The notes beneath the pieces were generated by a model. It ran no database searches and was not told where the DNA came from. It saw only the letters and a list, made by a program, of their open reading frames with translations. A DNA stretch of 64,000 nt from Kitasatospora sp. NBC_01287 (lineage in GTDB: Bacteria; Actinomycetota; Actinomycetes; Streptomycetales; Streptomycetaceae), in NCBI RefSeq assembly GCF_026340565.1, contig NZ_JAPEPB010000001.1, positions 1,736,001 through 1,800,000 of the forward strand, written 5' to 3'. A program made the translations under genes and the position numbers. Each line of letters begins with the position of its first letter. Position 1 is the first letter of the stretch. Shown in pieces: positions 1 to 64,000 of the stretch.

Positions 1-597
1 CAGGTCGCAGAGGAACTTGGCGTTGCCGAGCCCGGTGGCGGCGTTGATCCGGTCGACCACCTCGACGGCGGCCCGCGCGGTGTGCAGCGGGTAGTCGGGG
101 GCGTCGTTGCGGTTCAGCGCCTCGATCAGCAGCACCGCGCCGAAGGCGTGCGCGGCCCGGGCGGCCAGGGTGAGGTTGGCCAGCGCGAGGGCGTCCTGCT
201 CCTCGGCGCCGACGCCCTCGACGCGGTTGCCGTAGATGGCGTTGAGCGCGCCGGCGCCCAGCGACTCGGCGAGCGCGGCGGCGACCGGGATGTTGGCGCG
301 GAAGCGCTCGCTCTCGGCCGGAACCGAGGCGGTGCCCTTGGCGCCCACCGACAGGTCGTCGAGGAAGTTCAGGCCGGTGAGGCGCACCCCGGCGTCGGTG
401 AAGGCCTTGCGCAGCGCGTCCAGCTCGGCGTCGGACGGGGTCGTGTCGGTGCCGAAGGGCCACCACAGCTCGGCCGCGGTGAAGCCGGCGGCCGCCGCGG
501 CGGCGGGGCGCTCCAGGAGCGGGAGCTCCGTGAAGAGGATCGACAGGTTGATCGTGGCGCGTCCATCAACTGACGCGTACTCGGAAGCGGCCGTCAC
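1..597 (-). CDS. hyi: Hydroxypyruvate isomerase, partial (C-terminus beyond the left edge)
   Basis: TIM-barrel isomerase that interconverts hydroxypyruvate and tartronate semialdehyde, cytoplasmic, acting after glyoxylate carboligase. The visible 199 residues read NLSILFTELPLLERPAAA near the start, then AELWWPFGTD and LTGLNFLDDL, which is the usual N-terminal half of Hyi. I place the start at the GTG ending at 597, with GAAAGG just upstream; the homologous sequence begins a few residues later. The gene is divergent from the small operon at 808-1460, and the gap holds one copy of each of the two 17-bp palindromes (658-674 and 731-747) also seen near gcl and aceB. In S. coelicolor a tartronate semialdehyde reductase gene lies next to hyi, so one may lie beyond the left edge. 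Function is confident; the exact start less so. Confidence 0.88.
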   Translation of the reverse strand, partial: MTAASEYASVDGRATINLSILFTELPLLERPAAAAAAGFTAAELWWPFGTDTTPSDAELDALRKAFTDAGVRLTGLNFLDDLSVGAKGTASVPAESERFRANIPVAAALAESLGAGALNAIYGNRVEGVGAEEQDALALANLTLAARAAHAFGAVLLIEALNRNDAPDYPLHTARAAVEVVDRINAATGLGNAKFLCDL

Positions 598-657
598 GTC
601 CCTGACCTTTCAGTTCTCCGTCATCCTCCCCGTGCTTACCGCCGGGAGGCGTCCACT

Positions 658-674
658 CTTCCATGATGCGGAAG
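658..674. promoter_or_regulatory. Palindrome, motif B (TTCC-N7-GGAA) upstream of hyi
   Basis: CTTCCATGATGCGGAAG is a perfect 5-bp-arm inverted repeat with a 7-bp centre. It matches sites at 10536-10552 (gcl) and 15155-15171 (aceB/allR), sharing TTCC, AT.C and GAA at fixed positions. It is the form of site bound by IclR-family dimers, and AllR from 15237 is the obvious candidate ligand. Binding is inferred. Confidence 0.55.
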
Positions 675-730
675 AAGGATTCTGCTTGGTGGAAGCTTGC
701 CACGAGCACCCGAGGGAGTGTCAAGGGCCC

Positions 731-747
731 TGCAACAGTTTGTTGAA
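731..747. promoter_or_regulatory. Palindrome, motif A (TTCAACA-N3-TGTTGAA) between hyi and the 808 gene
   Basis: TGCAACAGTTTGTTGAA pairs 6 of 7 arm positions around a GTT centre. Three more copies occur at 1595-1611, 10623-10639 and 15172-15188, all upstream of purine or glyoxylate genes. A TTGACA -35-like hexamer for hyi lies beside it on the minus strand (forward 719-724), though I see no good -10 for it. The repressor is probably the allR product; this is inference from position and repetition. Confidence 0.65.
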
Positions 748-807
748 GCACTTTCGCCCGAGGGGTCCACTCCGCCACCCGCTCGCTACAGTGACCTGGT
801 GCGATTG

Positions 808-1080
808 ATGGTGGAGTTCACGACAGAACCGTTCGAACTGGTCAACTTCCCGGACCACGCGGTGGCGGCCCGCCGGGTGGTCGACGAGGCGGGCCTCGCC
901 GTCTCGGTCGGCCCCTTCGGCACCAGCGCGGAGGGCGGGGCCGAGCAGGTGCTCGCCGCCGTCTCCCGGCTGCTGCACGACTCCCTGGAGGCCGGCGCCA
1001 GCCGGATCTCGTTCCAGGTCAGCGTGGTCACCGAAGCCGAAGCCGGCCCCGAGAGCCCCGAAGGAGTGGGTACGCAGTGA
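808..1080 (+). CDS. Small thiamine-binding-like (MTH1187/YkoF type) protein
   Basis: A 90-residue protein. The pattern PFELVNFPDHAVAARRVVDEAG, then SVGPFGTSAEGG, then VLAAVSRLLHDSLEAGASRISFQV follows the ferredoxin-like fold of the thiamine-binding protein family, in which residues 1-90 cover the whole domain. I chose the ATG at 808 and not the TTG at 697, because starting at 697 would put the motif A operator inside the gene. It overlaps the next gene by 4 bp (stop 1078-1080, GTG 1077), so the two are co-translated. Its ligand is not known; a role as ligand sensor for the HTH partner is plausible but unproven. Confidence 0.6.
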   Translation: MVEFTTEPFELVNFPDHAVAARRVVDEAGLAVSVGPFGTSAEGGAEQVLAAVSRLLHDSLEAGASRISFQVSVVTEAEAGPESPEGVGTQ

Positions 1081-1460
1081 CCGACGACCTGGAGCACCCG
1101 CTCACCCGGGCGATAAAGCCCCTGCTGGACGCGGTCGGCGCGAGGGCCCTGGACCCCGCCGAGGCCAAGGCCGACGACGTGGTCCTGGAGTGGGACGGCC
1201 GGCCGGCGCTCGCCGTCCGACTGCCCCACCTGAGCAGCGCGCTCGACCGCCTGCTGGCCGAGATGACCCGCCAGTTCGACGGCCGACCGCTCAGCGAGCT
1301 GGACCGGCTGGAGAAGCAGCGCGTCGTCGCCCTGCTGGAGGAACGCGGCGCCTTCACCGTGCGACACGGGGTGGAGACGGTCGCCTCCGCCCTGGGCGTC
1401 AGCCGCTTCACGGTGTACAACTACCTCAACCGACAGGTCGAGGGCCCCAAGGGCGGCTGA
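1077..1460 (+). CDS. HTH_22 (YheO-like) DNA-binding protein
   Basis: A 127-residue protein whose last 45 residues read LEKQRVVALLEERGAF followed by GVETVASALGVSRFTVYNYLN, the conserved C-terminal DNA-binding helix-turn-helix of YheO-type regulators (HTH_22). The first 75 residues are not recognised and are much shorter than the PAS-like sensor of full YheO proteins. It overlaps the thiamine-binding-like gene by 4 bp, so the sensor may be split onto that partner. Divergent from hyi and followed by uraD, it may be a second regulator of the purine region. The function is inferred from the HTH only. Confidence 0.65.
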   Translation: MTDDLEHPLTRAIKPLLDAVGARALDPAEAKADDVVLEWDGRPALAVRLPHLSSALDRLLAEMTRQFDGRPLSELDRLEKQRVVALLEERGAFTVRHGVETVASALGVSRFTVYNYLNRQVEGPKGG

Positions 1461-1594
1461 CGACCGGTCGGCCGAGCGATCCGCGGACCGGCTGACCAGG
1501 CAAGTCTTGCCGAGCGGCGACCGCGGCACACTTGGCGGATCGCACACGAAAGCGGGCGAACGGCACCAGCGGTTCGAAACGTAACCACCAAGGC

Positions 1595-1611
1595 TTCAAC
1601 AAAGTGTTGAC
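1595..1611. promoter_or_regulatory. Palindrome, motif A, overlapping the uraD -35 box
   Basis: TTCAACAAAGTGTTGAC has perfect 6-bp inner arms (TCAACA / TGTTGA) around AAG. Its right arm contains the -35 hexamer of the uraD promoter, so a bound repressor would exclude RNA polymerase. It is the best palindrome of the four copies in the window. Confidence 0.7.
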
Positions 1612-1635
1612 GACCGGGGGTGGTGGATCTAGCTT
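1607..1635 (+). promoter_or_regulatory. uraD promoter
   Basis: TTGACG (1607-1612), a 17-bp spacer and TAGCTT (1630-1635) form a good sigma-70-type (HrdB) promoter. Transcription would begin near 1642, leaving a leader of about 28 nt that holds AGGAGG at 1657-1662. The -35 lies within the motif A palindrome. Confidence 0.65.
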
Positions 1636-1669
1636 TTGCGGGTGGCACCACTCTTCAGGAGGTCCACCC

Positions 1670-2200
1670 GTGACCAACCACCCCCACGCGTCAGTTGACG
1701 CGGCCGGCGCCCTGACGGCGCTGGCGGCGGCCCCGGCCGCCGAGCTGGAGCGGGCACTGCTCGAAGTATGCTCCAGCCCCACCTGGGCCGCGGCCGTCGC
1801 CGGCCGCCGCCCCTGGTCGGACCGCGAGGCCCTGCTGGCCGCCAACTCGGCCGCCATGGACTCGCTCGCGGTCGCCGACCTGGACGACGCGATGGCCGGC
1901 CACGCCCGGATCGGCAAGCCCAAGGCGGGCGACGCCACCTCCGAGCGCGAGCAGGCCGGCATCCACGGAGTGGACCAAGCGCTCCTCGATGACCTGCGCG
2001 AGGCCAACGCCGCCTACGAGGCGAAGTTCGGCCACGTGTTCCTGATCTGCGCCACCGGGCGCACCGCGGCCACCATGCTCGCCGCGCTGCGCGAACGCTT
2101 CTCCAACGACGCGGCCACCGAGGCCGAGATCGTCCGCGGCGAGCTGCGCAAGATCAACGACATCCGGCTCAACCGACTCCTGGACGAGCCGGCCGCCTGA
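1670..2200 (+). CDS. uraD: OHCU decarboxylase (2-oxo-4-hydroxy-4-carboxy-5-ureidoimidazoline decarboxylase)
   Basis: Third step of uricolysis: decarboxylates OHCU to S-allantoin. The 176-residue protein carries the family motifs: catalytic His78 in AGHARIG, SEREQAG (91-97) and YEAKFGHVFLICATGR (116-131). Length is typical. The GTG at 1670 is fixed by AGGAGG at 1657-1662 and by the -10 at 1630-1635, although the reading frame stays open further upstream. It leads a gene series with uraH and uricase in the same direction, so three sequential enzymes of urate breakdown are co-oriented. Regulation by the IclR repressor at 15237 is likely, from the operator over its promoter. Confidence 0.93.
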   Translation: MTNHPHASVDAAGALTALAAAPAAELERALLEVCSSPTWAAAVAGRRPWSDREALLAANSAAMDSLAVADLDDAMAGHARIGKPKAGDATSEREQAGIHGVDQALLDDLREANAAYEAKFGHVFLICATGRTAATMLAALRERFSNDAATEAEIVRGELRKINDIRLNRLLDEPAA

Positions 2201-2283
2201 CGGCCCAGGCCGCGGCAGTTCCGAACTGACTGACCATCAGCTGACATATCGTCATTCCTGCCACCAGTAAGGTCACTTCCGCC

Positions 2284-2619
2284 ATGACTGGCATCTCCAC
2301 CCACGTGCTCGACACCAGCATCGGCCGCCCGGCCGAGGGCGTGCCGGTCGAGCTCGCACTCAACACCGAGGGTGGCTGGACGGTGCTCGGCACCTCCGCC
2401 ACGGACTCCGACGGCCGGGCCAAGGACCTGCCGGCCGTGGAGGCGGGCTCGGTCGTCCGGCTCCGTTTCGACACGGCGGCCTACTACGCGCCCAAGTCCG
2501 ACGAGACGCCGTTCTTCCCCGAGGTCTCGATCGTCTTCACGGTCGCGCCCGCGCAGCGGCACTACCACGTGCCGCTGCTGCTGAACCCCTTCGGATATTC
2601 CGTCTACCGCGGAAGCTAG
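2284..2619 (+). CDS. uraH: 5-hydroxyisourate hydrolase
   Basis: Transthyretin-like tetrameric enzyme that hydrolyses 5-hydroxyisourate to OHCU, the step between uricase and UraD. The 111-residue protein has ISTHVLDTSIGRPAEGVPVEL at the N-terminus (active-site His7), the central RLRFDTAAYY segment, the H-x-HVPLLLNPFGYSVYRGS end and the diagnostic C-terminal YRGS. Spacing to uraD is 83 bp and to uricase 30 bp. The ribosome site is weak (GTAAGG). A single short metabolic enzyme with all signature residues; identification is firm. Confidence 0.94.
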   Translation: MTGISTHVLDTSIGRPAEGVPVELALNTEGGWTVLGTSATDSDGRAKDLPAVEAGSVVRLRFDTAAYYAPKSDETPFFPEVSIVFTVAPAQRHYHVPLLLNPFGYSVYRGS

Positions 2620-2649
2620 ACGGTCGACACAGTAAAGGAGCCGACGGCC

Positions 2650-3564
2650 ATGGCCCACGTGCTCGGTCAGAACCAGTACGGCAAGGCGGAGAACCGCATC
2701 GTCCGGGTCTACCGTGACAGCACCCGTCACGAGATCAAGGACCTGAACGTCTCGGTCGCCCTCCAGGGTGACTACGAGGACGTCCACCTCACCGGCTCGA
2801 ACGCCAACTGCCTGCCCACCGACACCACCAAGAACACCGTCTACGCCTTCGCCAAGGAGTACGGCATCGAGTCGGCGGAGGCGTTCGGCATCACGCTGGC
2901 GCGCCACTTCGTCGACAGCACGGAGCCGGTGCGCAGCGCCCGGATCCGGATCGAGGAGTACACCTGGAACCGGATCAAGACACCGGACAACTCCTCGCGC
3001 TTCATCGGCTCCGAGGAGGTCGGCCACTCCTTCGTCCGCGATGGCGGCGAGGTGCGCACCACCGAGGTCGTCTACGACGGCGAAACCGTCCAGGTGATCT
3101 CCGGCCTCAAGGACCTGGTCGTGATGAACACGACCAACTCCGAGTTCTGGGGCTACATCAAGGACAAGTACACCACCTTGCAGGAGGCCTACGACCGGAT
3201 CCTGGCCACCCAGGTGACGGCCCGTTGGAAGTACTCCTTCAGCGGCCGGGAGGGTGAGGCCCAGCCGAACTGGAACCGCTCCTACCAGCACGTGCGCCGC
3301 CACATGCTGGAGGCCTTCGCGGAGACCTACTCCTACTCGCTGCAGCAGACCCTGCACGCGATGGGCACCCGGGTGCTGAACAACCGGGCCGAGGTGGACG
3401 AGGTCCGCCTGGAGCTGCCGAACAAGCACCACTTCCTGGTGGACCTGTCGCCCTTCGACCTGAAGAACGACAACGAGGTCTACTACGCCGCCGACCGGAT
3501 GTACGGCCTGATCGAGGGCACCGTGCACCGCGAGGGCGTCACCCCGGTCATCCCGGTCGTCTGA
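2650..3564 (+). CDS. pucL: Urate oxidase (uricase)
   Basis: Cofactor-free oxidase of two tandem T-fold domains, converting urate and O2 to 5-hydroxyisourate and H2O2. The 304-residue length fits. Visible signatures are NQYGKAENRIVRV (general-base Lys12), the TTKNTVYAFAKEY active-site stretch (Thr60, Lys61, Asn62) and the RHFVDS motif; the second domain holds NWNRSYQHVRRHMLEAFAETYSYSLQQTL. AAAGGAG lies 12 bases before the ATG. It follows uraH by 30 bp. No catalase lies nearby to remove the peroxide. Confidence 0.95.
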   Translation: MAHVLGQNQYGKAENRIVRVYRDSTRHEIKDLNVSVALQGDYEDVHLTGSNANCLPTDTTKNTVYAFAKEYGIESAEAFGITLARHFVDSTEPVRSARIRIEEYTWNRIKTPDNSSRFIGSEEVGHSFVRDGGEVRTTEVVYDGETVQVISGLKDLVVMNTTNSEFWGYIKDKYTTLQEAYDRILATQVTARWKYSFSGREGEAQPNWNRSYQHVRRHMLEAFAETYSYSLQQTLHAMGTRVLNNRAEVDEVRLELPNKHHFLVDLSPFDLKNDNEVYYAADRMYGLIEGTVHREGVTPVIPVV

Positions 3565-3859
3565 GCCGATGGCCACCGCTCCGCACCGCGCCCCCCGGCC
3601 CCCGCGGGCCGGCCGGTCCGGAGCGCCCCGCTCCACCCGCACTGCCCGCCCCACCCGCACCGCCCGCTCCACCCGCTTCACCTGTCTCTCCACCCCCACC
3701 CACCGGAGATCGTGCACGCCTCACGGCTGCAGGCCCGGAGAGCTGGAGACGCAGCCCGAGGGATTCTCGATCCGCCGTCCCGCCCCCGGGCGACCTCCGA
3801 TCACCACGTCACCAGCACCACGGGCGCGCCGAGAGCCGCGAGCACCAGAGGAGCTCGAC
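3565..3859 (+). other. Intergenic region between uricase and the permease
   Basis: 295 bp without a convincing gene. The first third is a C-rich low-complexity run of short CACCCGC/CGCACTG-like repeats (about 3630-3695). The permease reading frame is open through it, but there is no supporting homology before 3860 and a clear GAGGAG ribosome site lies at 3848-3853. No strong hairpin or operator was found. Confidence 0.5.
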
Positions 3860-5332
3860 ATGGCACTCCGCTCCACCAGCAGTACCGACGGCGGTTACCC
3901 CCCGAGCGGACCAGCGCGGTCCGACGACACGACAGCTCGCCTCCCCGGCACGTCGTCGGACCGTGCGGTCCACCCCGTGGACGAGCTGCTGCCCCCGGTC
4001 GAACTCCTCGGTACCGGTCTGCAGCACGTCGCCGCGATGTACGCGGGCGTGGTCGCACCCCCGCTCATCATCGGCGCCGGCGTCGGGCTCGCGCCCGGCG
4101 AGCTCGCCCTGCTCATCTCGGCCAGCCTCTTCACCGCGGGTCTGGCCACCCTGCTCCAGACGCTGGGGTTGTTCCACTCCGTCGCCAGGGGTCCCCTCGC
4201 GCGCGGGCGGATCGGCGCCCGGCTGCCGTTCGTCAACGGCGTCTCCTTCGCCGGCGTCGCCCCCGTGCTCGCCATCGCCAAGGAGCACAGCGCCAGGACC
4301 GCCCTCCCGGTGATCTTCGGCGCGGTGATCGTCGCGGGAGCCCTGTGCTTCCTGGCGGCGCCGTACTTCAGCAAGCTGGTGCGGTTCTTCCCGCCGATCG
4401 TGCAGGGCACGGTGATCACCCTGATCGGGGTGTCGCTGCTGCCGGTGGCGGTGAACTGGGCGCGCGGCGGCGAGAGTCCGGGCGCACCGGGCTACGGCTC
4501 GATGCGCGCGATCGGTCTGGCCGCGCTCACGCTGGCCGTCGTGGTGCTCCTCAACCGGGTACTGCGCGGCTTCTGGCAGCAGCTCTCGCTGCTGTTCGGC
4601 CTGGCGATCGGCACCGCGCTGGCCTTTCCGCTGAAGCTGGCGGACTTCGGCGCGGTGCGGGACGCGAAGCTCTTCGCGCTCCCCTCCCCGCTCCACTTCG
4701 GCGCGCCGGTCCTCGACGCCTCCGCGATCACCTCGATGTGCGTCGTCATGGTGGTCGCGATGACGGAGTCCACCGCCGACATGCTGGCGCTGGGGCGGAT
4801 CGTCGACCGGCCGGCCGACGCGCCCACACTGGCCGCCGGGCTGCGCGCCGACGGCCTGGCCACCGCGCTCAGCCCGCTGCTCAACGGCTTCGCCTGCAGC
4901 GCCTTCGCCCAGAACATCGGGCTGGTGGCGCTGACGAAGATCCGCAGCCGCTTCGTGGTGGCGGCCGCCGGCGGGATCCTGATCGTGCTCGGGCTCTTCC
5001 CGGTGCTCGGCTCGGTGGTCTCGCTGGTCCCGCAACCGGTGCTCGGCGGCGCCGGGATCGTGCTCTTCGGCACGGTCGCCGCCAGCGGCATCAAGACGCT
5101 CGGTGAGGCCGGTCTGGAGTCCGGGTCGAACGTCATCCTGGTCTCGGTCTCGCTCGGCATCGGCATCGTCCCGATCGCCGTGCCCGACTTCTACGACGCC
5201 TTCCCGCCGGCCGTCCGCACCCTGCTGCAGTCGGGCATCTCGGCCGGCTGCGTGGCGGCCGTCCTGCTCAACCTGCTCTTCCATCACCTGGGCGCGCGCC
5301 CCGCGGCGGCGCGCCCCTCCCCCACTCCCTAG
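3860..5332 (+). CDS. Nucleobase:cation symporter-2 (xanthine/urate permease)
   Basis: 490-residue polytopic membrane protein of the NCS2 (nucleobase-ascorbate transporter) family. Hydrophobic segments run from about residue 50 (LLGTGLQHVAAMYAGVVAPPLIIG, the usual first helix with the QH motif) to the C-terminus. The family signature appears as FAQNIGLVALTKIRSRFVV, matching QN-x-G-x4-T-x3-SR. A hydrophilic tail of about 45 residues precedes the first helix. Lying between uricase and 8-oxoguanine deaminase, it most likely imports xanthine, urate or another oxopurine by proton symport. The ATG at 3860 has GAGGAG seven bases upstream. The exact substrate cannot be read from sequence. Confidence 0.88.
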   Translation: MALRSTSSTDGGYPPSGPARSDDTTARLPGTSSDRAVHPVDELLPPVELLGTGLQHVAAMYAGVVAPPLIIGAGVGLAPGELALLISASLFTAGLATLLQTLGLFHSVARGPLARGRIGARLPFVNGVSFAGVAPVLAIAKEHSARTALPVIFGAVIVAGALCFLAAPYFSKLVRFFPPIVQGTVITLIGVSLLPVAVNWARGGESPGAPGYGSMRAIGLAALTLAVVVLLNRVLRGFWQQLSLLFGLAIGTALAFPLKLADFGAVRDAKLFALPSPLHFGAPVLDASAITSMCVVMVVAMTESTADMLALGRIVDRPADAPTLAAGLRADGLATALSPLLNGFACSAFAQNIGLVALTKIRSRFVVAAAGGILIVLGLFPVLGSVVSLVPQPVLGGAGIVLFGTVAASGIKTLGEAGLESGSNVILVSVSLGIGIVPIAVPDFYDAFPPAVRTLLQSGISAGCVAAVLLNLLFHHLGARPAAARPSPTP

Positions 5333-5341
5333 GAGTCACCC

Positions 5342-6724
5342 ATGGCAGTCCAGCCCCCGCCCGCCGACCAGCGGATCGTGATCGAGAACGTCGCGATCGC
5401 CACCGTCGACGCCACCGACACCGAGTACGCCCGCGGCCACGTCGTGATCAAGGGCAACCTCATCGAGTCGGTCGGCGACGGTCCCGCGCCGCAGTGGCTG
5501 GACAACGTGGTGCGCCGGATCAACGGCGAAGGCCATCTGATCACCCCCGGCCTGGTCAACACCCACCACCACTTCTACCAGTGGATCACCCGGGGCCTGG
5601 CGCAGGACAACATCCTCTTCGACTGGCTGGTCGCGCTCTACCCGACCTGGGCCCGGATCGACGACAGGCTCGTGCACGCCGCCACCCTCGGCTCGGCGGC
5701 CGCGCTGCTCAAGTCCGGCTGCACCACGGCCAGCGACCACCACTACGTCTTCCCGAAGGACGGCGGCGACATCCTGGGCGCCTCGATCGAGGCCGTCCAG
5801 TCGCTCGGCCTGCGCTTCACCGCGCTGCGCGGCTCGATGGACCGCAGCAAGAAGGACGGCGGCCTGCCGCCGGACCACGCGGTGGAGAGCACCGAGGAGA
5901 TCCTGATCGCCTCCGAGGCGGCCGTGGACACCTACCACGACGCCTCCTTCGGCTCGATGCTGCACGTGGCCATCGCGCCCTGCTCGCCGTTCTCGGTGAG
6001 CACCGAGCTGATGCGCGAGGCCGCCGTGCTGGCCCGCCGCAAGGGCGTGCGCCTGCACACCCACGGCTCGGAGACGGCCGAGGAGGAGCAGTTCTGCAAG
6101 GAGCTCTTCGGCATGGGCCCCACCGACTACTTCGAGTCGACCGGCTGGCTGGGCGAGGACGTCTGGATGGCGCACTGCGTCCACATGAACGACTCCGACA
6201 TCGCCAAGTTCGCCGAGACCGGCACCGGTGTCGCGCACTGCCCCTCCTCCAACGCGCGCCTGGCGGCCGGCATCGCCCGGGTCCCCGACATGCTGAGGGC
6301 CGGCGTCCCGGTGGGCCTGGGCGTGGACGGCACCGCCTCCAACGAGTCCGGCGAGCTGGGCACCGAGCTGCGCAACGCGCTGCTGATCAACCGTCTGCAC
6401 GGCCGCCCCGACGCGCTCACCGCGCGCGGCGCGCTGCGCCTGGGCACCATGGGCGGCGCCCGGGTGCTGGGCCGGCAGCACGAGATCGGCTCGATCGAGG
6501 TGGGCAAGCTGGCCGACCTGGCGCTCTGGAAGGTCGACGGCATCATGCACTCCTCGATCGCCGACCCGGTGGCCGCGCTGACCCTGGGCGCCCTGCCGCC
6601 GCTGGCCGCGCTCTTCGTCAACGGCAACGCGGTGGTCGAGAAGGGCACCCTGACCACCGTCAACGAGGACCAGATCGCGCTGGCCTGCGCCCGTGCCGCC
6701 AAGGAGCTGGCCGCCCGCGGCTGA
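5342..6724 (+). CDS. 8-oxoguanine deaminase (amidohydrolase)
   Basis: Metal-dependent amidohydrolase, 460 residues, that most resembles 8-oxoguanine deaminase, giving urate plus ammonia. Metal ligands are visible in LVNTHHHFYQW (His75, His77), LHTHGSETAEEEQFCKE, WMAHCVHM and GLGVDGTASNE. Only 9 bp separate it from the permease, with AGGAG before the ATG, so it is translated with the permease. The product urate would feed the adjacent uricase, giving a coherent oxopurine route. Related ATZ/TRZ-type deaminases share these motifs, so guanine or another azaheterocycle remains an alternative substrate. Confidence 0.85.
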   Translation: MAVQPPPADQRIVIENVAIATVDATDTEYARGHVVIKGNLIESVGDGPAPQWLDNVVRRINGEGHLITPGLVNTHHHFYQWITRGLAQDNILFDWLVALYPTWARIDDRLVHAATLGSAAALLKSGCTTASDHHYVFPKDGGDILGASIEAVQSLGLRFTALRGSMDRSKKDGGLPPDHAVESTEEILIASEAAVDTYHDASFGSMLHVAIAPCSPFSVSTELMREAAVLARRKGVRLHTHGSETAEEEQFCKELFGMGPTDYFESTGWLGEDVWMAHCVHMNDSDIAKFAETGTGVAHCPSSNARLAAGIARVPDMLRAGVPVGLGVDGTASNESGELGTELRNALLINRLHGRPDALTARGALRLGTMGGARVLGRQHEIGSIEVGKLADLALWKVDGIMHSSIADPVAALTLGALPPLAALFVNGNAVVEKGTLTTVNEDQIALACARAAKELAARG

Positions 6725-6827
6725 ACCGACCGTGCGGGCCGCCCGGTGGGTGGCCCGCTCCCCCTACTCCGGGCCGCCCAGGGACGGTGCGTGACCCGGA
6801 CTCCGTCCGACCACCAGGTCGGGCGGA

Positions 6828-6866
6828 CCGCAGCCCCGGACCCACGGCGAGGGTCCGGGGCTGTGG
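6828..6866 (+). terminator. Strong intrinsic hairpin after the purine operon
   Basis: A perfect 13-bp GC-rich stem (6831-6843 with 6851-6863) closes a 7-nt loop, extendable by three pairs with one wobble. It lies 107 bp after the deaminase stop and before the next ATG at 6950. There is no U-tract, as is common in streptomycetes. Confidence 0.75.
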
Positions 6867-6949
6867 CGTACCGTGCGGCAGGGCATCGTAGGTTACTGGT
6901 ACTCAGCTCAGTGACCGCGCACCGCTCCTCGACGGCCGAAAGAGACCAT

Positions 6950-8590
6950 ATGACCACCGTGGGGTCGGCGACTCCCGCTGCCCGCCTGCCCGCCGCCCTG
7001 CGCGATCCGGTGATCGCCGCCACCCTGCTGGCCGCGGTGCTGCACCTGATCTGGGCCCTGGCGCTGGCCAACGACGCGGGTGATCTGGCGGCGCAGTACG
7101 CCTGGACCGAGTTCACCCGCCAGCACCCTGACGCGGCGTACAACCTGTCCTGGTACGGCGGGATCCACACCGCCTCGTACAGCGTGCTGTCGCCGTACCT
7201 GATGGGCCTGCTGGGAGTGCGGACCACCGGTGTGCTGGCCGGCACCGCCTCCGCCGCGCTGGCGGCCGTCCTGCTCACCCGCTCGGGTCTGCGGCGGCCG
7301 CTGGCCCCGGCGCTCTGGACGGCGTTCGCGCTCTGGTGCGACGTGGCGTCAGGCCGGGTGACCTTCGCGGTCGGAGTGGCCTTCGGCCTGGCCGCCACCG
7401 TGCTCGCCTTCACCCGCGGCGGGCCGCGGCTGCGCGGCACGGCCCTGTTCGCGCTGGCGGCGCTGGCCACCATGGGCAGCCCGGTGGTCGGCCTCTTCCT
7501 GGAGGTGGCGGCCGCCGCGCTGTTGCTGACCGGCCGCCGCCGGGACTGCTGGCCGCTGGCCGCGGCGCCGGTGGTGGTGGTGACCGGCACCTCGCTGCTC
7601 TTCCCCTTCTACGGGGTGCAGCCCTTCGACTGGTGGGCCGCCGCGCCGGTGGTGGCCGCCGCGCTGGCGGTGGCCTGGCTGGTGCCTGACGACTGGTCGG
7701 CGGTGCGGCGCGGGGCGCTGGTCTACGCGGCCGGGGTGGTGCTGGTCTGGCTGGTCCCCTCGCCGGTGGGCAGCAACGTGGAGCGGCTGAGCCTGCTCTT
7801 CGCCGGCAGTGTGCTGCTCGCGGTCCTGCTCAACGCGCGGCGGCTGACCCGCCGCCGGGCGCTGCTGGTGGCCGTCGCCTACCTCTCGGTGGCCTGCTGG
7901 CTGACCGGGCGGACGATGGGCGACCTGGTGGTGACCGTGCCGGTGGCCCGGGCCGCCGCCGACGGCAAGGCGCTGATCAACGAACTGCACCAGGTGGGCG
8001 CCGACCGCGCCCGGGTCGAGGTGGTCCCGCTCGCCTCGCACTGGGAGGCCAGCGGGGTGGCACCGTACGTGGACCTGGCGCGCGGCTGGAACCGGCAGGC
8101 GGACGTCACCCGCAACCCGCTCTTCTACGCCGACAAGCTCGCCCCGCAGGACTACCACACCTGGCTGCGGCGCTGGGGCGTGGGCTTCGTGGCGCTCTCC
8201 ACCGACAAGCCGGACGACGCGGCGGTGGAGGAGGCGGCACTGGTCTCGGCCGGGCAGCCGTGGCTGGCCCCGGTCTGGCAGCACGGCAGTTGGCGGCTCT
8301 TCCGGGTCACCGACGCCACCCCGCTGGCCGAGCCGCCGGCCGTGGTGCAGCAGGCCGGTCCCGCCTCACTGACCGTGCGGGTGCCCAACGCCGGTCCGGT
8401 GCACCTGCTGCTGCCCTGGTCGCCCTGGCTGGGCATCGCCGGGGACCAGGGCGACGCGGACGGCTGCCTGGCCGAGGCGGGCGACTGGACGGTGCTCTAC
8501 GCGCCCGCTCCCGGCACCTACCGGATCGCCGGGAAGTACTCCTTCGACCGGGGCAGCCCCTGCCGGTCCGGCCTGGCGAAGGGGCGCTGA
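6950..8590 (+). CDS. Polytopic membrane protein, GT-C-like
   Basis: 546 residues. About ten hydrophobic segments fill residues 20-330 (for example AATLLAAVLHLIWALALA and FGLAATVLAF), followed by a soluble C-terminal region of about 200 residues. This is the layout of GT-C type lipid-linked glycosyltransferases and related unknowns. I see no decisive catalytic motif, although WTEFTRQHPDAAYNLSWYGG after the first helix occupies the place of the GT-C extracytoplasmic loop. The ATG at 6950 has GAAAGAG upstream. It stands alone between two terminators and converges on gcl, so nothing ties it to purine metabolism. Confidence 0.6.
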   Translation: MTTVGSATPAARLPAALRDPVIAATLLAAVLHLIWALALANDAGDLAAQYAWTEFTRQHPDAAYNLSWYGGIHTASYSVLSPYLMGLLGVRTTGVLAGTASAALAAVLLTRSGLRRPLAPALWTAFALWCDVASGRVTFAVGVAFGLAATVLAFTRGGPRLRGTALFALAALATMGSPVVGLFLEVAAAALLLTGRRRDCWPLAAAPVVVVTGTSLLFPFYGVQPFDWWAAAPVVAAALAVAWLVPDDWSAVRRGALVYAAGVVLVWLVPSPVGSNVERLSLLFAGSVLLAVLLNARRLTRRRALLVAVAYLSVACWLTGRTMGDLVVTVPVARAAADGKALINELHQVGADRARVEVVPLASHWEASGVAPYVDLARGWNRQADVTRNPLFYADKLAPQDYHTWLRRWGVGFVALSTDKPDDAAVEEAALVSAGQPWLAPVWQHGSWRLFRVTDATPLAEPPAVVQQAGPASLTVRVPNAGPVHLLLPWSPWLGIAGDQGDADGCLAEAGDWTVLYAPAPGTYRIAGKYSFDRGSPCRSGLAKGR

Positions 8591-8665
8591 GCGCGGCGCG
8601 GCGCGGGGCGCCTGGCGGCACGTGAAGGCACGTGAAGGCGCCTGGAGACAGCTGTCCGGAGAGCG

Positions 8666-8702
8666 CGCGGGGCCCGTCGAGCAGTGGTCGACGGGCCCCG
8701 CG
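8666..8702. terminator. Bidirectional terminator between the membrane gene and gcl
   Basis: A perfect 15-bp inverted repeat (8666-8680 with 8688-8702) with a 7-nt loop lies between two convergent stop codons, at 8590 and 8724. Confidence 0.8.
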
Positions 8703-8723
8703 GCACTCGGTCCTGCCGACCGC

Positions 8724-10511
<1,788 letters not shown>

Positions 10512-10535
10512 CGGGTACTCCTGCGGTCGGCTCGT

Positions 10536-10552
10536 ATTCCACAATACGGAAT
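10536..10552. promoter_or_regulatory. Palindrome, motif B, in the gcl leader
   Basis: ATTCCACAATACGGAAT is a perfect 5-bp-arm inverted repeat. It lies between the predicted transcription start (about 10568) and the gcl ATG, where a bound protein would block elongation or initiation. It shares 13 of 17 positions with the site in the aceB promoter. Confidence 0.6.
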
Positions 10553-10574
10553 ATTGCTTTTAGGATGCGAAATA

Positions 10575-10604
10575 AAGGTAGGCGGCGGCTCGACGGGGCG
10601 TCAA
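10575..10604 (-). promoter_or_regulatory. gcl promoter
   Basis: Read on the minus strand, TTGACG (10604-10599), an 18-bp spacer and TACCTT (10580-10575) give a good housekeeping promoter. It lies between motif A (10623-10639) upstream and motif B (10536-10552) downstream. Confidence 0.65.
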
Positions 10605-10622
10605 GAGTTCCGCCGCCCCATC

Positions 10623-10639
10623 TTCAACAACTCGTTGAA
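10623..10639. promoter_or_regulatory. Palindrome, motif A, upstream of the gcl promoter
   Basis: TTCAACAACTCGTTGAA matches 6 of 7 arm positions around ACT. It lies about 20 bp upstream of the gcl -35 hexamer. It is the third of four copies in the window. Confidence 0.65.
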
Positions 10640-10798
10640 CGCTCGGCCATTGGCGATCCCGCCAGGACCAGCACCCCGACCTGCCCGACCTTCGGAGCGA
10701 ACACACGATTCGTATACGCACCCATGGGGCGCGACGAGCCCCGGCGCAGGCGCGTCACCAGCCCTGCCGGCCGGCTCACACCACCCGGTCGGCGCCGG

Positions 10799-11389
10799 TC
10801 AGCCGCGTGGGCAGAGTCCGTCCACCACCAGCTCGACCATCCGCTCGACCGTCACCACGTCGCTGCCACCCCAGTCACCGGCGGCCATCACGGCGGCGTG
10901 CAGCATGCGCAGCAGCTCCAAGGTGCGCAGGTCGTCCCGGACCGTGCCGGCCGCCCTGGCGTCCGCCAGCACCGCCTCGGCGGTGTCGACGATCTGCTCG
11001 CGCAGGCCCGACAGCAGCTCGCCGTCGTGCTCGGCGGCGGCGGCCAGCAGCGTCTTCAGCTCGCCGCAGTCGCGCCAGTGGGTGGCCAGCACCGGCAGCC
11101 AGGCGAACAGCGCCTCGCCCGGCTCGCTCCGCTCCAGCAGCGAGCGCGCCTGGGCGCAGGCCTCCTCCAGGCCGGCCCGGTAGACCGCAGCGACCAGCTC
11201 CTCACGGGTCGGGAAGTGCCGGTAGAGGGTGCCCGCGCCGACCTGGGCCCGCTTGGCGATCTCGTCCATCGAGGCGCCGGCACCCCGTTCGGCGAAGGCC
11301 TCGGCCGCCGCCGCGAGCAGCCGCTCGTAGTTGCGGCGGGCATCGGCGCGCATCGGTCGCCCGGCGGGCACCGGGGGCTCAGCGGGCAT
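10799..11389 (-). CDS. TetR-family repressor of the adjacent MFS exporter
   Basis: 196 residues. The N-terminal HTH is clear: RLLAAAAEAFAERGAGASMDEIAKRAQVGAGTLYRHFPTREEL (about residues 23-65), followed by an all-helical ligand domain. GAGGAG lies just before the ATG at 11389. The gene is divergent from the MFS gene at 11478, and the 88-bp gap holds two identical 15-bp palindromes, so it almost certainly represses itself and the exporter. The inducer is unknown. Confidence 0.85.
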   Translation of the reverse strand: MPAEPPVPAGRPMRADARRNYERLLAAAAEAFAERGAGASMDEIAKRAQVGAGTLYRHFPTREELVAAVYRAGLEEACAQARSLLERSEPGEALFAWLPVLATHWRDCGELKTLLAAAAEHDGELLSGLREQIVDTAEAVLADARAAGTVRDDLRTLELLRMLHAAVMAAGDWGGSDVVTVERMVELVVDGLCPRG

Positions 11390-11408
11390 GCGGACTCCTC
11401 TTGCTAAA

Positions 11409-11457
11409 CGGAGACTCTCTCCGTATCTTATGGACCGTCAATCGGAGACTCTCTCCG
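11409..11457. promoter_or_regulatory. Twin TetR operators (two identical 15-bp palindromes)
   Basis: CGGAGACTCTCTCCG occurs at 11409-11423 and again at 11443-11457, with centres 34 bp apart. Both are perfect inverted repeats (CGGAGA / TCTCCG). They fill the gap between a TetR gene and a divergent exporter gene, the standard position for TetR operators. Confidence 0.8.
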
Positions 11458-11477
11458 ATTATGCCCGAGGAGCCCTT

Positions 11478-12923
11478 GTGACAGTTCTGTCCCCGGTATC
11501 CAACACCTCATCGACCACCGACCGCGGCTCAGGGGCCGTACTGGCCGTGCTGGTCGGCGCCTATCTGATGATCGCCGTCGACGCGACCGTGGTGAACGTC
11601 GCGTTGCCCGCCCTGCAGCGCCAACTGCGCTTCTCCGCCACCGCGCTGTCCTGGGTGCCGAACGCCTACTCGCTGACCTTCGGCGGCCTGCTGCTGCTTG
11701 GCAGCCGGCTCGGCGACCGGCTGGGCCGCCGCCGCGTCTTCACCACCGGCGTCCTCGTCTTCACCCTCGCCTCGCTGCTCGGCGGACTGGCGCCCGACAG
11801 CGGCTGGCTGCTGGCCGCGCGGGGCGCCCAGGGCGTCGGGGCCGCGCTCAGCACGCCCAACGTGCTGGCCCTGATCGCCACCAACTTCGCCGAGGGCCGG
11901 CCGCGCAACCGGGCACTGGGCCTCTACTCGGCCGCCGCCAGCGCGGGCGCCTCGGTCGGCCTGGTCCTGGGCGGACTGTTGACCAGCTGGTTCTCCTGGC
12001 GCTGGTCGCTGCTGATCAACGTCCCGGTGGGCCTGGTGGTGGCCCTGGCCGCGCCCCGGCTGCTCACCGAACCGCCGCGCCACCGGGGCTCGTTCGACGC
12101 CGGCGGGGCGGTCACCGGCACCTTGGGCAGCACCGCGCTGGTCTACGGGTTCCTGCGGGCGGCCGAGCGCGGCTGGGGCGACCCGCTCGCCGTGGGCGGC
12201 TTCGCGGCGGCCCTGGTGCTGCTGGCCGCCTTCGTGCTGCACGAGCGCCGGGCCGCGCAACCGCTGCTGCCGCTGGAACTGCTGCGCGAGCGGAGCCGGG
12301 CCGGCGCCTACCTCAACCTGCTGCTGATGCCGGCCGGGATGTTCCCCGCCTTCTTCTTCCTGACCCTGGCCTTCCAGGAGCTGCTCGGCTACAGCGCGCT
12401 CCGCACCGGCCTGGCCTTCCTGCCCCTGACGCTGTCGATGTTCGCCACCGTGCGGCTGGTGCCCAAGGTGCTGGGCCGGACCGGCACCCGGCCGCTGCTG
12501 ATCGCCGGCGCGGCCCTGCTGGTCGGCAGCAGCCTGTGGCTCTCCAGGCTGCCGGAGCACGGTGACTACCCCACCACGCTGCTCGGGCCGCTGCTGCTGA
12601 TGGGCCTGGGCGCCGGGCTGACGTTCATGCCGATGAGCGTGCTGGTGCTGACCGGGGTGAGCCCGGCGCGCTCGGGCGCGGCCGCCGGGCTGCTGCAGAC
12701 CCTGCAGTGGAGCGGCGGGACGGTGGGCACCGCGATCCTGGTCTCGGTCTACGGCACCGCCACCCGGCACGGCGGCGGCAGCCCGACCGCGCACCAGACG
12801 CACGGGCTGGACGCGGCCTTCGCGGGCGGCGGCGCGATCATGCTGCTGGGCCTGCTGGTGGCGGTCCTGGTGATCCGCACGCCGCGCCCGGAGCATCAGC
12901 CGGCGCGCCAGAAGGCGCGCTAG
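11478..12923 (+). CDS. MFS drug exporter, DHA2 (14-TMS) type
   Basis: 481-residue inner-membrane proton antiporter. Features are the motif D1-like AVDATVVNVALPALQRQLRFS in the first helix, motif A GSRLGDRLGRRRVF, and enough hydrophobic segments for 14 helices. The GTG at 11478 with GAGGAG at 11467-11472 is preferred over earlier in-frame starts, because it places both TetR operators outside the gene. It overlaps the convergent gene at 12920 by 4 bp. The substrate is unknown; drug or toxic metabolite efflux is the usual role. Confidence 0.85.
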   Translation: MTVLSPVSNTSSTTDRGSGAVLAVLVGAYLMIAVDATVVNVALPALQRQLRFSATALSWVPNAYSLTFGGLLLLGSRLGDRLGRRRVFTTGVLVFTLASLLGGLAPDSGWLLAARGAQGVGAALSTPNVLALIATNFAEGRPRNRALGLYSAAASAGASVGLVLGGLLTSWFSWRWSLLINVPVGLVVALAAPRLLTEPPRHRGSFDAGGAVTGTLGSTALVYGFLRAAERGWGDPLAVGGFAAALVLLAAFVLHERRAAQPLLPLELLRERSRAGAYLNLLLMPAGMFPAFFFLTLAFQELLGYSALRTGLAFLPLTLSMFATVRLVPKVLGRTGTRPLLIAGAALLVGSSLWLSRLPEHGDYPTTLLGPLLLMGLGAGLTFMPMSVLVLTGVSPARSGAAAGLLQTLQWSGGTVGTAILVSVYGTATRHGGGSPTAHQTHGLDAAFAGGGAIMLLGLLVAVLVIRTPRPEHQPARQKAR

Positions 12924-13309
12924 AAGGCGCGCCCCAGCGTGGCCAGGTAGGCGCGCCAGCCGCCGAATCCGGTGATCTCACGGTGCGCTCCGCGCTCCAA
13001 CTCGCCGCGGGCGAGCACCATCGAGAAGCAGGCGCTGCCATCCGCCAGCTCGATCACGCCGAACTCCAACTCGGGCGGCTCACCGGGGAGCAGCACGTCG
13101 CGCAGGAACTCCAGGGTCACCTCGTACAGCTCGCCCTCGATCGCGGTGTCCGCCTTCGGGTCGGGCAGCAGCCCGGGGCAGACGTCGCGGATGGAGAAGA
13201 AGCGGTGGCCGGGCGCGGTGCGGACCACGCCGAGGAACGGCGAGTCGCCGAGCAGCGGGTGGAACTCGCCGCCGCGCATCGCCTGGCCGTTGAGGAACAT
13301 CCGGACCAT
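12920..13309 (-). CDS. Gamma-glutamylcyclotransferase-like (allophanate hydrolase C-terminal type) protein
   Basis: 129-residue single-domain protein. The pattern MFLNGQAMRGGEFHPLLGDSPFLG, GHRFFSIRDVCPGLLP, GELYEVTLEFLRDVLLPGEPPELEFGVIELADGSACFSMVL and GGWRAYL matches the stand-alone form of the domain found at the C-terminus of AtzF-type allophanate hydrolases. Such domains act on short amide products. GAAAGG precedes the ATG at 13309 (a second ATG at 13300 is also possible). Lying just downstream of aceB in the same direction, it may help urea or allophanate handling in purine breakdown; that is inference. Confidence 0.7.
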   Translation of the reverse strand: MVRMFLNGQAMRGGEFHPLLGDSPFLGVVRTAPGHRFFSIRDVCPGLLPDPKADTAIEGELYEVTLEFLRDVLLPGEPPELEFGVIELADGSACFSMVLARGELERGAHREITGFGGWRAYLATLGRAF

Positions 13310-13392
13310 GGGGTAGGGCCTTTCTGGAGGAGCGCGCACGGTCCACCGGGGAGTGTTCGCCCCGGCGGACCGTACGAAACGGCGGTACGGGC

Positions 13393-15042
<1,650 letters not shown>

Positions 15043-15147
15043 GGGCAGGACACTCCTTGGGCGGTAGAACCGGTGTAGGGAGCCCCGGTGGGAGCTTCCC
15101 TCAATTGATCTGACCCACCTACTGGCGAGTTCGATTCTGTAAGGTGG

Positions 15148-15176
15148 ACACTAGTTTCCGCGATACAGAATTTCAA
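15148..15176 (-). promoter_or_regulatory. aceB promoter, overlaid by two operators
   Basis: On the minus strand TTGAAA (15176-15171), a 17-bp spacer and TAGTGT (15153-15148). Motif B (15155-15171) falls in the spacer and touches the -35. Motif A (15172-15188) covers the -35 and beyond. This is a tightly repressible design. Confidence 0.7.
15155..15171. promoter_or_regulatory. Motif B site between aceB and allR
   Basis: TTTCCGCGATACAGAAT is an imperfect copy of the motif B palindrome, matching the gcl copy at 13 of 17 positions. It sits in the spacer of the aceB promoter and directly abuts motif A. Confidence 0.5.
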
Positions 15177-15188
15177 CGGTTTGTTGAG
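15172..15188. promoter_or_regulatory. Motif A site between aceB and allR
   Basis: TTCAACGGTTTGTTGAG has 5 of 7 arm positions paired around GTT. It covers the aceB -35 and lies about 50 bp before the allR start, so it could serve repression of aceB and autoregulation. Confidence 0.6.
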
Positions 15189-15236
15189 GTAGATCGCTGG
15201 GACTCTACTCCTCCCCCGACAGCAAAGGGAACGCCG

Positions 15237-16034
15237 GTGGCCAGCACCCCTGCCGCAGCTTCGACCGGATCCGAGCGCGCCTCCGCGGGGAGCGTGCAGT
15301 CCGTCGAGCGCGCCTTCCAACTCCTGGAAGCGCTCGCCGACTCGGGCGGCGTCGCCACCCTGAGCGAGCTCTCCGGCACGTCGGGCCTCCCGATGCCGAC
15401 CATCCACCGGCTGGTTCGTACCCTCGCACAGCAGGGATATGTCCGCCAGGACACAGCGCGGCGCTACACCTTGGGTCCGCGCCTGATCCGGCTGGGCGAG
15501 ACCGCCGGGCGGCTGCTCGGCAGCTGGGCCCGACCGTATCTGGCCGAACTGATGGAGGCCACTGGCGAAACCGCCAACCTGGCCGTGCTGGAGGGCGGCG
15601 AGGTGGTCTACGTGGGCCAGGTGCAGTCGCGCCGCTCGATGCGGATGTTCACCGAGGTCGGCCGCCGGGTCCAGCCGCACTGCACCGGCGTCGGCAAGGC
15701 GCTGCTCGCCCAACTCCCCGAGGACGAGGCCCGCGCCGTGCTCGGCACCCAACCCCTGCCCGCGCACACCGAGTTCACCGTGACGGACGTCGAGGAGCTG
15801 TTCGCCCAGCTGGCCCAGGCGCGCGAGGCCGGGTACGTGGTGGACGACCAGGAGCAGGAGATCGGCGTGCGCTGCATCGCCGTCGCCGTGCCGGGCGCGC
15901 CGACCCCCACCGCCCTCTCGGTCTCCGGCCCCGAGGCGCGGATCCGGGCGCTGGAGGGGCAGACGGGCTCTTCGGAACTGGTGCCGGTGATGCGGCAGAT
16001 CGCGCACCGGCTGGGGACCGTGCTGGCGCCCTGA
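15237..16034 (+). CDS. allR: IclR-family repressor, AllR-like
   Basis: 265 residues, standard IclR length. Winged HTH at about 20-80 (SVERAFQLLEALADSGG, then MPTIHRLVRTLAQQGYVRQD) and the GAF-like effector domain, including GRRVQPHCTGVGKALLAQLPEDEARAVL and VDDQEQEIGVRCIAVAV. The GTG at 15237 has AAAGGGA six bases before it; earlier in-frame codons would run into the operators. In S. coelicolor the IclR protein AllR represses allantoin and glyoxylate genes, and the position here beside aceB suggests the same role. The likely effector is glyoxylate or an allantoin-pathway intermediate. Confidence 0.85.
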   Translation: MASTPAAASTGSERASAGSVQSVERAFQLLEALADSGGVATLSELSGTSGLPMPTIHRLVRTLAQQGYVRQDTARRYTLGPRLIRLGETAGRLLGSWARPYLAELMEATGETANLAVLEGGEVVYVGQVQSRRSMRMFTEVGRRVQPHCTGVGKALLAQLPEDEARAVLGTQPLPAHTEFTVTDVEELFAQLAQAREAGYVVDDQEQEIGVRCIAVAVPGAPTPTALSVSGPEARIRALEGQTGSSELVPVMRQIAHRLGTVLAP

Positions 16035-16057
16035 TCGATCGCCCCTGATCCTCCGTC

Positions 16058-16107
16058 AGGCATGCGTGCGGCCCGGATCCTCGTGGATCCGGGCCGCACG
16101 CATGCCT
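16058..16107. terminator. Perfect 23-bp hairpin, bidirectional terminator
   Basis: 16058-16080 pairs perfectly with 16085-16107 around a TCGT loop. It stands between the convergent allR and GH16 genes, 23 bp after both stop codons. Confidence 0.85.
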
Positions 16108-16130
16108 GTTGACAGTGCGTCAACTACCCC

Positions 16131-17348
16131 CTAGCGGTAGACCCGCACGTAGTCCGCCGCGAAGCTGATCGGGGCGGAACCGCTCGGGGCCGGGTGGTAC
16201 TGGCCGGCGCTGATCGACAGGTTGAGGATCAGGTAGGCCGACCAGTTGGCACCGACGCCGGTGTTGTCGGAGAAGACCTTGACGCCGTTGACGTAGTAGT
16301 CGACGGAGGTGGCGCCGTAGTAGGTGCCGATGGTCACCCACTGGCCGGGCTTCACCGCGTTCGCGTCGGTGTAGTACTTCTGCGCGGAGTTGACGTGGTT
16401 GGTCAGCTCCAGCAGGTTCGGGTTGTCCGGGTGGTACTCGAAGGAGTCGATCTCGCTGCCGCCGTTCGCCCAGGTCCACAGCGCCGGCCAGGCGCCGGGT
16501 GCGGACGGCAGCTGCACCCGGGCCTCGGCGTAGTCGCCGGTCTTCACCTTGAAGCCCTGCTGGCTGCCCTCGGTGGTGAGCAGGCCGGTGGTCCACGCCT
16601 GCTTGCCGTTCTCCAGGGTGTGACTGGAGGGCTGGGCGGTGAAGGTGGCCGTGCCGTTCGCCACCGCGACGTCGGAGGGGGTGATCCAGTCGAGCTTGTT
16701 GTCGTCCGGGTTGTGGCTGCCGTACTTGTACGAGGTGGTGGTGCTGTCGTTCCACTTCGTGCTGTCGAGCGGGCCGTTGAACTCGTCGGACCAGGTCAGC
16801 GCCTTGCCGGGGACGGGTGAGCCGGTGGGGGCGGACGGGGCGGCGGGCGGGGTGACCGGGGAGGTGCCGGTGCCGCTCCCGCTGCCGCCCGCGCTGCCGC
16901 CGCCACCCGCGCCGGCGTTCGCGGACACCGTCAGGCTCTGCGCGGGCAGGTTGTGCCAGGCGCCCGCCTGGTCCTGGTAGAAGCCGAAGACGCTGTACGT
17001 CCCGCTCGCGAAGGTCCGCGCGCCGGTGGTGAGCGACAGGCCGCTCGGGCAGATCCGCTGGTTGGCGCGGTTCCCGGGGAAGTCGAGGTTGTTCCCTGCG
17101 GCGTCGCGCACGCCCACGCCCACCGTCTTCGCGGTGAAGCAGGAGCCCGCGTGCAGCGTCAGGGCGGCGCTGGTGGCCGCGCCGGCGGTGGCGGTGGTCG
17201 GGGTCAGCCGGTCCTGGGTGACGGTGGGCGCGCCGCCGGACGCCAGGGTCGAGGTCAGGGCGTTCGCCTGGCCGACCATGGGCACGGCGATCAGGCCGAG
17301 GGCGCCGGCGAGGATGCCGAGGCGGGCAGGGGTGGCGGAAGGGATCAC
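16131..17348 (-). CDS. Secreted GH16 glycoside hydrolase (beta-glucanase type)
   Basis: 405 residues. Signal peptide at 1-30 (hydrophobic core LGILAGALGLIAVPMV, cleavage near AxA at 28-30). A small beta-rich domain with two Cys follows (35-143), then a Gly/Ser/Pro linker (146-180) and the GH16 catalytic domain (183-405). The domain carries the signature EIDSFE, with nucleophile Glu299, Asp301 and acid/base Glu304, and ends in the usual ISFAADYVRVYR strand. It should hydrolyse beta-1,3 or mixed-linked glucans outside the cell. The GTG at 17348 has GAGGAA upstream. The leader is a c-di-AMP riboswitch, so expression is linked to osmotic and cell-wall state. Confidence 0.88.
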   Translation of the reverse strand: MIPSATPARLGILAGALGLIAVPMVGQANALTSTLASGGAPTVTQDRLTPTTATAGAATSAALTLHAGSCFTAKTVGVGVRDAAGNNLDFPGNRANQRICPSGLSLTTGARTFASGTYSVFGFYQDQAGAWHNLPAQSLTVSANAGAGGGGSAGGSGSGTGTSPVTPPAAPSAPTGSPVPGKALTWSDEFNGPLDSTKWNDSTTTSYKYGSHNPDDNKLDWITPSDVAVANGTATFTAQPSSHTLENGKQAWTTGLLTTEGSQQGFKVKTGDYAEARVQLPSAPGAWPALWTWANGGSEIDSFEYHPDNPNLLELTNHVNSAQKYYTDANAVKPGQWVTIGTYYGATSVDYYVNGVKVFSDNTGVGANWSAYLILNLSISAGQYHPAPSGSAPISFAADYVRVYR

Positions 17349-17360
17349 GGGGGTTCCTCT

Positions 17361-17530
17361 TGCGACGCCTACGAGGTGAGCTGTCGGGTTCGGGCCGCAA
17401 GATGGCCCGGCCGCGCCGGAGGATCCCGGTCGGCTTCACCCCGAGCCGCACCCCCGCGCAGCCGGCTGGACGCGGGCGGGCGGGGACACGGCAGAACTAC
17501 CTGGGTCCCCCGCTCCTGCCTGGTGCGGTG
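17361..17530 (-). ncRNA. Cyclic di-AMP (ydaO-yuaA) riboswitch in the GH16 leader
   Basis: Read on the minus strand, three blocks of the ydaO consensus appear in order. The first is a GCGGGGGACCCAGGTA block (about 17514-17499), the second GGGGTGAAGCCG (17442-17431), and the third CCGAACCCGACAGCTCACCT then CGTAGGCGTC (about 17393-17364). In streptomycetes this class (GGGGTGAATC... CCGAACCCGTCAGCT) controls secreted cell-wall hydrolases, and c-di-AMP binding turns expression off. Ends are approximate. The remainder, 17531-17786, upstream of the RNase gene, shows no clear promoter or hairpin. Confidence 0.75.
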
Positions 17531-17786
17531 CTGGGGTTCCGACCCCGGGCAGGCAGGACTAGGCGTCCCGGGGACTGGTCCCGCCGCTGGGTGGCGAGAC
17601 GTCTGCAGGGTAGGCAGACGAGCTGATCATCATCAATGTCACACGAGTCACACAGCTTCACATCCGCCGCCAAAGCGAAGCACTTCCGTCGCGCGAGCCC
17701 CGCTCAAGTTACATGGACATGAAGACTCACCCAGTCGGCTCCCAGCTTCTTCCCAGCCTTCCCGGAGCTGCCCCACACTGCTGCAC

Positions 17787-18179
17787 ATGCAGACTCTTCT
17801 ACGCGCGTTGAAGTCGCGTACCGCCTCCGTCGTCACCGTCGGCCTGCTCACCCTGGCCCCGACCGCCGTCTTCGCCTCCGACGCCCACGCGGACGTCAGC
17901 GGCGACATCTGCCAGTCCGCGCTGCCCAGCCAGGCCGACCACACCCTCGACCTGATCGCGCAGGGCGGCCCGTTCCCGTACTCCGAGGACGGCGAGACCT
18001 TCCAGAACCGCGAGGGCGTCCTCCCCAGCGAGCCGTACGGCTTCTACCAGGAGTACACCGTCACCACCCCGGGCGCCGGCAACCGCAGCACCCGCCGGAT
18101 CGTGACCGGCGAGGACGGGTCGGACTACTACACCTCCGACCACTACGAGTCGTTCTCGCTGATCGACTTCAGCTGCTGA
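17787..18179 (+). CDS. Secreted guanyl-specific ribonuclease, RNase Sa type
   Basis: Extracellular RNase of the N1/barnase superfamily that cleaves after G. The 130-residue precursor has a signal peptide at 1-35 (VVTVGLLTLAPTAVFA). The mature part is close to RNase Sa throughout. Catalytic residues align: Glu89 (Glu54 in RNase Sa), Arg100 (Arg65), Arg104 (Arg69) and His119 (His85). Cys42 and Cys130 match the disulfide. No strong ribosome site is visible (GGAG lies about 20 bases upstream). No barstar-like inhibitor gene is adjacent; the next gene is an unrelated acetyltransferase. Confidence 0.93.
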   Translation: MQTLLRALKSRTASVVTVGLLTLAPTAVFASDAHADVSGDICQSALPSQADHTLDLIAQGGPFPYSEDGETFQNREGVLPSEPYGFYQEYTVTTPGAGNRSTRRIVTGEDGSDYYTSDHYESFSLIDFSC

Positions 18180-18195
18180 GACAGTCGGCCGCATG

Positions 18196-18227
18196 GCGCC
18201 GGGGGCGAGGTACCGCGCCCCCGGCGC
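18196..18227. terminator. Bidirectional terminator between the RNase and lasso acetyltransferase genes
   Basis: A perfect 12-bp GC stem (18196-18207 with 18216-18227) with an 8-nt loop lies between the two convergent stop codons. Confidence 0.8.
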
Positions 18228-18237
18228 TGCGCGTCGC

Positions 18238-18741
18238 CTACTCGGGCAGCAGCGGCGCGATGACCGAGGGACCGGCGAACTGAGCGGCGAGCGCGTCCAT
18301 GATCAGCTCGTCGCAGACCCGGCCGAGCCAGTAGCCGGCCTCGCGGAGCATCCCGGCGGGGCGGAAACCCGCCTTCTCGTAGGCGCGGACGCCACCCTTG
18401 TTCGGGGCGAGGACCTTGAGCCAGACCATCCGCAGGTTGGTGATGTGGAAGGCGTAGTCGAGCACGAGGCGGGTGGCGGCCGTGCCCAAGCCCTTGCCAC
18501 GGGCTTCGGGGGCGAGCATCACGACGTACTCGGCGGTGCGGACGGCCTGGTCGGGCAGCAGGGTGGCGACCCCGACCGGGGTTGGGCCGTCCCCTGTCAG
18601 TTCGTAGATGGTGAACCGGATGTTGTCACCACGGAGTTGGTGGGCCATGCCCTCGGTGCGGGCCTCCAGTGACTCGGGCTGCTGGCGACCGTAGCCGACC
18701 AGGAGCACGGGGTCCTGCTCCCACCGCCAGTAGGTCTCCAC
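18238..18741 (-). CDS. albT: GNAT acetyltransferase, likely acetylates the lasso peptide (AlbT-like)
   Basis: GNAT-fold N-acetyltransferase. The acetyl-CoA site is MLAPEARGKGLGTAATRLVLDYAF, followed by NLRMVWLKVLAPNKGGVRAYEKAGF. In albusnodin biosynthesis a cluster GNAT acetylates the core lysine, and the matching Lys10 is present in the peptide encoded at 21409. The GTG at 18741 gives 167 residues, but GNAT-like sequence (LWVGTDTCALGPYRADL) continues in frame upstream. The next candidate initiator is a CTG at 18792-18790, just after the stop codon of the protease gene. The true start is therefore probably non-canonical and coupled. It is the last gene of the lasso transcript. Confidence 0.82.
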   Translation of the reverse strand: METYWRWEQDPVLLVGYGRQQPESLEARTEGMAHQLRGDNIRFTIYELTGDGPTPVGVATLLPDQAVRTAEYVVMLAPEARGKGLGTAATRLVLDYAFHITNLRMVWLKVLAPNKGGVRAYEKAGFRPAGMLREAGYWLGRVCDELIMDALAAQFAGPSVIAPLLPE

Positions 18742-18799
18742 GAGGTCGGCACGGTAGGGGCCGAGCGCGCAGGTGTCGGTGCCGACCCACAGGATCGGC

Positions 18800-19531
18800 T
18801 CAGGGCTGGCGGTGATGGCGGGCTCCGAGGGTGAGGATGGGCGTGTAGGCGCGGGTCGAGAGCGGTTCGGCGACCGGGGTGCCGTCCTCAGTCTGCACCC
18901 AGGCGTGCAGCCGCACGGGGTCGGCGGCTACGCCGTGGCACCAGGTGACGGCCAACCGGCGGGCGGCCAGCAACAACACGACAGCGATGGACTCCTCAAG
19001 GCAGGCGGTGCGGGCCGGGGAGCACCAGCCAGCGGCGCGGACGGCAAATACGGCAGCCGCCGCCTGTTCGAGGGTGGCCGGGCGACGGCAGGTTGACGAG
19101 GCCCAGTGGACGGTGCGGACGACGCGGAGCATCGTGGTGCTGCGGCTGCCTGCGGCCTTGATCGAGGCGACGGCAGCCACGGCCCCGGCGGCATTGATCA
19201 GGGCCGGGCGCGAAACGGGCTTGGGGCGGGTGGCACCAGCGGGGAACTCGGCACTGCCCCAGCTCCCGGTCGCTGTCGCTGCCTCTGTCACCGGCCACGG
19301 GCAGGCGGCAGAGGCAGGAGTGAGGAGTTTGGCGTCCAGAAGTTGGGAGGCGAGCTGTTCGGACAGCGGATCCAGGCAGCCGGTTCGGGCTGCCTGGCGA
19401 AAGCGCTCGGCGGCCGCCGGCAGCAGGCCTTGGATCTTGCCGGTGCGGTAATCGATGAGGACCAGGACGTGGCCGAAGTCGGCAGCGCGGACCCACAGTG
19501 GCGGAACGGCGAAGGTAGGGAGATCAGACAC
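18800..19531 (-). CDS. albB: Lasso peptide B protein: RRE fused to transglutaminase-like leader protease
   Basis: Removes the leader peptide before ring closure. Residues 1-75 form a PqqD-like recognition element (RRE) that binds the leader. Residues 150-243 form the cysteine protease with ACLEES (Cys177), LHAWVQ (His209) and TEDGTPV (Asp216) as the catalytic triad. In many clusters these are two separate proteins (B1 and B2); here they are one chain of 243 residues. The GTG start overlaps the end of the cyclase gene by 8 bp, so the two are translationally coupled. Confidence 0.88.
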   Translation of the reverse strand: MSDLPTFAVPPLWVRAADFGHVLVLIDYRTGKIQGLLPAAAERFRQAARTGCLDPLSEQLASQLLDAKLLTPASAACPWPVTEAATATGSWGSAEFPAGATRPKPVSRPALINAAGAVAAVASIKAAGSRSTTMLRVVRTVHWASSTCRRPATLEQAAAAVFAVRAAGWCSPARTACLEESIAVVLLLAARRLAVTWCHGVAADPVRLHAWVQTEDGTPVAEPLSTRAYTPILTLGARHHRQP

Positions 19532-21338
19532 AGGGTTCGGGCCTTGCCGGAGTTCGGATCCAATCAGGCGCGGGGTCGCGGTGATGGGCGATCAACCACG
19601 CTTCCACGGTGAGAGCCTGTTCGAGGGTGGCGAGCGGCATCGGCAGGCCTGCGGCCGCCTGGGCCAAGTGCTTGCGGAACCGGCCGGGTTGAAGCAGGCC
19701 AAGGGCCGCCAGGTAGCCATCGGCGAGGGCGGACAGCTCTGCGAGATTGGTTCGCAACCCGGTGTAGTGGTCAGCGTCGAAGCTGCCCTTGGTCGTGCGA
19801 GCGGCGGTCTCGGCAGGCAGCAGACCGGACATCGCGCGGGCCAGGACCGGCTTGTAGGCGTGCAGGGCGGGTCGGCGGTCGAGCGGGGTGGTCAGCACCG
19901 CATCCACCACCAGCGGGTCGAGGAACGGATTGTGCAACTCAACGCCCGAGGCGGCGGCCAGCTGGGTATCGGCTGCGGCGGTCCGGGCGACCTCGCGGAT
20001 CTCGTCCACCAGCGTCCGCACCGAGAAGTCCAGGCCCTGCAAGGGATCGGCCTCGGCAGCGGCCTGTCCGGCGGCCTCCGTGACAAGACGGGCGGCCGAC
20101 GGAGCGGCCCAGGCCGGATGCGCCAGCAGCGGGAACCAGACCACCAGGCCGTGATCGTCGCGCCCCCGCGTCCCGATTGAAGCGGCGAGGGTTGCAAGGG
20201 CTTGGCTGCGGCCGGTACGAGTGGCACGGGCGGCTCCCCACAGCAATGGGCCGACCGAGGTGTGGCGCAGGCGAGCCCAGCCAATGGCCTCGCCCGCTGC
20301 ACGGCGAAGGCGGCGATGGCGGAGCAGGTCGGCCAAATGGATCGGAGGCTGGAACAGGACGCTGTCGCCGCCATCGCCTGTCAGGTGGGTACGAGTGCCC
20401 AGTACGTCCCGCATCCAATCCAGTTGGCCAGTCAGCCTGGCCTGGGTGAGTGTCGAGGGCGCCGGTTCGTCGGTCGCGGGCACCTCCGAGATCGCGGTGT
20501 AGGGAAGGTGCCGTTCGGTCAGCGGCAGCAGATGGTGGTCGATCCGGTGCGGGTAGCGGCTGGCGGCCAAGCGGGCATGGCGGAGATCGGCTCCGCCGAG
20601 GTCCCCATTGGGGTGGATGGTGATTGCGTTCAGCCGCCGACCGGTTGGAAGGGCTGTGGCAGCCAGCAGTGCAATGCTGGTGGAATCCAATCCACCGGAC
20701 AGGTCACACGACAGCGCCGGGTCGGCAGTCATCTGCAGGGCGACCGCGGCGGCCAAGGCGTCGTACAGTCGAAGATCGGGCAACCATCCGGGCACCGGGT
20801 CCGGCCGCCACTGGGTGGTGACGCGCCAGGTGGTGCCGTTGGCCGGCAGTTCGACCCGTGCCCCGGGCGGAAGCTGTCGCACGCCGTCGAAGAATGTACG
20901 ACCAGCGGCCAGGGCGGGCACCGAGGGAAGGAACACAGCGCAGGCCAGGCGCTGCGTGTCGATCGACGCCCCGGTGAGGGCTGCCAGCAGTCGAGCAGAG
21001 GTGGACCAGACCCAGCCGCTTTCCCAGCGGGTCGCGTAGACCGGCTGAGCGGCGGCCGGGTCCGTGTGGATTACCACCGCAGCATCGGTCTCCTCAATGA
21101 CGGCGTAGGCACCGGACCAACGCCAGGCCACGTCAACCGGTAGGGCGGACTCGGCCAGCAAGGACAGTTCGAAGTCGCTCACGCCGCACCGGCCGGCCAC
21201 CAGCACGCTCCGGCCGGTGCGGCCGGTCAGGGCTCGCAAGGTTCCTTCGCCGAGCCGCCAACTCCGCGAGCAGGCCGCGCTCGCCCCCTGCGGGCGAGGG
21301 CCGATGGCGTTGGCAGTGCTGAATCCTCCGAGGATCAT
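19524..21338 (-). CDS. albC: Lasso cyclase (asparagine synthetase-like C protein)
   Basis: ATP-dependent macrolactam synthetase that adenylates the Glu8 side chain of the core and joins it to the Gly1 amine. The 604-residue protein has a degenerate glutaminase-like N-terminal half (residues 1-180) and an AsnB-type synthetase half with the PPi loop CDLSGGLDSTS (SGGLDS at 214-219) and HLTGDGGDSVLF. The N-terminus begins MILGGFS without the catalytic Cys2 of true glutamine amidotransferases, as expected of lasso cyclases. GGAGGAAG lies before the ATG at 21338. It lies 70 bp after the precursor gene, behind a hairpin. Confidence 0.9.
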   Translation of the reverse strand: MILGGFSTANAIGPRPQGASAACSRSWRLGEGTLRALTGRTGRSVLVAGRCGVSDFELSLLAESALPVDVAWRWSGAYAVIEETDAAVVIHTDPAAAQPVYATRWESGWVWSTSARLLAALTGASIDTQRLACAVFLPSVPALAAGRTFFDGVRQLPPGARVELPANGTTWRVTTQWRPDPVPGWLPDLRLYDALAAAVALQMTADPALSCDLSGGLDSTSIALLAATALPTGRRLNAITIHPNGDLGGADLRHARLAASRYPHRIDHHLLPLTERHLPYTAISEVPATDEPAPSTLTQARLTGQLDWMRDVLGTRTHLTGDGGDSVLFQPPIHLADLLRHRRLRRAAGEAIGWARLRHTSVGPLLWGAARATRTGRSQALATLAASIGTRGRDDHGLVVWFPLLAHPAWAAPSAARLVTEAAGQAAAEADPLQGLDFSVRTLVDEIREVARTAAADTQLAAASGVELHNPFLDPLVVDAVLTTPLDRRPALHAYKPVLARAMSGLLPAETAARTTKGSFDADHYTGLRTNLAELSALADGYLAALGLLQPGRFRKHLAQAAAGLPMPLATLEQALTVEAWLIAHHRDPAPDWIRTPARPEPCV

Positions 21339-21361
21339 GGCTTCCTCCATGGGCTGGGGGC

Positions 21362-21399
21362 GGTGCTGTTGCCCCGATCGACGCCGGGGCAACAGCACC
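21362..21399 (-). terminator. Hairpin between precursor and cyclase genes, probable attenuating terminator
   Basis: A perfect 14-bp stem (21362-21375 with 21386-21399) with a 10-nt loop begins 10 bp after the precursor stop. It is followed by the ribosome site of the cyclase. Such a partial terminator or RNA-stabilising stem would give more precursor mRNA than enzyme mRNA. Confidence 0.75.
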
Positions 21400-21408
21400 A
21401 GGGGCGGG

Positions 21409-21543
21409 TCAGCAGTTGTAGGCGCGGCGCTTGTCCTCGCTGCTGCCCTGGCCCTGGCCCTCAGTCAGGGCCGCCGCGTCGCCGATCTCGACCGGCGCGG
21501 CGTCGTCCTCGATGGTGGCCTCGGTGTGGACCAGGTCGCTCAT
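21409..21543 (-). CDS. albA: Albusnodin-type lasso peptide precursor (44 residues)
   Basis: Short gene on the minus strand, ATG at 21543, TGA at 21411-21409, with GAGAGGA upstream of the start. The leader is 28 residues and ends ALTE, with Thr at the conserved position -2. The predicted core is GQGQGSSEDKRRAYNC. Gly1 and Glu8 are spaced for an eight-residue macrolactam ring, and the tail DKRRAYNC carries Lys10 for acetylation. The core of albusnodin, as I recall it, is GQGGGQSEDKRRAYNC; the tail is identical and only ring positions 4 and 6 differ. Cyclase, protease and acetyltransferase follow directly on the same strand. Confidence 0.92.
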   Translation of the reverse strand: MSDLVHTEATIEDDAAPVEIGDAAALTEGQGQGSSEDKRRAYNC

Positions 21544-21603
21544 TGGTTTCGTCCTCTCTTCCAGATGATCGATTTCGCCCGATCAGCCCGCTGCCGGCCG
21601 GGC

Positions 21604-21624
21604 ACGGCACCGTGAGGGTGCCGT
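21604..21624 (-). terminator. Hairpin upstream of the lasso precursor gene
   Basis: An 8-bp perfect stem (21604-21611 with 21617-21624) with a 5-nt loop lies between the end of the ATPase gene and the precursor gene. It probably ends the upstream transcript so that the lasso genes use their own promoter, somewhere in 21544-21603, which I could not pin down. Confidence 0.5.
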
Positions 21625-21686
21625 CTTCCGCCCTGGCACAGGCTCAGGGCGAAAAGTCATGCTGCCCATCGCCGATCGGCGGCGGG

Positions 21687-22205
21687 TCAGCGTGCCGGCG
21701 ATGGCCACGGCGGGCGTATCCGCGGGCGGCGGTGGCCGGACCGCTGGCGGGCGAGCGCGCGGGCCGCACGGCGTGGGTGACCCATGAGCTGGCGGCGCAT
21801 CAACGGCTGCTCGGGCAGCTCCAGCTCCGCCCAGACCTTCTTCCCTCGCTCGGTCCGCTCAGCACCGTGTTTCAGGGACAAGCGCTCGACCAGGAGCAAG
21901 CCACGTCCGCTCTCCTGGTCCGGTCCGACCATTCGCACTCGCGGCAGGGCCGCTGAACCGTCGTAGACCTCGACCAGGACCCGGCGAAGGCGCGGGTTGG
22001 CGTACAGACCGACGGTGAGCCACGTCGCTGTGGTGTGCCGAACCGCGTTGGTCACCAGTTCCGAGGTGACGACCTCGATGGCCGCCTGGCTGTGGTCGTC
22101 CAGCTGGACGCCCCAGCCGGCGACCTGGGCTCGGACCCAGCGACGGGCCTCCGGCACGCAGGCCGGGTCGCGGATCACGGTAACGGAGCAGCTGCGCACG
22201 GGCAT
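21687..22205 (-). CDS. ATP-binding regulatory protein (RsbW-like HATPase)
   Basis: 172 residues. The GHKL ATPase fold is visible: N-box VVTSELVTNAVRHT, then VEVYDGSAALP, then GRGLLLVERLSLKHG. This is the stand-alone anti-sigma-type kinase domain very common in streptomycetes, often paired with an XRE/DUF397 or TPR regulator. The last 35 residues are Arg/Pro-rich and unrelated. The ATG at 22205 has GAAGGG about nine bases upstream; an open frame extends further. It is divergent from the HTH/TPR regulator at 22402 and lies upstream of the lasso genes in the same direction, so a regulatory role there is plausible. Confidence 0.75.
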   Translation of the reverse strand: MPVRSCSVTVIRDPACVPEARRWVRAQVAGWGVQLDDHSQAAIEVVTSELVTNAVRHTTATWLTVGLYANPRLRRVLVEVYDGSAALPRVRMVGPDQESGRGLLLVERLSLKHGAERTERGKKVWAELELPEQPLMRRQLMGHPRRAARALARQRSGHRRPRIRPPWPSPAR

Positions 22206-22367
22206 GACGAAGAACCCTTCGGTGCTGAACAGGGAGTATCGACGGCCTGCAACGGGAGCAATGTCGTCGGCCAGGAGCAGGTCTCCGGGTTGGCAGGATC
22301 TTCGGCGACCTGACAACCAGTCAACAGGTGTGCGCAGGGCGTGAACACGGTAGAGAGAGCCCAGATG

Positions 22368-22384
22368 CTTGAAACCCTTGAAAC
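22368..22384. repeat. Tandem CTTGAAAC repeat before the HTH/TPR gene
   Basis: CTTGAAAC occurs at 22368-22375 and 22377-22384, 9 bp apart, ending 17 bp before the ATG at 22402. It could be a binding site for the regulator or a repeated promoter element; the evidence is only the exact repetition. Confidence 0.4.
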
Positions 22385-22401
22385 ATGACCGGAGGCCGGC
22401 A

Positions 22402-23751
22402 ATGACAGCACGCAAGCGGACACCCAACGGCAGGCTCGCCACGCTGATCGCCGAGTGCCGCTGGGCAGGCAACGGCGAGTTCGCCCGCGCGGTCAACCGG
22501 GCCGGGACCGAGGCCGGTTTCAAGCTGAGATACGACGAATCCGCTGTCTCACATTGGCTCTCGGGCACCCGCCCCATGGCCAAGTACCGACCGGTGGTCA
22601 TCGAGGCGCTGACCCGTCGTCTGAAACGGCCGATCACCGCATTTGAGGCGGGCTTCGCGGATCAGCCCGATGTGCAGCCTCAGTGCACAGATACGGTGGC
22701 GGGACTGATCGACCTCGGGAGCGTGGACATGGACCCATCGCGTAGGGGTGTGCTCGGGGCGGGCCTGTATTCGATCGCCCTGGCCATCCCCGACTGGCCG
22801 GACCTCGTCGGGCGGTTCGAAAGGCTGAAGACCGCCCCGCACACCCGGATCGGCATGGCCGAGGTCGAGTCCGTGGTAGCCATGACCGAGCGAATCAGTG
22901 AGCTGGACGACCAGTTCGGCGGCCGGACCGCCCGACCGATGGCCGCCGCGTTCCTGGTCAACAACATCGCCCCTTACCTCAAGGCCACCGCGTCCGACGA
23001 GGTGCGTAGGGCCTTGCTGTCCGCCGCTGCGGACCACCTCTACCTGACCGGCTACATGGCGGTGGACGAGCGCCTGGACCTGCTCGGCCAGAGCTACTAC
23101 ACCAAGGCGCTCGAACTCGCTCTGGCCGCCGACGATCACCTCACCTACTGCACAACCCTGAGGGGCATGAGCGTCCAGGCCGTCGAACTAGGCCACGGAG
23201 CAACCGCTGTACGGTACGCGGAGGCCGCCGCTGCCGCCTCACCCGAGGCCGGGCCAAGGATGCGGGCCTTTCTCGCCGGTCAGCAGGCCCACGCCCTCGC
23301 ACAGACCGGTGACCGCTGCGCAGCGCTGGCCATGCTGCGCGCGGCCGAGACCGCCATGGAGAACGCCGAGTCCAAGGCCACAGCCCACGGCTCCTACGAC
23401 CCCGCTTCGCTCTCGTACCACATTGCCCAGGTCACCCACGAGCTCGGCGACCGCGAGGGCGCGATCCGCGCGCTCCAACATTCGGAACAGGTCCGGCCCT
23501 CGCTGTACCGGCGGGCCAGGGTTCGTCACCGCGCGATGCTCGCTGAGTGGCAGTTGGAGGTCGGCCGACTGGAGGAAGCCGTCCAGAACTGGCACCTCGC
23601 CTTGGACGACTACCCCCACATCCAGTCCGGTCGGGCCGATGACCGCTTCCGCGCCATGATCGCCACAACGAGGCCCCACAGCCGCAATGTGCGTGTTCGC
23701 GACCTCATCGACCGTGCCCGGCCGATGGTGATCGGCCGAACTGTCCGATGA
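22402..23751 (+). CDS. XRE-like HTH regulator with TPR-type C-terminus
   Basis: 449 residues. The N-terminal 80 residues form an HTH of the Streptomyces type (LATLIAECRWAGNGEFARAVNRAG, then YDESAVSHWLSGTRPMAKYRP). Residues 150-440 are helical pairs typical of TPR repeats (AADHLYLTGYMAVDERLDLLGQSYYTKALELA). Proteins of this layout usually regulate nearby secondary-metabolism or signalling genes. The ATG at 22402 follows GGAGG at 22391-22395. It is divergent from the ATPase gene, so the pair may form one switch controlling the lasso cluster. Confidence 0.75.
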   Translation: MTARKRTPNGRLATLIAECRWAGNGEFARAVNRAGTEAGFKLRYDESAVSHWLSGTRPMAKYRPVVIEALTRRLKRPITAFEAGFADQPDVQPQCTDTVAGLIDLGSVDMDPSRRGVLGAGLYSIALAIPDWPDLVGRFERLKTAPHTRIGMAEVESVVAMTERISELDDQFGGRTARPMAAAFLVNNIAPYLKATASDEVRRALLSAAADHLYLTGYMAVDERLDLLGQSYYTKALELALAADDHLTYCTTLRGMSVQAVELGHGATAVRYAEAAAAASPEAGPRMRAFLAGQQAHALAQTGDRCAALAMLRAAETAMENAESKATAHGSYDPASLSYHIAQVTHELGDREGAIRALQHSEQVRPSLYRRARVRHRAMLAEWQLEVGRLEEAVQNWHLALDDYPHIQSGRADDRFRAMIATTRPHSRNVRVRDLIDRARPMVIGRTVR

Positions 23752-23829
23752 ACCAGGGAGTATCGAGAGGTCACCCTCCTTGCGGCCGAGCCGGGCTACG
23801 ACGATCCGGCCCCCAGCCGGGATCCCGCC

Positions 23830-24777
23830 TCAACCGACGCTCAGCACGATCTTCCCCCGCACCCGCCCGCTCTCGCTCAGCCGGTGGGCGGCCGCCGCCT
23901 CGGCGAGCGGGAGCAGCTCGGCCACTGCCGCGCGCAGTTGGCCGCGTTCGGCGAGGGCGGCCAGCCGGGCGAGGTCGGCGGCGGCCGGGGTGAAGCCGAA
24001 CTCGACGTAGCGCAGGCCGAGTTCGGCGGCGAGGTGGCGGGTGGTGGTGCGGTCGGGGCCGGTGCCGCGGGTGTCGAGCAGGGTGCCGGCGGGGGTCAGG
24101 ACGGCCAGCGAGCGCGGGCCGTAGTCGCCGGCGACGGGGTCGAGGACGGTGTCGATGTCGCGCAGCGCGGTGGTGAAGTCGGTGCGGGTGTAGTCGATCA
24201 GCTCGTCGGCGCCCAGCTCGCGCAGGAAGGGGTGGTGCGCCGCTCGGGCCGTGCCGATCACGTACGCGCCACGGGCCTTGGCGATCTGAACGGCGAGGTG
24301 GCCGACCCCGCCGGCGGCCGCGTGCACCAGGACCCGCTGTCCGGCGCGGACCGGGGCGTGGTGGGTGAGCGGCTGCCAGGCGGTGAGGCCGGCGGTGGGC
24401 AGCGCGGCCGCCTGCACGAGGTCCAGTCCGGGCGGGACGGCGGCCAGCCGGTCCTGCGGGACGGCCGCGTACTCGGCGTACGCGCCGCGCGGCAGGAGCG
24501 CGACACCGAAGACCCGGTCACCGGGCCCGAACCGGCTCACCCCGGCGCCGACCGCCTCGACCTCGCCCGCCAGGTCGAGGCCCAGCGTGAACGGCGGCTC
24601 GCCGAACCGGCGCACCTCGCCCGAGCGGATCCGCCAGTCCGCCGGATTCACCCCGGCGGCCCGGACCCGCACCAGCACCTCGTCCGGACCCGGCTGCGGG
24701 CGCTCGGTCTCGACCAGTTCGAGCACCTCGGGGCCACCGAAGGAGCGCTGGCTGACGGCATGCATGCGGGTGGACAC
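23830..24777 (-). CDS. Zinc-independent quinone oxidoreductase (MDR family)
   Basis: 315-residue NADPH-dependent oxidoreductase. GroES-like N-terminal domain (GVNPADWRIRSG, GLDLAGEVEAVG) and Rossmann domain with VLVHAAAGGVGHLAVQIAKARGA. No zinc ligands are seen, as in zeta-crystallin-like quinone reductases. The GTG at 24777 has AGGAGG six bases upstream. It is divergent from an HxlR regulator whose operator lies in the gap, the familiar pairing in which HxlR senses electrophiles and the reductase removes them. Confidence 0.87.
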   Translation of the reverse strand: MSTRMHAVSQRSFGGPEVLELVETERPQPGPDEVLVRVRAAGVNPADWRIRSGEVRRFGEPPFTLGLDLAGEVEAVGAGVSRFGPGDRVFGVALLPRGAYAEYAAVPQDRLAAVPPGLDLVQAAALPTAGLTAWQPLTHHAPVRAGQRVLVHAAAGGVGHLAVQIAKARGAYVIGTARAAHHPFLRELGADELIDYTRTDFTTALRDIDTVLDPVAGDYGPRSLAVLTPAGTLLDTRGTGPDRTTTRHLAAELGLRYVEFGFTPAAADLARLAALAERGQLRAAVAELLPLAEAAAAHRLSESGRVRGKIVLSVG

Positions 24778-24844
24778 GGTAAGCCTCCTGTGGGGATGGG
24801 TCGATCGGTGTCCATCCTGGTGGCAGGCGGTATCCCTTGAACAG

Positions 24845-24865
24845 TAGGTACCTTTCTGATACCTA
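24845..24865. promoter_or_regulatory. HxlR operator (TAGGTA-N9-TACCTA) over a promoter
   Basis: A perfect 6-bp inverted repeat with 9-bp spacing. A TTGAAC hexamer at 24837-24842 is 17 bp from TACCTA at 24860-24865, so the right arm coincides with the -10 position. The ATG follows 7 bp later. Confidence 0.6.
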
Positions 24866-24872
24866 GTTACCC

Positions 24873-25256
24873 ATGATTGTCTACCGTCGTGACTGCCCCT
24901 CGCGCACCGTGGTCGAGCTGCTGGCCAACAAGTGGACCCTCTACGTGCTGGCCGCCCTGCGCGAGCACGAGGGGCCGATGCGGTTCAACGCGCTGCTGCG
25001 CCTGCTGGACGGGATCACGCAGAAGATGCTCACCCAGACCCTGCGGGCACTGGAGCGCGACGGCCTCATCGAGCGGACCGTCTACCCGACCGTCCCGCTG
25101 CGGGTGGAGTACGCGCTGACCGCACTGGGTGTGGAGGCCGGGCAGCTGACCACCGCGATCGCGCAGTGGTCGGTGGCGCACGTTCCGGAGATCCTGACCG
25201 CCCGGGAGGCGGCCAGTACGGCCAGTACGGCCGCTGCGGCCACCGGGATCGCGTAA
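24873..25256 (+). CDS. HxlR-family transcriptional regulator
   Basis: 127-residue winged-helix dimer. CPSRTVVELLANKWTLYVLAAL (the conserved Cys and the KW motif), MRFNALLRLLDGITQKMLTQTLRALERDGLIERTVYPTVPLRVEYALT cover the whole HxlR domain (residues 8-105). Cys8 is the redox-sensing position in several HxlR proteins. No ribosome site precedes the ATG, and the -10 lies 7 bp before it, so the mRNA may be leaderless. It should control the divergent quinone oxidoreductase and itself. Confidence 0.88.
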   Translation: MIVYRRDCPSRTVVELLANKWTLYVLAALREHEGPMRFNALLRLLDGITQKMLTQTLRALERDGLIERTVYPTVPLRVEYALTALGVEAGQLTTAIAQWSVAHVPEILTAREAASTASTAAAATGIA

Positions 25257-25281
25257 GAAACGGCATCGCGGCGGGTCCCGG

Positions 25282-26031
25282 TCAGCCCCGCCCAGCGCCC
25301 CGCCCCGCGTCCCGCCAGGCCGAGGCGGCGGCGACCCGGTTGTGCACCCGCAGCTTGGCGTAGGCGTGCTCCAGGTGCTTGTCCACGGTGCGGGCGGCGA
25401 CGTCGAGCCGGCGGCTGATCTGACGGTCCGTCAATCCCTGGGCGAGCAGGTCGAGGACGGTCGCCTCGCGGGCGGTGAGGTCGACCGGGGGCGGCGCGAG
25501 GGGCGGGGCCAGCCGGTCCAGGGCGTGGGTCAGGCGGCTGCGCAGCAGCACGGCCGCCTCCAGGTCGGCGTCGGCGAAGTCGCTGCCGGCGCGGTTGACG
25601 ATCAGCGCGACGGTGCGGCGGCCGCCGCCGCGCGCCCAGCCGGCCGGGAAGGCCATCGCCAACTGGTACTCGGCGCCGATCGGGCCGAGCGCCTCGCCGT
25701 AGGTGCCCAGGCCGTGGTACTCGGTCAGCGACTGCAGGTCGCTGCGGCGCGCCGGGGCGCCGCAGCCGGTGTTGGTGTGGCGGAACAGCGCGTCCTCGGG
25801 GGCGTGGCGGAAGAAGGCGGCCAGCGCCTGCGGGGTGAAGAGCGCGCCGGGCAGGGTGACCGGGTGGCGCCCGGTGGGGGTACGGGTGGACCAGGTCAGG
25901 CTGTCGCCGGGGACCGCGCGGAGCAGCATCGGGAAGAGCGCCGGCAGGAGGCTCTCCTCGTCGACGGCGTCGAGCAGCAGGTCGATCACGGCGCAGATCC
26001 GCCGCAGCCCGACCTCCCCGGACGGAGTCAC
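25282..26031 (-). CDS. LuxR-family regulator with GAF-like sensor
   Basis: 249 residues. The C-terminal LuxR HTH (about 185-240) reads LTAREATVLDLLAQGLTDRQISRRLDVAARTVDKHLEHAYAKLRVHNRVAA. The N-terminal 170 residues look GAF-like but no ligand motif is recognised. I chose the GTG at 26031; an open frame continues upstream for 17 codons without a better ribosome site. It converges with the HxlR gene. Targets are unknown. Confidence 0.78.
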   Translation of the reverse strand: MTPSGEVGLRRICAVIDLLLDAVDEESLLPALFPMLLRAVPGDSLTWSTRTPTGRHPVTLPGALFTPQALAAFFRHAPEDALFRHTNTGCGAPARRSDLQSLTEYHGLGTYGEALGPIGAEYQLAMAFPAGWARGGGRRTVALIVNRAGSDFADADLEAAVLLRSRLTHALDRLAPPLAPPPVDLTAREATVLDLLAQGLTDRQISRRLDVAARTVDKHLEHAYAKLRVHNRVAAASAWRDAGRGAGRG

Positions 26032-26162
26032 GCATCGAGCGTGCTCCCGATGGGGAGGTCGGGTCAAGCCGGGTCCCGACAAACCCGGCCCGGGTGGCGG
26101 CCGCGGGCCCGAGCGGGCGACCGAAGGACGGTGAGCCAGCGGGCGACCGAGGGAGGGGTGAG

Positions 26163-27221
26163 CTAGCGGGCGGCGGCGTAGACCCGGTTGACCGGGCTCT
26201 CGGCGGCCAGCTTCCAGTGGTGCAGCCCCGCGTCGTCGGCGAGCCGGCGCATCGCCTCCTCACCGGCGTGGTTGCCCATCGCCTGCGGACCGTGCTGGGC
26301 GAGCGCGGCGGGCAGGCAGAGGGCGACCGAGGCGGAGACGACCACCCGGCCGACCGGGTTGGCGTTCTCCCGGACGTCGGCCGAGGCGTTCGGTTCGACG
26401 ATCATGCAGGCGCCGTCGGGGGCCAACGCCTGCTCGGCGTGGTGCAGCGCGCCGCCGGGGTCGCCCATGTCGTGCAGGCAGTCGAAGAAGGTGATCAGGT
26501 CGTAGCGGTCCCCGGGGAAGTCCTGCGCCCCCGCGACCTCGAAGCCGACCCGCTCGGACAGGCCCTGCTCGGCGGCGAGTTCGCGAGCGCGGTCGATCGA
26601 GGGCTGGTGGAAGTCGAAGCCGGTGAAGTGCGAGGCGGGATAGGCCCTGGCCATCAGCATGGTGGACCAGCCGTAGCCGCAGCCCACGTCGGCGACCTCG
26701 GCGCCGGCCGTCAGCTTGCGCTCGGTGCCGTTCATCGCGGGGATCCACTCGGGTACCAGGGCACCCGCGTAGCCGGGGCGGAAGAACTTGGCGGTGCCGG
26801 CGAAGAGGGCCTCGCTGTGCTCCTCCCAGCCGACGCCCTGACCGGTGCGGAAGGCGTCCATCAGCACGTCCTCGGTGCCGTACATCGCCTGCAGCATGGT
26901 GAAGAAGCCGGCCGCGTACGTGGGCACCGAGGGGTCGGCCAGCACGGCGGCGTGCTCCTCGGGCAGCAGGTAGCTGTCGGTCCGCGGGTCGTAGGTCACG
27001 TACTCGCCGGCCACCTGGGCGGCCAGCCACTCCCGCAGGTAGCGCTCCTGCAGGCCGGTGCGCTCGGCGAGCCGCGCGGCGGTCATCGGGCCGCCCTCGG
27101 CCATCGCGGCGTAGATGCCGAGCCGGTCGCCGAGCGAGGTGCACAGCCCCGCCACCGCGGCTCCGGCGTCGCCGATCACTCGGCCCAGGAACTCCATCAT
27201 CTTCTCTTCGTCGACCGCCAT
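26163..27221 (-). CDS. SAM-dependent methyltransferase with N-terminal winged helix
   Basis: 352 residues. An N-terminal winged helix-like dimerisation region (residues 10-75, LCTSLGDRLGIYAAMAEGGPMTAARLAERTGLQERYLREWL) precedes a class I methyltransferase domain with motif I VADVGCGYGWSTMLMA and FDCLHDMGDPGGALHHAEQALAPDGACMIVEP. The layout is that of small-molecule O-methyltransferases and close relatives annotated only as methyltransferases. AGGAGG lies eight bases before the ATG at 27221. It stands alone downstream of a terminator. The substrate is unknown. Confidence 0.8.
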   Translation of the reverse strand: MAVDEEKMMEFLGRVIGDAGAAVAGLCTSLGDRLGIYAAMAEGGPMTAARLAERTGLQERYLREWLAAQVAGEYVTYDPRTDSYLLPEEHAAVLADPSVPTYAAGFFTMLQAMYGTEDVLMDAFRTGQGVGWEEHSEALFAGTAKFFRPGYAGALVPEWIPAMNGTERKLTAGAEVADVGCGYGWSTMLMARAYPASHFTGFDFHQPSIDRARELAAEQGLSERVGFEVAGAQDFPGDRYDLITFFDCLHDMGDPGGALHHAEQALAPDGACMIVEPNASADVRENANPVGRVVVSASVALCLPAALAQHGPQAMGNHAGEEAMRRLADDAGLHHWKLAAESPVNRVYAAAR

Positions 27222-27263
27222 CGGGACCACCTCCTGGGTGCTCCTCCCACTCCAGCAGAAGAC

Positions 27264-27309
27264 GCCCGCCCCGGGCCATACGGGATTCTCCGTACGGCCC
27301 GGGGCGGGC
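27264..27309 (-). terminator. Terminator between the DUF1059 and methyltransferase genes
   Basis: A 20-bp stem with a single mismatch (27264-27283 with 27290-27309) and a 6-nt loop ends the DUF1059 transcript before the methyltransferase gene. Confidence 0.8.
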
Positions 27310-27339
27310 GGGCGCCACGTGGGGCACCAGCTGCCCAGG

Positions 27340-27534
27340 TCAGGTGTGCTGCAGGACGAGTTCGTCCTTGAGCCCGGCCCTGATCTGGTCGCGCAGCTCC
27401 TTGGAATCGGTGTGGCCGTGGACCGAGACCGCGTGCTCGGTGGCGGCCCGCACCACCTCGTCCTCCTCGCCGGAGATGGCGAGGCTGCAGTTCATCTCGC
27501 TCGGCATCTCCCGGCAGTCGACGACCTTGCGCAT
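27340..27534 (-). CDS. DUF1059 family small protein
   Basis: 64 residues, complete DUF1059 domain: MRKVVDCREMPSEMNCSLAISGEEDEVVRAATEHAVSVHGH. Cys7, Cys16 and two His are the conserved polar residues, so metal binding is possible but not shown. GGGAGG precedes the ATG. Divergent from the MoaF-like gene at 27725. Function unknown. Confidence 0.8.
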   Translation of the reverse strand: MRKVVDCREMPSEMNCSLAISGEEDEVVRAATEHAVSVHGHTDSKELRDQIRAGLKDELVLQHT

Positions 27535-27724
27535 GATCGACCTCCCGACCCGCCACGCTGCCGCACCCGCCGACGGGCCACCCGCTGGCCGGAGAACCGG
27601 CGCGCGGCGGCACGGGCGTGTCGCGGAACCATTGTCTCTCCACCGGGCCGGTCGGATAGCTTTGGGGACACCCGGCTTCCGATCCCGGACCGGATCCGCA
27701 GCAGAGACGAGGACCTCCGCCAGC

Positions 27725-28060
27725 ATGACCGAGACCGCTGCCCTGCCCGGCTTCGCCGGGCGGACGTACCTCTTCCAGGTCGACAACGGTGCCGCCTTCC
27801 GCAACGCCTACTCGGCCGACGGCAGGCGGCTGCGCTGGGAGGGCCTGGGCGAGTCGGCCGGCCAGTGGGAGGACGTGGCGCTCCACGTCGCGCTGGTCGC
27901 GCCGGACGTCTACTTCGTCAGCTGGACCGAGCAGAGCGGCATCACGGTCAGCCACGTGATGGACCTGGGCAGGCTGACCGTCCGGGCGTTCTGGACCTAC
28001 GAGGGCGAGGGCGGCCGGGTCGGCGAGCTGCACACCGGCACCCTGGAGCCCGTGGCCTGA
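27725..28060 (+). CDS. MoaF-like lipocalin-type protein
   Basis: 111-residue single-domain beta-rich protein. GRTYLFQVDNGAAFRNAYSADGRRLRWEGLG, then VYFVSWTEQSGITVSHVMDLGRLTVRAFWTYEGEGG match the MoaF-related domain, a lipocalin-like fold whose molecular role is not established. A single domain fills the protein, whereas MoaF proper has two. GAGGACC lies upstream of the ATG. A triple 26-bp repeat begins at its stop codon. Confidence 0.65.
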   Translation: MTETAALPGFAGRTYLFQVDNGAAFRNAYSADGRRLRWEGLGESAGQWEDVALHVALVAPDVYFVSWTEQSGITVSHVMDLGRLTVRAFWTYEGEGGRVGELHTGTLEPVA

Positions 28061-28134
28061 CCCGCTCGCACGGTCCGCTCCCATGACCCGCTCGCACGGT
28101 CCGCTCCCATGACCCGCTCGCACGGTCCGCTCCC
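28058..28134 (+). repeat. Three tandem copies of a 26-bp unit
   Basis: Unit starting TGACCCGCTCGCACGGTCCG occurs at 28058-28083, 28084-28109 and 28110-28134 (last copy one base short). The first copy includes the MoaF-like stop codon. The copies are identical, which indicates recent slippage or duplication. Confidence 0.85.
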
Positions 28135-28179
28135 GGCCGGCTGAGCCCGCCGCCCGCGCGCGGCCGGCTCGCGGCCGGC

Positions 28180-28866
28180 TCAGCCCCGGTCGTCCGCCCA
28201 GAGCCGCAGGCCCGCCGTCAACTCCCGCAGGCAGCGCGCGGCCAGCGGGCCGGGCGCGCCCTCGCCCTGGACCGGGGCCTCGGGACGGGCCGCCCAACTC
28301 TCCAGCGCGACCCGGATCGCGGCCGTGGCGGCCGCCGCCGCCAGCCGCACCTCCAGCGGGTCGACGCCCGCCCCGCAGCGCTCGGCCAGGATCGGGACCA
28401 GCGCGTCCTCCGAGTCCTGGTGCACCCCCTGCCAGACCCGGCGCAGCCCCGGGTCGGTGAGCAGCGCCCTGGTCCAGCGCAGTGCCTCCGCCGCCCGCTC
28501 GTCCGCCGGCGTGAGCGCCTCGACGGCCGCCCGCTCCAGCACCTGCGGCACCGGCAGCTCGGCCGGGCCGCCGGCGATCAGCTCCAGCCAGCGGCGGCCG
28601 CCCGCCGCGAGCAGCGGGGCGACGGCCTCCTCCTTGGTCCGGAAGTAGCGGTAGAAGGTGCGCAGCGCGACGCCCGAGGCCCGCGCGATCTCCTCGGCAC
28701 CGGTCGCCTCCGCGCCGCGATCGGCGAAGAGCTCGGCGGCGGTGAGGGCGATCTCCAACTGGGTCTCGGCGCGCCGCCGGTCGGTGAGGGAGGGGCGGTC
28801 CGCGGCGGCGGGGCGGTCCGCGGCCTGCGTGCGGCGGTCGGCGAGGGGCGCGGGGCGGTCGGTCAT
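28180..28866 (-). CDS. TetR-family repressor of the adjacent dehydrogenase
   Basis: 228 residues. The HTH spans about 38-83 (LEIALTAAELFADRGAEATGAEEIARASGVALRTFYRYFRTKEEA), after a 30-residue Asp/Arg/Ala-rich N-terminal extension with repeated ADRP-like units. It is divergent from the short-chain dehydrogenase at 28994 with two palindromes in the gap. The start could also be internal, after the repetitive extension. Confidence 0.82.
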   Translation of the reverse strand: MTDRPAPLADRRTQAADRPAAADRPSLTDRRRAETQLEIALTAAELFADRGAEATGAEEIARASGVALRTFYRYFRTKEEAVAPLLAAGGRRWLELIAGGPAELPVPQVLERAAVEALTPADERAAEALRWTRALLTDPGLRRVWQGVHQDSEDALVPILAERCGAGVDPLEVRLAAAAATAAIRVALESWAARPEAPVQGEGAPGPLAARCLRELTAGLRLWADDRG

Positions 28867-28894
28867 GCCTCCACGCTACGCCGCGCCTGCCTAC

Positions 28895-28928
28895 TTGGCA
28901 CGTCATGCCAAGCTGGCACAACGTGCCA
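28895..28928. promoter_or_regulatory. Two adjacent TetR operators
   Basis: TTGGCACGTCATGCCAA (28895-28911) and TGGCACAACGTGCCA (28914-28928) share the arms TGGCA / TGCCA and lie two bases apart, in the gap between the divergent TetR and dehydrogenase genes. Confidence 0.75.
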
Positions 28929-28993
28929 TCCAGGCGTACGGTGGACGGCGCGGCCGCGGCACGGCGGGCGCAGAACGAGAACGGAGCACCACC

Positions 28994-29758
28994 ATGCAGC
29001 GCTTTTCCGGTCGCCGGGTCCTGATCACCGGCGGCGGTTCCGGCATCGGCCGGGCCACTGTGCACCGCCTGCTCGCCGAGGGCGCCCAGGTCGTCACCGT
29101 GGACGTCAGCGAGGCCGGGTTGCGCGGGACGGCCGAGCGGGCCGCCGTCGACGGCACCGCCGAGCGCCTGACCACCGCGCTCCTGGACATCGCCGACGAG
29201 CAGTCGGTCGTCGCGGGCGTGGCCGCCGCCGTCGAGCGCCTGGGCGGGCTCGACGTCCTGGTCAACGCCGCCGGGATACTGCGCTCCTCGCACACCCACG
29301 AGACCAGCCTGGAGTTCTGGAACACCCTGCTGAAGGTCAACCTGACCGGCACCTTCCTGATGACCCGCGAGGCGCTGCCCGCCCTGCTCGCCGCCGGCTC
29401 CGGCGTGGTGGTCAACTTCAGCTCCACCTCGGCGACGTTCGCCCACCCGTACATGGCCGCCTACGCCGCGACCAAGGGCGGCATCCAGTCCTTCACCCAC
29501 GCGATCGCCCAGGAGTACAGCAAGCAGGGCCTGCGCGCGGTCTGCGTGGCGCCCGGCAGCATCGACAGCGGCATGACCAACAACCCGGGCCTGCCGGCCG
29601 ATGCCGACTTCAGCCTGCTGGCCAAGCTCGCGCCCGCGCTCGGCACGGGCTTCGCCGGCCCGGAGACGGTGGCCGGTGTGATCGCGATGCTGGCGAGCGA
29701 GGACGGCGCCTTCGTGACCGGCACCGAGATCCGGATCGACGGCGGCACCCACATGTGA
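28994..29758 (+). CDS. Short-chain dehydrogenase/reductase
   Basis: 254-residue classical SDR. Cofactor motif ITGGGSGIGRA (residues 11-21), NAAG, catalytic Ser in NFSSTSA, YAATK for the Tyr-x3-Lys pair, and the C-terminal TGTEIRIDGGTHM. Asp near residue 40 after the second strand (VDVS) points to NAD preference. It is under the TetR repressor at 28180. The substrate is unknown. Confidence 0.88.
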   Translation: MQRFSGRRVLITGGGSGIGRATVHRLLAEGAQVVTVDVSEAGLRGTAERAAVDGTAERLTTALLDIADEQSVVAGVAAAVERLGGLDVLVNAAGILRSSHTHETSLEFWNTLLKVNLTGTFLMTREALPALLAAGSGVVVNFSSTSATFAHPYMAAYAATKGGIQSFTHAIAQEYSKQGLRAVCVAPGSIDSGMTNNPGLPADADFSLLAKLAPALGTGFAGPETVAGVIAMLASEDGAFVTGTEIRIDGGTHM

Positions 29759-29810
29759 GCGCCGGCTGCGGGGCTCAGCGATCGGGCCCCGCAGCCGCCC
29801 TGATGGACCG

Positions 29811-30881
29811 TCAACCCTTGATCGCCTCCCACTCGGCCTGGTACTCGGCGAAGATCGCGCGCAGGTGGTGACCGATCTTCAGGTAGTCCAGCGAGTCGAG
29901 GTTGGCCAGCGATACCCGCACCGACCACTGCGGGCCGTCGAAGCCACCGCCGTTGAGCAGCACCACGCCGGTCTGCTCGGCCAGCCGGAAGAGCGGCTCG
30001 GTCGGCTCGTAGGTCTTCAGCAGGTACTCGGCGAACTCCGGTCCCGCCACCCGCTCGGCCTCCGCCCGCAGGTCCAACTCGATGTAGTAGCCCGCCCGCT
30101 GCGGGTCGTCGGAGATCTTCATCCCCGACCCCTCAAGCAGCAGGCCGAGCCGCTCCTTGACGATGTTCTGCACCAGCGCCTTGTACTGCTTGCCCTCCGG
30201 CAGCATCGCGAAGAGCGAGAAGAGGGTGAGCTGGACCTGCTGCGGCAGGCTCAGCCCCGCGGTGTGGTTGAGCGCGACCTGCCGGGAGTCGGCGACCAGC
30301 CGGTCGATGAACTTGATCTTCTCGGGCGTCAGGCTCAACGTGCCGTAGCGCTTGGCCAGTCGGGCCTGCTCGGCGGGTGGCAGCGCGGCGATCGCCTCGT
30401 CGACCACGTTCTCCGCGTTCAGGCCGATCAGGCCCAACCGGTGCCCGGTGGCGCCGTAGTGCTTGGAGTAGGAGTACACCAGCAGCGTGTTGCGCGGCAG
30501 TTCGGCCGCGATGGTGCGGAAGCCGTCGACGAAGGTGCCGTAGACGTCGTCGGTGACGATCAGCAGGTTCGGGTTGCTGTCGGCGGCGATCTCCTTGAGC
30601 TGCTCGGCCACCGGGTGGGAGAGCGCCAGCGAGGGCGGGTTGCTGGGGTTGACCAGGCAGACCAGCCTGACCGCCGGGTCGGCCGGCTTGGCCACCTCCT
30701 CGGCCGGGTAGCGCCACTGCCGCACCCCGGTCTCGGCGAAGCTGTTGGCCTCCACCGTGACCACGTCGAACTCGTAGTCCTCCAGCCGCGGGATCTCGAT
30801 GTAGGGGGTGAAGACCGGCACCATCAGCGCGATCTTGTCGCCCTTGCGCAGCAAGCCGTTCTTCATCAGCGAGTCGAAGGC
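29811..30881 (-). pseudogene. aspD: Aspartate 4-decarboxylase/transaminase, N-terminally truncated
   Basis: The 351-residue reading frame starting at 30866 matches the C-terminal two thirds of bifunctional aspartate aminotransferase/4-decarboxylase (normally about 530-550 residues): KGDKIALMVPVFTPYIEIPRLEDYEFDVV and the PLP site SYSKHYGATGHRLG (Lys135). Matching sequence begins at FDSLMKNG (about 30881). The preceding 180-190 residues, including the GGTAAM cofactor-anchoring region, are absent, and no ribosome site precedes the ATG. The sequence upstream is unrelated non-coding DNA. The PLP lysine is intact, but the fold cannot be complete, so I call it a remnant. Confidence 0.75.
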
Positions 30882-30961
30882 GCCGACGGAAAGTCTTCCG
30901 AAAAAGTGCGCCGGGCCCGACCCTGGAGCGCCCTTTCCCGGCCTCCGGCGGGGGCGGGAGG

Positions 30962-30998
30962 GCCTGCGGGGACCAGGGTCGGGGCGAGCCCCGCAGGC
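30962..30998. terminator. Hairpin in the gap between the aspD remnant and the methyltransferase
   Basis: A 10-bp perfect GC stem (30962-30971 with 30989-30998) with a 17-nt loop. The gap 30882-31107 holds nothing else recognisable besides C/G-rich sequence. Confidence 0.45.
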
Positions 30999-31107
30999 TC
31001 TCTCGGGGGGCTTTCAGCGAGGCGTACATGGGATCGGCAAACCGGCCCTGACCTGGCCTTTTGCCACCCCCGACCGTAGGCTCGCACTCTGTCGGAAGGG
31101 GGACCGG

Positions 31108-31947
31108 ATGGACCGGACCGTACGCACTGTCGAGGATGTCCTGACGCTCCTGGACGGGCTGTTCGCCCGTCAGGACGGCCGTTTGACCACGGGTGACGGC
31201 GCGGAGTTCTGGGACGGCTTCTACGCCGACCGGTCGCGGCCGGTCCCGTTCTTCGTGGCGAAGCCCGACGAGAGCCTGGCCTCCTATCTCGACCAGGGCC
31301 TGATAGCTCCGGGCCGGGCCCTGGACCTCGGCTGCGGTCCTGGCCGGAACGCCCTGTTCCTCGCGTCCCGGGGGTTCGAGGTGGACGCGGTCGACCTCTC
31401 CCCGGCCGGCATCGCGTGGGCCGAGGACCGGGCGCGGGAGGTCGGGGCCGAGGTCCGCTTCGTTTGCGGCGACGCGTTCCGGCTGACCGGCGCGGTGCCG
31501 GCCGGTACGGCGCCGGCCGATGCAGGGACGTCCGGTGCAGGGACGGCTGACGCGGTGTTGGGCGGTGCGGCCGTGGGCGGCCCGGCACTGACCGGTCCGT
31601 ACGACCTGATCGTCGACTCGGGGTGCCTCCATCACCTGCCCCCGCACCGCCGCGTCAGCTACCTGGCGCTCCTCGACCGCGTCCTGGCCCCCGGCGGCCA
31701 CCTCGCGCTCACCTGCTTCGCCGCCGGCGCGATGGGCTCGGAACTCTCCGACACGGACCTCTACCCCACGTGCCAGCTGCAGGGCGGCCTCGCCTACACC
31801 CCGGAGTCGCTGCGCTGGATCTTCTCGGACCTGACAGAGGTCGAGCTGCGCCGGATGCGTGACGAGCCGCCCGAGTCGCCGCTCTTCGGCGAGGCGTTCC
31901 TGTGGACGGCCCTGTTCCGCCGGGATCCAGGGCGAGCCTCCGGCTGA
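31108..31947 (+). CDS. Class I SAM-dependent methyltransferase
   Basis: 279 residues. Motif I is ALDLGCGPGRNALFLASRGFEVDAVDLSPAGIAWA (about 72-106), with VRFVCGDAFRL and YDLIVDSGCLHHLPPHRR further on. A 30-residue Ala/Gly/Thr insert (GTAPADAGTSGAGTAD and on) interrupts the domain after the third strand and is probably a surface loop expanded by repeat slippage. GAAGGGGG precedes the ATG at 31108. The relatives nearest by motif are thiopurine/tellurite-type methyltransferases. The substrate is unknown. Confidence 0.8.
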   Translation: MDRTVRTVEDVLTLLDGLFARQDGRLTTGDGAEFWDGFYADRSRPVPFFVAKPDESLASYLDQGLIAPGRALDLGCGPGRNALFLASRGFEVDAVDLSPAGIAWAEDRAREVGAEVRFVCGDAFRLTGAVPAGTAPADAGTSGAGTADAVLGGAAVGGPALTGPYDLIVDSGCLHHLPPHRRVSYLALLDRVLAPGGHLALTCFAAGAMGSELSDTDLYPTCQLQGGLAYTPESLRWIFSDLTEVELRRMRDEPPESPLFGEAFLWTALFRRDPGRASG

Positions 31948-31948
31948 C

Positions 31949-31981
31949 CGCCGTGCGGTCGCCGTGCGGTCGCCGTGCGGT
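31949..31981 (+). repeat. Three tandem copies of an 11-bp unit
   Basis: CGCCGTGCGGT three times in a row between the convergent methyltransferase and phosphotriesterase-like genes. Confidence 0.8.
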
Positions 31982-31988
31982 CGCTGGG

Positions 31989-33035
31989 TCAATGCCAGCC
32001 GGCTGCGAAGGCGCGGGCCGGGTTCTGACGGAAGATCAGGTCGGTCTGCTCCTCCCCCAGCGCACGACGCAGCCGCGGCCGCAGCCCGGTGAGCAGGAAG
32101 GGCATCCCCGGGCCCTCGGCGTCGGCCGCGCGGGCCGACCTGACCACGGTGTCCCCGCCGAGCAGCAGCCGCGCACCGTGACCGGCCTCCGCGAGTGCCA
32201 CCAGGCAGTCGAGCAGCCGCCAGTCGGTGGCGTGGTGGGTCCGGGAGGGACCGTCGAAGGCCAGGTAGGTGCCGGTGGCGGCGAGGTCCTGATGGATCCT
32301 CGGCTCGGGGAAGCGGTTGAGGTGGCCGAGGATCACACTGGCCGGCGGCACCCCGAGCCGCCCGCAGAGCAGGTCGACCACCTCGACCGCGGCGGTGCCC
32401 TGCTCGAGATGGACGGCGATCGGGGCGCCGGTGGCGTGGTGCGCGTCGGCGGCGGCCGCCATGGTGTGGCGGGCGTGCGCGTCCAGACCGTGGTAGCCAC
32501 CGGCCACCTTGACCAGGCCGGCCCGGGGGGTGTCGACGCCCGCCGGGCCCGCGTTCCCGGGGGTGGAGGTACCGGGGGTGGAGATGCCTGGGGCGGAGAT
32601 GCCGTGGGTCAGCTCGCGGACGAAGAGCTCGGCGAGGGCGTCAGGGTCGAGGTCGGGCAGCGTCTCGTAGTGCCCGGCCTGGTGCAGCCCGGTGGCCGCG
32701 ACCAGGTGCACGCCCGCCGCGCGGGAGAGGGCCGGCAACTCGGCGGCGCGGCGGCCCATCCCGTACGGCGTCCACTGGACCACCGCCCGGCCACCCGCCG
32801 CGTGGAACGCGGCGAGTTCGGCCGCGGCGGCGCCCGGGTCGTCCAGCTCCTGACCGGGGAGCCTGGCGCTGCGGAGGAAGAGGTGGTCATGCGCGTCGGT
32901 GACGCCGAGCTCGGCGGGGTCGAGGTCGCCGAGCACGGTGCGGACGGCCGGGACGGAGGACGAGGTGGGCGCGGAGGTCGGGATGGGCGCGGGGGTCGGG
33001 ATGGGCGCGGAGGTCGGGATGGGCGCGGGGGTCAT
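31989..33035 (-). CDS. Phosphotriesterase-family hydrolase
   Basis: 348-residue TIM-barrel amidohydrolase. Metal-binding elements are VTDAHDHLFL (HxH), VKVAGGYHG (bridging Lys position), VHLEQGTAAVEV, VILGHLNRFPEP and LLLGGDTVVR. This is the order seen in the bacterial phosphotriesterase/lactonase family. The first 28 residues are a PIPTSAPIPT repeat with no signal-peptide character, and a Pro/Gly/Thr repeat interrupts residues 145-165. It overlaps the carboxymuconolactone decarboxylase-like gene by 4 bp (33032-33035). Lactonase activity is the most common real function. Confidence 0.8.
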   Translation of the reverse strand: MTPAPIPTSAPIPTPAPIPTSAPTSSSVPAVRTVLGDLDPAELGVTDAHDHLFLRSARLPGQELDDPGAAAAELAAFHAAGGRAVVQWTPYGMGRRAAELPALSRAAGVHLVAATGLHQAGHYETLPDLDPDALAELFVRELTHGISAPGISTPGTSTPGNAGPAGVDTPRAGLVKVAGGYHGLDAHARHTMAAAADAHHATGAPIAVHLEQGTAAVEVVDLLCGRLGVPPASVILGHLNRFPEPRIHQDLAATGTYLAFDGPSRTHHATDWRLLDCLVALAEAGHGARLLLGGDTVVRSARAADAEGPGMPFLLTGLRPRLRRALGEEQTDLIFRQNPARAFAAGWH

Positions 33036-33451
33036 GCGGCCGCCTCCTGGTCGAGCGCTTCGAAGGTGGCCGACGCCACGCGCAGCGCGGCGAGCGCCTT
33101 CGGGGTCCCGATGTAGGGCGCCAGGTGCACGAAGACCTCGATCACCTGCTGCCTGGTGAGCCCCACCCGCAGGCTGCTGCGGATGTGGCCGGTGAGCTGC
33201 GGATCGACGCCGCCGAGGGTGGCCAGCGCGGTGAGGTTGACCAGTTGGCGGTCGCGACTGTCCAGGCCCGGGCGCTGGTAGGTGCCGCCGAACAGGCTGG
33301 TCACGATCCAGTCCGCGAATCCCGGGGCGATCCGCTCCAGGGCCGGCAGTGCGGCCTGCTGCGTTTGCTGGTCCTGCAGTTCGTCCAGCAGGCGGTAGCC
33401 GGCCGCGCGGTCCAGGGTGGCCGGGGTCAGTTCGATCGCTTCGGTGCCCAC
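33032..33451 (-). CDS. Carboxymuconolactone decarboxylase-family protein
   Basis: 139-residue helical protein of the CMD/AhpD-like fold. Residues 45-120 read DWIVTSLFGGTYQRPGLDSRDRQLVNLTALATLGGVDPQLTGHIRSSLRVGLTRQQVIEVFVHLAPYIG. The CxxC pair of AhpD is absent, so a gamma-CMD-like role is more likely than peroxide defence. GAGGAG lies before the GTG at 33451. It is co-translated with the downstream phosphotriesterase-like gene and follows the DUF4865 gene in one operon. Confidence 0.85.
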   Translation of the reverse strand: MGTEAIELTPATLDRAAGYRLLDELQDQQTQQAALPALERIAPGFADWIVTSLFGGTYQRPGLDSRDRQLVNLTALATLGGVDPQLTGHIRSSLRVGLTRQQVIEVFVHLAPYIGTPKALAALRVASATFEALDQEAAA

Positions 33452-33536
33452 TGGGTGCTCCTCGTTCCTGCTCGGGTCTCGGGGTGGGTGTCGGGGTGGG
33501 TCTCGGGGTGCGTGTCGGGGTGGGTCGGCCGACCCG

Positions 33537-34115
33537 TCACCAGTGGCGCCCGCGCGGCAGCTCCGCCAACTCGGGGCGGCTGAGATGCAGTACCTCGTAG
33601 CGGTCGCCGTGTTCGGGGCCGGGCGGCTCGGTCCAGAGGGTGAAGGTCACCAACTCCCAGCGGGCGGTGTCGATGGCCAGCGCGGTGGTGTGCACCCCCG
33701 ACAGGCCCACCGGCAGCGCGGCGAGTGTCCGCTCGATCGCCTCGGCCGGGTCCTGCCCGAAGGGCACCGGCGCGAGCAGGCGGGTGGCGGTGGTCGGGGC
33801 ACCGGCGCGAGCAGGCCCGTCCTGGACGGCCAGCCCGAGCCAGGAGCGGATCGCCGGGCGCCCGAAGTCCTCGCTGAGGCCGCGGAATCCGGGGCCCCAG
33901 AGGAAGCGGTTCACTCCTTCGTCGGCGTGCCAGAGGTAGAACGGCGCGTACTGGTTGACCGGCGAACCCGCCACCTCGCGCTCGCGGATCAGGTAGGCCT
34001 TCAGCCCCAGGCCCGCGAAGTCGTCCAGCAGATGGCCCTTGGTCGCGACCCGGCGGCGAATGATGTCCATGTCGTAGTCGGCCGGCAGGGTGATCTCGTA
34101 CTGCATCGCGTGCAT
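33537..34115 (-). CDS. DUF4865 family protein
   Basis: 192 residues. MQYEITLPADYDMDIIRRRVATKGHLLDDFAGLGLKAYLIRERE and SPVNQYAPFYLWHADEGVNRFLWGPGFRGLSEDFGRP match DUF4865, a family without known activity that resembles dimeric alpha-beta barrel enzymes. The first gene of a three-gene operon with CMD and phosphotriesterase-like genes. AGGAGAGG lies six bases before the ATG at 34115 (a second ATG, at 34106, would give the usual MQYEI start). A 22-bp near-palindrome lies upstream. Confidence 0.75.
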   Translation of the reverse strand: MHAMQYEITLPADYDMDIIRRRVATKGHLLDDFAGLGLKAYLIREREVAGSPVNQYAPFYLWHADEGVNRFLWGPGFRGLSEDFGRPAIRSWLGLAVQDGPARAGAPTTATRLLAPVPFGQDPAEAIERTLAALPVGLSGVHTTALAIDTARWELVTFTLWTEPPGPEHGDRYEVLHLSRPELAELPRGRHW

Positions 34116-34160
34116 CAGGTACCTCTCCTGTCACTTCTGGCGCTGTTGCCTCCCGCGACA

Positions 34161-34182
34161 CTGTACATACTAGTAGGTACAG
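34161..34182. promoter_or_regulatory. 22-bp near-perfect palindrome upstream of the DUF4865 operon
   Basis: CTGTACATACTAGTAGGTAC followed by AG is palindromic at 20 of 22 positions. It lies 46 bp before the DUF4865 start. The window holds no obvious adjacent regulator for it. The rest of 34116-34438 shows only an A/T-rich stretch around 34200-34250 and the terminator at 34346. Confidence 0.65.
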
Positions 34183-34345
34183 ACGCTACTCATAATGGCC
34201 GAAAAGCTGGACAGGGACATGCAGACACGGAATAGTATTCTTTGAATAGTTGAATCTTCACGCGTTGTTCGCTGTGCTCACGTACTTCCACGCTTCACGG
34301 CGGTCTTCAACGCATCCGGCCGAGCCGCTTCTCCCCCACTGGACG

Positions 34346-34379
34346 GCCGCCCGCCCGCACCCCCACGCGGGCGGGCGGC
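34346..34379 (-). terminator. Terminator after the MocR regulator
   Basis: A perfect 13-bp GC stem (34346-34358 with 34367-34379) and an 8-nt loop, 60 bp after the MocR stop codon. Confidence 0.8.
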
Positions 34380-34438
34380 TCCCCCAAGCGTCCGGCCGCC
34401 ACAAGGGGGCCGCTCGCTGTCCCGAGGCGCCTTGCTCG

Positions 34439-36217
34439 CTATCCCAGAGCGCGCAAGGCGCTGAGCAGCGCGTCGAGTGCTCCGGCGTAGGCATGCGCGC
34501 TCGGGGTCGCGTAGCCGACCACCAGCGCGGGCGGCGCCTCGGCGGCGACCGGACCACGCAGGTAGCCGCCCAGCAGGCGAGCCCGGACCGAGGCCTGACG
34601 CAGGGCCTCGGCGATCCGCTGCTCAGTGGGACCGGGGATGGCCTGGCTCGGGACGGTCGAACTCGGGACGATCGACTTCGGGATGGTCGACTTCGGGATG
34701 GTCGACTTCGGGATGGTCGAGTCTGTGATAGTCGAACTCAGGATGGTCGAGTTTGGGACGATCGAACACAGGACAGTCGAGTCCGGGACAGTCGAACTCA
34801 GGACAGTCGAACTCGGGGCGGACGGCAATTCGAGGATCGCGTGCAGCCCGGCCGCGATGCCGGTGATCCGGGCCCGCGGCAACAGCTCCGCGACAGAGCG
34901 CACCAGCAGGTCGCGGCGGCGCCGGTAGCCGCGCCGCATGGTGCGCAGATGGTGGTCGTAGGCGCCGGAGTCGAGCAGGTCGGCCAGCGCCAACTGCTCC
35001 AGCACCGGTGACTGACGGTCCGCCAGATGCTTGGCCGCCACCAGCGGCTCCAGCAGCCGGGGCGGGCAGGCGATCCAGCCGAGCCGCACCGCCGGGCCCA
35101 GGGACTTGCTGATCGAACCGGCGTAGACCACCCGGTCCGGGCGGCGGGCCTGCAGGGCGCCCACCGGTCGGCGGTCGTAGCGGAACTCGCCGTCGTAGTC
35201 GTCCTCCACGATCCAGCCGTCCCGCTCGTCGGCCCAGGCCAGCAGCGCCGCCCGGCGGGCCGGCGAGAGGCTTACACCCAGCGGGAACTGGTGTGCCGGG
35301 GTGCAGAGAACCGCCCCGGCGTCGGTCGCGGCCAACTCCGCGACCCGCAGGCCCTGGTCGTCGACGGTGACGTCGCGCACGCCGAGCCGGGCCGCGGCGA
35401 TCGCCAGGTGCTCGGGCATCGCGGGGTTCTCGATGGCGATCGCGCCCACCCCCGTTCCCGCGAAGACCGCGGTGAGCAGGCCGAGTGCCTGAGTGAAACC
35501 GGCGCAGATCAGCAGGTGATCCGGCGCCACCCGCACGCCGCGCACCCGGCCGAGGTAGCCGGCCAGAGCGGTGCGCAGTTCGATCCGCCCCCGCGGGTCG
35601 CCGTAGCCGAACGCCTCGGCCGGCGCCTCGTGGATCGCCCGGCGCAGCGCCCTGGCCCAGGCGGCACGCGGAAAGGCCGAGACGTCGGGTCGACCCGGGC
35701 TCAGGTCGTGGCGCGCCCCGGACGGGGGGCCGGACCAGGGCGGGGTCGGGGAGGCCGAGGTCTGTGACGGGGACAGTGAGGGGAGTGGCCGCGCGGGCAG
35801 TCGCGGATCGGTGGCGGCGGCATTAGCGGCGGCCGTAGCGGTGGCAGTGGCATTAGCGGTGGCATTAGCGGTGGCAGTGGCAACGCCGTCGGCGACCCGG
35901 GTGCCCGCCTTGGTCCGGGCGATCAGCCAGCCCTCGGCGATCAGCTGTTCATAGGCCTGGCTCACCGTCCCCCGGGAGAGGCCGAGTTGCTCAGCCAGGT
36001 CGCGGGTGGCCGGCAGCCGCGCGCCCGGGGGCAGCCGCCCTTCGCGGATCGCGGTGCGCAGCGCCTCCTCGACCGCCCTGCGGCGGGTGCCGCGCACCCC
36101 CGGTGGGCCGAGCTCGATCAGCAGGTCGAGGCCAGGCACGAGCACGGGCACGGGGACGGGCACGGGGACGGGGACAGTCCCGAGGTCAGAGCCCGGCCGG
36201 GGGACGGGGTCAGGCAT
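34439..36217 (-). CDS. MocR-family (GntR HTH plus aminotransferase domain) regulator
   Basis: 592 residues. GntR winged helix at about 45-110 (REGRLPPGARLPATRDLAEQLGLSRGTVSQAYEQLIAEGWL). A long linker rich in ATANATA repeats follows, then a fold-type I aminotransferase domain from about 165 with SISKSLGPAVRLGW as the PLP-lysine motif. Two places are repeat-expanded: the linker and a stretch of about 55 residues near 480-535 made of STVPD/STIPK-like pentads, encoded by 15-bp repeats (34651-34816). An N-terminal PVPVPVPV run also appears. It is divergent from an MFS gene, its probable target; PLP or an amine is the likely effector. Confidence 0.83.
   Translation of the reverse strand: MPDPVPRPGSDLGTVPVPVPVPVPVLVPGLDLLIELGPPGVRGTRRRAVEEALRTAIREGRLPPGARLPATRDLAEQLGLSRGTVSQAYEQLIAEGWLIARTKAGTRVADGVATATANATANATATATAAANAAATDPRLPARPLPSLSPSQTSASPTPPWSGPPSGARHDLSPGRPDVSAFPRAAWARALRRAIHEAPAEAFGYGDPRGRIELRTALAGYLGRVRGVRVAPDHLLICAGFTQALGLLTAVFAGTGVGAIAIENPAMPEHLAIAAARLGVRDVTVDDQGLRVAELAATDAGAVLCTPAHQFPLGVSLSPARRAALLAWADERDGWIVEDDYDGEFRYDRRPVGALQARRPDRVVYAGSISKSLGPAVRLGWIACPPRLLEPLVAAKHLADRQSPVLEQLALADLLDSGAYDHHLRTMRRGYRRRRDLLVRSVAELLPRARITGIAAGLHAILELPSAPSSTVLSSTVPDSTVLCSIVPNSTILSSTITDSTIPKSTIPKSTIPKSIVPSSTVPSQAIPGPTEQRIAEALRQASVRARLLGGYLRGPVAAEAPPALVVGYATPSAHAYAGALDALLSALRALG
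34651..34816. repeat. Array of about eleven 15-bp repeats inside the MocR gene
   Basis: Units related to GGGATGGTCGACTTC, three of them identical in 34678-34725 and the rest diverged. The reading frame is kept (five residues per unit), inserting Ser/Thr/Pro/Ile pentads into the aminotransferase domain. Confidence 0.85.
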
Positions 36218-36275
36218 CTTTTTGGCTCACTTCAGTGGCAGTACTTTGGCCCAGGCATCTGGTCCGATCAACTTC

Positions 36276-36288
36276 TAATTTGAACACG
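36276..36288 (+). promoter_or_regulatory. -10 element and leaderless start of the MFS gene
   Basis: TAATTT at 36276-36281 ends six bases before the GTG at 36288, and no ribosome site is visible. This is the spacing of leaderless transcripts in streptomycetes. No good -35 lies 17 bp upstream, consistent with activator-dependence on MocR. Confidence 0.45.
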
Positions 36289-37556
36289 TGACCACTCCTC
36301 GCACCGGCCCGACCGCCGCCGACTCCGCTGCCACCGCTGCCACCGCCGGCGCCATCGCCGCAGAGCCGGGCACGGGTTCCGCCAGGCTCTCCCGGTCCCT
36401 GGTGCTGCTGCTGGCCACGGCGTGCGGGCTGATCGTCGCCGACAACTACTACGCCCAGCCGCTGCTGCCCGCGCTGGCGGGCAGTCTGCGGGTGTCGGGC
36501 ACGGTGGCCGGCCTCTGCGTGACCGTCAACCAACTCGGCTACGCGCTCGGCCTGGTGCTGCTGGTGCCGCTCGGGGACCTGCTGCCACGACGCCGCCTGG
36601 TGGTGGCCATGCTGTGCGTGGACGCGATGGCCCTGGCAGGGGCCGCGCTGGCGCCGGGTGCGGGGACGCTGCTGGCCATGCTGGCCGTGGTGGGGCTCAC
36701 CGGCTCGGCCGTCAACATCCTGATCCCGCTGGCCGCCACGCTCGCCCGGCCCGAGCAGCGCGGGCGAGCGGTGGGCACCCTGATGACCGGTCTGCTGCTC
36801 GGCATCCTGCTGGCTCGCACGGTCTCCGGCGCACTCGACCAAGTAGCCGGCTGGCGCGCGGTCTACGGTTGCGCGGCGGCGGCCATCGCGCTGCTTGCCC
36901 TCGCGCTGCGGTTCGGGCTGCCGGAGCCGGCACCCGCCCAGGGCCGGCGATTCGGGCGGTTGCTCGCCTCGGTCGGCACCCTGGTCAGGACCGAGCCGTT
37001 CCTGCGCCGCCGGATGGCCGGCGCGGCGCTCGGCTTCGGCTGCTTCCAACTGCTCTGGACCGCAATGCCGTTCCTGCTCACCGACCAGCCGTACCACTAC
37101 ACCGCCGCCACCATCGGCCTCTTCGGCCTGCTCGGCGCGGCCGGAGCGGCCGGCGCCCAGCCCATCGGGCGGCTGCACGACCGGGGAGCGGCGCACGCGG
37201 CGACCGGTCTGCTGCTGCTCACCGTCGGCCTCGGTTGGGCGCTGCTGGCCGGCGGCCGGCAGTTGCTGCCGCTGATCGGCGGGATCCTGCTGCTGGACCT
37301 CGGGGTGCAGGGCATCAACGTGCTGAACCAGGCCCGGATCTACGCCTACCCGGCAGCCGTGCGCTCGCGGGTGACCACGGCGTACATGACCGCCTACTTC
37401 CTGGGCGGCGCGGCCGGTGCCTCCGTCGCGACCCCCCTCTACGACCGGGCCGGGTGGGCGGGGATCTGGTCGGCCGGCCTCCTGCTCACCGCGATCGCGG
37501 CCGCCCTCTGGCTCACCGACCGGCGGGCCGCGCCGCCCACCGAGCCGACGGACTGA
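36288..37556 (+). CDS. MFS transporter, YnfM/CynX-like
   Basis: 422 residues, 12 hydrophobic helices after a 30-residue Ala/Thr-rich cytoplasmic tail. First helix LVLLLATACGLIVADNYYAQPLLPAL, then motif A-like PLGDLLPRRRLV. The ADNYYAQP motif is characteristic of a 12-TMS exporter subgroup commonly found beside MocR or LysR regulators. Divergent from the MocR gene with only 70 bp between starts. The substrate is unknown. Confidence 0.84.
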   Translation: MTTPRTGPTAADSAATAATAGAIAAEPGTGSARLSRSLVLLLATACGLIVADNYYAQPLLPALAGSLRVSGTVAGLCVTVNQLGYALGLVLLVPLGDLLPRRRLVVAMLCVDAMALAGAALAPGAGTLLAMLAVVGLTGSAVNILIPLAATLARPEQRGRAVGTLMTGLLLGILLARTVSGALDQVAGWRAVYGCAAAAIALLALALRFGLPEPAPAQGRRFGRLLASVGTLVRTEPFLRRRMAGAALGFGCFQLLWTAMPFLLTDQPYHYTAATIGLFGLLGAAGAAGAQPIGRLHDRGAAHAATGLLLLTVGLGWALLAGGRQLLPLIGGILLLDLGVQGINVLNQARIYAYPAAVRSRVTTAYMTAYFLGGAAGASVATPLYDRAGWAGIWSAGLLLTAIAAALWLTDRRAAPPTEPTD

Positions 37557-37590
37557 CGGGCCGCCGACAGGCTTCACGCCGCCACCGCCC

Positions 37591-37682
37591 GCCAAGCCGT
37601 TAAGTCGTTAAGCCGTTAAGCCGCCACACCGCCACACCGCCACACGCTCAGCCGCCAAGCCGCCAAGCCGCCAAGCCGCCAC
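37591..37682 (+). repeat. Low-complexity short tandem repeats
   Basis: AAGCCGTT and then CCGCCACA and CCGCCAAG units repeat in tandem after the MFS stop codon. No terminator-like hairpin was seen here. Confidence 0.7.
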
Positions 37683-37773
37683 AACGATGTACCCATGAAT
37701 CGACAAGACGACCAGCCGACTCATCCACAACGTGATCCACCGTCAGCCGGACGAAACGAAAGCGAGCACCACC

Positions 37774-38646
37774 ATGCGCATCCTCCTCGCCGGGGCCACC
37801 GGCGCCATCGGCCGCCCGCTCCTGCCGCTGCTGCTGGCGGCCGGCCACCAGGTCATCGCCACCTCCCGCTCCGCCGAGGGCGTGGCAGCGCTCGGCGCGC
37901 GCGGGGCGGAGGCGGTGCGCCTGGACGTGTTCGACCGGGCGGCGGTCGAGCGGGCCGTCGCCGAGGCGGCACCGGACGCGATCGTGCACCAGCTGACCGC
38001 GCTCGCCGACTTCGACCTCGCGCTGAACGCCCGGATCCGCCGCGAGGGCACCCGCAACCTGGTGGACGCCGCGCACCGCGCCGGGGTGCGCCGGATCGTC
38101 GCCCAGTCCATCTCCTGGGCCTACCAGGGCGGAGACACCCCCGCCACCGAGAGCACCCCGCTGGACGACACCACCGAGGAGCCGCGCGCCACCACCGTCG
38201 ACGGCCTGCGCGCCCTGGAGCAGGCGGCCGCCGAACTGCCCGAGCACGTGGTGCTGCGCTACGGCACCCTCTACGGCCCCGGCACCTGGTACGCACCGGG
38301 CGGGCTGATGGCCCAGCGGCTGCACCGGGGCGAGGTGCCCGCGAGTGCGGCGGTGAGCTCCTTCCTGCACGTCGAGGACGCGGCCCGGGCGGCGCTCGCG
38401 GCCCTGGACTGGCCCAGCGGCACGGTCAACATCGTGGACGACAAGCCGACCAGGGCCGACGTCTGGGTGCCGGTGCTGGCCGCCGCGCTCGGCGCACCGG
38501 CGCCCACGCCCGTCCCGGGGCGGGCCGCCTGGGAGCGCGGCGCGGACAACGCCCTGGCCCGCACCACCCGGGGCTGGCAGCCCGGCCGGTCCTCCTGGCG
38601 TGCGGCCTTCGCCGCCGCCGGGCCGAGCCGGTCCGAGCGGCTCTGA
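37774..38646 (+). CDS. NAD-dependent epimerase/dehydratase-like oxidoreductase
   Basis: 290-residue extended SDR. Cofactor motif ILLAGATGAIGRPLLPLLLAAGHQV (GxxGxxG at 8-14), VHQLTAL, and AQSISWAYQGG in the active-site Ser position. The Tyr-x3-Lys pair is not obvious, as in atypical SDRs. The ATG at 37774 is preceded by a weak GCGAG; an upstream ATG at 37732 is in frame. No partner gene suggests a substrate. Confidence 0.75.
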   Translation: MRILLAGATGAIGRPLLPLLLAAGHQVIATSRSAEGVAALGARGAEAVRLDVFDRAAVERAVAEAAPDAIVHQLTALADFDLALNARIRREGTRNLVDAAHRAGVRRIVAQSISWAYQGGDTPATESTPLDDTTEEPRATTVDGLRALEQAAAELPEHVVLRYGTLYGPGTWYAPGGLMAQRLHRGEVPASAAVSSFLHVEDAARAALAALDWPSGTVNIVDDKPTRADVWVPVLAAALGAPAPTPVPGRAAWERGADNALARTTRGWQPGRSSWRAAFAAAGPSRSERL

Positions 38647-38977
38647 GCCGCCCTGAGCTGGCCCGAGCCACCCCGGGTTGCTCCGAGCCGCCCTGAGCCG
38701 CCCTGAGCCGCAGGCCGGGTGGACTGCGGGAGCTGACGCAGCGGATCTTGCGACCTTAAGTCGAGATTTTGCAGTCAGCTCCCGCCTATTCAACAAACAT
38801 GCGTCCAGATATTGCGCTGATGTAGCGCCGAGATTACGGTTCCCTTGCGTCGGCAACGCCCCCACCCTCGCCGCACCGCCCGCCGCACACCTCTGCCCCG
38901 CCCTGCCCGCTCGGCCTGGCAGTTGACGGCGGCTCAGCCGACGCGGATCCGGCCTCCCCCGCGCGAAGGAGCGACAC
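38647..38977 (+). other. Structured 5' region of the large secreted enzyme gene
   Basis: 331 bp without a gene. It starts with degenerate GAGCCGCCCT repeats (to about 38710). A perfect 11-bp inverted repeat (38727-38737 with 38774-38784) encloses a smaller hairpin around CTTAA. A 15-bp palindrome (GCGCT-N5-AGCGC) lies at 38814-38828. The A/T-rich stretch 38786-38830 is the likely promoter area. The GTG at 38978 has GAAGGAG upstream. Confidence 0.5.
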
Positions 38978-41900
38978 GTGTTCCCACCCTTCCGATATCT
39001 GAGGCGAGCGGTCGCGCTGAGCGGCACCGCCGCCCTGCTGACCACCGCCGGCATCGTCGCGCTGGCGGCCCCGCCGGCGCTGGCGGCCGCGGCCGGTGCC
39101 ACCGGCGGCAGTGGCGCGAGCCTGCCGTACACCGAGGTGCAGGCGGAGAGCTCCGCCACCAACGGCTCTGTCATCGGCCCGAGTTACACCCAGGGCCAGC
39201 TGGCCGACGAGGCCTCGGACCGCCAGGCCGTGACGCTGCAGGGCGCCGGCAAGTACGTCACCTTCACCACACCGGTGGCGACCAACTCGATCGACTTCCG
39301 GTACAGCATCCCGGACACCTCGGACGGGTCGGTCTACAGCGCGCCGCTGTCGCTGTACGTCAACGGCGGCAAGCAGTCCGACTTCAGCCTGACCAACGCG
39401 TACAGCTGGTACTACGGCAGCTACCCGTTCACCAACAGCCCGGGCAGCAACCCGCACCACTTCTTCGACGAGACGCACCGCCTCTTCAGCACCACCTATC
39501 CCGCCGGGACCACCTTCACCCTGCAGGTGGACGCGGAGGACACCGCCGCCTCCTACACCATCGACTTCGCCGATTTCGAGCAGGTGGGGACGGCACTGCC
39601 GCAGCCCGCCGGATCGGTCTCGGTGACCAGCGAGGGCGCCGACGCGAGCGGCGTGAACGACGCGACCGGCGCGTTCAACGCGGCGATCAGCGCGGCCGGT
39701 CCGGGCGGCACGGTGTGGATCCCGCCGGGCACCTTCAACGTCCCCGGGCACATCAGCGTCAACAACGTGACGGTCGCCGGGGCCGGCATGTGGTACTCCA
39801 CGGTCACCGGCAGCGCGCCCGGCTTCTACGGCAACTCCGCGCCGTCGCCGAGCAGCGGGGTGCACCTGCAGAACTTCGCGATCTTCGGCAACGTCCAGGA
39901 GCGCGACGACAGCGCCCAGGTCAACGGGATCGGCGGCGCGCTGAGCAACTCCTCGGTGTCGAACCTGTGGATCGAGCACGAGAAGGTCGGGGCCTGGATG
40001 GACGGGCCGATGGACAAGCTGGTCTTCAGTGGCATGCGGATCCGCGACACCACCGCTGACGGCATCAACTTCCATGGCGGGGTGACCAATTCGACGGTGA
40101 CCAACAGCGAGCTGCGGAACACCGGTGACGACGGGATCGCGACCTGGGCCGACTCCGCCATCGGGGCCGACGCCAACGACCTGATCTCCGGCAACACCGT
40201 GGAACTGCAGATGCTCGCCAACGGCATCGCGATCTACGGCGGCCACGACAACACCGTCACCGGCAACCTGGTGCGCGACACCGGCATCACCCAGGGCGGC
40301 GGCATCCAGGTCGGGCAGCGGTTCACCTCGACGCCGGTCGGCACCACCACGATCTCCGGCAACACCCTGGTGCGGGACGGCAGCCTCGACCCGAACTGGC
40401 AGTTCGGCGTCGGCGCGCTCTGGTTCGACGGCAGCCAGGGGGCGATCACCGGGCCGGTCAACGTGTCCAACACGCTGATCCAGCAGAGCCCTTACGAGGC
40501 CGTGCAGTGGGTCGAGGGCACCATCAGCGGCGTCAACCTGAACACCGTGACCATCGCGGGCACCGGGACGTACGCCCTGCAGGAGCAGACCGGCGGCGCG
40601 GCGACGTTCACCAACGTCACGGCCACCGGGGTCGGCGCGCCCTCCCCCGTCTACAACTGCGAGGGCGGCAACTTCGCGGTCACCGACGGCGGCGGCAACT
40701 CCGGGATCAGCGGCACCCCGAGCTGCGGCCCGTGGCCCGCCCCGGTCTACCCGCCCTACCCGCCCACCGGCGTGACGGCCAGTCCGAGCGCGCTCGGCTT
40801 CGGCTCGGTCGCCACCGGTGCGCACAGCACCGCGCAGAGCGTGACGGTCAACAACCCGACCGGCTCGGCCGCGACGGTCTCCTCGATCGCGGCGAGCGGT
40901 GACTTCACCCAGAACAGCACCTGCGGCAACTCGATCGCGGCCGGCGCCTCCTGCACGGTGGCCGTCACCTTCAGCCCGACCGCGACCGGCACCCGCACCG
41001 GCACCCTGACCGTCACCGCGGGCGGGACCACCAGCACGGTCAGCCTCTCCGGCACCGGCATCGCACCCGGCCCGGTGCTGAACGCCACGCCGGCGGCACT
41101 CTCCTTCGCCGCCACCGTGGTCGGCGCCAGCACCGCCGCGCAGAGCGTGACGGTGACCAACTCCGGTACCAGCGCGGCGAGTCTGTCGAGCGTGACGACC
41201 AGCGGCGACTTCAGCCAGAGCAGCGGCTGCGGCAACTCGGTCCCGGTCGGCGGCTCCTGCACGGTGGCCGTCACCTTCACGCCCACCGCCGGCGGGGCCA
41301 GGACCGGCACCCTGACCATCAGCGGCAACGCCAACAACAGCCCGACCACCGTCGCGCTGAGCGGCAGCGGGATCGACAGCAACACGAACATCGCGGCGGG
41401 CCGCCCGGCCTCGGCCAGCTCCAGCAACAGCCCCTACGTAGCAGCGAACCTCACCGACCCGGACGCCTCGACGTACTGGGAGAGCGCCGCCTCGTTCCCG
41501 CAGTGGGCGCAGGTGGACCTCGGCCAGAACTACAGCCTGGGCAAGGTCGTCCTGAAGCTCCCGCCGCTCACCGTCTGGGCCACCCGCACCGAGACCCTGT
41601 CGGTGCAGGGCTCGACGGACGGCTCGACCTTCGCGACGCTGGCCGGCCCGGCCGGCTACGCCTTCGACCCGAGCGGCAACAGCAACACGGTGGCCATCAC
41701 CTTCAACGCCGCCACCGCCCGGTACCTGCGGGTGAACATCACCGCCAACACCGGTTGGGGCGCCGCCCAGCTCTCGGACCTGGAGGTCTTCCCCAGCGGC
41801 GGCGGCAGCTCCGCGGCGACGCTCACCACCAGCCCGTCCTCGCTGACCTTCGCCACCCAGGCACCGGGCAGCACCAGCGGCGCGCAGAACGTCACGGTGA

Positions 41901-42541
41901 CCAACACCGGCAGCGCGGCCGCGACCGTCTCCTCGGTCGCGGTGAGCGGTGACTTCGCCCAGACCAGCACCTGCGGCAACTCGATCGCGGCCGGCGCCTC
42001 CTGCGCGGTCGCCGTCACCTTCACCCCGACCGCCGCCGGCACCCGCACCGGCACCCTGACCATCACCGGCAACGCCTCGAACAGCCCGACCACGGTCGCG
42101 CTGACCGGCACCGGCGCCGGCACCGTGAGCACCAACCTGGCCCTCGGCAAGCCCACCGGCGAGTCCAGCCACACCGACGTCTACCCCTCGTCGAACGTGA
42201 CGGACAACAACCAGAGCACCTACTGGGAGAGCGCCAACAACGCCCTGCCGCAGTGGGTCCAGGTCGACCTCGGCAGCGCGCAGAGCGCGAGCCGCGTCGT
42301 CCTGCAGCTCCCCGCCGGCTGGGGCGCCCGCAACCAGACGCTCTCGCTGCTGGCGAGCACCGACGGCAGCACCTTCAGCACCGTCAAGGCGTCGGCCACC
42401 TACACCTTCGACCCCGCGAGCAACAACACCGTCACCCTCACCTTCCCGACCACCGCCCAGCGCTACTTCCGGGTGAACGTCACGGCGAACACCGGCTGGC
42501 CGGCCGGACAGCTCTCGGAGTTCCAGATCTGGAACGTCTGA
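38978..42541 (+). CDS. Secreted multidomain glycosidase: CBM, beta-helix, choice-of-anchor D and discoidin domains
   Basis: 1,187 residues. Tat/Sec-type signal at 1-36 (RRAVALSGTAALLTTAGIVALAAPPALA). A CBM35/CBM6-like domain lies at about 48-205 (VQAESSATNGS). A right-handed parallel beta-helix spans 215-590, with VWIPPGTFNVPGHISV and NTGDDGIATW (adjacent Asp near 384-385 are candidate catalytic residues). Three choice-of-anchor D (Ig-like) domains follow near 602, 701 and 949, and two F5/8-type C (discoidin/CBM32-like) domains near 803 and 1051. The layout resembles GH87 alpha-1,3-glucanases (mycodextranases), which attack fungal cell walls, but family assignment needs a profile search. Confidence 0.75.
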   Translation: MFPPFRYLRRAVALSGTAALLTTAGIVALAAPPALAAAAGATGGSGASLPYTEVQAESSATNGSVIGPSYTQGQLADEASDRQAVTLQGAGKYVTFTTPVATNSIDFRYSIPDTSDGSVYSAPLSLYVNGGKQSDFSLTNAYSWYYGSYPFTNSPGSNPHHFFDETHRLFSTTYPAGTTFTLQVDAEDTAASYTIDFADFEQVGTALPQPAGSVSVTSEGADASGVNDATGAFNAAISAAGPGGTVWIPPGTFNVPGHISVNNVTVAGAGMWYSTVTGSAPGFYGNSAPSPSSGVHLQNFAIFGNVQERDDSAQVNGIGGALSNSSVSNLWIEHEKVGAWMDGPMDKLVFSGMRIRDTTADGINFHGGVTNSTVTNSELRNTGDDGIATWADSAIGADANDLISGNTVELQMLANGIAIYGGHDNTVTGNLVRDTGITQGGGIQVGQRFTSTPVGTTTISGNTLVRDGSLDPNWQFGVGALWFDGSQGAITGPVNVSNTLIQQSPYEAVQWVEGTISGVNLNTVTIAGTGTYALQEQTGGAATFTNVTATGVGAPSPVYNCEGGNFAVTDGGGNSGISGTPSCGPWPAPVYPPYPPTGVTASPSALGFGSVATGAHSTAQSVTVNNPTGSAATVSSIAASGDFTQNSTCGNSIAAGASCTVAVTFSPTATGTRTGTLTVTAGGTTSTVSLSGTGIAPGPVLNATPAALSFAATVVGASTAAQSVTVTNSGTSAASLSSVTTSGDFSQSSGCGNSVPVGGSCTVAVTFTPTAGGARTGTLTISGNANNSPTTVALSGSGIDSNTNIAAGRPASASSSNSPYVAANLTDPDASTYWESAASFPQWAQVDLGQNYSLGKVVLKLPPLTVWATRTETLSVQGSTDGSTFATLAGPAGYAFDPSGNSNTVAITFNAATARYLRVNITANTGWGAAQLSDLEVFPSGGGSSAATLTTSPSSLTFATQAPGSTSGAQNVTVTNTGSAAATVSSVAVSGDFAQTSTCGNSIAAGASCAVAVTFTPTAAGTRTGTLTITGNASNSPTTVALTGTGAGTVSTNLALGKPTGESSHTDVYPSSNVTDNNQSTYWESANNALPQWVQVDLGSAQSASRVVLQLPAGWGARNQTLSLLASTDGSTFSTVKASATYTFDPASNNTVTLTFPTTAQRYFRVNVTANTGWPAGQLSEFQIWNV

Positions 42542-42643
42542 CCGGCAACGCGTCCGAAGCTGACCGCCGGGGCCAGTGGCCGGTGGTGAACGACCGGTGG
42601 TGAACGGCCACTGGCCAATGGTGGAGCGGCAGTCGGTGAACAA

Positions 42644-42690
42644 CGGCCGGGCCGCCGCCGGGTAGCACCTACCCGGCGGCGGCCCGGCCG
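42644..42690. terminator. Perfect 21-bp hairpin, bidirectional terminator
   Basis: 42644-42664 pairs perfectly with 42670-42690 around a 5-nt loop, between the convergent glycosidase and TetR genes. Short CCGGTGGTGAACG-like repeats precede it (42578-42610). Confidence 0.88.
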
Positions 42691-42753
42691 CGCGCCCGGC
42701 GGACGGCATGCGCAGCTGAGGGCGGCATGCGCAGCGGACGCGGGAGACTGCCG

Positions 42754-43335
42754 TCAGGTCCGATCGGCGCCATCGGCGAAGTACGACAGCACCATCTCGA
42801 CCAGGGCGTCGACGTCGGCTTCGGCCATCGGTTCGCCGGTCATGCCCATCCGGTGGAGCAGGGTTCCGACGACGACGTCGATGAAGAACAGGACCCGGTC
42901 CGCCGGCTCGTCGAGCGCCTTCTGGAGCGCGAGCCGGTAGGGCTCCTGCAACTGGGCGGACAGGATCTCGCGCAGGGCCGGGTCGCTGACGGCGTCGCTG
43001 AACACACCGGCGAACGCGTCGCCCACCCCGGGCTCGCCGATCTTCGCCGCGCTCCACCGGATGGCCGAGGACATGAGCTCGGCCGGGCCCGCACCCTCCT
43101 CCAGCGGCACCGGGCCGAACGCGTCGAGGAGGCAGTCCACGATCAGCGCGCCCTTCGACGGCCAGCGGCGGTAGATCGTCGTCTTCGCGACGCCGGCCGC
43201 GATGGCGATGCGCTCGACGGTGGCGCGCGCGTAGCCGAGTTCGCGGACCGTGCTCAGCGTGGCGGTGAAGACCTCGGCGTTGACGCCGGTGCGCGGGCGA
43301 CCGGGCGGTCGGCTGGAAGAGGTCGGTCGAGTCAT
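42754..43335 (-). CDS. TetR-family repressor of the adjacent esterase
   Basis: 193 residues. HTH at about 18-62 (FTATLSTVRELGYARATVERIAIAAGVAKTTIYRRWPSKGAL), with the TetR_C-like helical domain after it. The ATG at 43335 follows the PTSSSRPPGRPRTG N-terminal arm typical of the subgroup. Divergent from the esterase at 43427; the gap holds repeated GGTTTCGATACC sequences as probable operators. Confidence 0.84.
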   Translation of the reverse strand: MTRPTSSSRPPGRPRTGVNAEVFTATLSTVRELGYARATVERIAIAAGVAKTTIYRRWPSKGALIVDCLLDAFGPVPLEEGAGPAELMSSAIRWSAAKIGEPGVGDAFAGVFSDAVSDPALREILSAQLQEPYRLALQKALDEPADRVLFFIDVVVGTLLHRMGMTGEPMAEADVDALVEMVLSYFADGADRT

Positions 43336-43364
43336 TCCCCTACGATACCCAGTTTCGCTACGAT

Positions 43365-43393
43365 AGGTTTCGATACCTGAGGTTTCGATACCA
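43365..43393. promoter_or_regulatory. Tandem GGTTTCGATACC operator pair
   Basis: AGGTTTCGATACCT (43365-43378) and AGGTTTCGATACCA (43380-43393) repeat with a 15-bp period. Each is an imperfect palindrome (GGTnTCGAnACC). Related half-sites (GATACCCAGTTTCG) occur at 43344-43356. The position between divergent TetR and esterase genes suggests repressor binding. Confidence 0.65.
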
Positions 43394-43426
43394 AGGGTAG
43401 TGAAACTACGCGACCGAGGAGAAGAC

Positions 43427-44422
43427 ATGACCGAGGACAGTGGTGTGCGGCAGCCGTCGGCGGGCGACCAACTGCGACAGCAGGCCCTGAGGGGAGAGCC
43501 GGACTGGTTGACGATGACCGCCGAGGAACTGGCCGCCTTCAGCGAAGCGGAGAACCGCCGGCGGGCATCGCCCGCGGCGCGGGCGATCACCGGGCTGCCG
43601 GATCCCGGCGTCACGATCGACTGGCAGGAGCTGGCGCTGCCCGGCCGCCGCCTGCCGGTCCGGGTCTACCGACCGACACCCGAGCGCGGCCGCGGCGCCG
43701 ACCGGGACGCCCTGCCTCTCGTGCTCCACGTCCACGGCGGAGGGTTCGTGGGCACCGCGGTGCAGAGCGACTGGGTCAACAGCCATCTCGCCGCCCGGCT
43801 GCCCGCACTCGTCGTCTCCGTCGAGCACCGCCTCCTCGCCCCGGACACGCCGCTGTCGGCCGCGGCCGACGACGGCTGGGACGCGCTCCAGCACCTGTTG
43901 CGGCACGCCGCCGACCGGGGCATCGACCCGGCGCGCACGGTCGTCTTCGGTGAGAGCTGCGGCGCGTTGATCACCGCCCTGACCGCCATCCGGGCCGGCG
44001 CGGCCGGCCCGCGCCTGCGGGCGCAGGTCCTGGTCAACCCCGCCGTCGACCTGACCGGGACGATGCTCGACCACGCCTCGATCACCCAGCACCCCCGCAC
44101 CCCGACCCTCACCGTGCCGCAACTGCGGCTGTTCCACCGGCTCGCCGTCCCACCGGGAGCCGATCCCCGCGCGCTGTCGCCGCTGTACGCCGCCGACCTC
44201 AGCGGGCTCGCCCCGGCACTGGTGGTGGTGCCGACCCACGATCCGTTGGCCGATCACGGCCGCCGCTATGCCGAACGACTGCGCGCGGCGGGGACGCCCG
44301 CGCGGCTGACCGAATACCCCCAGGCCCCGCACGCCTTCCTCAGCATGCCGGGCGTGGTGCCGCAGGCCGAGGCCGCACGAGCGGAGATCGTGGAGTTCCT
44401 CCGCGGCGCCCTCGCGGGGTGA
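43427..44422 (+). CDS. Alpha/beta hydrolase, HSL-type esterase
   Basis: 331 residues, hormone-sensitive lipase-like family. Oxyanion motif HGGGF at 103-107, nucleophile elbow GESCG with Ser177, Asp in PTHDPLADH and His in APHAFLS complete the triad. An N-terminal cap of about 60 residues precedes the core. GAGGAG lies before the ATG at 43427. Controlled by the divergent TetR. Likely hydrolyses short-chain esters; the natural substrate is unknown. Confidence 0.88.
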   Translation: MTEDSGVRQPSAGDQLRQQALRGEPDWLTMTAEELAAFSEAENRRRASPAARAITGLPDPGVTIDWQELALPGRRLPVRVYRPTPERGRGADRDALPLVLHVHGGGFVGTAVQSDWVNSHLAARLPALVVSVEHRLLAPDTPLSAAADDGWDALQHLLRHAADRGIDPARTVVFGESCGALITALTAIRAGAAGPRLRAQVLVNPAVDLTGTMLDHASITQHPRTPTLTVPQLRLFHRLAVPPGADPRALSPLYAADLSGLAPALVVVPTHDPLADHGRRYAERLRAAGTPARLTEYPQAPHAFLSMPGVVPQAEAARAEIVEFLRGALAG

Positions 44423-44511
44423 AGGCCGCACGAGCAGGCAGCGCGCAGAGCCGAGAACAGGGCCGAACGTGGAGCCGGACGTCGTGGAGCCGAACGTGGA
44501 GCCGGACTCGT

Positions 44512-45165
44512 CTAAACGCGGTGCTCCCAGGCCCAGGCGGCGATGCCGACCCGGTTCCGCGCACCGATCTTGCGCTGGATGTTCGCGATGTGGTTCTTCA
44601 CCGTGCCGGCGGCGATGAAGAGGCCGGCCGCGATCTCGGCGTTCGTGCCGCCGTCCGCCAGCCGCCGGACGATCTCGAGTTCTCGTTCGGTCAGGGGCTC
44701 CCGGTCGCCCCGGGCCGGGACGACCGCCGGCTTGGTGAGCTCGCGCAGCAGGCGGACGGTGATCTGCGGACTGATCAGGGCGTCCCCGGCAACCGCCGCG
44801 CGGATGGCTTCGATGAGGAGGGTCGGGCCGGAGCGCTTGAGGAGGAAGCCCGACGCGCCGTTGCGCAGGGCCGTGTGCACGTACTCGTCGAGGTCGAAGG
44901 TGGTCACCACGACGACGCGCATCGGGGTCGGGGCATCGGGGCCGGCGAGGAGCCGGGTGAGTTCGAGGCCGTCGACGCGGGGCATGCGAATGTCCGCGAG
45001 CACGACGTCCGGCTTCAGGTGCCGGGCGAGTTCGACCGCGGTCTCGCCGTTCGCGGCCTCGCCGATCACGTGGATGTCCGGCTGCGCGTCGAGGATGATG
45101 CGGAAGGCGCCGCGGATGCTCTCCTGGTCGTCGGCTATCAGGACACGGATCGGTGCGGTGTTCAT
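44512..45165 (-). CDS. NarL/LuxR-type response regulator
   Basis: 217 residues. Receiver domain at 5-122 with Asp12, Asp13, phospho-acceptor Asp58 (VVLADIRMPRVDG), Thr88 and Lys109. LuxR HTH at about 150-215 (LTERELEIVRRLADGGTNAEIAAGLFIAAGTVKNHIANIQRKIGARNRVGIAAW). Downstream of the kinase gene by 67 bp, so the two form one two-component system. The divergent membrane protein at 46531 is a candidate target. Confidence 0.92.
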   Translation of the reverse strand: MNTAPIRVLIADDQESIRGAFRIILDAQPDIHVIGEAANGETAVELARHLKPDVVLADIRMPRVDGLELTRLLAGPDAPTPMRVVVVTTFDLDEYVHTALRNGASGFLLKRSGPTLLIEAIRAAVAGDALISPQITVRLLRELTKPAVVPARGDREPLTERELEIVRRLADGGTNAEIAAGLFIAAGTVKNHIANIQRKIGARNRVGIAAWAWEHRV

Positions 45166-45232
45166 CTGTTCGTCTTCCGGCGTGCGAGTGGCGGGGCGTG
45201 CGAGTGGCGGGGCATGCGAGTGGCGAGCGGTG

Positions 45233-46402
45233 TCAGCGGGCCGGTGTGACGGACTTGCCGAGCGGGAGCAGCGCGGTCACCTGCCAGCCGCCGTCGTCGC
45301 AGGGTTCGGCGGTGAGCGTCCCTCCGATGGACTCGACGCGCTCGGCGAGCCCTGGCAGGCCGAGCCCACCCCGTCGGTTGGCGCGACTGGGGCGGTTGGG
45401 GCGGTTGGCGGAGCGTTGTCCTGAGCGGCCGTTCCTGACCGTGACGGTGAGTGAGGAGGCTGCCCCGGGTTCGTCGGCTGCGGCGGCGTCCACGGCGGCG
45501 GCCGCAACTGAGGCGACCGCGACCGCGATGTCGACGTCGGCGTCCCTGGCATGTCGGCGGACGTTCGTCAGCGCTTCGACAACGACGCGGTACGCGGTGG
45601 TGGACACCTCGCGCGAGACTCGGGTGACGGGCGCGAGGTCGAGATCGCGGTCCAGGTCGAGATCGAGCCGGACGCGCGCCGACGTCGAGGCATCGAACCG
45701 CGCCACCAGATCGGACAGTTCCTCGATCCCGTGGGCGGCTGACCGGGAGTCACCGTCCTCGTCGTCGTGGAGCATGTGCACGGTGCGGTCCATGGACGTC
45801 AGGGCTCTGAAGCCGGCCTCTTCGATGCGACGGAGCGCGGTGAGTGCGACCTCGGGATCACTCTCCCCGACGAACAGCCCGGCTTGCGCTTGTGCGACGA
45901 TCTCGCTGACGTCGTGGGCGACGAAGTCGTGCAGGTCCCGGGCGAGATCGAGCCGCTGACGCAGTCGGCCTTCCGCCACCGAACGCACACGCCGCACATC
46001 GAGGACCCTGAGATAGGCACCACCCGTCGCCGCGCCGGTGGCCATCAGGAACCAGAAGAGGCAGCCGCCGACAACCGTGCCGCCCATCTTCGGTTCCCAG
46101 GCCCGCAACACCCAGAGTGTGACGGCCAGGTGTGTCGCCAGCCCGACGGCGACCGCCTGAGGAATCGGCGGATGGCGAACGGCCGGCACCAGCAAGGCCA
46201 GCAGCGCGATCGCCTCCAGCGAGCCGAGGATGCCGGGTGCCGGACCCGCTGCTCCGGCCGGACGTGCGGCGGTCACCGCCAGCGACGCCGTCGCGGCGAT
46301 GCCGGTCGCCCACCCGCCGAGGGGACGCGACCGCGGCCGACCGCCGAAGACGAGGAGTGCCGCCAACACGGCCAGGGCCGCAGGCACGAGAATGATCAGC
46401 AC
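45233..46402 (-). CDS. Sensor histidine kinase (HisKA_3, NarL partner)
   Basis: 389 residues. Four or five membrane helices fill residues 1-130, then the HisKA_3 box DLARDLHDFVAHDV with His158. The ATPase end has EALTNVRRHARDADV (N-box) and GLGLPGLAERVESIGG (G-box). An Ala/Asp-rich and Arg/Asn-rich insert near 300-345 separates N- and G-boxes. The GTG at 46402 is the most likely start; the open frame continues upstream but without membrane-protein features. There is almost no extracytoplasmic sensing loop, so it probably senses a membrane signal. Confidence 0.88.
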   Translation of the reverse strand: MLIILVPAALAVLAALLVFGGRPRSRPLGGWATGIAATASLAVTAARPAGAAGPAPGILGSLEAIALLALLVPAVRHPPIPQAVAVGLATHLAVTLWVLRAWEPKMGGTVVGGCLFWFLMATGAATGGAYLRVLDVRRVRSVAEGRLRQRLDLARDLHDFVAHDVSEIVAQAQAGLFVGESDPEVALTALRRIEEAGFRALTSMDRTVHMLHDDEDGDSRSAAHGIEELSDLVARFDASTSARVRLDLDLDRDLDLAPVTRVSREVSTTAYRVVVEALTNVRRHARDADVDIAVAVASVAAAAVDAAAADEPGAASSLTVTVRNGRSGQRSANRPNRPSRANRRGGLGLPGLAERVESIGGTLTAEPCDDGGWQVTALLPLGKSVTPAR

Positions 46403-46530
46403 GTCTCGACAGTACGCGGACGAGGCCGTTCGGCGCCTGTGCCGATCGGCACCCCCGGCGGCCGCTCCCCCCGAAGAACATGCCGAACGGCCCATACCCC
46501 GGCCAGGGGTCAGGACCCGAGCCTTGAAGC

Positions 46531-47154
46531 ATGACGACGACACGACCCGCGGCCCTGACGGGCAACACCGCAGCCTCGACGAACGTGCAGGTCGCGAAGG
46601 TGAAGTACGCCCCGGGGACGCCCCCTTGGGCCCGGATCGCCGCACACGCCGTGCCCTTCGTCGTGCTGCCGTCCAGCGTCTGGCGGCTCCTCATGACGGC
46701 GGGCCTGGCCGGGGTCGGACATCCGCAGAGCCCGAACTACCGGTCCCAGCCTTCCGACTACCTCTACGTCCTGCTGCTCTCCGTGGTCGGTGAGGGCTTC
46801 GCGCTACTCACCCTGGGCCTGGTGAAGCCGTGGGGCGAGGTCGTTCCTCGGTGGATTCCGCTGCTGGGCGGTCGTCGCGTTCCGATCAAGGCCGCGGTCA
46901 TCCCGGCGACCGCCGGTGCACTGCTGCTCCTGCTGATCGCCGCCTACTTCTTCCTGGATCCGATCTTCTTCCACGTCCACTTCACCCCGTCGACCGGCGA
47001 CCGGGGAACGCCGACCTCGCACCTCGAAGTCCACGGATGGTCCCGAACACTGTTCGCGGCCTGCTACCTGCCGCTGCTGGCCTGGCCGGGGCTCGTCGGT
47101 GCGGTCACCTGCGCCTATCACCGGCGTCGCACCGCCGAAGGGGAGCTGACCTGA
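46531..47154 (+). CDS. Four-helix integral membrane protein, divergent from a two-component system
   Basis: 207 residues. Four hydrophobic segments (about 38-60, 78-98, 117-142 and 172-192): VPFVVLPSSVWRLLM, YLYVLLLSVVGEGFALLTLGL, AAVIPATAGALLLLLIAAYFFL and LFAACYLPLLAWPGLVGAVTCAY. Similar proteins sit beside LuxR-type two-component systems in other actinomycetes, but no activity is known. It starts 128 bp from the kinase GTG on the opposite strand and is the most likely regulatory target. Confidence 0.65.
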   Translation: MTTTRPAALTGNTAASTNVQVAKVKYAPGTPPWARIAAHAVPFVVLPSSVWRLLMTAGLAGVGHPQSPNYRSQPSDYLYVLLLSVVGEGFALLTLGLVKPWGEVVPRWIPLLGGRRVPIKAAVIPATAGALLLLLIAAYFFLDPIFFHVHFTPSTGDRGTPTSHLEVHGWSRTLFAACYLPLLAWPGLVGAVTCAYHRRRTAEGELT

Positions 47155-47248
47155 CCGACGTCAGGGGCCGGGAAGTCCAGGAAGCCCGGCCCGAGCAGGA
47201 GCCGCTGCTCACAATTCGTCCTTTCGTTCGATTCTGACTTGAATCTTT

Positions 47249-47264
47249 ACGAACAGATGTTCGA
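47249..47264. promoter_or_regulatory. LexA (SOS) box upstream of imuA
   Basis: ACGAACAGATGTTCGA matches the actinobacterial SOS consensus (CGAAC-N4-GTTCG) exactly. It ends 11 bp before the imuA ATG at 47275, over or just after the transcription start. It shows that the mutasome genes are DNA damage-inducible. Confidence 0.85.
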
Positions 47265-47274
47265 TCCTGGACCC

Positions 47275-48021
47275 ATGGCCACCCCCGTCCTCCGCCAGCA
47301 GCCGACGGCGCCGGTGCCGGTTCCGTCGCAGGACGGGCCGGTGTCGGTGCCCGCCGCGCTGGCCGGGGTGCTGCCCGCGGGCGGGTTGCGTCGCGGGTCG
47401 GCGGTGTCGGTGCGGGAGGACGCCGGGCTGCTGCTGGCGCTCGCCTCGGGGAACCGGGAGGGGTGGTACGCGGCGGTGGGACTGCCCGAGCTCGGGCTGC
47501 TGGCGGCCAGCGGGTACGGGATCGACCCCGGGCGGCTGCTGCTGGTGGACGCGCCCGGGCGGCAGTGGCCCGAGGTGGTGGCGGCGCTGGCCGGGGCGGT
47601 GGAGGTGATCCTGCTGCGCCCGTCCGGGCCGGTGGCGCCGCAGCTGGCGGCCCGGCTCGGGGCGGTGCTCCGGCGCAGCGGGTGCGTACTGCTGGTGGCC
47701 GGGGAGTGGCCCGGGGCGGAGCTGCGGCTGAGCGTGCGGGAGAGCCGCTGGGTCGGGCTCGGATCCGGGCACGGGCTGCTCGCCGGGCGGCAGGCGCTGG
47801 TCGCGGTCGAGGGCCGTGGTGCGGCCGCGCGCGGCCGCACCACGCGGGTCTGGCTGCCGGACGAACACGGGGTGGTCCGGTCCGCCGAGGGCGCGCCGGG
47901 CGCGGCCACCGGGCCGGACGAGACACGCAGCGGTGCCCCCGGGCCCGCCGCTGTCGGGGTGGGGCTCGACGAGGAGTCGGGCGACGCGGTGGGGCGGGGG
48001 CGGCTGACGGCGGCGGTGTGA
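47275..48021 (+). CDS. imuA: ImuA-like RecA-fold accessory protein
   Basis: 248 residues. A degenerate RecA-like core reads GVLPAGGLRRGSAVSVREDAGLLLALASG where an intact Walker A would lie, then YGIDPGRLLLVDAPGRQWPEVVAAL and GCVLLVAGEWPGAELRLSV. This is the actinobacterial ImuA' form, which recruits the mutasome without ATPase signature. The ATG at 47275 is chosen because the SOS box lies directly upstream; the frame is open further left. The stop is followed one base later by the imuB ATG. The last 50 residues are a Gly/Ala-rich tail. Confidence 0.85.
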   Translation: MATPVLRQQPTAPVPVPSQDGPVSVPAALAGVLPAGGLRRGSAVSVREDAGLLLALASGNREGWYAAVGLPELGLLAASGYGIDPGRLLLVDAPGRQWPEVVAALAGAVEVILLRPSGPVAPQLAARLGAVLRRSGCVLLVAGEWPGAELRLSVRESRWVGLGSGHGLLAGRQALVAVEGRGAAARGRTTRVWLPDEHGVVRSAEGAPGAATGPDETRSGAPGPAAVGVGLDEESGDAVGRGRLTAAV

Positions 48022-48022
48022 G

Positions 48023-49864
48023 ATGACTGCGGTCAGCGAATCCGTCGACCGGCTGCGGGTGCTGGTGGTCTGGTACCCGGACTGGCCGATCGTCGCGGCC
48101 GGTGACACGGCCGGTGGCGCCACTGGCAGCGCGACCGGCGGCGCGACCGGTGCGACCGGCGGCGCGACCGGGCCCGGCCTGCCGGTGGCCGTGGTGGCGG
48201 GCGGCCGGGTGCTGGCCTGTTCGAACGCGGCCCGGCTGGCCGGGGTGCGGCGCGGGCAGCGGCTTCGGCTGGCCCACCGGCTCTGCCCCGAGCTGCGGCT
48301 GCGGGAGCGGGATCCGGTGGGCGAGACCCGCTGCTTCGAACCGGTGGTGGCCGCGGTCGAGGCGTTCACACCTCGGGTGGAGGTGCTGCGGCCCGGGCTC
48401 TGCGCGATCCAGGTGAAGGGGCCGGCCCGGTACTTCGGCGGCGAGCGGGCGCTCGTCGAGGCGGTGGTGGCGGCGCTGGCCGGACTGCGGGTGGGGCCGG
48501 TGGCCGGGGCGGACCGCGACGGCGACTGGGGCGGCCCGGTGCGGGCCGGCGGCGCGGGCGACGGGCGCCCCGGCGTAAGTGGCACGGGCGGCGCGGGTGA
48601 CGAGCGGCACGGCGCGGGCGGTACGGGCAGCGGGAACGGCGCGGGCAGCACGGGCGGCACGGGCAGCGGGAACGGCACGGGCGACACGCACCGTGAGCGC
48701 CTTGGCGGCCAGGCGGGGCACCCCCGTACCCCGCCCCCGCGGGTCGGCGTCGCGGACGGCGTCTTCGCCGCCGTGCTCGCCGCCCGCGCCGGGGTGCTGG
48801 TGCCCGCCGGCCGGACGGCCGAGTTCCTGGCCCCCTACCCGGTCGCCGCGCTGGAGGACGAGCCGCTCGCCGAGCTGCTGGTGCGCCTCGGCGTGCCCAC
48901 CCTGGGTGACTTCGCCCGGCTGCCGTCCGCCACCGTGGCCGACCGGTTCGGGCCCGCCGGCCTGGCCGCGCACCGGCTGGCCCGGGGACGCACCGCGCGT
49001 CCACCGGCCGGCCGGACGCCGGGGCCCGACCTGGCCGTCGAGCAGCGCTTCGACCCGCCCGAGCTGCTGGTCGAGCCGCTGGTCTTCGTCGGCCGCGCCC
49101 TCGCCGAGCGCCTGCACGAGGTGCTGGCCGGGGCCGGGCTGGCCTGCCGCCGGGTGGCCGTCGAGGTGAGCTGCGCGGACGGGACCACGGCCGCCCGGCT
49201 CTGGCAGCACGAGGGGCGGCTCTCCGCGCCCGCGCTGGCCGAGCGGGTGCGCTGGCAGTTGCAGGCCTGGCAGGGCTCGGGCTTCTTCGCGCCCACCGCC
49301 GGCGGTTTCACCCTGCTGCGGCTGGTGCCGGACGAGCTGGTGGCCGACCACGGGCGGCAGCTGGCGCTGTGGGGCCAGGCCGTGGTCGAGGACCGGGTGG
49401 AGCGGGCGGCGGCCCGGGTGCAGGCCCTGCTGGGGTACGGCGGGCTGAGCCGGGTCGAGCGGGTCGGCGGCCGCGGTCCGGACGAGGTACTGCTGCGGGT
49501 GCCCTGGGGCGAGCGGCCCGCGCCGGCCGCCGACCGGGACGCGCCCTGGCCGGGGCAGCTCGGCCATCCGGCGCCCGGGGTGGTGCCCCGGGCGCCGGTG
49601 CCGGTGCGGGTGCTGGACGCGGCCGGGCTGCCGGTCGGCGTCACCGGGCGGGCCGAGGTCTCCGCCGCGCCGGTCCAGCTGGTGCTGGACGGCCGGGTGG
49701 CGGTGATCACCGGCTGGGCCGGCCCCTGGCCCGCCGTGGAGCAGTGGTGGGACCCCGACCAGGTCAGGCGCCGGGCCCGGTTCCAGGTCACCCTCGCCGA
49801 CGGGCGGGCCCTGCTGCTCGTCCTGGAAGGCGGCAGCTGGGCACTGGAGGCGGCCTATACCTGA
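48023..49864 (+). CDS. imuB: ImuB, catalytically silent Y-family polymerase
   Basis: 613 residues with Y-family layout (palm, fingers, thumb and little finger), including SNAARLAGVRRGQRLRLAHRLCPELRLRERDP and GDFARLPSATVADRFG (the HhH element). The catalytic acidic residues are absent: the first motif is VLVVWYPDWP in place of an Asp-bearing FxxVDxDxFFA. So it acts as scaffold linking DnaE2 to the beta clamp in translesion synthesis. A Gly/Thr/Ala-rich insert (ATGGATGATGG-like and GTGSGNGAG-like) expands residues 30-55 and 180-230. One base separates it from imuA. Confidence 0.87.
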   Translation: MTAVSESVDRLRVLVVWYPDWPIVAAGDTAGGATGSATGGATGATGGATGPGLPVAVVAGGRVLACSNAARLAGVRRGQRLRLAHRLCPELRLRERDPVGETRCFEPVVAAVEAFTPRVEVLRPGLCAIQVKGPARYFGGERALVEAVVAALAGLRVGPVAGADRDGDWGGPVRAGGAGDGRPGVSGTGGAGDERHGAGGTGSGNGAGSTGGTGSGNGTGDTHRERLGGQAGHPRTPPPRVGVADGVFAAVLAARAGVLVPAGRTAEFLAPYPVAALEDEPLAELLVRLGVPTLGDFARLPSATVADRFGPAGLAAHRLARGRTARPPAGRTPGPDLAVEQRFDPPELLVEPLVFVGRALAERLHEVLAGAGLACRRVAVEVSCADGTTAARLWQHEGRLSAPALAERVRWQLQAWQGSGFFAPTAGGFTLLRLVPDELVADHGRQLALWGQAVVEDRVERAAARVQALLGYGGLSRVERVGGRGPDEVLLRVPWGERPAPAADRDAPWPGQLGHPAPGVVPRAPVPVRVLDAAGLPVGVTGRAEVSAAPVQLVLDGRVAVITGWAGPWPAVEQWWDPDQVRRRARFQVTLADGRALLLVLEGGSWALEAAYT

Positions 49865-49923
49865 CGGTCCATCAGCAATCGAGAGAGCAGCGGAAGAACA
49901 GGCGAACGGAACAGCACCGCACC

Positions 49924-52900
49924 ATGGGATTCGACAGCCACCCCAAGCTCCCCTGGAGCGAACTCCGCGACCGGATGCACGGCCACCGCGCCGACACCGG
50001 CGCCAAGGTGCTGCGCCTGCCGGGCACTCCCGCACCGCCCGAAGCCGCCCGGCCCACGACGCCCACGACGCCCACCGCCCCGGTGCCCTGGGCCGAGTTG
50101 CACGTGCACTCCGCGTTCAGCTTCCTGGACGGTGCGAGCGAGCCGGAGGACCTGGTCGCCGAGGCGCTGCGGCTGGGTGTGGAGACGCTGGCGGTGACCG
50201 ACCACGACGGCCTGTACGGCGCGGTCCGGCTCCACCTGGCCGCCCAGGGCACCGGCCTGCGCACCGTCTTCGGCGCCGAACTCGGCCTGCCCGGCTCCCC
50301 CGGACTGCGCGACGAGCACCTACTGGTGCTGGCCCGCTCCGCCGAGGGCTACCGGCGACTCTCCGCCGCGATCGCCACCGCGCAGCTGGCCGGCGAGGGC
50401 AAGGGGCGCCCCACCTACGCGTTCGAAGAGCTGGCCGGGGCACACGGCGGTGAGTGGGCGGTGCTCACCGGCTGCCGCAGCGGCCGGGTCCAGCGGGCCC
50501 TGGAGGAACGCGGGCCGGATGCCGCACTTCGCGAACTCCGTCTGCTGGCCGAGGCGTTCGGGACGGACAACGTCTTCGTCGAGCTGATCGACCACCGGCT
50601 ACCCGGGGACGACCCGCGCAACGACGCACTGGCGGAGCTGGCGGCGCGGGCCGGCCTGGCGGTGGTCGCCTCCAACAACGCCCACCACGCCTCCCCCGCG
50701 CAAGGGCGCCTGGCGCAGGGGCTGGCCGCGCTGCGGGCCCACAGGACACTCACCGAGGCCGCCGGGTGGACCCGGGCAGCGGGCACCGCCCATCTGCGCT
50801 CGGGGGCGGAGATGGCGGCCCGGCTCGCCCGGTTCCCCGGGGTGCGCGCGGCCACCGCCGAGCTCGGGCGCGCCTGCGCCTTCGAATTCACCACACTGAG
50901 ACCTGAGTTGCCGCTCTTCCCGGTGCCGCGGGGGCACACCGGGTTCAGTCGGCTGCGCGAACTGACGCTCCAGGGCGCGGCCCGGCGCTTCGGCCAGGAC
51001 CACCCGACGGCCCAGGCGCAGCTGGCCAAGGAACTCGACGTGATCGAACGCCGGGAGCTGTCCGGCTACTTCCTGATCGTCCACGACCTGGTGGAGTTCT
51101 GCCGGGAGCGGGACATCTGGTGCCAGGGGCGCGGCTCGGCCGCCAACTCGGCGGTCTGCTACGCCCTGGGGATCACCGCGGTCGACCCGATCCACTACGG
51201 GCTGCTCTTCGAACGCTTCCTCAGCATGGAGCGGGACGGCCCGCCCGACATCGACCTGGACATCGAGCACCGGCGCCGCGAGGAGGTGATCCAGTACGTC
51301 TACCAGCGCTACGGGCGCGCGCACGCCGCCCAGGTGGCCAATGTGATCACCTACCGCCCCCGGCTCGCACTGCGCGACGCGGCCCGGGTGCTCGGCTATC
51401 CGATGGACCAGGTGAACGCCTTCTCCCGGCAGGTCGACTTCCGCTCGGCCCCCGGCGCGGACGCCGTGATCCCCACCGACGTACTCGACCTCGGCCGCCA
51501 ACTCCACGGACTCCCGCGCCACCTTGGCATCCACTCCGGCGGCATGGTGCTGACCGGCGAGCCGATCGGCCAGATCTGCCCGACCGAGTGGGCCCGGATG
51601 CCGGGCCGCTCGGTGCTGCAGTGGGACAAGGAGTCGACGGCCGGCGCGGGCCTGGTCAAGATCGACCTGCTGGGGCTCGGCATGCTCTCCGCGCTGCACG
51701 ACACCTGCACCCTGGTGGCCGAGCACCACGGCCGCCGGCTCGACCTCGACACCATCCCCAAGGAGGACGGGGACGTCTACGAGATGCTCTGCCGGGCGGA
51801 CACCGTCGGGGTGTTCCAGGTGGAGTCGCGGGCCCAGATGTCCACGCTGCCCAGGCTGAAGCCGCGCGAGTTCTACGACCTGGTGGTGGAGGTCGCGCTG
51901 ATCCGGCCAGGCCCGATCCAGGGCGGCTCGGTCCACCCCTACCTGCGCCGCCGGGCCGGCCAGGAGGCGGCCGACTGCCCGCACCCGCTGATGAAACGGG
52001 CCCTGGACAAGACCCTCGGAGTTCCACTGTTCCAGGAGCAGATGATGCAACTCGCCATCGACTGTGCGGGGTTCAGTGGAACCGAGGCCGACCGGCTGCG
52101 CCAGGCGATGGGCGCCAAGCGCTCCCACCAGCGGGTGGCCGAGCTGCGCCGGCGGCTGCTGGACGGGATGGCCGAGCGCGGCATCCCGCCCGAGGTGGCG
52201 GAGGACGTCTTCACCAAGATCGAGGCCTTCTCCAACTACGGCTTCCCGGAGTCGCATTCGATCAGCTTCGCCTATCTGGTGTATGCCAGCGCCTGGCTCA
52301 AGTACCACTACCCCGCAGCTTTCACCTGCGCGCTGCTGGCCAACCAGCCGATGGGCTTCTACTCGCCGCTCAGCCTGATCTCGGACGCCCGCCGGCACGG
52401 TGTGACGGTGCACCCGGTGGACGTCAACACCAGCGCGGCCGCCCCGACCCTGGAGGGGCCCCGGGAGAACCCCGCGATCCGGCTGGGGCTGGCCACCGTG
52501 CGCGGCCTGGGCGCCGAGCAGGCGCGGACGGTGGCCGCCGGGCAGCCGTACCGGAGCCTGGAGGACTTCGCGCACCGCACCGCCCTGCCGGCCCCGGTGC
52601 TGGAAGCGCTCGCCACGGCGGGGGCGTTCCGCTGCTTCGGGTTGACCAGGCGTCAGGCGTTGTGGTCTGCTGGCGCCCTGGCACTCGGTGGCGGCGCCGC
52701 TCTGCTGCCGGGCACCACTCCGGGGACGATCGCGCCCGCACTGCCCGCGATGACCCCCGTCGAGGAGACCATCGCCGACCTCTGGGCCACCGGGTCCTCC
52801 GCCACCAGCCACCCGGTCGAGCACATCCGCCCCGATCTGGCCCACATCGGCGCCACCCCCGCCGTCGAGCTGGCCGCCCTGGCCCACGGCAGCCCGGTGC

Positions 52901-53139
52901 TGGTCGGTGGACTGGTGACGCACCGTCAGCGACCGCCCACAGCAGGCGGGGTGCTCTTCCTCAGCCTGGAGGACGAGACCGGGCTGATCAACGTGGTCTG
53001 CAACCGCCATGTCTGGGAACCCCACCGCCGCACCGCCCTGGACCGGGCAGGCCTGCTCATCCACGGCCGCCTCGAACGCGACCAGGGCGCCGTCAACGTG
53101 GTCGCCACCCGGATCGGCCCGCTGCGGGTGGCCCTTTGA
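49924..53139 (+). CDS. dnaE2: Error-prone DNA polymerase III alpha subunit DnaE2
   Basis: 1,071 residues. PHP domain from about 57 (AELHVHSAFSFLDGAS, AVTDHDGLYG), palm with catalytic PDIDLDIE near 441, the PRHLGIHSGGMVLT and NYGFPESHSISFAYLVYASAWLKYHYP blocks, and a C-terminal OB domain with SLEDETGLINVV. It performs mutagenic translesion synthesis with ImuA and ImuB. It lacks an epsilon-binding region typical of DnaE1. It starts 59 bp after imuB. The ribosome site is weak, and a first segment of 55 residues before the PHP domain is unconserved. Confidence 0.93.
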   Translation: MGFDSHPKLPWSELRDRMHGHRADTGAKVLRLPGTPAPPEAARPTTPTTPTAPVPWAELHVHSAFSFLDGASEPEDLVAEALRLGVETLAVTDHDGLYGAVRLHLAAQGTGLRTVFGAELGLPGSPGLRDEHLLVLARSAEGYRRLSAAIATAQLAGEGKGRPTYAFEELAGAHGGEWAVLTGCRSGRVQRALEERGPDAALRELRLLAEAFGTDNVFVELIDHRLPGDDPRNDALAELAARAGLAVVASNNAHHASPAQGRLAQGLAALRAHRTLTEAAGWTRAAGTAHLRSGAEMAARLARFPGVRAATAELGRACAFEFTTLRPELPLFPVPRGHTGFSRLRELTLQGAARRFGQDHPTAQAQLAKELDVIERRELSGYFLIVHDLVEFCRERDIWCQGRGSAANSAVCYALGITAVDPIHYGLLFERFLSMERDGPPDIDLDIEHRRREEVIQYVYQRYGRAHAAQVANVITYRPRLALRDAARVLGYPMDQVNAFSRQVDFRSAPGADAVIPTDVLDLGRQLHGLPRHLGIHSGGMVLTGEPIGQICPTEWARMPGRSVLQWDKESTAGAGLVKIDLLGLGMLSALHDTCTLVAEHHGRRLDLDTIPKEDGDVYEMLCRADTVGVFQVESRAQMSTLPRLKPREFYDLVVEVALIRPGPIQGGSVHPYLRRRAGQEAADCPHPLMKRALDKTLGVPLFQEQMMQLAIDCAGFSGTEADRLRQAMGAKRSHQRVAELRRRLLDGMAERGIPPEVAEDVFTKIEAFSNYGFPESHSISFAYLVYASAWLKYHYPAAFTCALLANQPMGFYSPLSLISDARRHGVTVHPVDVNTSAAAPTLEGPRENPAIRLGLATVRGLGAEQARTVAAGQPYRSLEDFAHRTALPAPVLEALATAGAFRCFGLTRRQALWSAGALALGGGAALLPGTTPGTIAPALPAMTPVEETIADLWATGSSATSHPVEHIRPDLAHIGATPAVELAALAHGSPVLVGGLVTHRQRPPTAGGVLFLSLEDETGLINVVCNRHVWEPHRRTALDRAGLLIHGRLERDQGAVNVVATRIGPLRVAL

Positions 53140-53169
53140 CCGCCCGACCGACGAAACGACTGGAGACAC

Positions 53170-53775
53170 GTGCACCGCTACATCCTCACCGGCACCCCAG
53201 GAGCCGGAAAGACCTCGATCCTGGGCGAGTTGGCGGCCCTCGGCAACCACACGGTGGCCGAGGCGGCGACCGACGTGATCACCGCCGAGCAGGCCCGGGG
53301 CGAGCCGGAGCCGTGGACGCGCGACGACTTCGTCGAGCAGGTGACCGCCCTGCAGCGCGACCGCCAGCTGCGGGCCCCGGTCGCCGGACCGGGGCTCCAG
53401 CTCTACGACCGCTCGCCGGTCTGCACCCACGCGCTGAGTGTCTTCCAGGGCCGACCGGTGCCACCCGGGTTGGCCGCCGAGCTGGCCCGGATCGTCCAGG
53501 AGCGGATCTACCGGCCGCAGGTGCTCTTCGTGCGCCAACTGGGCTTCTGCGAGCCCACCGCCGCCCGCCGGATCAGCTTCGCGGACGCGCTGGAGTTCGA
53601 GCGGGTGCACGAGGAGAGCTACCGGGCGTTCGGCTTCGAGCTGGTCGAGATCCCGCCCGGGCCGCTCGCCGAGCGGGTGGCGCGGGTGCGCGGTGTGCTC
53701 GCCGAGCTGTCGGGGCTCCGCGAGCGGAGCGGGCTGCCCGGGTGGCGCGGTCCGGGCGCCTGGGGCAGGAGTTGA
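53170..53775 (+). CDS. AAA family ATPase/kinase-like protein
   Basis: 201 residues. Walker A GTPGAGKTS (8-16) near the N-terminus, EAATDVITAEQARGEP, and LYDRSPVCTHAL resembling a lid/DR motif. This matches small nucleotide kinase-like AAA proteins (AAA_28), whose substrates are mostly unknown. The GTG at 53170 follows CTGGAGA. It begins 30 bp after dnaE2 and is likely co-transcribed with it, but a mutagenesis role is not established. Confidence 0.75.
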   Translation: MHRYILTGTPGAGKTSILGELAALGNHTVAEAATDVITAEQARGEPEPWTRDDFVEQVTALQRDRQLRAPVAGPGLQLYDRSPVCTHALSVFQGRPVPPGLAAELARIVQERIYRPQVLFVRQLGFCEPTAARRISFADALEFERVHEESYRAFGFELVEIPPGPLAERVARVRGVLAELSGLRERSGLPGWRGPGAWGRS

Positions 53776-54043
53776 GACCGACCCCCGCCACCTGCCTTGG
53801 GGCGCGCGGGCGTTCTCGCGGGTGCCGGCCACCGTGCGTGCCGAAGGCCGACACCGTGCGGCCCCTCGCCGTCTACCTGGGCATGCTCGACTTCGACTCC
53901 GACGCACCGAGCCGGAGGAACTGGTCACCCACCTCCGCCGCCTCGCGGGCAGCTGTGGCCGCTCGACACCGCTGACCCGCTGACCTGTCGGTCCGCGGAC
54001 CCGCCGACCCGCCGACCCGCCGACCCGCCGACCGAGGCGATGC
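53776..54043 (+). other. Intergenic region with tandem repeats
   Basis: 268 bp. A short open frame (PLAVYLGMLDFDSDAPS) resembles part of a coding sequence but lacks a start and a recognisable family; a broken gene end is possible. Tandem ACCCGCCG units repeat from about 53995 to 54031. Confidence 0.4.
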
Positions 54044-54517
54044 TCAGGCGCTGCGCAGCAGGAACGCGGAGAGCGGGACGAAGCCGCCGCTGCCGCCCCG
54101 GGCTGGGTCCTCCCCCGAGGTGCGGCGCAGCAGCGCGAGGGCGATCCGCTCGCCCTGCACCTTGGCGCGGTCGGCCACCAGGCCCTGGTGCAGACCGTCG
54201 ACCGTGGCGCTCCAGAGCTGGACCCAGCGCCCGTAGTGCGCGGCGGTCAGCGGTGCGCGCTCGTGCAGGGCCGCGTGCGGCGCGAAGGCGTTGCGGCGGT
54301 AGTCGGCGGACCTGAGCAGCGCACTCGCCCAGAAGTCCGTGATGTGCGGGAGGTGGGCCTCCAGGTCCATCCCGGCGACCTCGGTGAAGTGCGGTCCGAT
54401 CAGCGGATCGGCGAAGGCTGCGAGGTAGAACCGGCGGAGCAGCCGCTCCAGATCGGCCCGATCGGCGATGTCCGTTCTGAGCACTGGTCCGCTCCTCGCT
54501 GCTCTGTCGTCCGTCAT
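54044..54517 (-). CDS. Group III-type truncated haemoglobin
   Basis: 157 residues. FYLAAFADPLIGPHFTEVAGMDLEAHLPHITDFWASALLRSADYRRNAFAPHAALHE covers helices B-F; the proximal His is in the APHAALH region. The 2-over-2 globin fold is about 120 residues with short tails. It binds oxygen or NO, and group III members are thought to act in NO or redox handling. ATG at 54517 gives MTDDRAARSG; the frame is open 14 codons further. No ribosome site is strong. It is convergent with the AAA gene and divergent from the HTH gene at 54712. Confidence 0.8.
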   Translation of the reverse strand: MTDDRAARSGPVLRTDIADRADLERLLRRFYLAAFADPLIGPHFTEVAGMDLEAHLPHITDFWASALLRSADYRRNAFAPHAALHERAPLTAAHYGRWVQLWSATVDGLHQGLVADRAKVQGERIALALLRRTSGEDPARGGSGGFVPLSAFLLRSA

Positions 54518-54665
54518 CTGCCATCCGCTATCCGGCGCCCGTCGTCCGGCGCCCGTCATTCGTCATTCGTTGTCCGGATGACAGAATCTGAAATCTGTCA
54601 TCTGCCATCTGTCATCCACCAGCCGTCAGCCGTCAGCCACCCTCACCCGACCACCCAAGGTAATC

Positions 54666-54708
54666 GTCAACCTTGGTTGACATCACCTGAGCGTCAACCT
54701 ATGTTGAC
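54666..54708. promoter_or_regulatory. Two operators over a leaderless promoter
   Basis: GTCAACCTTGGTTGAC (54666-54681, perfect) and GTCAACCTATGTTGAC (54693-54708) have centres 27 bp apart. TTGACA (54677-54682), a 17-bp spacer and TATGTT (54700-54705) form a near-consensus promoter running through both. The ATG at 54712 lies at the expected transcription start. The HTH protein encoded there is the likely ligand. Confidence 0.8.
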
Positions 54709-54711
54709 ATC

Positions 54712-54942
54712 ATGAGCGAGAACAACCAGCTCGCCGCCGCCGCGAGCAGCCGCGACCCCGCCATCGGCCTGCGGGCCGTCCGAGCCCTGCGCGACCTCGC
54801 CGACCGGCTGGAGGACCTCCAGGTCGGCAACGCCAGGGCCAACGGGTGGTCCTGGCAGGAGATCGCCGCCTGCCTCGGCGTCAGCCGCCAGGCGGTGCAC
54901 AAGAAGCATTCCCGACGCCCCCACTTCCTGGACGGAGAGTAG
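54712..54942 (+). CDS. Small HTH regulator (autoregulatory, leaderless)
   Basis: 76 residues. The sequence LRAVRALRDLADRLEDLQVGNARANGWSWQEIAACLGVSRQAVHKKHSRR is a complete HTH with a recognition helix SRQAVHKKH. Such proteins commonly precede a ClpN-domain gene in streptomycetes, as here. Translation probably starts directly on the transcript's first base. GGAGAG within its last codons serves as ribosome site for the next gene. Confidence 0.82.
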   Translation: MSENNQLAAAASSRDPAIGLRAVRALRDLADRLEDLQVGNARANGWSWQEIAACLGVSRQAVHKKHSRRPHFLDGE

Positions 54943-54944
54943 CC

Positions 54945-55529
54945 ACGTTCGAACGCTTCGCAGCGGCCGCGCGGCTGGCGATCACCGAGGCGCAGCGCGA
55001 GGCCGTCGAGCTGCGCCACGACCGCCTCGCCCCCGAGCACCTGCTGCTCGGCCTGCTGCACCACCCGCAGGACCCGTCCGTCGCGGTCCTGGTCGAGCAG
55101 GGGCTGGACCTGCCCACCGCGCGGGCCGCCGTGGTCCGGCTGCTCGGCGGCGGCTCGGCCGGCGTCGACGGCGAGGCGCTGGGCCACATCGGCATCGATC
55201 TGACCGCGGTGCGTGAGGCGATCGAGGCCGGCTTCGGCCCGGGCGCGCTCGACGGTCCGGCCGAGCGCCGCCCGCGCGGCCAGGAAACCGCCAACCGCGT
55301 GCGACTCGACCACCGCACCAAGAAGGTGCTGGAACTCGGCCTGCGGGCGGCGGCGGCCCGCAGGGCGCGCACCATCGAACCGGGCCACCTGCTGGTCGGA
55401 CTGCTCCAGGAGGCGCAGCTGCCGCCGACCCGCGAGGCGCGCGAGGGCCTGGTGACCCAGATGCTGACCGACCACGGCCTGCTGCCCGTCGCCGTCTACG
55501 CCAAGGTGCTCGCCACTCTGGACGCTTGA
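54945..55529 (+). CDS. Clp N-terminal repeat protein, apparent ACG start
   Basis: 194 residues: two Clp-N repeats (ERFAAAARLAITEAQREAVELRHDRLAPEHLLLGLLHHPQ and the second from HRTKKVLELGLRAAAARRARTIEPGHLLVGLL) with no ATPase domain. It may be a stand-alone substrate adaptor. Family members start MFERF; here the codon at that place is ACG (54945-54947), ideally spaced after GGAGAG. The only canonical in-frame start, at 54846, would overlap most of the HTH gene. ACG initiation or a mutated ATG is therefore likely. Confidence 0.75.
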   Translation, partial: TFERFAAAARLAITEAQREAVELRHDRLAPEHLLLGLLHHPQDPSVAVLVEQGLDLPTARAAVVRLLGGGSAGVDGEALGHIGIDLTAVREAIEAGFGPGALDGPAERRPRGQETANRVRLDHRTKKVLELGLRAAAARRARTIEPGHLLVGLLQEAQLPPTREAREGLVTQMLTDHGLLPVAVYAKVLATLDA

Positions 55530-55538
55530 CCCCTCCCG

Positions 55539-56588
55539 CTACGGCCGTACCTGGCCGGCGCGCGCCGGAGCCGGGATCTCGCGGCGGATCACCGGCGCCA
55601 CCTCCGAGGCGAAGAGCGCCAACTGCTCGTGCTGCACCTCCTCGGTCAGCGCGTCCACACCGATCCCGACCACCTCGTTGCCGAAGGCCTCGTGGTAGCG
55701 GTGGATCTTCTCGATCACCTGCTGCGGGCTGCCGACCAGCGCCGAGCCGCGCTCCAGGGCGTCCTCCAGCGAGGCGAACGGCGAGTTGTTGTGCTTGCCC
55801 GCGGCCGAGTTGAACAGCGCGTCCCAGTAGGGGCGGAAGCCGGCCACCGCGTCCTGCGAGCGCTTGGCCAGGAAGAGTCCGCCGAACCCGGTGCCCACCA
55901 CCGCCTGCTCGGGATCGCGGCCGTAGTGCGCCCAGCGCTCGCGGTAGTGGTCCACCAGGGCCCGGTACTTCTCCAGCGGGTGGAAGCTGTTGGCGGAGAA
56001 GAGCGGGTCGCCGTAACGGGCGGCCAGATCGGTGGACCGCGTGCTGGTGGCACTGCCGTGCCAGACCGGGATCGGCTGCTGGTGCGGGCGCGGGTAGGTG
56101 GTCACGTTCTCCAGCGGCGGACGGGTACCGCCCTGCCAGCTCACCCCCTCCTCGCGCCAGAGCCGGTGCAGCAGACCGTAGTTCTCCGCGAGGTGCTCCC
56201 ACTGCCGCTCCTCGCTCAGCCCGAAGAGCCCGAAATGGCGCGGGTCGTTCCCCTTGCCGATGATCAACTCAAGTCGACCGCCCGAGAGTTGGTCGACCAT
56301 CGCGTAGTCCTCGGCGACCCGGACCGGGTCCAGCACGCTCAGCACCGTCACCGTGGTGAAGAGCCGGATGGCGCTGGTCCGGGTCGCGATGGCGGCCAGC
56401 AGCACCGGCGGCGCCGGAGACAGGAAGGGTTCACCGTGTCGTTCCCCTACTCCGTAGCCCTCGTAGCCCAACTCCTCAGCGGTGACGGCCTGGTCGATGA
56501 CGTTTCGGTACTTCTCGGACGCGCTGTACTGGCGCTGGGTGACCGGGTCGGGCCCGTTGGAGAGCAGGGACGAGACGATGAACCGCAT
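55539..56588 (-). CDS. LLM-class flavin-dependent monooxygenase
   Basis: 349-residue TIM-barrel protein of the bacterial luciferase-like family. Features are EELGYEGYGVGERHGEPFLSPAPPVLLAAIATRTSAIRLFTTVTVLSVLDPVRVAEDYAMVDQLSGGRLELIIGKGNDPRHF and PIPVWHGSATS. It uses FMNH2 or F420. It ends 9 bp from the Clp-N gene, convergent. It is divergent from the aldo/keto reductase at 56999 across a 410-bp gap. The substrate is unknown; its proximity to the organosulfur operon makes an organosulfur role possible. Confidence 0.83.
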   Translation of the reverse strand: MRFIVSSLLSNGPDPVTQRQYSASEKYRNVIDQAVTAEELGYEGYGVGERHGEPFLSPAPPVLLAAIATRTSAIRLFTTVTVLSVLDPVRVAEDYAMVDQLSGGRLELIIGKGNDPRHFGLFGLSEERQWEHLAENYGLLHRLWREEGVSWQGGTRPPLENVTTYPRPHQQPIPVWHGSATSTRSTDLAARYGDPLFSANSFHPLEKYRALVDHYRERWAHYGRDPEQAVVGTGFGGLFLAKRSQDAVAGFRPYWDALFNSAAGKHNNSPFASLEDALERGSALVGSPQQVIEKIHRYHEAFGNEVVGIGVDALTEEVQHEQLALFASEVAPVIRREIPAPARAGQVRP

Positions 56589-56998
56589 GGCGGTGACTCC
56601 TCGCTGGGATCGCCGGAAGAGGCGGGGGCGGTGGCGGTGGCGGTAGCGGGACACCCGCACTGCGCGGCGCGCCCGACCGGGCTGGACGAACGGGGGGAAG
56701 CGGGAGGATCCGAGGGACGCGAGCGGCCCCGGGAGAGCGAAGGACCCGATGGGCGGGAGGATCCGAAGGAGACGCGACCAGCGCTGCTCAGGGCAGCAGG
56801 GGGCGACAGCGGCGACAACACGCACGCGCCCGGCTCCCGCGTACGGGAGCAGCCGGAAGGAGGTCGACCGCCGAACGCACCGGACCCACCCCTCCCGCCA
56901 AGTCGGACAAACTTCAACTGATCCTAAGCCGCCCCAGCCGGCCGGGCAAGGGCCGTGGCGCCACCCGAGCACCCGCCGCGACCTGGCAGGATGCGGGT
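56589..56998. other. Intergenic region between the monooxygenase and aldo/keto reductase
   Basis: 410 bp. It contains a repeated GGGAGGATCCGA element (56700-56715 and 56755-56770) and GC-rich sequence. I looked for a SAM riboswitch and for a Cys-rich leader peptide, given the sulfur context, and found neither convincingly. Confidence 0.4.
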
Positions 56999-57988
56999 AT
57001 GAGCTACCTCGCGGCCGACTCCCGCTACGCCTCGATGACCTACCGCCGCGCCGGACGCAGCGGCGTGCAGCTGCCCGCCGTCTCGCTCGGGCTGTGGCAC
57101 AACTTCGGCGACACCCAGCCCCTGGAGGTGCAGCGCGCGGTGCTGCGCCGCGCCTTCGACCGGGGCGTCACGCACTTCGACCTGGCCAACAACTACGGCC
57201 CGCCGTACGGCTCGGCGGAGAAGAACTTCGGCACCCTCTTCGCCCAGGACTTCCGCCCCTACCGCGACGAGCTGTTCATCGCATCCAAGGCCGGCTACGA
57301 CATGTGGCCGGGCCCCTACGGCGACGGCGGCAGCCGCAAGTACCTGCTGGCCAGCCTGGACCAGTCGCTGGGCCGGATGGGCCTGGACCACGTGGACGTC
57401 TTCTACTCGCACCGCTACGACCCCGAGACGCCCCTGGAGGAGACCATGGGCGCGCTCGCCTCGGCCGTCCAGCAGGGCAAGGCGCTCTACGCGGCGATCT
57501 CCAACTACCCCGCGGACCAGCACCGGGAGGCGGTGGCGATCCTGCGCGAGCTGGGCACGCCGGTGCTGCTCAACCAGGCCCGCTACTCGATCCTGGACCG
57601 GGGCGTGGAGGAGGGGGTGCTGGAGGCGGTGGGCGAGACCAGGACCAGCCTCATCGCCTACTCCCCCCTTGCCCAGGGCCTGCTGACCGACCGTTACCTC
57701 GGTGGCGAGGTGCCGGCCGGCTCCCGGATGTCGGTCGGGCACTTCCTCAAGGAGGAGGCGCTGACCGGGGAGAAGCTGGAGCGGCTGCGGGCCCTGGACA
57801 AGCTGGCGGGACGGCGCGGGCAGAGCCTGGCCCAGCTGGCGCTCGCCTGGGTGCTGCGTGACCCCCGGGTGGTCTCGGTGATCATCGGCGCCAGCAGCGT
57901 GGCCCAACTCGACCAGAACCTCGACGCCTTGGCGGCCGGGCCGCTGAGCGCCGAGGAACTGGCCGAGATCGACGAGCTGAGCCGCTGA
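56999..57988 (+). CDS. Aldo/keto reductase, YghZ/Gpr type
   Basis: 329-residue NADPH-dependent TIM barrel. LPAVSLGLWHNFGDTQPLEVQRAVLRRAFDRGVTHFDLANNYGPPYGSAEKNFG includes Asp and Tyr of the tetrad; Lys in ASKAGYDMWPGPYG and His in FYSHRYDPETP complete it. C-terminal IGASSVAQLDQN binds the cofactor. The GPPYGSAE pattern is that of L-glyceraldehyde 3-phosphate reductase (YghZ). GGCAGGA lies before the ATG. Short CTGCCGACTACC repeats follow its stop codon (58018-58060). Confidence 0.88.
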   Translation: MSYLAADSRYASMTYRRAGRSGVQLPAVSLGLWHNFGDTQPLEVQRAVLRRAFDRGVTHFDLANNYGPPYGSAEKNFGTLFAQDFRPYRDELFIASKAGYDMWPGPYGDGGSRKYLLASLDQSLGRMGLDHVDVFYSHRYDPETPLEETMGALASAVQQGKALYAAISNYPADQHREAVAILRELGTPVLLNQARYSILDRGVEEGVLEAVGETRTSLIAYSPLAQGLLTDRYLGGEVPAGSRMSVGHFLKEEALTGEKLERLRALDKLAGRRGQSLAQLALAWVLRDPRVVSVIIGASSVAQLDQNLDALAAGPLSAEELAEIDELSR

Positions 57989-58110
57989 CCCAGGGCTCCG
58001 CCTGAGCCGCTGCCCCCGGCTGCCGACTACCAGCTGCCGACTACCGGCTGCCGACTGAGCCCTGCCCCGGTTGCCGGCCGAGTCGCTGCCCTGGGCTGCC
58101 GTGGGAGGGC

Positions 58111-59175
58111 TCAGCGAAGGGCCGGCAGCACCGTCTCCGCCACCCGGTAGGCCTCCTCCAGGAGCGGGTTGGCGGAGAGGATGAAGGTGTCCACCCCCAG
58201 GTCCTCGAACTCCTTGAGGCGTTCGACGACCTGCGCGGTGCTGCCGACCACCGCCGTGCCGGGCCCGGGACGGAACAGGCTCATGCCCGGCCACAGGTTC
58301 GGGTGGGTCTCCAACTCCCGGGCCCGGGCCGGCACCTGGCCGCCGTGCTGGCGGAACTGTCGCTGCCAGCCGACGCCGTCCTCACCCGAGCGCCCGTCGA
58401 GCTGCCGCGCGTAGGTGGCCTGGCTGGTGACGTCGAGCAGCCGGTCGGCGGCCGCCCAGGCCTGCTCCTCGGTGTCCCGCACGATCAGGTGCAGGCGCAG
58501 GCCGATCCGCAGGGTGCGGCCGTGCGCGGCCGCCCGCTCGCGGACCCGGGCCAGCTTCTCCTTGAGCAGGTGCGGCGGTTCGCCCCAGGTGAGGTAGACG
58601 TCGACGTGCTCGGCGGCCATCTCGATCCCGGCGGCCGAGGAGCCGCCGAACCAGAGCGGGATGTGGCCCGCCCGCTTCGGGGTCAGCTCCCGCAGGCTCG
58701 CGCCGGCGTTCTTGAGCCGGTAGAACTCGCCCTCGTGATCGAACACCTCACCGGCCGTCAGGCGCTTGACCAGGCTCCAGTACTCGGCGCTCAGCCGGTA
58801 GCGGTCGTCGTGCTCCACATCCAGGCCGTACTCGCGCAGTTGGCCGGTGGAGCCGTTGACCACGTTGAAGCGCAACCGGGGGCCGTGCAGGTGCTCGAAG
58901 CTGAGCGCCATCTTGGCCAGCAGGGTCGGCGAGACCAGACCGGGGTGCACGGCCAGCAGTGGCTGGAAGCCGGGGCCGGTGGCGGCGGCGACCGCGCTGC
59001 CCAGCGTCCATACGTCGTAGAGGTCGGTGGCGAGGAGCGCGCCGCTGTAGCCCAGGCGCTCGATGGTGGCGGCCAGTTGCTGGAGGTAGCCCAGGTCGAC
59101 CGGCCGGCGGCCGGCCGGCTCCCAGGGGTAGTGGCCCTCGCGCGGGATCAGGTACCAGAGGACTTCGGTGGCCAT
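58111..59175 (-). CDS. ssuD: FMNH2-dependent alkanesulfonate monooxygenase (SsuD-like)
   Basis: 354-residue luciferase-fold enzyme that oxygenates organosulfonates to aldehyde plus sulfite. VLWYLIPREGHYPWEPAGRRPVDLGYLQQLAATIERLGYSGALLATDL, HPGLVSPTLLAKMALSFEHLHGPRLRFNVVNGS and EFYRLKNAGASLRELTPKRAGHIPLWFGGSSAAGIEMAAEHVDVYLTWGEPP match SsuD, including the flexible loop region. The last gene of the organosulfur operon, four bases after the substrate-binding gene. The reductase partner SsuE is not in the window. Confidence 0.88.
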   Translation of the reverse strand: MATEVLWYLIPREGHYPWEPAGRRPVDLGYLQQLAATIERLGYSGALLATDLYDVWTLGSAVAAATGPGFQPLLAVHPGLVSPTLLAKMALSFEHLHGPRLRFNVVNGSTGQLREYGLDVEHDDRYRLSAEYWSLVKRLTAGEVFDHEGEFYRLKNAGASLRELTPKRAGHIPLWFGGSSAAGIEMAAEHVDVYLTWGEPPHLLKEKLARVRERAAAHGRTLRIGLRLHLIVRDTEEQAWAAADRLLDVTSQATYARQLDGRSGEDGVGWQRQFRQHGGQVPARARELETHPNLWPGMSLFRPGPGTAVVGSTAQVVERLKEFEDLGVDTFILSANPLLEEAYRVAETVLPALR

Positions 59176-59179
59176 CGGT

Positions 59180-60076
59180 TCAGTTCCCTTCCAGGGCGGC
59201 GGCGACCGGTGCCGCGAGCTCGGGCAGCTGGGCGTCGGCCACCCGCACCGGCTTCTCGATGAAGCCGACCTCGGCGAAGATGTCGGCGGCCTCCTGCTGC
59301 TCCGCGATGAACGCGTCGGTCACCGGCTCCAGTTGCCACGGCAGCCGGGCCAGCGCCTCGCGGTGGTCGGCGAGCGTGCCGCCCTGGTCGGCCGCCGCGA
59401 GCGCCGCGGCCTCGTCCAGGTGCTCGGCCACCCAGCGGTCGGCCCGCCGCAGCGCGGTCGCGACGGCGGCCACCACCTCGGGCCGCTCGACGGCGAAGGT
59501 CCGGCGGGCGAAGAAGACGGAGCGGTCACTGATCACCTCGCCGGTGCCGATCAGCACCCGGACCTCCCCGCCGCGCAGCGCCTCGACGAGCTCGGCGCCC
59601 TGGGCGATCCAGCCGCCGATCGCCCCCTCGCGCAGCCGCTCGGCCTCGGTTCCCTCGGGGCGCAGCGGCGTCACCGAGTCGCGGTAGGACAGGCCCGCCC
59701 CGTGCAGGGCCTTGGCGAGCAGATGGGTCTGCCAGGAGCCGATCCCGAGCACCACGGCGGTGCCCTGGAGGTCGGCGACCGTGCGAACCGGGCCGTCGGC
59801 GCGCACCAGCAGGGCGCCGTGGTCGGGGCGCGGCGCCGAGACGGCCGCGTAGACCAGGTCGTGGCCGGCCGCCTGGGCGGTGATCGGCGGGGTCGAGCCG
59901 GTGCCGCCCAGGTCGATGGTGCCGTCGGCGAGCAGCGCTCCGGTGCGGGTGCCGTCGGTGTAGTGGTGGAACCGCCCCTCCTCTCCGGCCTTGGCCAACT
60001 CCTCGTCCAGGTAGTCGAGTCGAGAGAGGTAGGAGAGCGAGGGGTTGCTCCGGTGGACGCCCAGGGTGATGGTCAT
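59180..60076 (-). CDS. SsuA-like substrate-binding protein without signal peptide
   Basis: 298 residues of periplasmic-binding-protein type II fold (VHRSNPSLSYLSRLDYLDEELAKAGEEGRFHHYTDGTRTGALLADGTIDLGGTGSTPPITAQAAGHDLVYAAVSAPRPDHGALLV). It starts MTITLGVHRS directly in the first beta strand, with neither signal peptide nor lipobox. The start is well fixed, since the ATG abuts the ATPase gene stop. It may be a cytoplasmic binding or scavenging protein, or an enzyme-like relative; a second, lipidated SsuA-like protein is encoded at 61797. Confidence 0.75.
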   Translation of the reverse strand: MTITLGVHRSNPSLSYLSRLDYLDEELAKAGEEGRFHHYTDGTRTGALLADGTIDLGGTGSTPPITAQAAGHDLVYAAVSAPRPDHGALLVRADGPVRTVADLQGTAVVLGIGSWQTHLLAKALHGAGLSYRDSVTPLRPEGTEAERLREGAIGGWIAQGAELVEALRGGEVRVLIGTGEVISDRSVFFARRTFAVERPEVVAAVATALRRADRWVAEHLDEAAALAAADQGGTLADHREALARLPWQLEPVTDAFIAEQQEAADIFAEVGFIEKPVRVADAQLPELAAPVAAALEGN

Positions 60077-60955
60077 TCAGTGTGCTCCGGTGGGGAGTGC
60101 GGGGTGGGGAGAGGTGGGGTCGGGACGGGGATCGGGCTCGGGTGCGGCCGGGCGTACACCGAGGTCGGCGAGCAACTGGCGTCGCAGTCGGGCGAATTCG
60201 GGGTCTGCCGGGTCGCGGGGGTGGGCCACCTTGACCCGCTCGTCGCGGACCAGCCGCCCTTCGCGCAGCACCGCCACCCGGTCGGCGAGCCGGACCGCCT
60301 CGTCCACGTCGTGGGTGACCAGCAGCACGGCGGGCCGGTGCTTGCGGCACAGCTCGCCCACCAGGTCCTGCATGCGCAGCCGGGTGAGCGCGTCCAGCGC
60401 GGCGAACGGCTCGTCGAGCAGCAGCAGTTCGGGCCGCCGGACCAGCGCCCGGGCCAGCGCCGCGCGCTGCGCCTCACCGCCCGACAGGGTGGCCGGCCAG
60501 GCCTCGGCGTGGTCCGCCAGGCCGACCTCGGCCAGGGCCTGACGACCGATCAGCTCACGCTCGGCGCCGCGTGGCAGCCCGAGGGTGACGTTGGCCAGCA
60601 CGCGCTTGGCGGGCACCAGGCGCGGCTCCTGGAAGACCACGGTACGTGCCTCGGGCACCAGCACGGTGCCCGAATCCGGCCGGTCGAGCGCGCCGAGGAT
60701 CCGCAGCAGGGTGGTCTTGCCGGTGCCGCTGGCCCCCAGCAGCGCGAGGAACTCCCCACGCGCCAGGTCCAGATCGATCCCGTCCAGCACCGCCCGGCCA
60801 CCGAAGGAGCGGCGCAGGCCGCGCAGCTGAACGGCCGGCACCGCAGGCACGTCAGGCGTGTCAGCCGCGACAAGCACGTCAGGCGCAACAAGCACGTCAG
60901 GCACCTCAGGCTCAGCAGACACAGCAGACACAGCAGGCTCAGCACGGGTCCTCAT
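60077..60955 (-). CDS. ssuB: ABC transporter ATP-binding protein (sulfonate type)
   Basis: 292 residues. Walker A GASGTGKT (74-81), Q-loop VVFQEPRLVP, signature LSGGEAQRAALARAL, Walker B LLLLDEPFAALD and H-loop THDVDEA. The first 40 residues are a Val/Pro/Asp repeat (VPDVLVAPDVLVAADTPDV). The aliphatic sulfonate/nitrate/taurine subfamily is indicated by the Q-loop and by the operon. It overlaps the permease gene by 4 bp and directly abuts the next gene. Confidence 0.9.
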   Translation of the reverse strand: MRTRAEPAVSAVSAEPEVPDVLVAPDVLVAADTPDVPAVPAVQLRGLRRSFGGRAVLDGIDLDLARGEFLALLGASGTGKTTLLRILGALDRPDSGTVLVPEARTVVFQEPRLVPAKRVLANVTLGLPRGAERELIGRQALAEVGLADHAEAWPATLSGGEAQRAALARALVRRPELLLLDEPFAALDALTRLRMQDLVGELCRKHRPAVLLVTHDVDEAVRLADRVAVLREGRLVRDERVKVAHPRDPADPEFARLRRQLLADLGVRPAAPEPDPRPDPTSPHPALPTGAH

Positions 60956-61800
60956 CGGGCCGCCCCCGTCCCCGCCGTGCGCCAGGGCATCAGCACCCGT
61001 TCCAGCAGCCGCACCAGCAGGTCCGCCAGCAGGCCCAGCAGGCCGTAGATCAGGATGCAGACGGCCAGGATGTCGGTGCGCGCGTAGTTCTGCGCCTGGG
61101 TCATCAGATAGCCGATCCCGGCCGTGGAGTTGATCTCCTCGGCGGCGATCAGCGCGATCACGCTGAGCGTCATCGACAGCCGCAGCCCGGCCAGCAGCGC
61201 GGGCAGCGCGGTGGGCAGCACCACCTCGCGGATCAGGGCGAAGCGCCCCAGGCCGAAGGTGCGGGCCGCCTCGACCAGCTTGCGGTCCACGCCCCGCACG
61301 CCCTGCGCGGTGTTGACGTACATCGGGAACGTGGTGGCGACCGCGATGAGCACCACCTTGGCGGTCTCGTTGATCCCGAACCAGACCATGAAGAGCGGGA
61401 CCAGCGCCAGGAAGGGCACCGTGCGCAGCACCTGCATCGGTGAGTCCAGCAACTCCTCGCCCAGCCGGAAGAGTCCGGTGACCACGCCGAGCAGCAGCCC
61501 GGCCGCCACCCCGAGGAGCAGACCGAGCCCGGAGCGGGTGAGCGAGACGGTGAGCGCGTCACCGAGTTGCCCGTTGCCCCACAGCTCCCCGACCGCCCGC
61601 ACCACGCCGACCGGCGAGGCGAGCACGTCCGGGGTGAGCACGCCGGTGGCGGAGGCGGCACTCCAGGCGCCCAGCAGGGCCAGCGGGCCCAGCGCGCGCA
61701 GCGAGAGCGACAGCGCCCTGGCCCGGGGCCGGGCGAGGTGCACCCGGGGGGTGACCAGCCCTGCTGCCCGGGCAGCAGGGGCGTCCAGGGCCGCGGTCAT
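60952..61800 (-). CDS. ssuC: ABC transporter permease (sulfonate type)
   Basis: 282 residues, six helices with the BPD_transp_1 EAA loop EAARTFGLGRFALIREVVLPTALPALLAGLR. The AAEEINSTAGIGYLMTQAQNYARTDILAVCILIYGLLG end is characteristic of SsuC/TauC permeases. It overlaps both neighbours by 4 bp, giving tight translational coupling in the operon. Confidence 0.91.
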   Translation of the reverse strand: MTAALDAPAARAAGLVTPRVHLARPRARALSLSLRALGPLALLGAWSAASATGVLTPDVLASPVGVVRAVGELWGNGQLGDALTVSLTRSGLGLLLGVAAGLLLGVVTGLFRLGEELLDSPMQVLRTVPFLALVPLFMVWFGINETAKVVLIAVATTFPMYVNTAQGVRGVDRKLVEAARTFGLGRFALIREVVLPTALPALLAGLRLSMTLSVIALIAAEEINSTAGIGYLMTQAQNYARTDILAVCILIYGLLGLLADLLVRLLERVLMPWRTAGTGAAR

Positions 61801-62807
61801 CGGCTACCGCCGGGCAGCTTGGTGATGTCCAGCAGATCGGGGCGGACGTCCACCTGGCTCTTGGTGATCTTCTGGGCGGCGTAGAAGGCGGCCACCTTGT
61901 CGAACCGCGCGGCCACCGTGTCGTCGATCGGCGAGAGCACGCCGTTCTGGCGGCCGAAATCGACGCTGATCTGCTTGCTCCTACCGTTCACCGCCAGCGG
62001 TCCGGCATCGGTGAAGACGTTCAGGAAGGCGGCCGGGTCCGCCTTGGCTCGCACGTCGCCGTCGTGCAGGTACTGGTAGAGCGCCTTGGTGATGTCGGGG
62101 TGCTGGTCGGCGAAGACGGTGCGCACCGCCCAGACGCTGTAGTTGTCCGACCCCAGCGCGGGGCCGGTGGCCAGGAAGTGCGCGCCGGAGTCGGCCAGCG
62201 CGGCCACCGCGTAGCTGCTCCAGGTCGCCCAGGCGTCCACCTGGCCGGAGCTGAAGACCGGGGCGGACTGGTCGGGGCGCAGGTAGACCCGCTGCACCTG
62301 GTCGGCGGCGATGCCGTTCTTGGCCAGCGCCTGGAGCAGCAGGTACTCGCCGGTGCCGCCCTGGTTGACCGCGACCTTCTTGCCGACCAGGTCCTGGATC
62401 GAGGTGATCGGCGAGCCGTCCTTGACCAGGATGCCCTCGCCGACCGGGTCGGGGTCGGTGGCTGCGAAGAGCTTGAAGCTGGGCTTGGTGGCCAGCGCCG
62501 TCACCGCGGAGGTGATCGAGCCGAGGGCGAAGTCGAGTTGGCCGGCGTTGAGCTCCTGGGCGGCGGGCGCGAACGGGCCGGCGCTACCGGTCCAGGCGAC
62601 CTTGGCGTGCACCGCGGCCAGCGCCCGGTCCAGCGAGCCGTCCTTCTTGCCGAGGGCGAGCACCCCGGAGTTGCCGGGATCGGGGATCCGCACGGTCACC
62701 TCGGCGGTGGCGCCGCCCGGGGCGGTGGCCTTGGAGGAGCCGCAAGCGGCGAGGGAGAGGGTGAGCAGCGCGGCGGCTGCGGCGAGCAGGGGGCGGGAGA
62801 GGTTCAC
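61797..62807 (-). CDS. ssuA: Lipoprotein substrate-binding protein for aliphatic sulfonates
   Basis: 336 residues. Lipoprotein signal MNLSRPLLAAAAALLTLSLAAC with Cys22 as the lipidated residue. Type II binding fold: IPDPGNSGVLALGKKDGSLDRAL, VTALATKPSFKLFAATDPDPVGEGILVKDGSPITSIQDLVGKKVAVNQGGTGEYLLLQALAKNG. The YLRPDQSAPVFSSGQVDAWATWSSY segment is typical of SsuA/NMT1-like sulfonate-binding proteins. It is the external receptor of the ssuBC transporter. Overlaps ssuC by 4 bp. Confidence 0.88.
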   Translation of the reverse strand: MNLSRPLLAAAAALLTLSLAACGSSKATAPGGATAEVTVRIPDPGNSGVLALGKKDGSLDRALAAVHAKVAWTGSAGPFAPAAQELNAGQLDFALGSITSAVTALATKPSFKLFAATDPDPVGEGILVKDGSPITSIQDLVGKKVAVNQGGTGEYLLLQALAKNGIAADQVQRVYLRPDQSAPVFSSGQVDAWATWSSYAVAALADSGAHFLATGPALGSDNYSVWAVRTVFADQHPDITKALYQYLHDGDVRAKADPAAFLNVFTDAGPLAVNGRSKQISVDFGRQNGVLSPIDDTVAARFDKVAAFYAAQKITKSQVDVRPDLLDITKLPGGSR

Positions 62808-62965
62808 GTGGGGCTCCGGGTCAGGGTTCGGCGCGGGGCGGGCGCGGGCGGTCAGCGACGGGCGCCGGTGGTCAGCGACGGGCGCGGGCGGTCAGCGGCG
62901 GGCGGCCGTCGGCGGCGGCCCGGCGGTCAACGGCGGCCGGTGGTCGGGGTCAGCAGCACCGGGGG
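62808..62965 (-). repeat. Degenerate GGTCAGCGaCGGGCG repeats before ssuA
   Basis: 158 bp between the desulfinase-like and SsuA genes. From about 62849 to 62975 a unit like GGTCAGCGACGGGCG occurs several times with variation. No stable terminator stands out, so transcription probably continues into ssuA. Confidence 0.5.
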
Positions 62966-63973
62966 TCAGCGGCGACCGGCGCGCAACGCCTCGGCGGCAC
63001 GCAGCGGTTCGGGGTCGGCCCAGGCGGCCAGGTCCACCGGCTCGGGCAGGAAGCCGTGGCGGTGCAACAGCCGCTCCTGCTGGGCGAGCAGGTCGAGGCG
63101 TTCGCGGGCGAGCGAGAGGTGCAGGGTGCGGTGGCCGTCGGCGGCGTAGGCGCCGTGCACGCCCTCGGCACCGGCGCCGGTCTCGGCGCTGAGGATCCGG
63201 GCCACCTCCACCGGGTGTCCGGCCGCCCAGTCGGCGGCATCGAGCAGCACCGCGAGGAACCGCACCACCAGGTCGGGGCGGCTGTCCAACAGGTCCTGAT
63301 GGACCGTCACCGGACGAGGGGTCCCGTTGTTGACCCGGGCGCGCCGGTCCGGCGCCTCGTCCAGTTCCACGGCGACCTCGGCGCCGAAGCGCCGCGCGGC
63401 CTCCACGGCCAGTGCGCCCTTCACGTAGACGGCGTCCACCCGGCCCTCGCGCAGCGCGGTCAGCTCGGCGGTCCACTGGCCCTCGCCGGGCCGGGCCGGG
63501 ACCTCGGTCAGCTCCGCGTCCGCGAGCGAGAGTCCGGCCAGGCCGAGCGCGCCGGTGAAGCCGGCCAGCGCCATCGCCCGCCAGAAGTCGATGCCGATCG
63601 GGTGCCGCGGGATCGCCAGTCGCAGTCCGCGCAGCGAGGCCGGACCGCGCAGGCCGCTGCCCGCCCGGACCAGCACCACCTGGCGCTCCTCGATCCAGGT
63701 CAGGCCGATCAACCGGGTGCGCTCCCCGCGCGACCGGGCCCAGAGCGCAGGCACGTTGCCGCCCTCGCGGAAGAGGCCGGGCAGCGCGTGGGTGTAGTGG
63801 TGGTCGGCGGCGAGCTCGGCCGGGGCGTCCTGCAGGGAGCGCACGGAGATCCCGTCGGCCGCGAACTCGGCGGCCAGGCGGCCCTGGTCGGCGGCGATGC
63901 CGGTGGCGGTGGGGACGGGGCAGCGGGTGAACCAGAGCGTGTCGGGGGCCTGGACGGGCGCGGAGCTGGGCAT
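62966..63973 (-). CDS. DszB-like sulfinate desulfinase
   Basis: 335 residues, type II binding-protein fold without signal peptide. It is closest in layout to DszB, which releases sulfite from 2'-hydroxybiphenyl-2-sulfinate. The catalytic set is kept: Cys18 in TRCPVPTA (Cys27 of DszB), His58 in DHHYTHALPG (His60), Arg68 and Gly71 in FREGGNVPAL (Arg70, Gly73). The His-Arg and Arg-Gly spacings are identical to DszB. The ATG at 63973 has GAGAAGG upstream. It heads the operon that includes ssuACB and ssuD, consistent with desulfurization. The substrate is unknown, and a non-catalytic SsuA-like role remains possible. Confidence 0.72.
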   Translation of the reverse strand: MPSSAPVQAPDTLWFTRCPVPTATGIAADQGRLAAEFAADGISVRSLQDAPAELAADHHYTHALPGLFREGGNVPALWARSRGERTRLIGLTWIEERQVVLVRAGSGLRGPASLRGLRLAIPRHPIGIDFWRAMALAGFTGALGLAGLSLADAELTEVPARPGEGQWTAELTALREGRVDAVYVKGALAVEAARRFGAEVAVELDEAPDRRARVNNGTPRPVTVHQDLLDSRPDLVVRFLAVLLDAADWAAGHPVEVARILSAETGAGAEGVHGAYAADGHRTLHLSLARERLDLLAQQERLLHRHGFLPEPVDLAAWADPEPLRAAEALRAGRR

Positions 63974-64000
63974 GGCGGCAGGACCTTCTCAGGAAGTGGC

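Follow-up and report, generated by a model that had tools for sequence, protein, structure and literature searches.

Introduction

The nearest relative of known structure of the protein described here is the desulfinase DszB, whose slow turnover is reported to limit fuel biodesulfurization (PMC12168087). In crystals of DszB, the sulfinate is reported to be hydrogen-bonded by H60 and R70. The C27S mutant is described as inactive, H60Q as losing about 17-fold of the activity, and R70 mutants, altered within an RXGG motif said to be conserved across homologues, as insoluble with undetectable activity (PMC6100217). According to the same report, DFT favors the cysteine of DszB as a proton donor, and a nucleophilic route has also been proposed (PMC6100217).

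Two gene regions of related make-up have been published from oil-desulfurizing bacteria. In Gordonia terrae C-6, all eight genes from GTC6_01585 to GTC6_01620 are reported to be induced by benzothiophene, and E. coli extracts with bdsABC are reported to convert benzothiophene to o-hydroxystyrene, a product attributed there to the three genes jointly and not to the desulfinase singly (PMC3868597). In Rhodococcus qingshengii IGTS8, peg4799, 4801, 4802 ('SsuA/DszB'), 4804 and 4806 are described as raised in dibenzothiophene culture, besides the dsz proteins of pIGTS8; peg4800 and 4803 do not appear in the paper's text (PMC8557817). As far as the published gene lists go, the operon described below shares with the Gordonia bds region a substrate-binding protein (SBP), a permease, an ATPase, a desulfinase, an SsuD-like LLM and a second SBP, and with peg4799-4806 of IGTS8 the SsuA, SsuB, DszB-like, SsuD and second SsuA components. 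The streptomycete operon differs from both regions in gene order, with the desulfinase gene first; compared with the Gordonia region, it also has one LLM gene against two and no aldolase or 'hypothetical' gene. Gene order and annotation, rather than sequence, suggest that the Gordonia and IGTS8 proteins belong to the same family as the streptomycete protein. The first-pass annotation of this DNA had proposed a route not described for streptomycetes; no paper on the operon in streptomycetes was found in the open-access literature, in line with that proposal, whereas the related gene orders from Gordonia and Rhodococcus were already published.

Organization of the operon

The window is a 64,000-nucleotide stretch of the 9.49 Mb genome of Kitasatospora sp. 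NBC_01287, and contains the following features near its right end:

63984-63990, minus strand, ribosome-binding site GAGAAGG upstream of the start codon at 63973, as read from the sequence
62966-63973, minus strand, predicted DszB-like desulfinase of 335 aa, first gene of the operon (Cys18, His59, Arg69, Gly71-Gly72)
61797-62807, minus strand, SsuA/TauA-like substrate-binding lipoprotein, lipobox LAAC
60952-61800, minus strand, SsuC-like ABC permease, 4-base overlap with the stop of the SBP gene
60077-60955, minus strand, SsuB-like ABC ATPase, 4-base overlap with the stop of the permease gene
59180-60076, minus strand, second, signal-less SsuA-like protein, free of Cys and of any Met other than that of the start
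58111-59175, minus strand, SsuD-like FMNH2-dependent monooxygenase (LLM), keeping R226/H228/R297, with Asn at Tyr331
56999-57988, plus strand, aldo/keto reductase, on the opposite strand and not a core part, present in 17 of 24 streptomycete loci

The DszB-like open reading frame starts with an ATG at 63973, ends with a stop at 62966 and is real, to which the present analysis adds the minus strand; just five in-frame codons separate the upstream stop from the ATG. As proposed at first pass, it heads a sulfonate-type operon: the genes for the lipoprotein SBP, the permease, the ATPase, the signal-less SsuA-like protein and the SsuD-like LLM follow on the same strand in this order, and these five downstream genes overlap or almost abut. 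The signal-less SsuA-like protein had gone unmentioned at first pass. The first and second genes are separated by a gap of 158 bases. GC-rich imperfect tandem repeats lie in this region (62830-62979), with the 20-base unit CGGGCGCGGGCGGTCAGCGA present in 3.3 copies, plus others. Directly to the right of the window lies a divergent open reading frame for an IclR-type regulator (11159-12172 of locus L002), whose start is about 185 bases from the DszB-like ATG provided that the first start codon is used. The search of Rfam with 501 bases around the start of the DszB-like gene gave no match.

The earlier remark that no dszA or dszC is in view was borne out by a scan of eight proteins encoded from 55539 to 63973 and by the list of open reading frames rightward, and the two DszC matches of the genome are 25% identical. 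The operon has no gene of the DszC or DszA type as an obvious source of a sulfinate. The SsuD-like protein shares 44% of its residues with E. coli SsuD, among them R226, H228 and R297. It differs from SsuD/MsuD in having Asn in place of Tyr331, in lacking Cys54, and in scoring 322.3 bits, below the TIGR03565 equivalog cut-off of 518.2. Asn occupies the Tyr331 position in 23 of 24 streptomycete rows, the remaining row being a fragment of a broken frame. The substrate of this monooxygenase may be a sulfonate other than the simple alkanesulfonates. Elsewhere in the genome, a second SsuD-like gene (G000:C1:2157528-2158511; L122) is 44% identical to that of the operon, and two further ones are 32-33% identical.

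Predicted catalytic residues and fold

Cys18 lies in a CPVP motif, His59 is the second residue of an HH pair, and Arg69 and Gly71-Gly72 complete an H-x9-R-x-G-G motif. Cys18, His59, Arg69 and Gly72 align with C27, H60, R70 and G73 of DszB, so that the window protein matches canonical DszB at all catalytic positions. The first-pass annotation had Cys18 and CPVP right, as well as the His-Arg spacing of 10 and the Arg-Gly spacing of 3, which equal those of H60/R70/G73 in DszB; its His58, Arg68 and Gly71 were each one position off. Among 80 dereplicated rows, Cys18 is kept in 74 of 75 family members, His59 in 73 of 75, and Arg69, Gly71 and Gly72 in 75 of 75, while all five canonical DszB rows keep each of these residues. 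A search of PDB sequences up to E = 10 returned DszB as the sole match (two distinct sequences, E 1.7e-17 and 5.3e-16). The Pfam NMT1 model matched slightly over its cut-off (23.5 versus 20.5 bits). None of the three SBP-fold proteins of the operon reached the cut-off of 163.5 bits for NCBIfam SsuA_fam (TIGR01728), at 56.3 bits for the DszB-like protein, 139.8 for the lipoprotein SBP and 123.9 for the signal-less SBP.

Both motifs are found in 33 of 33 DszB-like proteins and in none of the lipoprotein SBPs (0/33) or signal-less SBPs (0/32) of the same loci, indicating that the match does not arise by chance. Of the lipoprotein SBPs, 32 of 33 carry a lipobox, against 0 of 33 DszB-like proteins and 0 of 32 signal-less SBPs; the DszB-like protein has no signal peptide, unlike the adjoining lipoprotein SBP. 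No core cysteine other than Cys18 occurs in 29 of 30 sequences of the streptomycete type or in any of the 23 sequences from a second actinobacterial family, and the same holds for its counterpart in 12 of 15 rows from proteobacteria and in 3 of the 5 canonical DszB rows, the count omitting L107, L111 and the five rows of L115-L118. These data bear on the notion that the protein is a non-catalytic, cytoplasmic ligand-binding protein that senses sulfonates or hands them over. Its SBP fold, the NMT1 and SsuA_fam matches and the presence of a second signal-less SBP in the same operon would fit such a role, but almost all actinobacterial relatives of this cysteine-poor protein place their single core cysteine where DszB has its own, and the motif is absent from both kinds of neighboring SBP, which makes this role highly unlikely.

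Two copies depart from the catalytic set. In Burkholderia (L059, about 6251-7300, minus strand), Ser and Ile replace Cys and His, and in Sphingobium (L058, 6504-7553, plus strand), Asp replaces His; both share their locus with intact paralogues and are possible natural pseudoenzymes.

An AlphaFold model built from 15 streptomycete sequences (pLDDT 84.6, pTM 0.84) found its best structural match, and thus the nearest structure to the window protein, in DszB (2de3_A; Z 31.1 over 302 residues, 2.5 A, 30% identity), followed by DszB 2de2 (Z 29.8), whereas SsuA structures reached Z scores of 24.8 at best and 24.1. Foldseek also ranked DszB first (E 1.4e-20 versus 1.1e-13 for SsuA). Since a common fold by itself shows no function, the function is argued from the gap between DszB and SsuA together with the residues. 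Identification as a plain SsuA was rejected on the missing signal peptide, the motif controls and the fold ranking: the protein shares the fold of the SsuA sulfonate-binding proteins and differs from them in its extra catalytic set and its low SsuA_fam score. Cys18 is conserved and DszB ranks above SsuA, so a desulfinase with the complete DszB catalytic set, as first proposed, remains the best reading of the sequence.

Phylogenetic analysis of DszB and its sister family

For the phylogenetic analysis, L001-L003 were omitted as copies of the window gene, and weak hits and proteins of less than 290 aa were dropped. The 122 rows left were dereplicated to 80, comprising 75 of the family and five of canonical DszB. 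From a separate set of 74 rows, two fragments of L061 were removed, leaving 72. The five canonical rows, all of which come from loci with dszA- and dszC-like genes, form a clade of their own (98/99) that excludes the window protein. The latter falls among the 75 non-canonical rows, in a streptomycete clade (32 rows; 100/99), and the fork joining the non-canonical rows has a support of 90/57, or 97/83 without the long-branched L107, in a tree that has a very distant outgroup and drew the program's long-branch warning.

Several residues of the window protein are near-invariant in the family (72-75 of 75 rows) and absent from the five canonical DszB rows: Trp14 (74/75), Glu96 (74/75), Lys185 (73/75)-Gly186, Arg213 (73/75), Asn215, Gly217, Pro219 (75/75) and Arg220 (73/75), with Gly217 and Arg220 being alignment-dependent, as they line up with the DszB row in a 16-row alignment. 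Trp14, Glu96, Lys185, Gly186, Arg213 and Pro219 show no conflict between the two alignments. The window protein thus carries W14, E96, K185-G186, R213 and P219 in addition to the catalytic set. The two groups also differ in two segments that correspond to the lids of DszB holding the biphenyl (loops 2 and 3): the segment from R118 to G138 has 19 residues in the streptomycete form versus 37 in DszB, and the segment 147-174 has 25-26 versus 45. In rhizobial members the second lid segment has 41 residues. W155 and F203 of DszB, which are reported to make hydrophobic contacts, fall within the two shortened lid segments.

On these sequence comparisons, the window protein is a member of a sister family of DszB, for which Bds-type is used as a provisional name, and not a canonical DszB. 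It shares with canonical DszB the fold, the CPVP cysteine, the His, the Arg and the RxGG motif, and differs in its clade, its own conserved residues, its shorter lids and its operon. A true DszB acting on 2'-hydroxybiphenyl-2-sulfinate would have the same catalytic residues and fold; with the protein placed outside the DszB clade, the lids shortened in the streptomycete form and no dszA or dszC adjoining, such an assignment is scarcely credible, and canonical DszB was rejected on the tree, the segment lengths and the operon. In this respect the first-pass reading was unsupported or too narrow, and substrates resembling those of DszB should not be taken for granted. Because the lid segments are shorter and the family has conserved residues of its own, a biphenyl is probably not the substrate, which may bear a second polar group and, compared with 2'-hydroxybiphenyl-2-sulfinate, is probably of smaller size or greater polarity.

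The chemistry itself could differ from that of DszB, because family-wide residues such as Lys185 have no DszB counterpart. The protein might then be a cysteine enzyme that uses the same scaffold for another reaction (e.g. sultine opening, thiolsulfonate formation or direct desulfonation), involving Cys18 and, for example, Lys185. The family-specific W14, E96, K185, R213, P219 and R220 (0/5 in canonical DszB in one alignment), the differing lengths of the lid segments and the class II aldolase gene of sister operons (see below), a hint of a more elaborate pathway, are compatible with this. It nevertheless appears unlikely, since all catalytic residues of DszB are retained and a desulfinated product is reported for the closest published operon.

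Distribution and gene neighborhoods

Within the family of the window's genome, a DszB-like gene was found in 57 of 249 genomes, the window's own included, with named relatives in Kitasatospora, Streptomyces, Embleya and Streptacidiphilus; the sister family also occurs in rhizobia, Burkholderia and Sphingobium. A single-query search with the window protein in 396 genomes across the phylum gave 2 matches (the window's own and one of the same family), a count that underestimates the spread, because a profile search in one other family of the same class, run at E 1e-20, had matches in 61 of 401 genomes, a figure that includes canonical dsz. This other family is probably Mycobacteriaceae in the GTDB sense, since several members carry dszABC. 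Of 72,556 plasmid records, 86 had a match, mostly from Sinorhizobium and Rhizobium, and among the 40 plasmid matches listed, 15 of the 16 named ones were annotated as 'ABC transporter substrate-binding protein'.

A neighbor was counted when its best BLAST hit, at whatever place in the locus, exceeded 65 bits. By this measure, the SBP, permease and ATPase genes accompany the DszB-like gene in all 24 streptomycete loci, and the signal-less SBP, SsuD-like and IclR genes in 23 of 24, the exception being a 3.8 kb contig; in L050 and L051 the SsuD-like gene is broken into frames. The same operon parts are present in eight of eight loci of the other family, with the IclR gene in seven. Eight of the 20 fetched stretches were used for this count; the remaining ones represent canonical dsz (L104, L106, L108-L110), divergent members (L107, L111, L112) and the window's family (L115-L118). 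The signal-less SsuA-like protein (59180-60076 in the window) is thus kept in operons of two actinobacterial families. In six of eight rhizobial, Paracoccus and Variovorax loci (L062 and L064-L068; not L060 and L061), a gene of the DszC class (acyl-CoA-dehydrogenase-like) or of the DszA class (LLM) directly adjoins a DszB-like gene.

Locus L105 has the order SBP, permease, ATPase, DszB-like, LLM, SsuD-like LLM, class II aldolase and signal-less SBP, and by published gene numbers and names GTC6_01620 to GTC6_01585 of Gordonia terrae C-6 have the same eight-gene order; the L105 order is also consistent with peg4799-4806 of IGTS8. Published bds PCR primers, used to link the Gordonia gene with the family, gave no convincing match in 50 loci (L069-L118); among the 14 loci listed, the best agreements were 18 of 24 bases in one locus and 17 of 21 in another. 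Class II aldolase-like genes lie inside the sister operons of L105 (4894-5610, minus strand), from another actinobacterial family, and of Sphingobium (L058, 10116-10859, plus strand), hinting at a natural substrate more complex than benzothiophene.

Proposed function

We consider it probable that the DszB-like protein, as a member of the DszB sister family, desulfinates a sulfinate in the cytoplasm without a cofactor, acting after import and either oxidation or direct delivery of its substrate, with a Cys18-dependent release of sulfite. The lipoprotein SBP, permease and ATPase would bring in an organosulfur acid, and the SsuD-like monooxygenase would either make the sulfinate or desulfonate a parallel set of substrates. 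The desulfinase, built on the fold of sulfonate-binding proteins (SsuA/NMT1), would hold the sulfinate in its cleft by Arg69 and His59, and Cys18 would break the C-S bond as a proton donor (electrophilic substitution) or as a nucleophile, giving sulfite and R-H. Under sulfur scarcity, the operon would be turned on by the IclR-type regulator and, in most relatives, by a cysteine-rich leader peptide. The analysis itself shows the homology, the fold, the conservation, the composition of the operon and its low sulfur content; catalysis, the direction of flow, regulation and substrate are inferred. Against this reading weigh the family-wide residues that DszB lacks, the absence from the operon of an obvious sulfinate-producing DszC- or DszA-type gene, the missing cysteine leader in the window's genome and the modest support for the fork that joins the 75 non-canonical rows.

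More tentatively, DszB may be just a minor offshoot of a far larger natural family of sulfinate desulfinases, hidden among proteins annotated as ABC substrate-binding proteins in streptomycetes and other actinobacteria as well as in rhizobia, Burkholderia and Sphingobium. Cofactor-free C-S cleavage of sulfinates would then be an ordinary part of sulfur scavenging in soil, a polar substrate could be bound through Lys185 and Arg213, and the signal-less SsuA-like partner could be a second SBP-fold enzyme or a carrier. If this holds, sulfinate desulfination belongs to everyday bacterial sulfur assimilation, and streptomycetes are predicted to use sulfinates or related organosulfur compounds for growth. 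New candidate enzymes would come from a large sister family that keeps the DszB catalytic set, has shortened lids and is encoded in a conserved natural operon, and the recurrent annotation 'ABC transporter substrate-binding protein' is flagged as correctable.

Sulfur content and possible upstream regulation

Proteins made under sulfur shortage are expected to spare sulfur amino acids. Compared with a background of 252 crudely called genes from 20 spread stretches and the window, the Cys+Met content is low in the DszB-like protein (0.60%; 8% of background genes lower), the lipoprotein SBP (0.30%; 2%), the ATPase (0.69%; 9%), the signal-less SBP (0.00%; 0%) and the SsuD-like protein (0.85%; 12%), and ordinary in the permease (67% of the background lower). 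The same sulfur-sparing point has been made for putative desulfinases of Gordonia NB4-1Y (PMC7661421, PMC11022551).

An alignment of the upstream DNA of 25 loci was too divergent to read, and rule-based searches were then made for leaders and an operator. Part of the sequences had already been seen when the rule for leaders and the palindrome were set up, and the control windows came from the same loci, so that the counts are descriptive: (i) short open reading frames ending in Cys codons or with HIDLAR...C were present in 34 of 39 unique streptomycete upstream regions versus 128 of 1950 control windows; (ii) an IclR-operator-like palindrome with 12 fixed positions was present with at least 10 matches in 36 of 39 unique upstream regions versus 207 of 1560 control windows. 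The leaders found upstream of the DszB-like gene among L006-L056 are cysteine-rich, with ends such as VNTVRQCPCCCC or VTTHRCPAPCVCCR. By the rule, a cysteine leader is absent from the window's genome, L004, L005 and L016, and none passed upstream of the SBP gene in seven loci of the other family or in L099; L057 does have one, missed by the 40-codon limit. Four of five leaders scanned passed the cut-off of the NCBIfam 'putative leader peptide' model NF042934, and the poly-Cys leader matched nothing. Cysteine leaders before mycobacterial cys operons have been published (PMC1262725). Together, the low Cys and Met content and the cysteine leaders of most relatives, although not of the window's genome, point to sulfur starvation. 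To the right of the window, a CCCA-N5-TGG palindrome of this kind (11139-11155 of L002), situated between the operon and the IclR open reading frame, is a candidate IclR operator.

Further to the left in the window, the open reading frame at 54047-54517 has no Pfam match, and 54846-55529 (plus strand) encodes a small protein with a Clp N-terminal domain.
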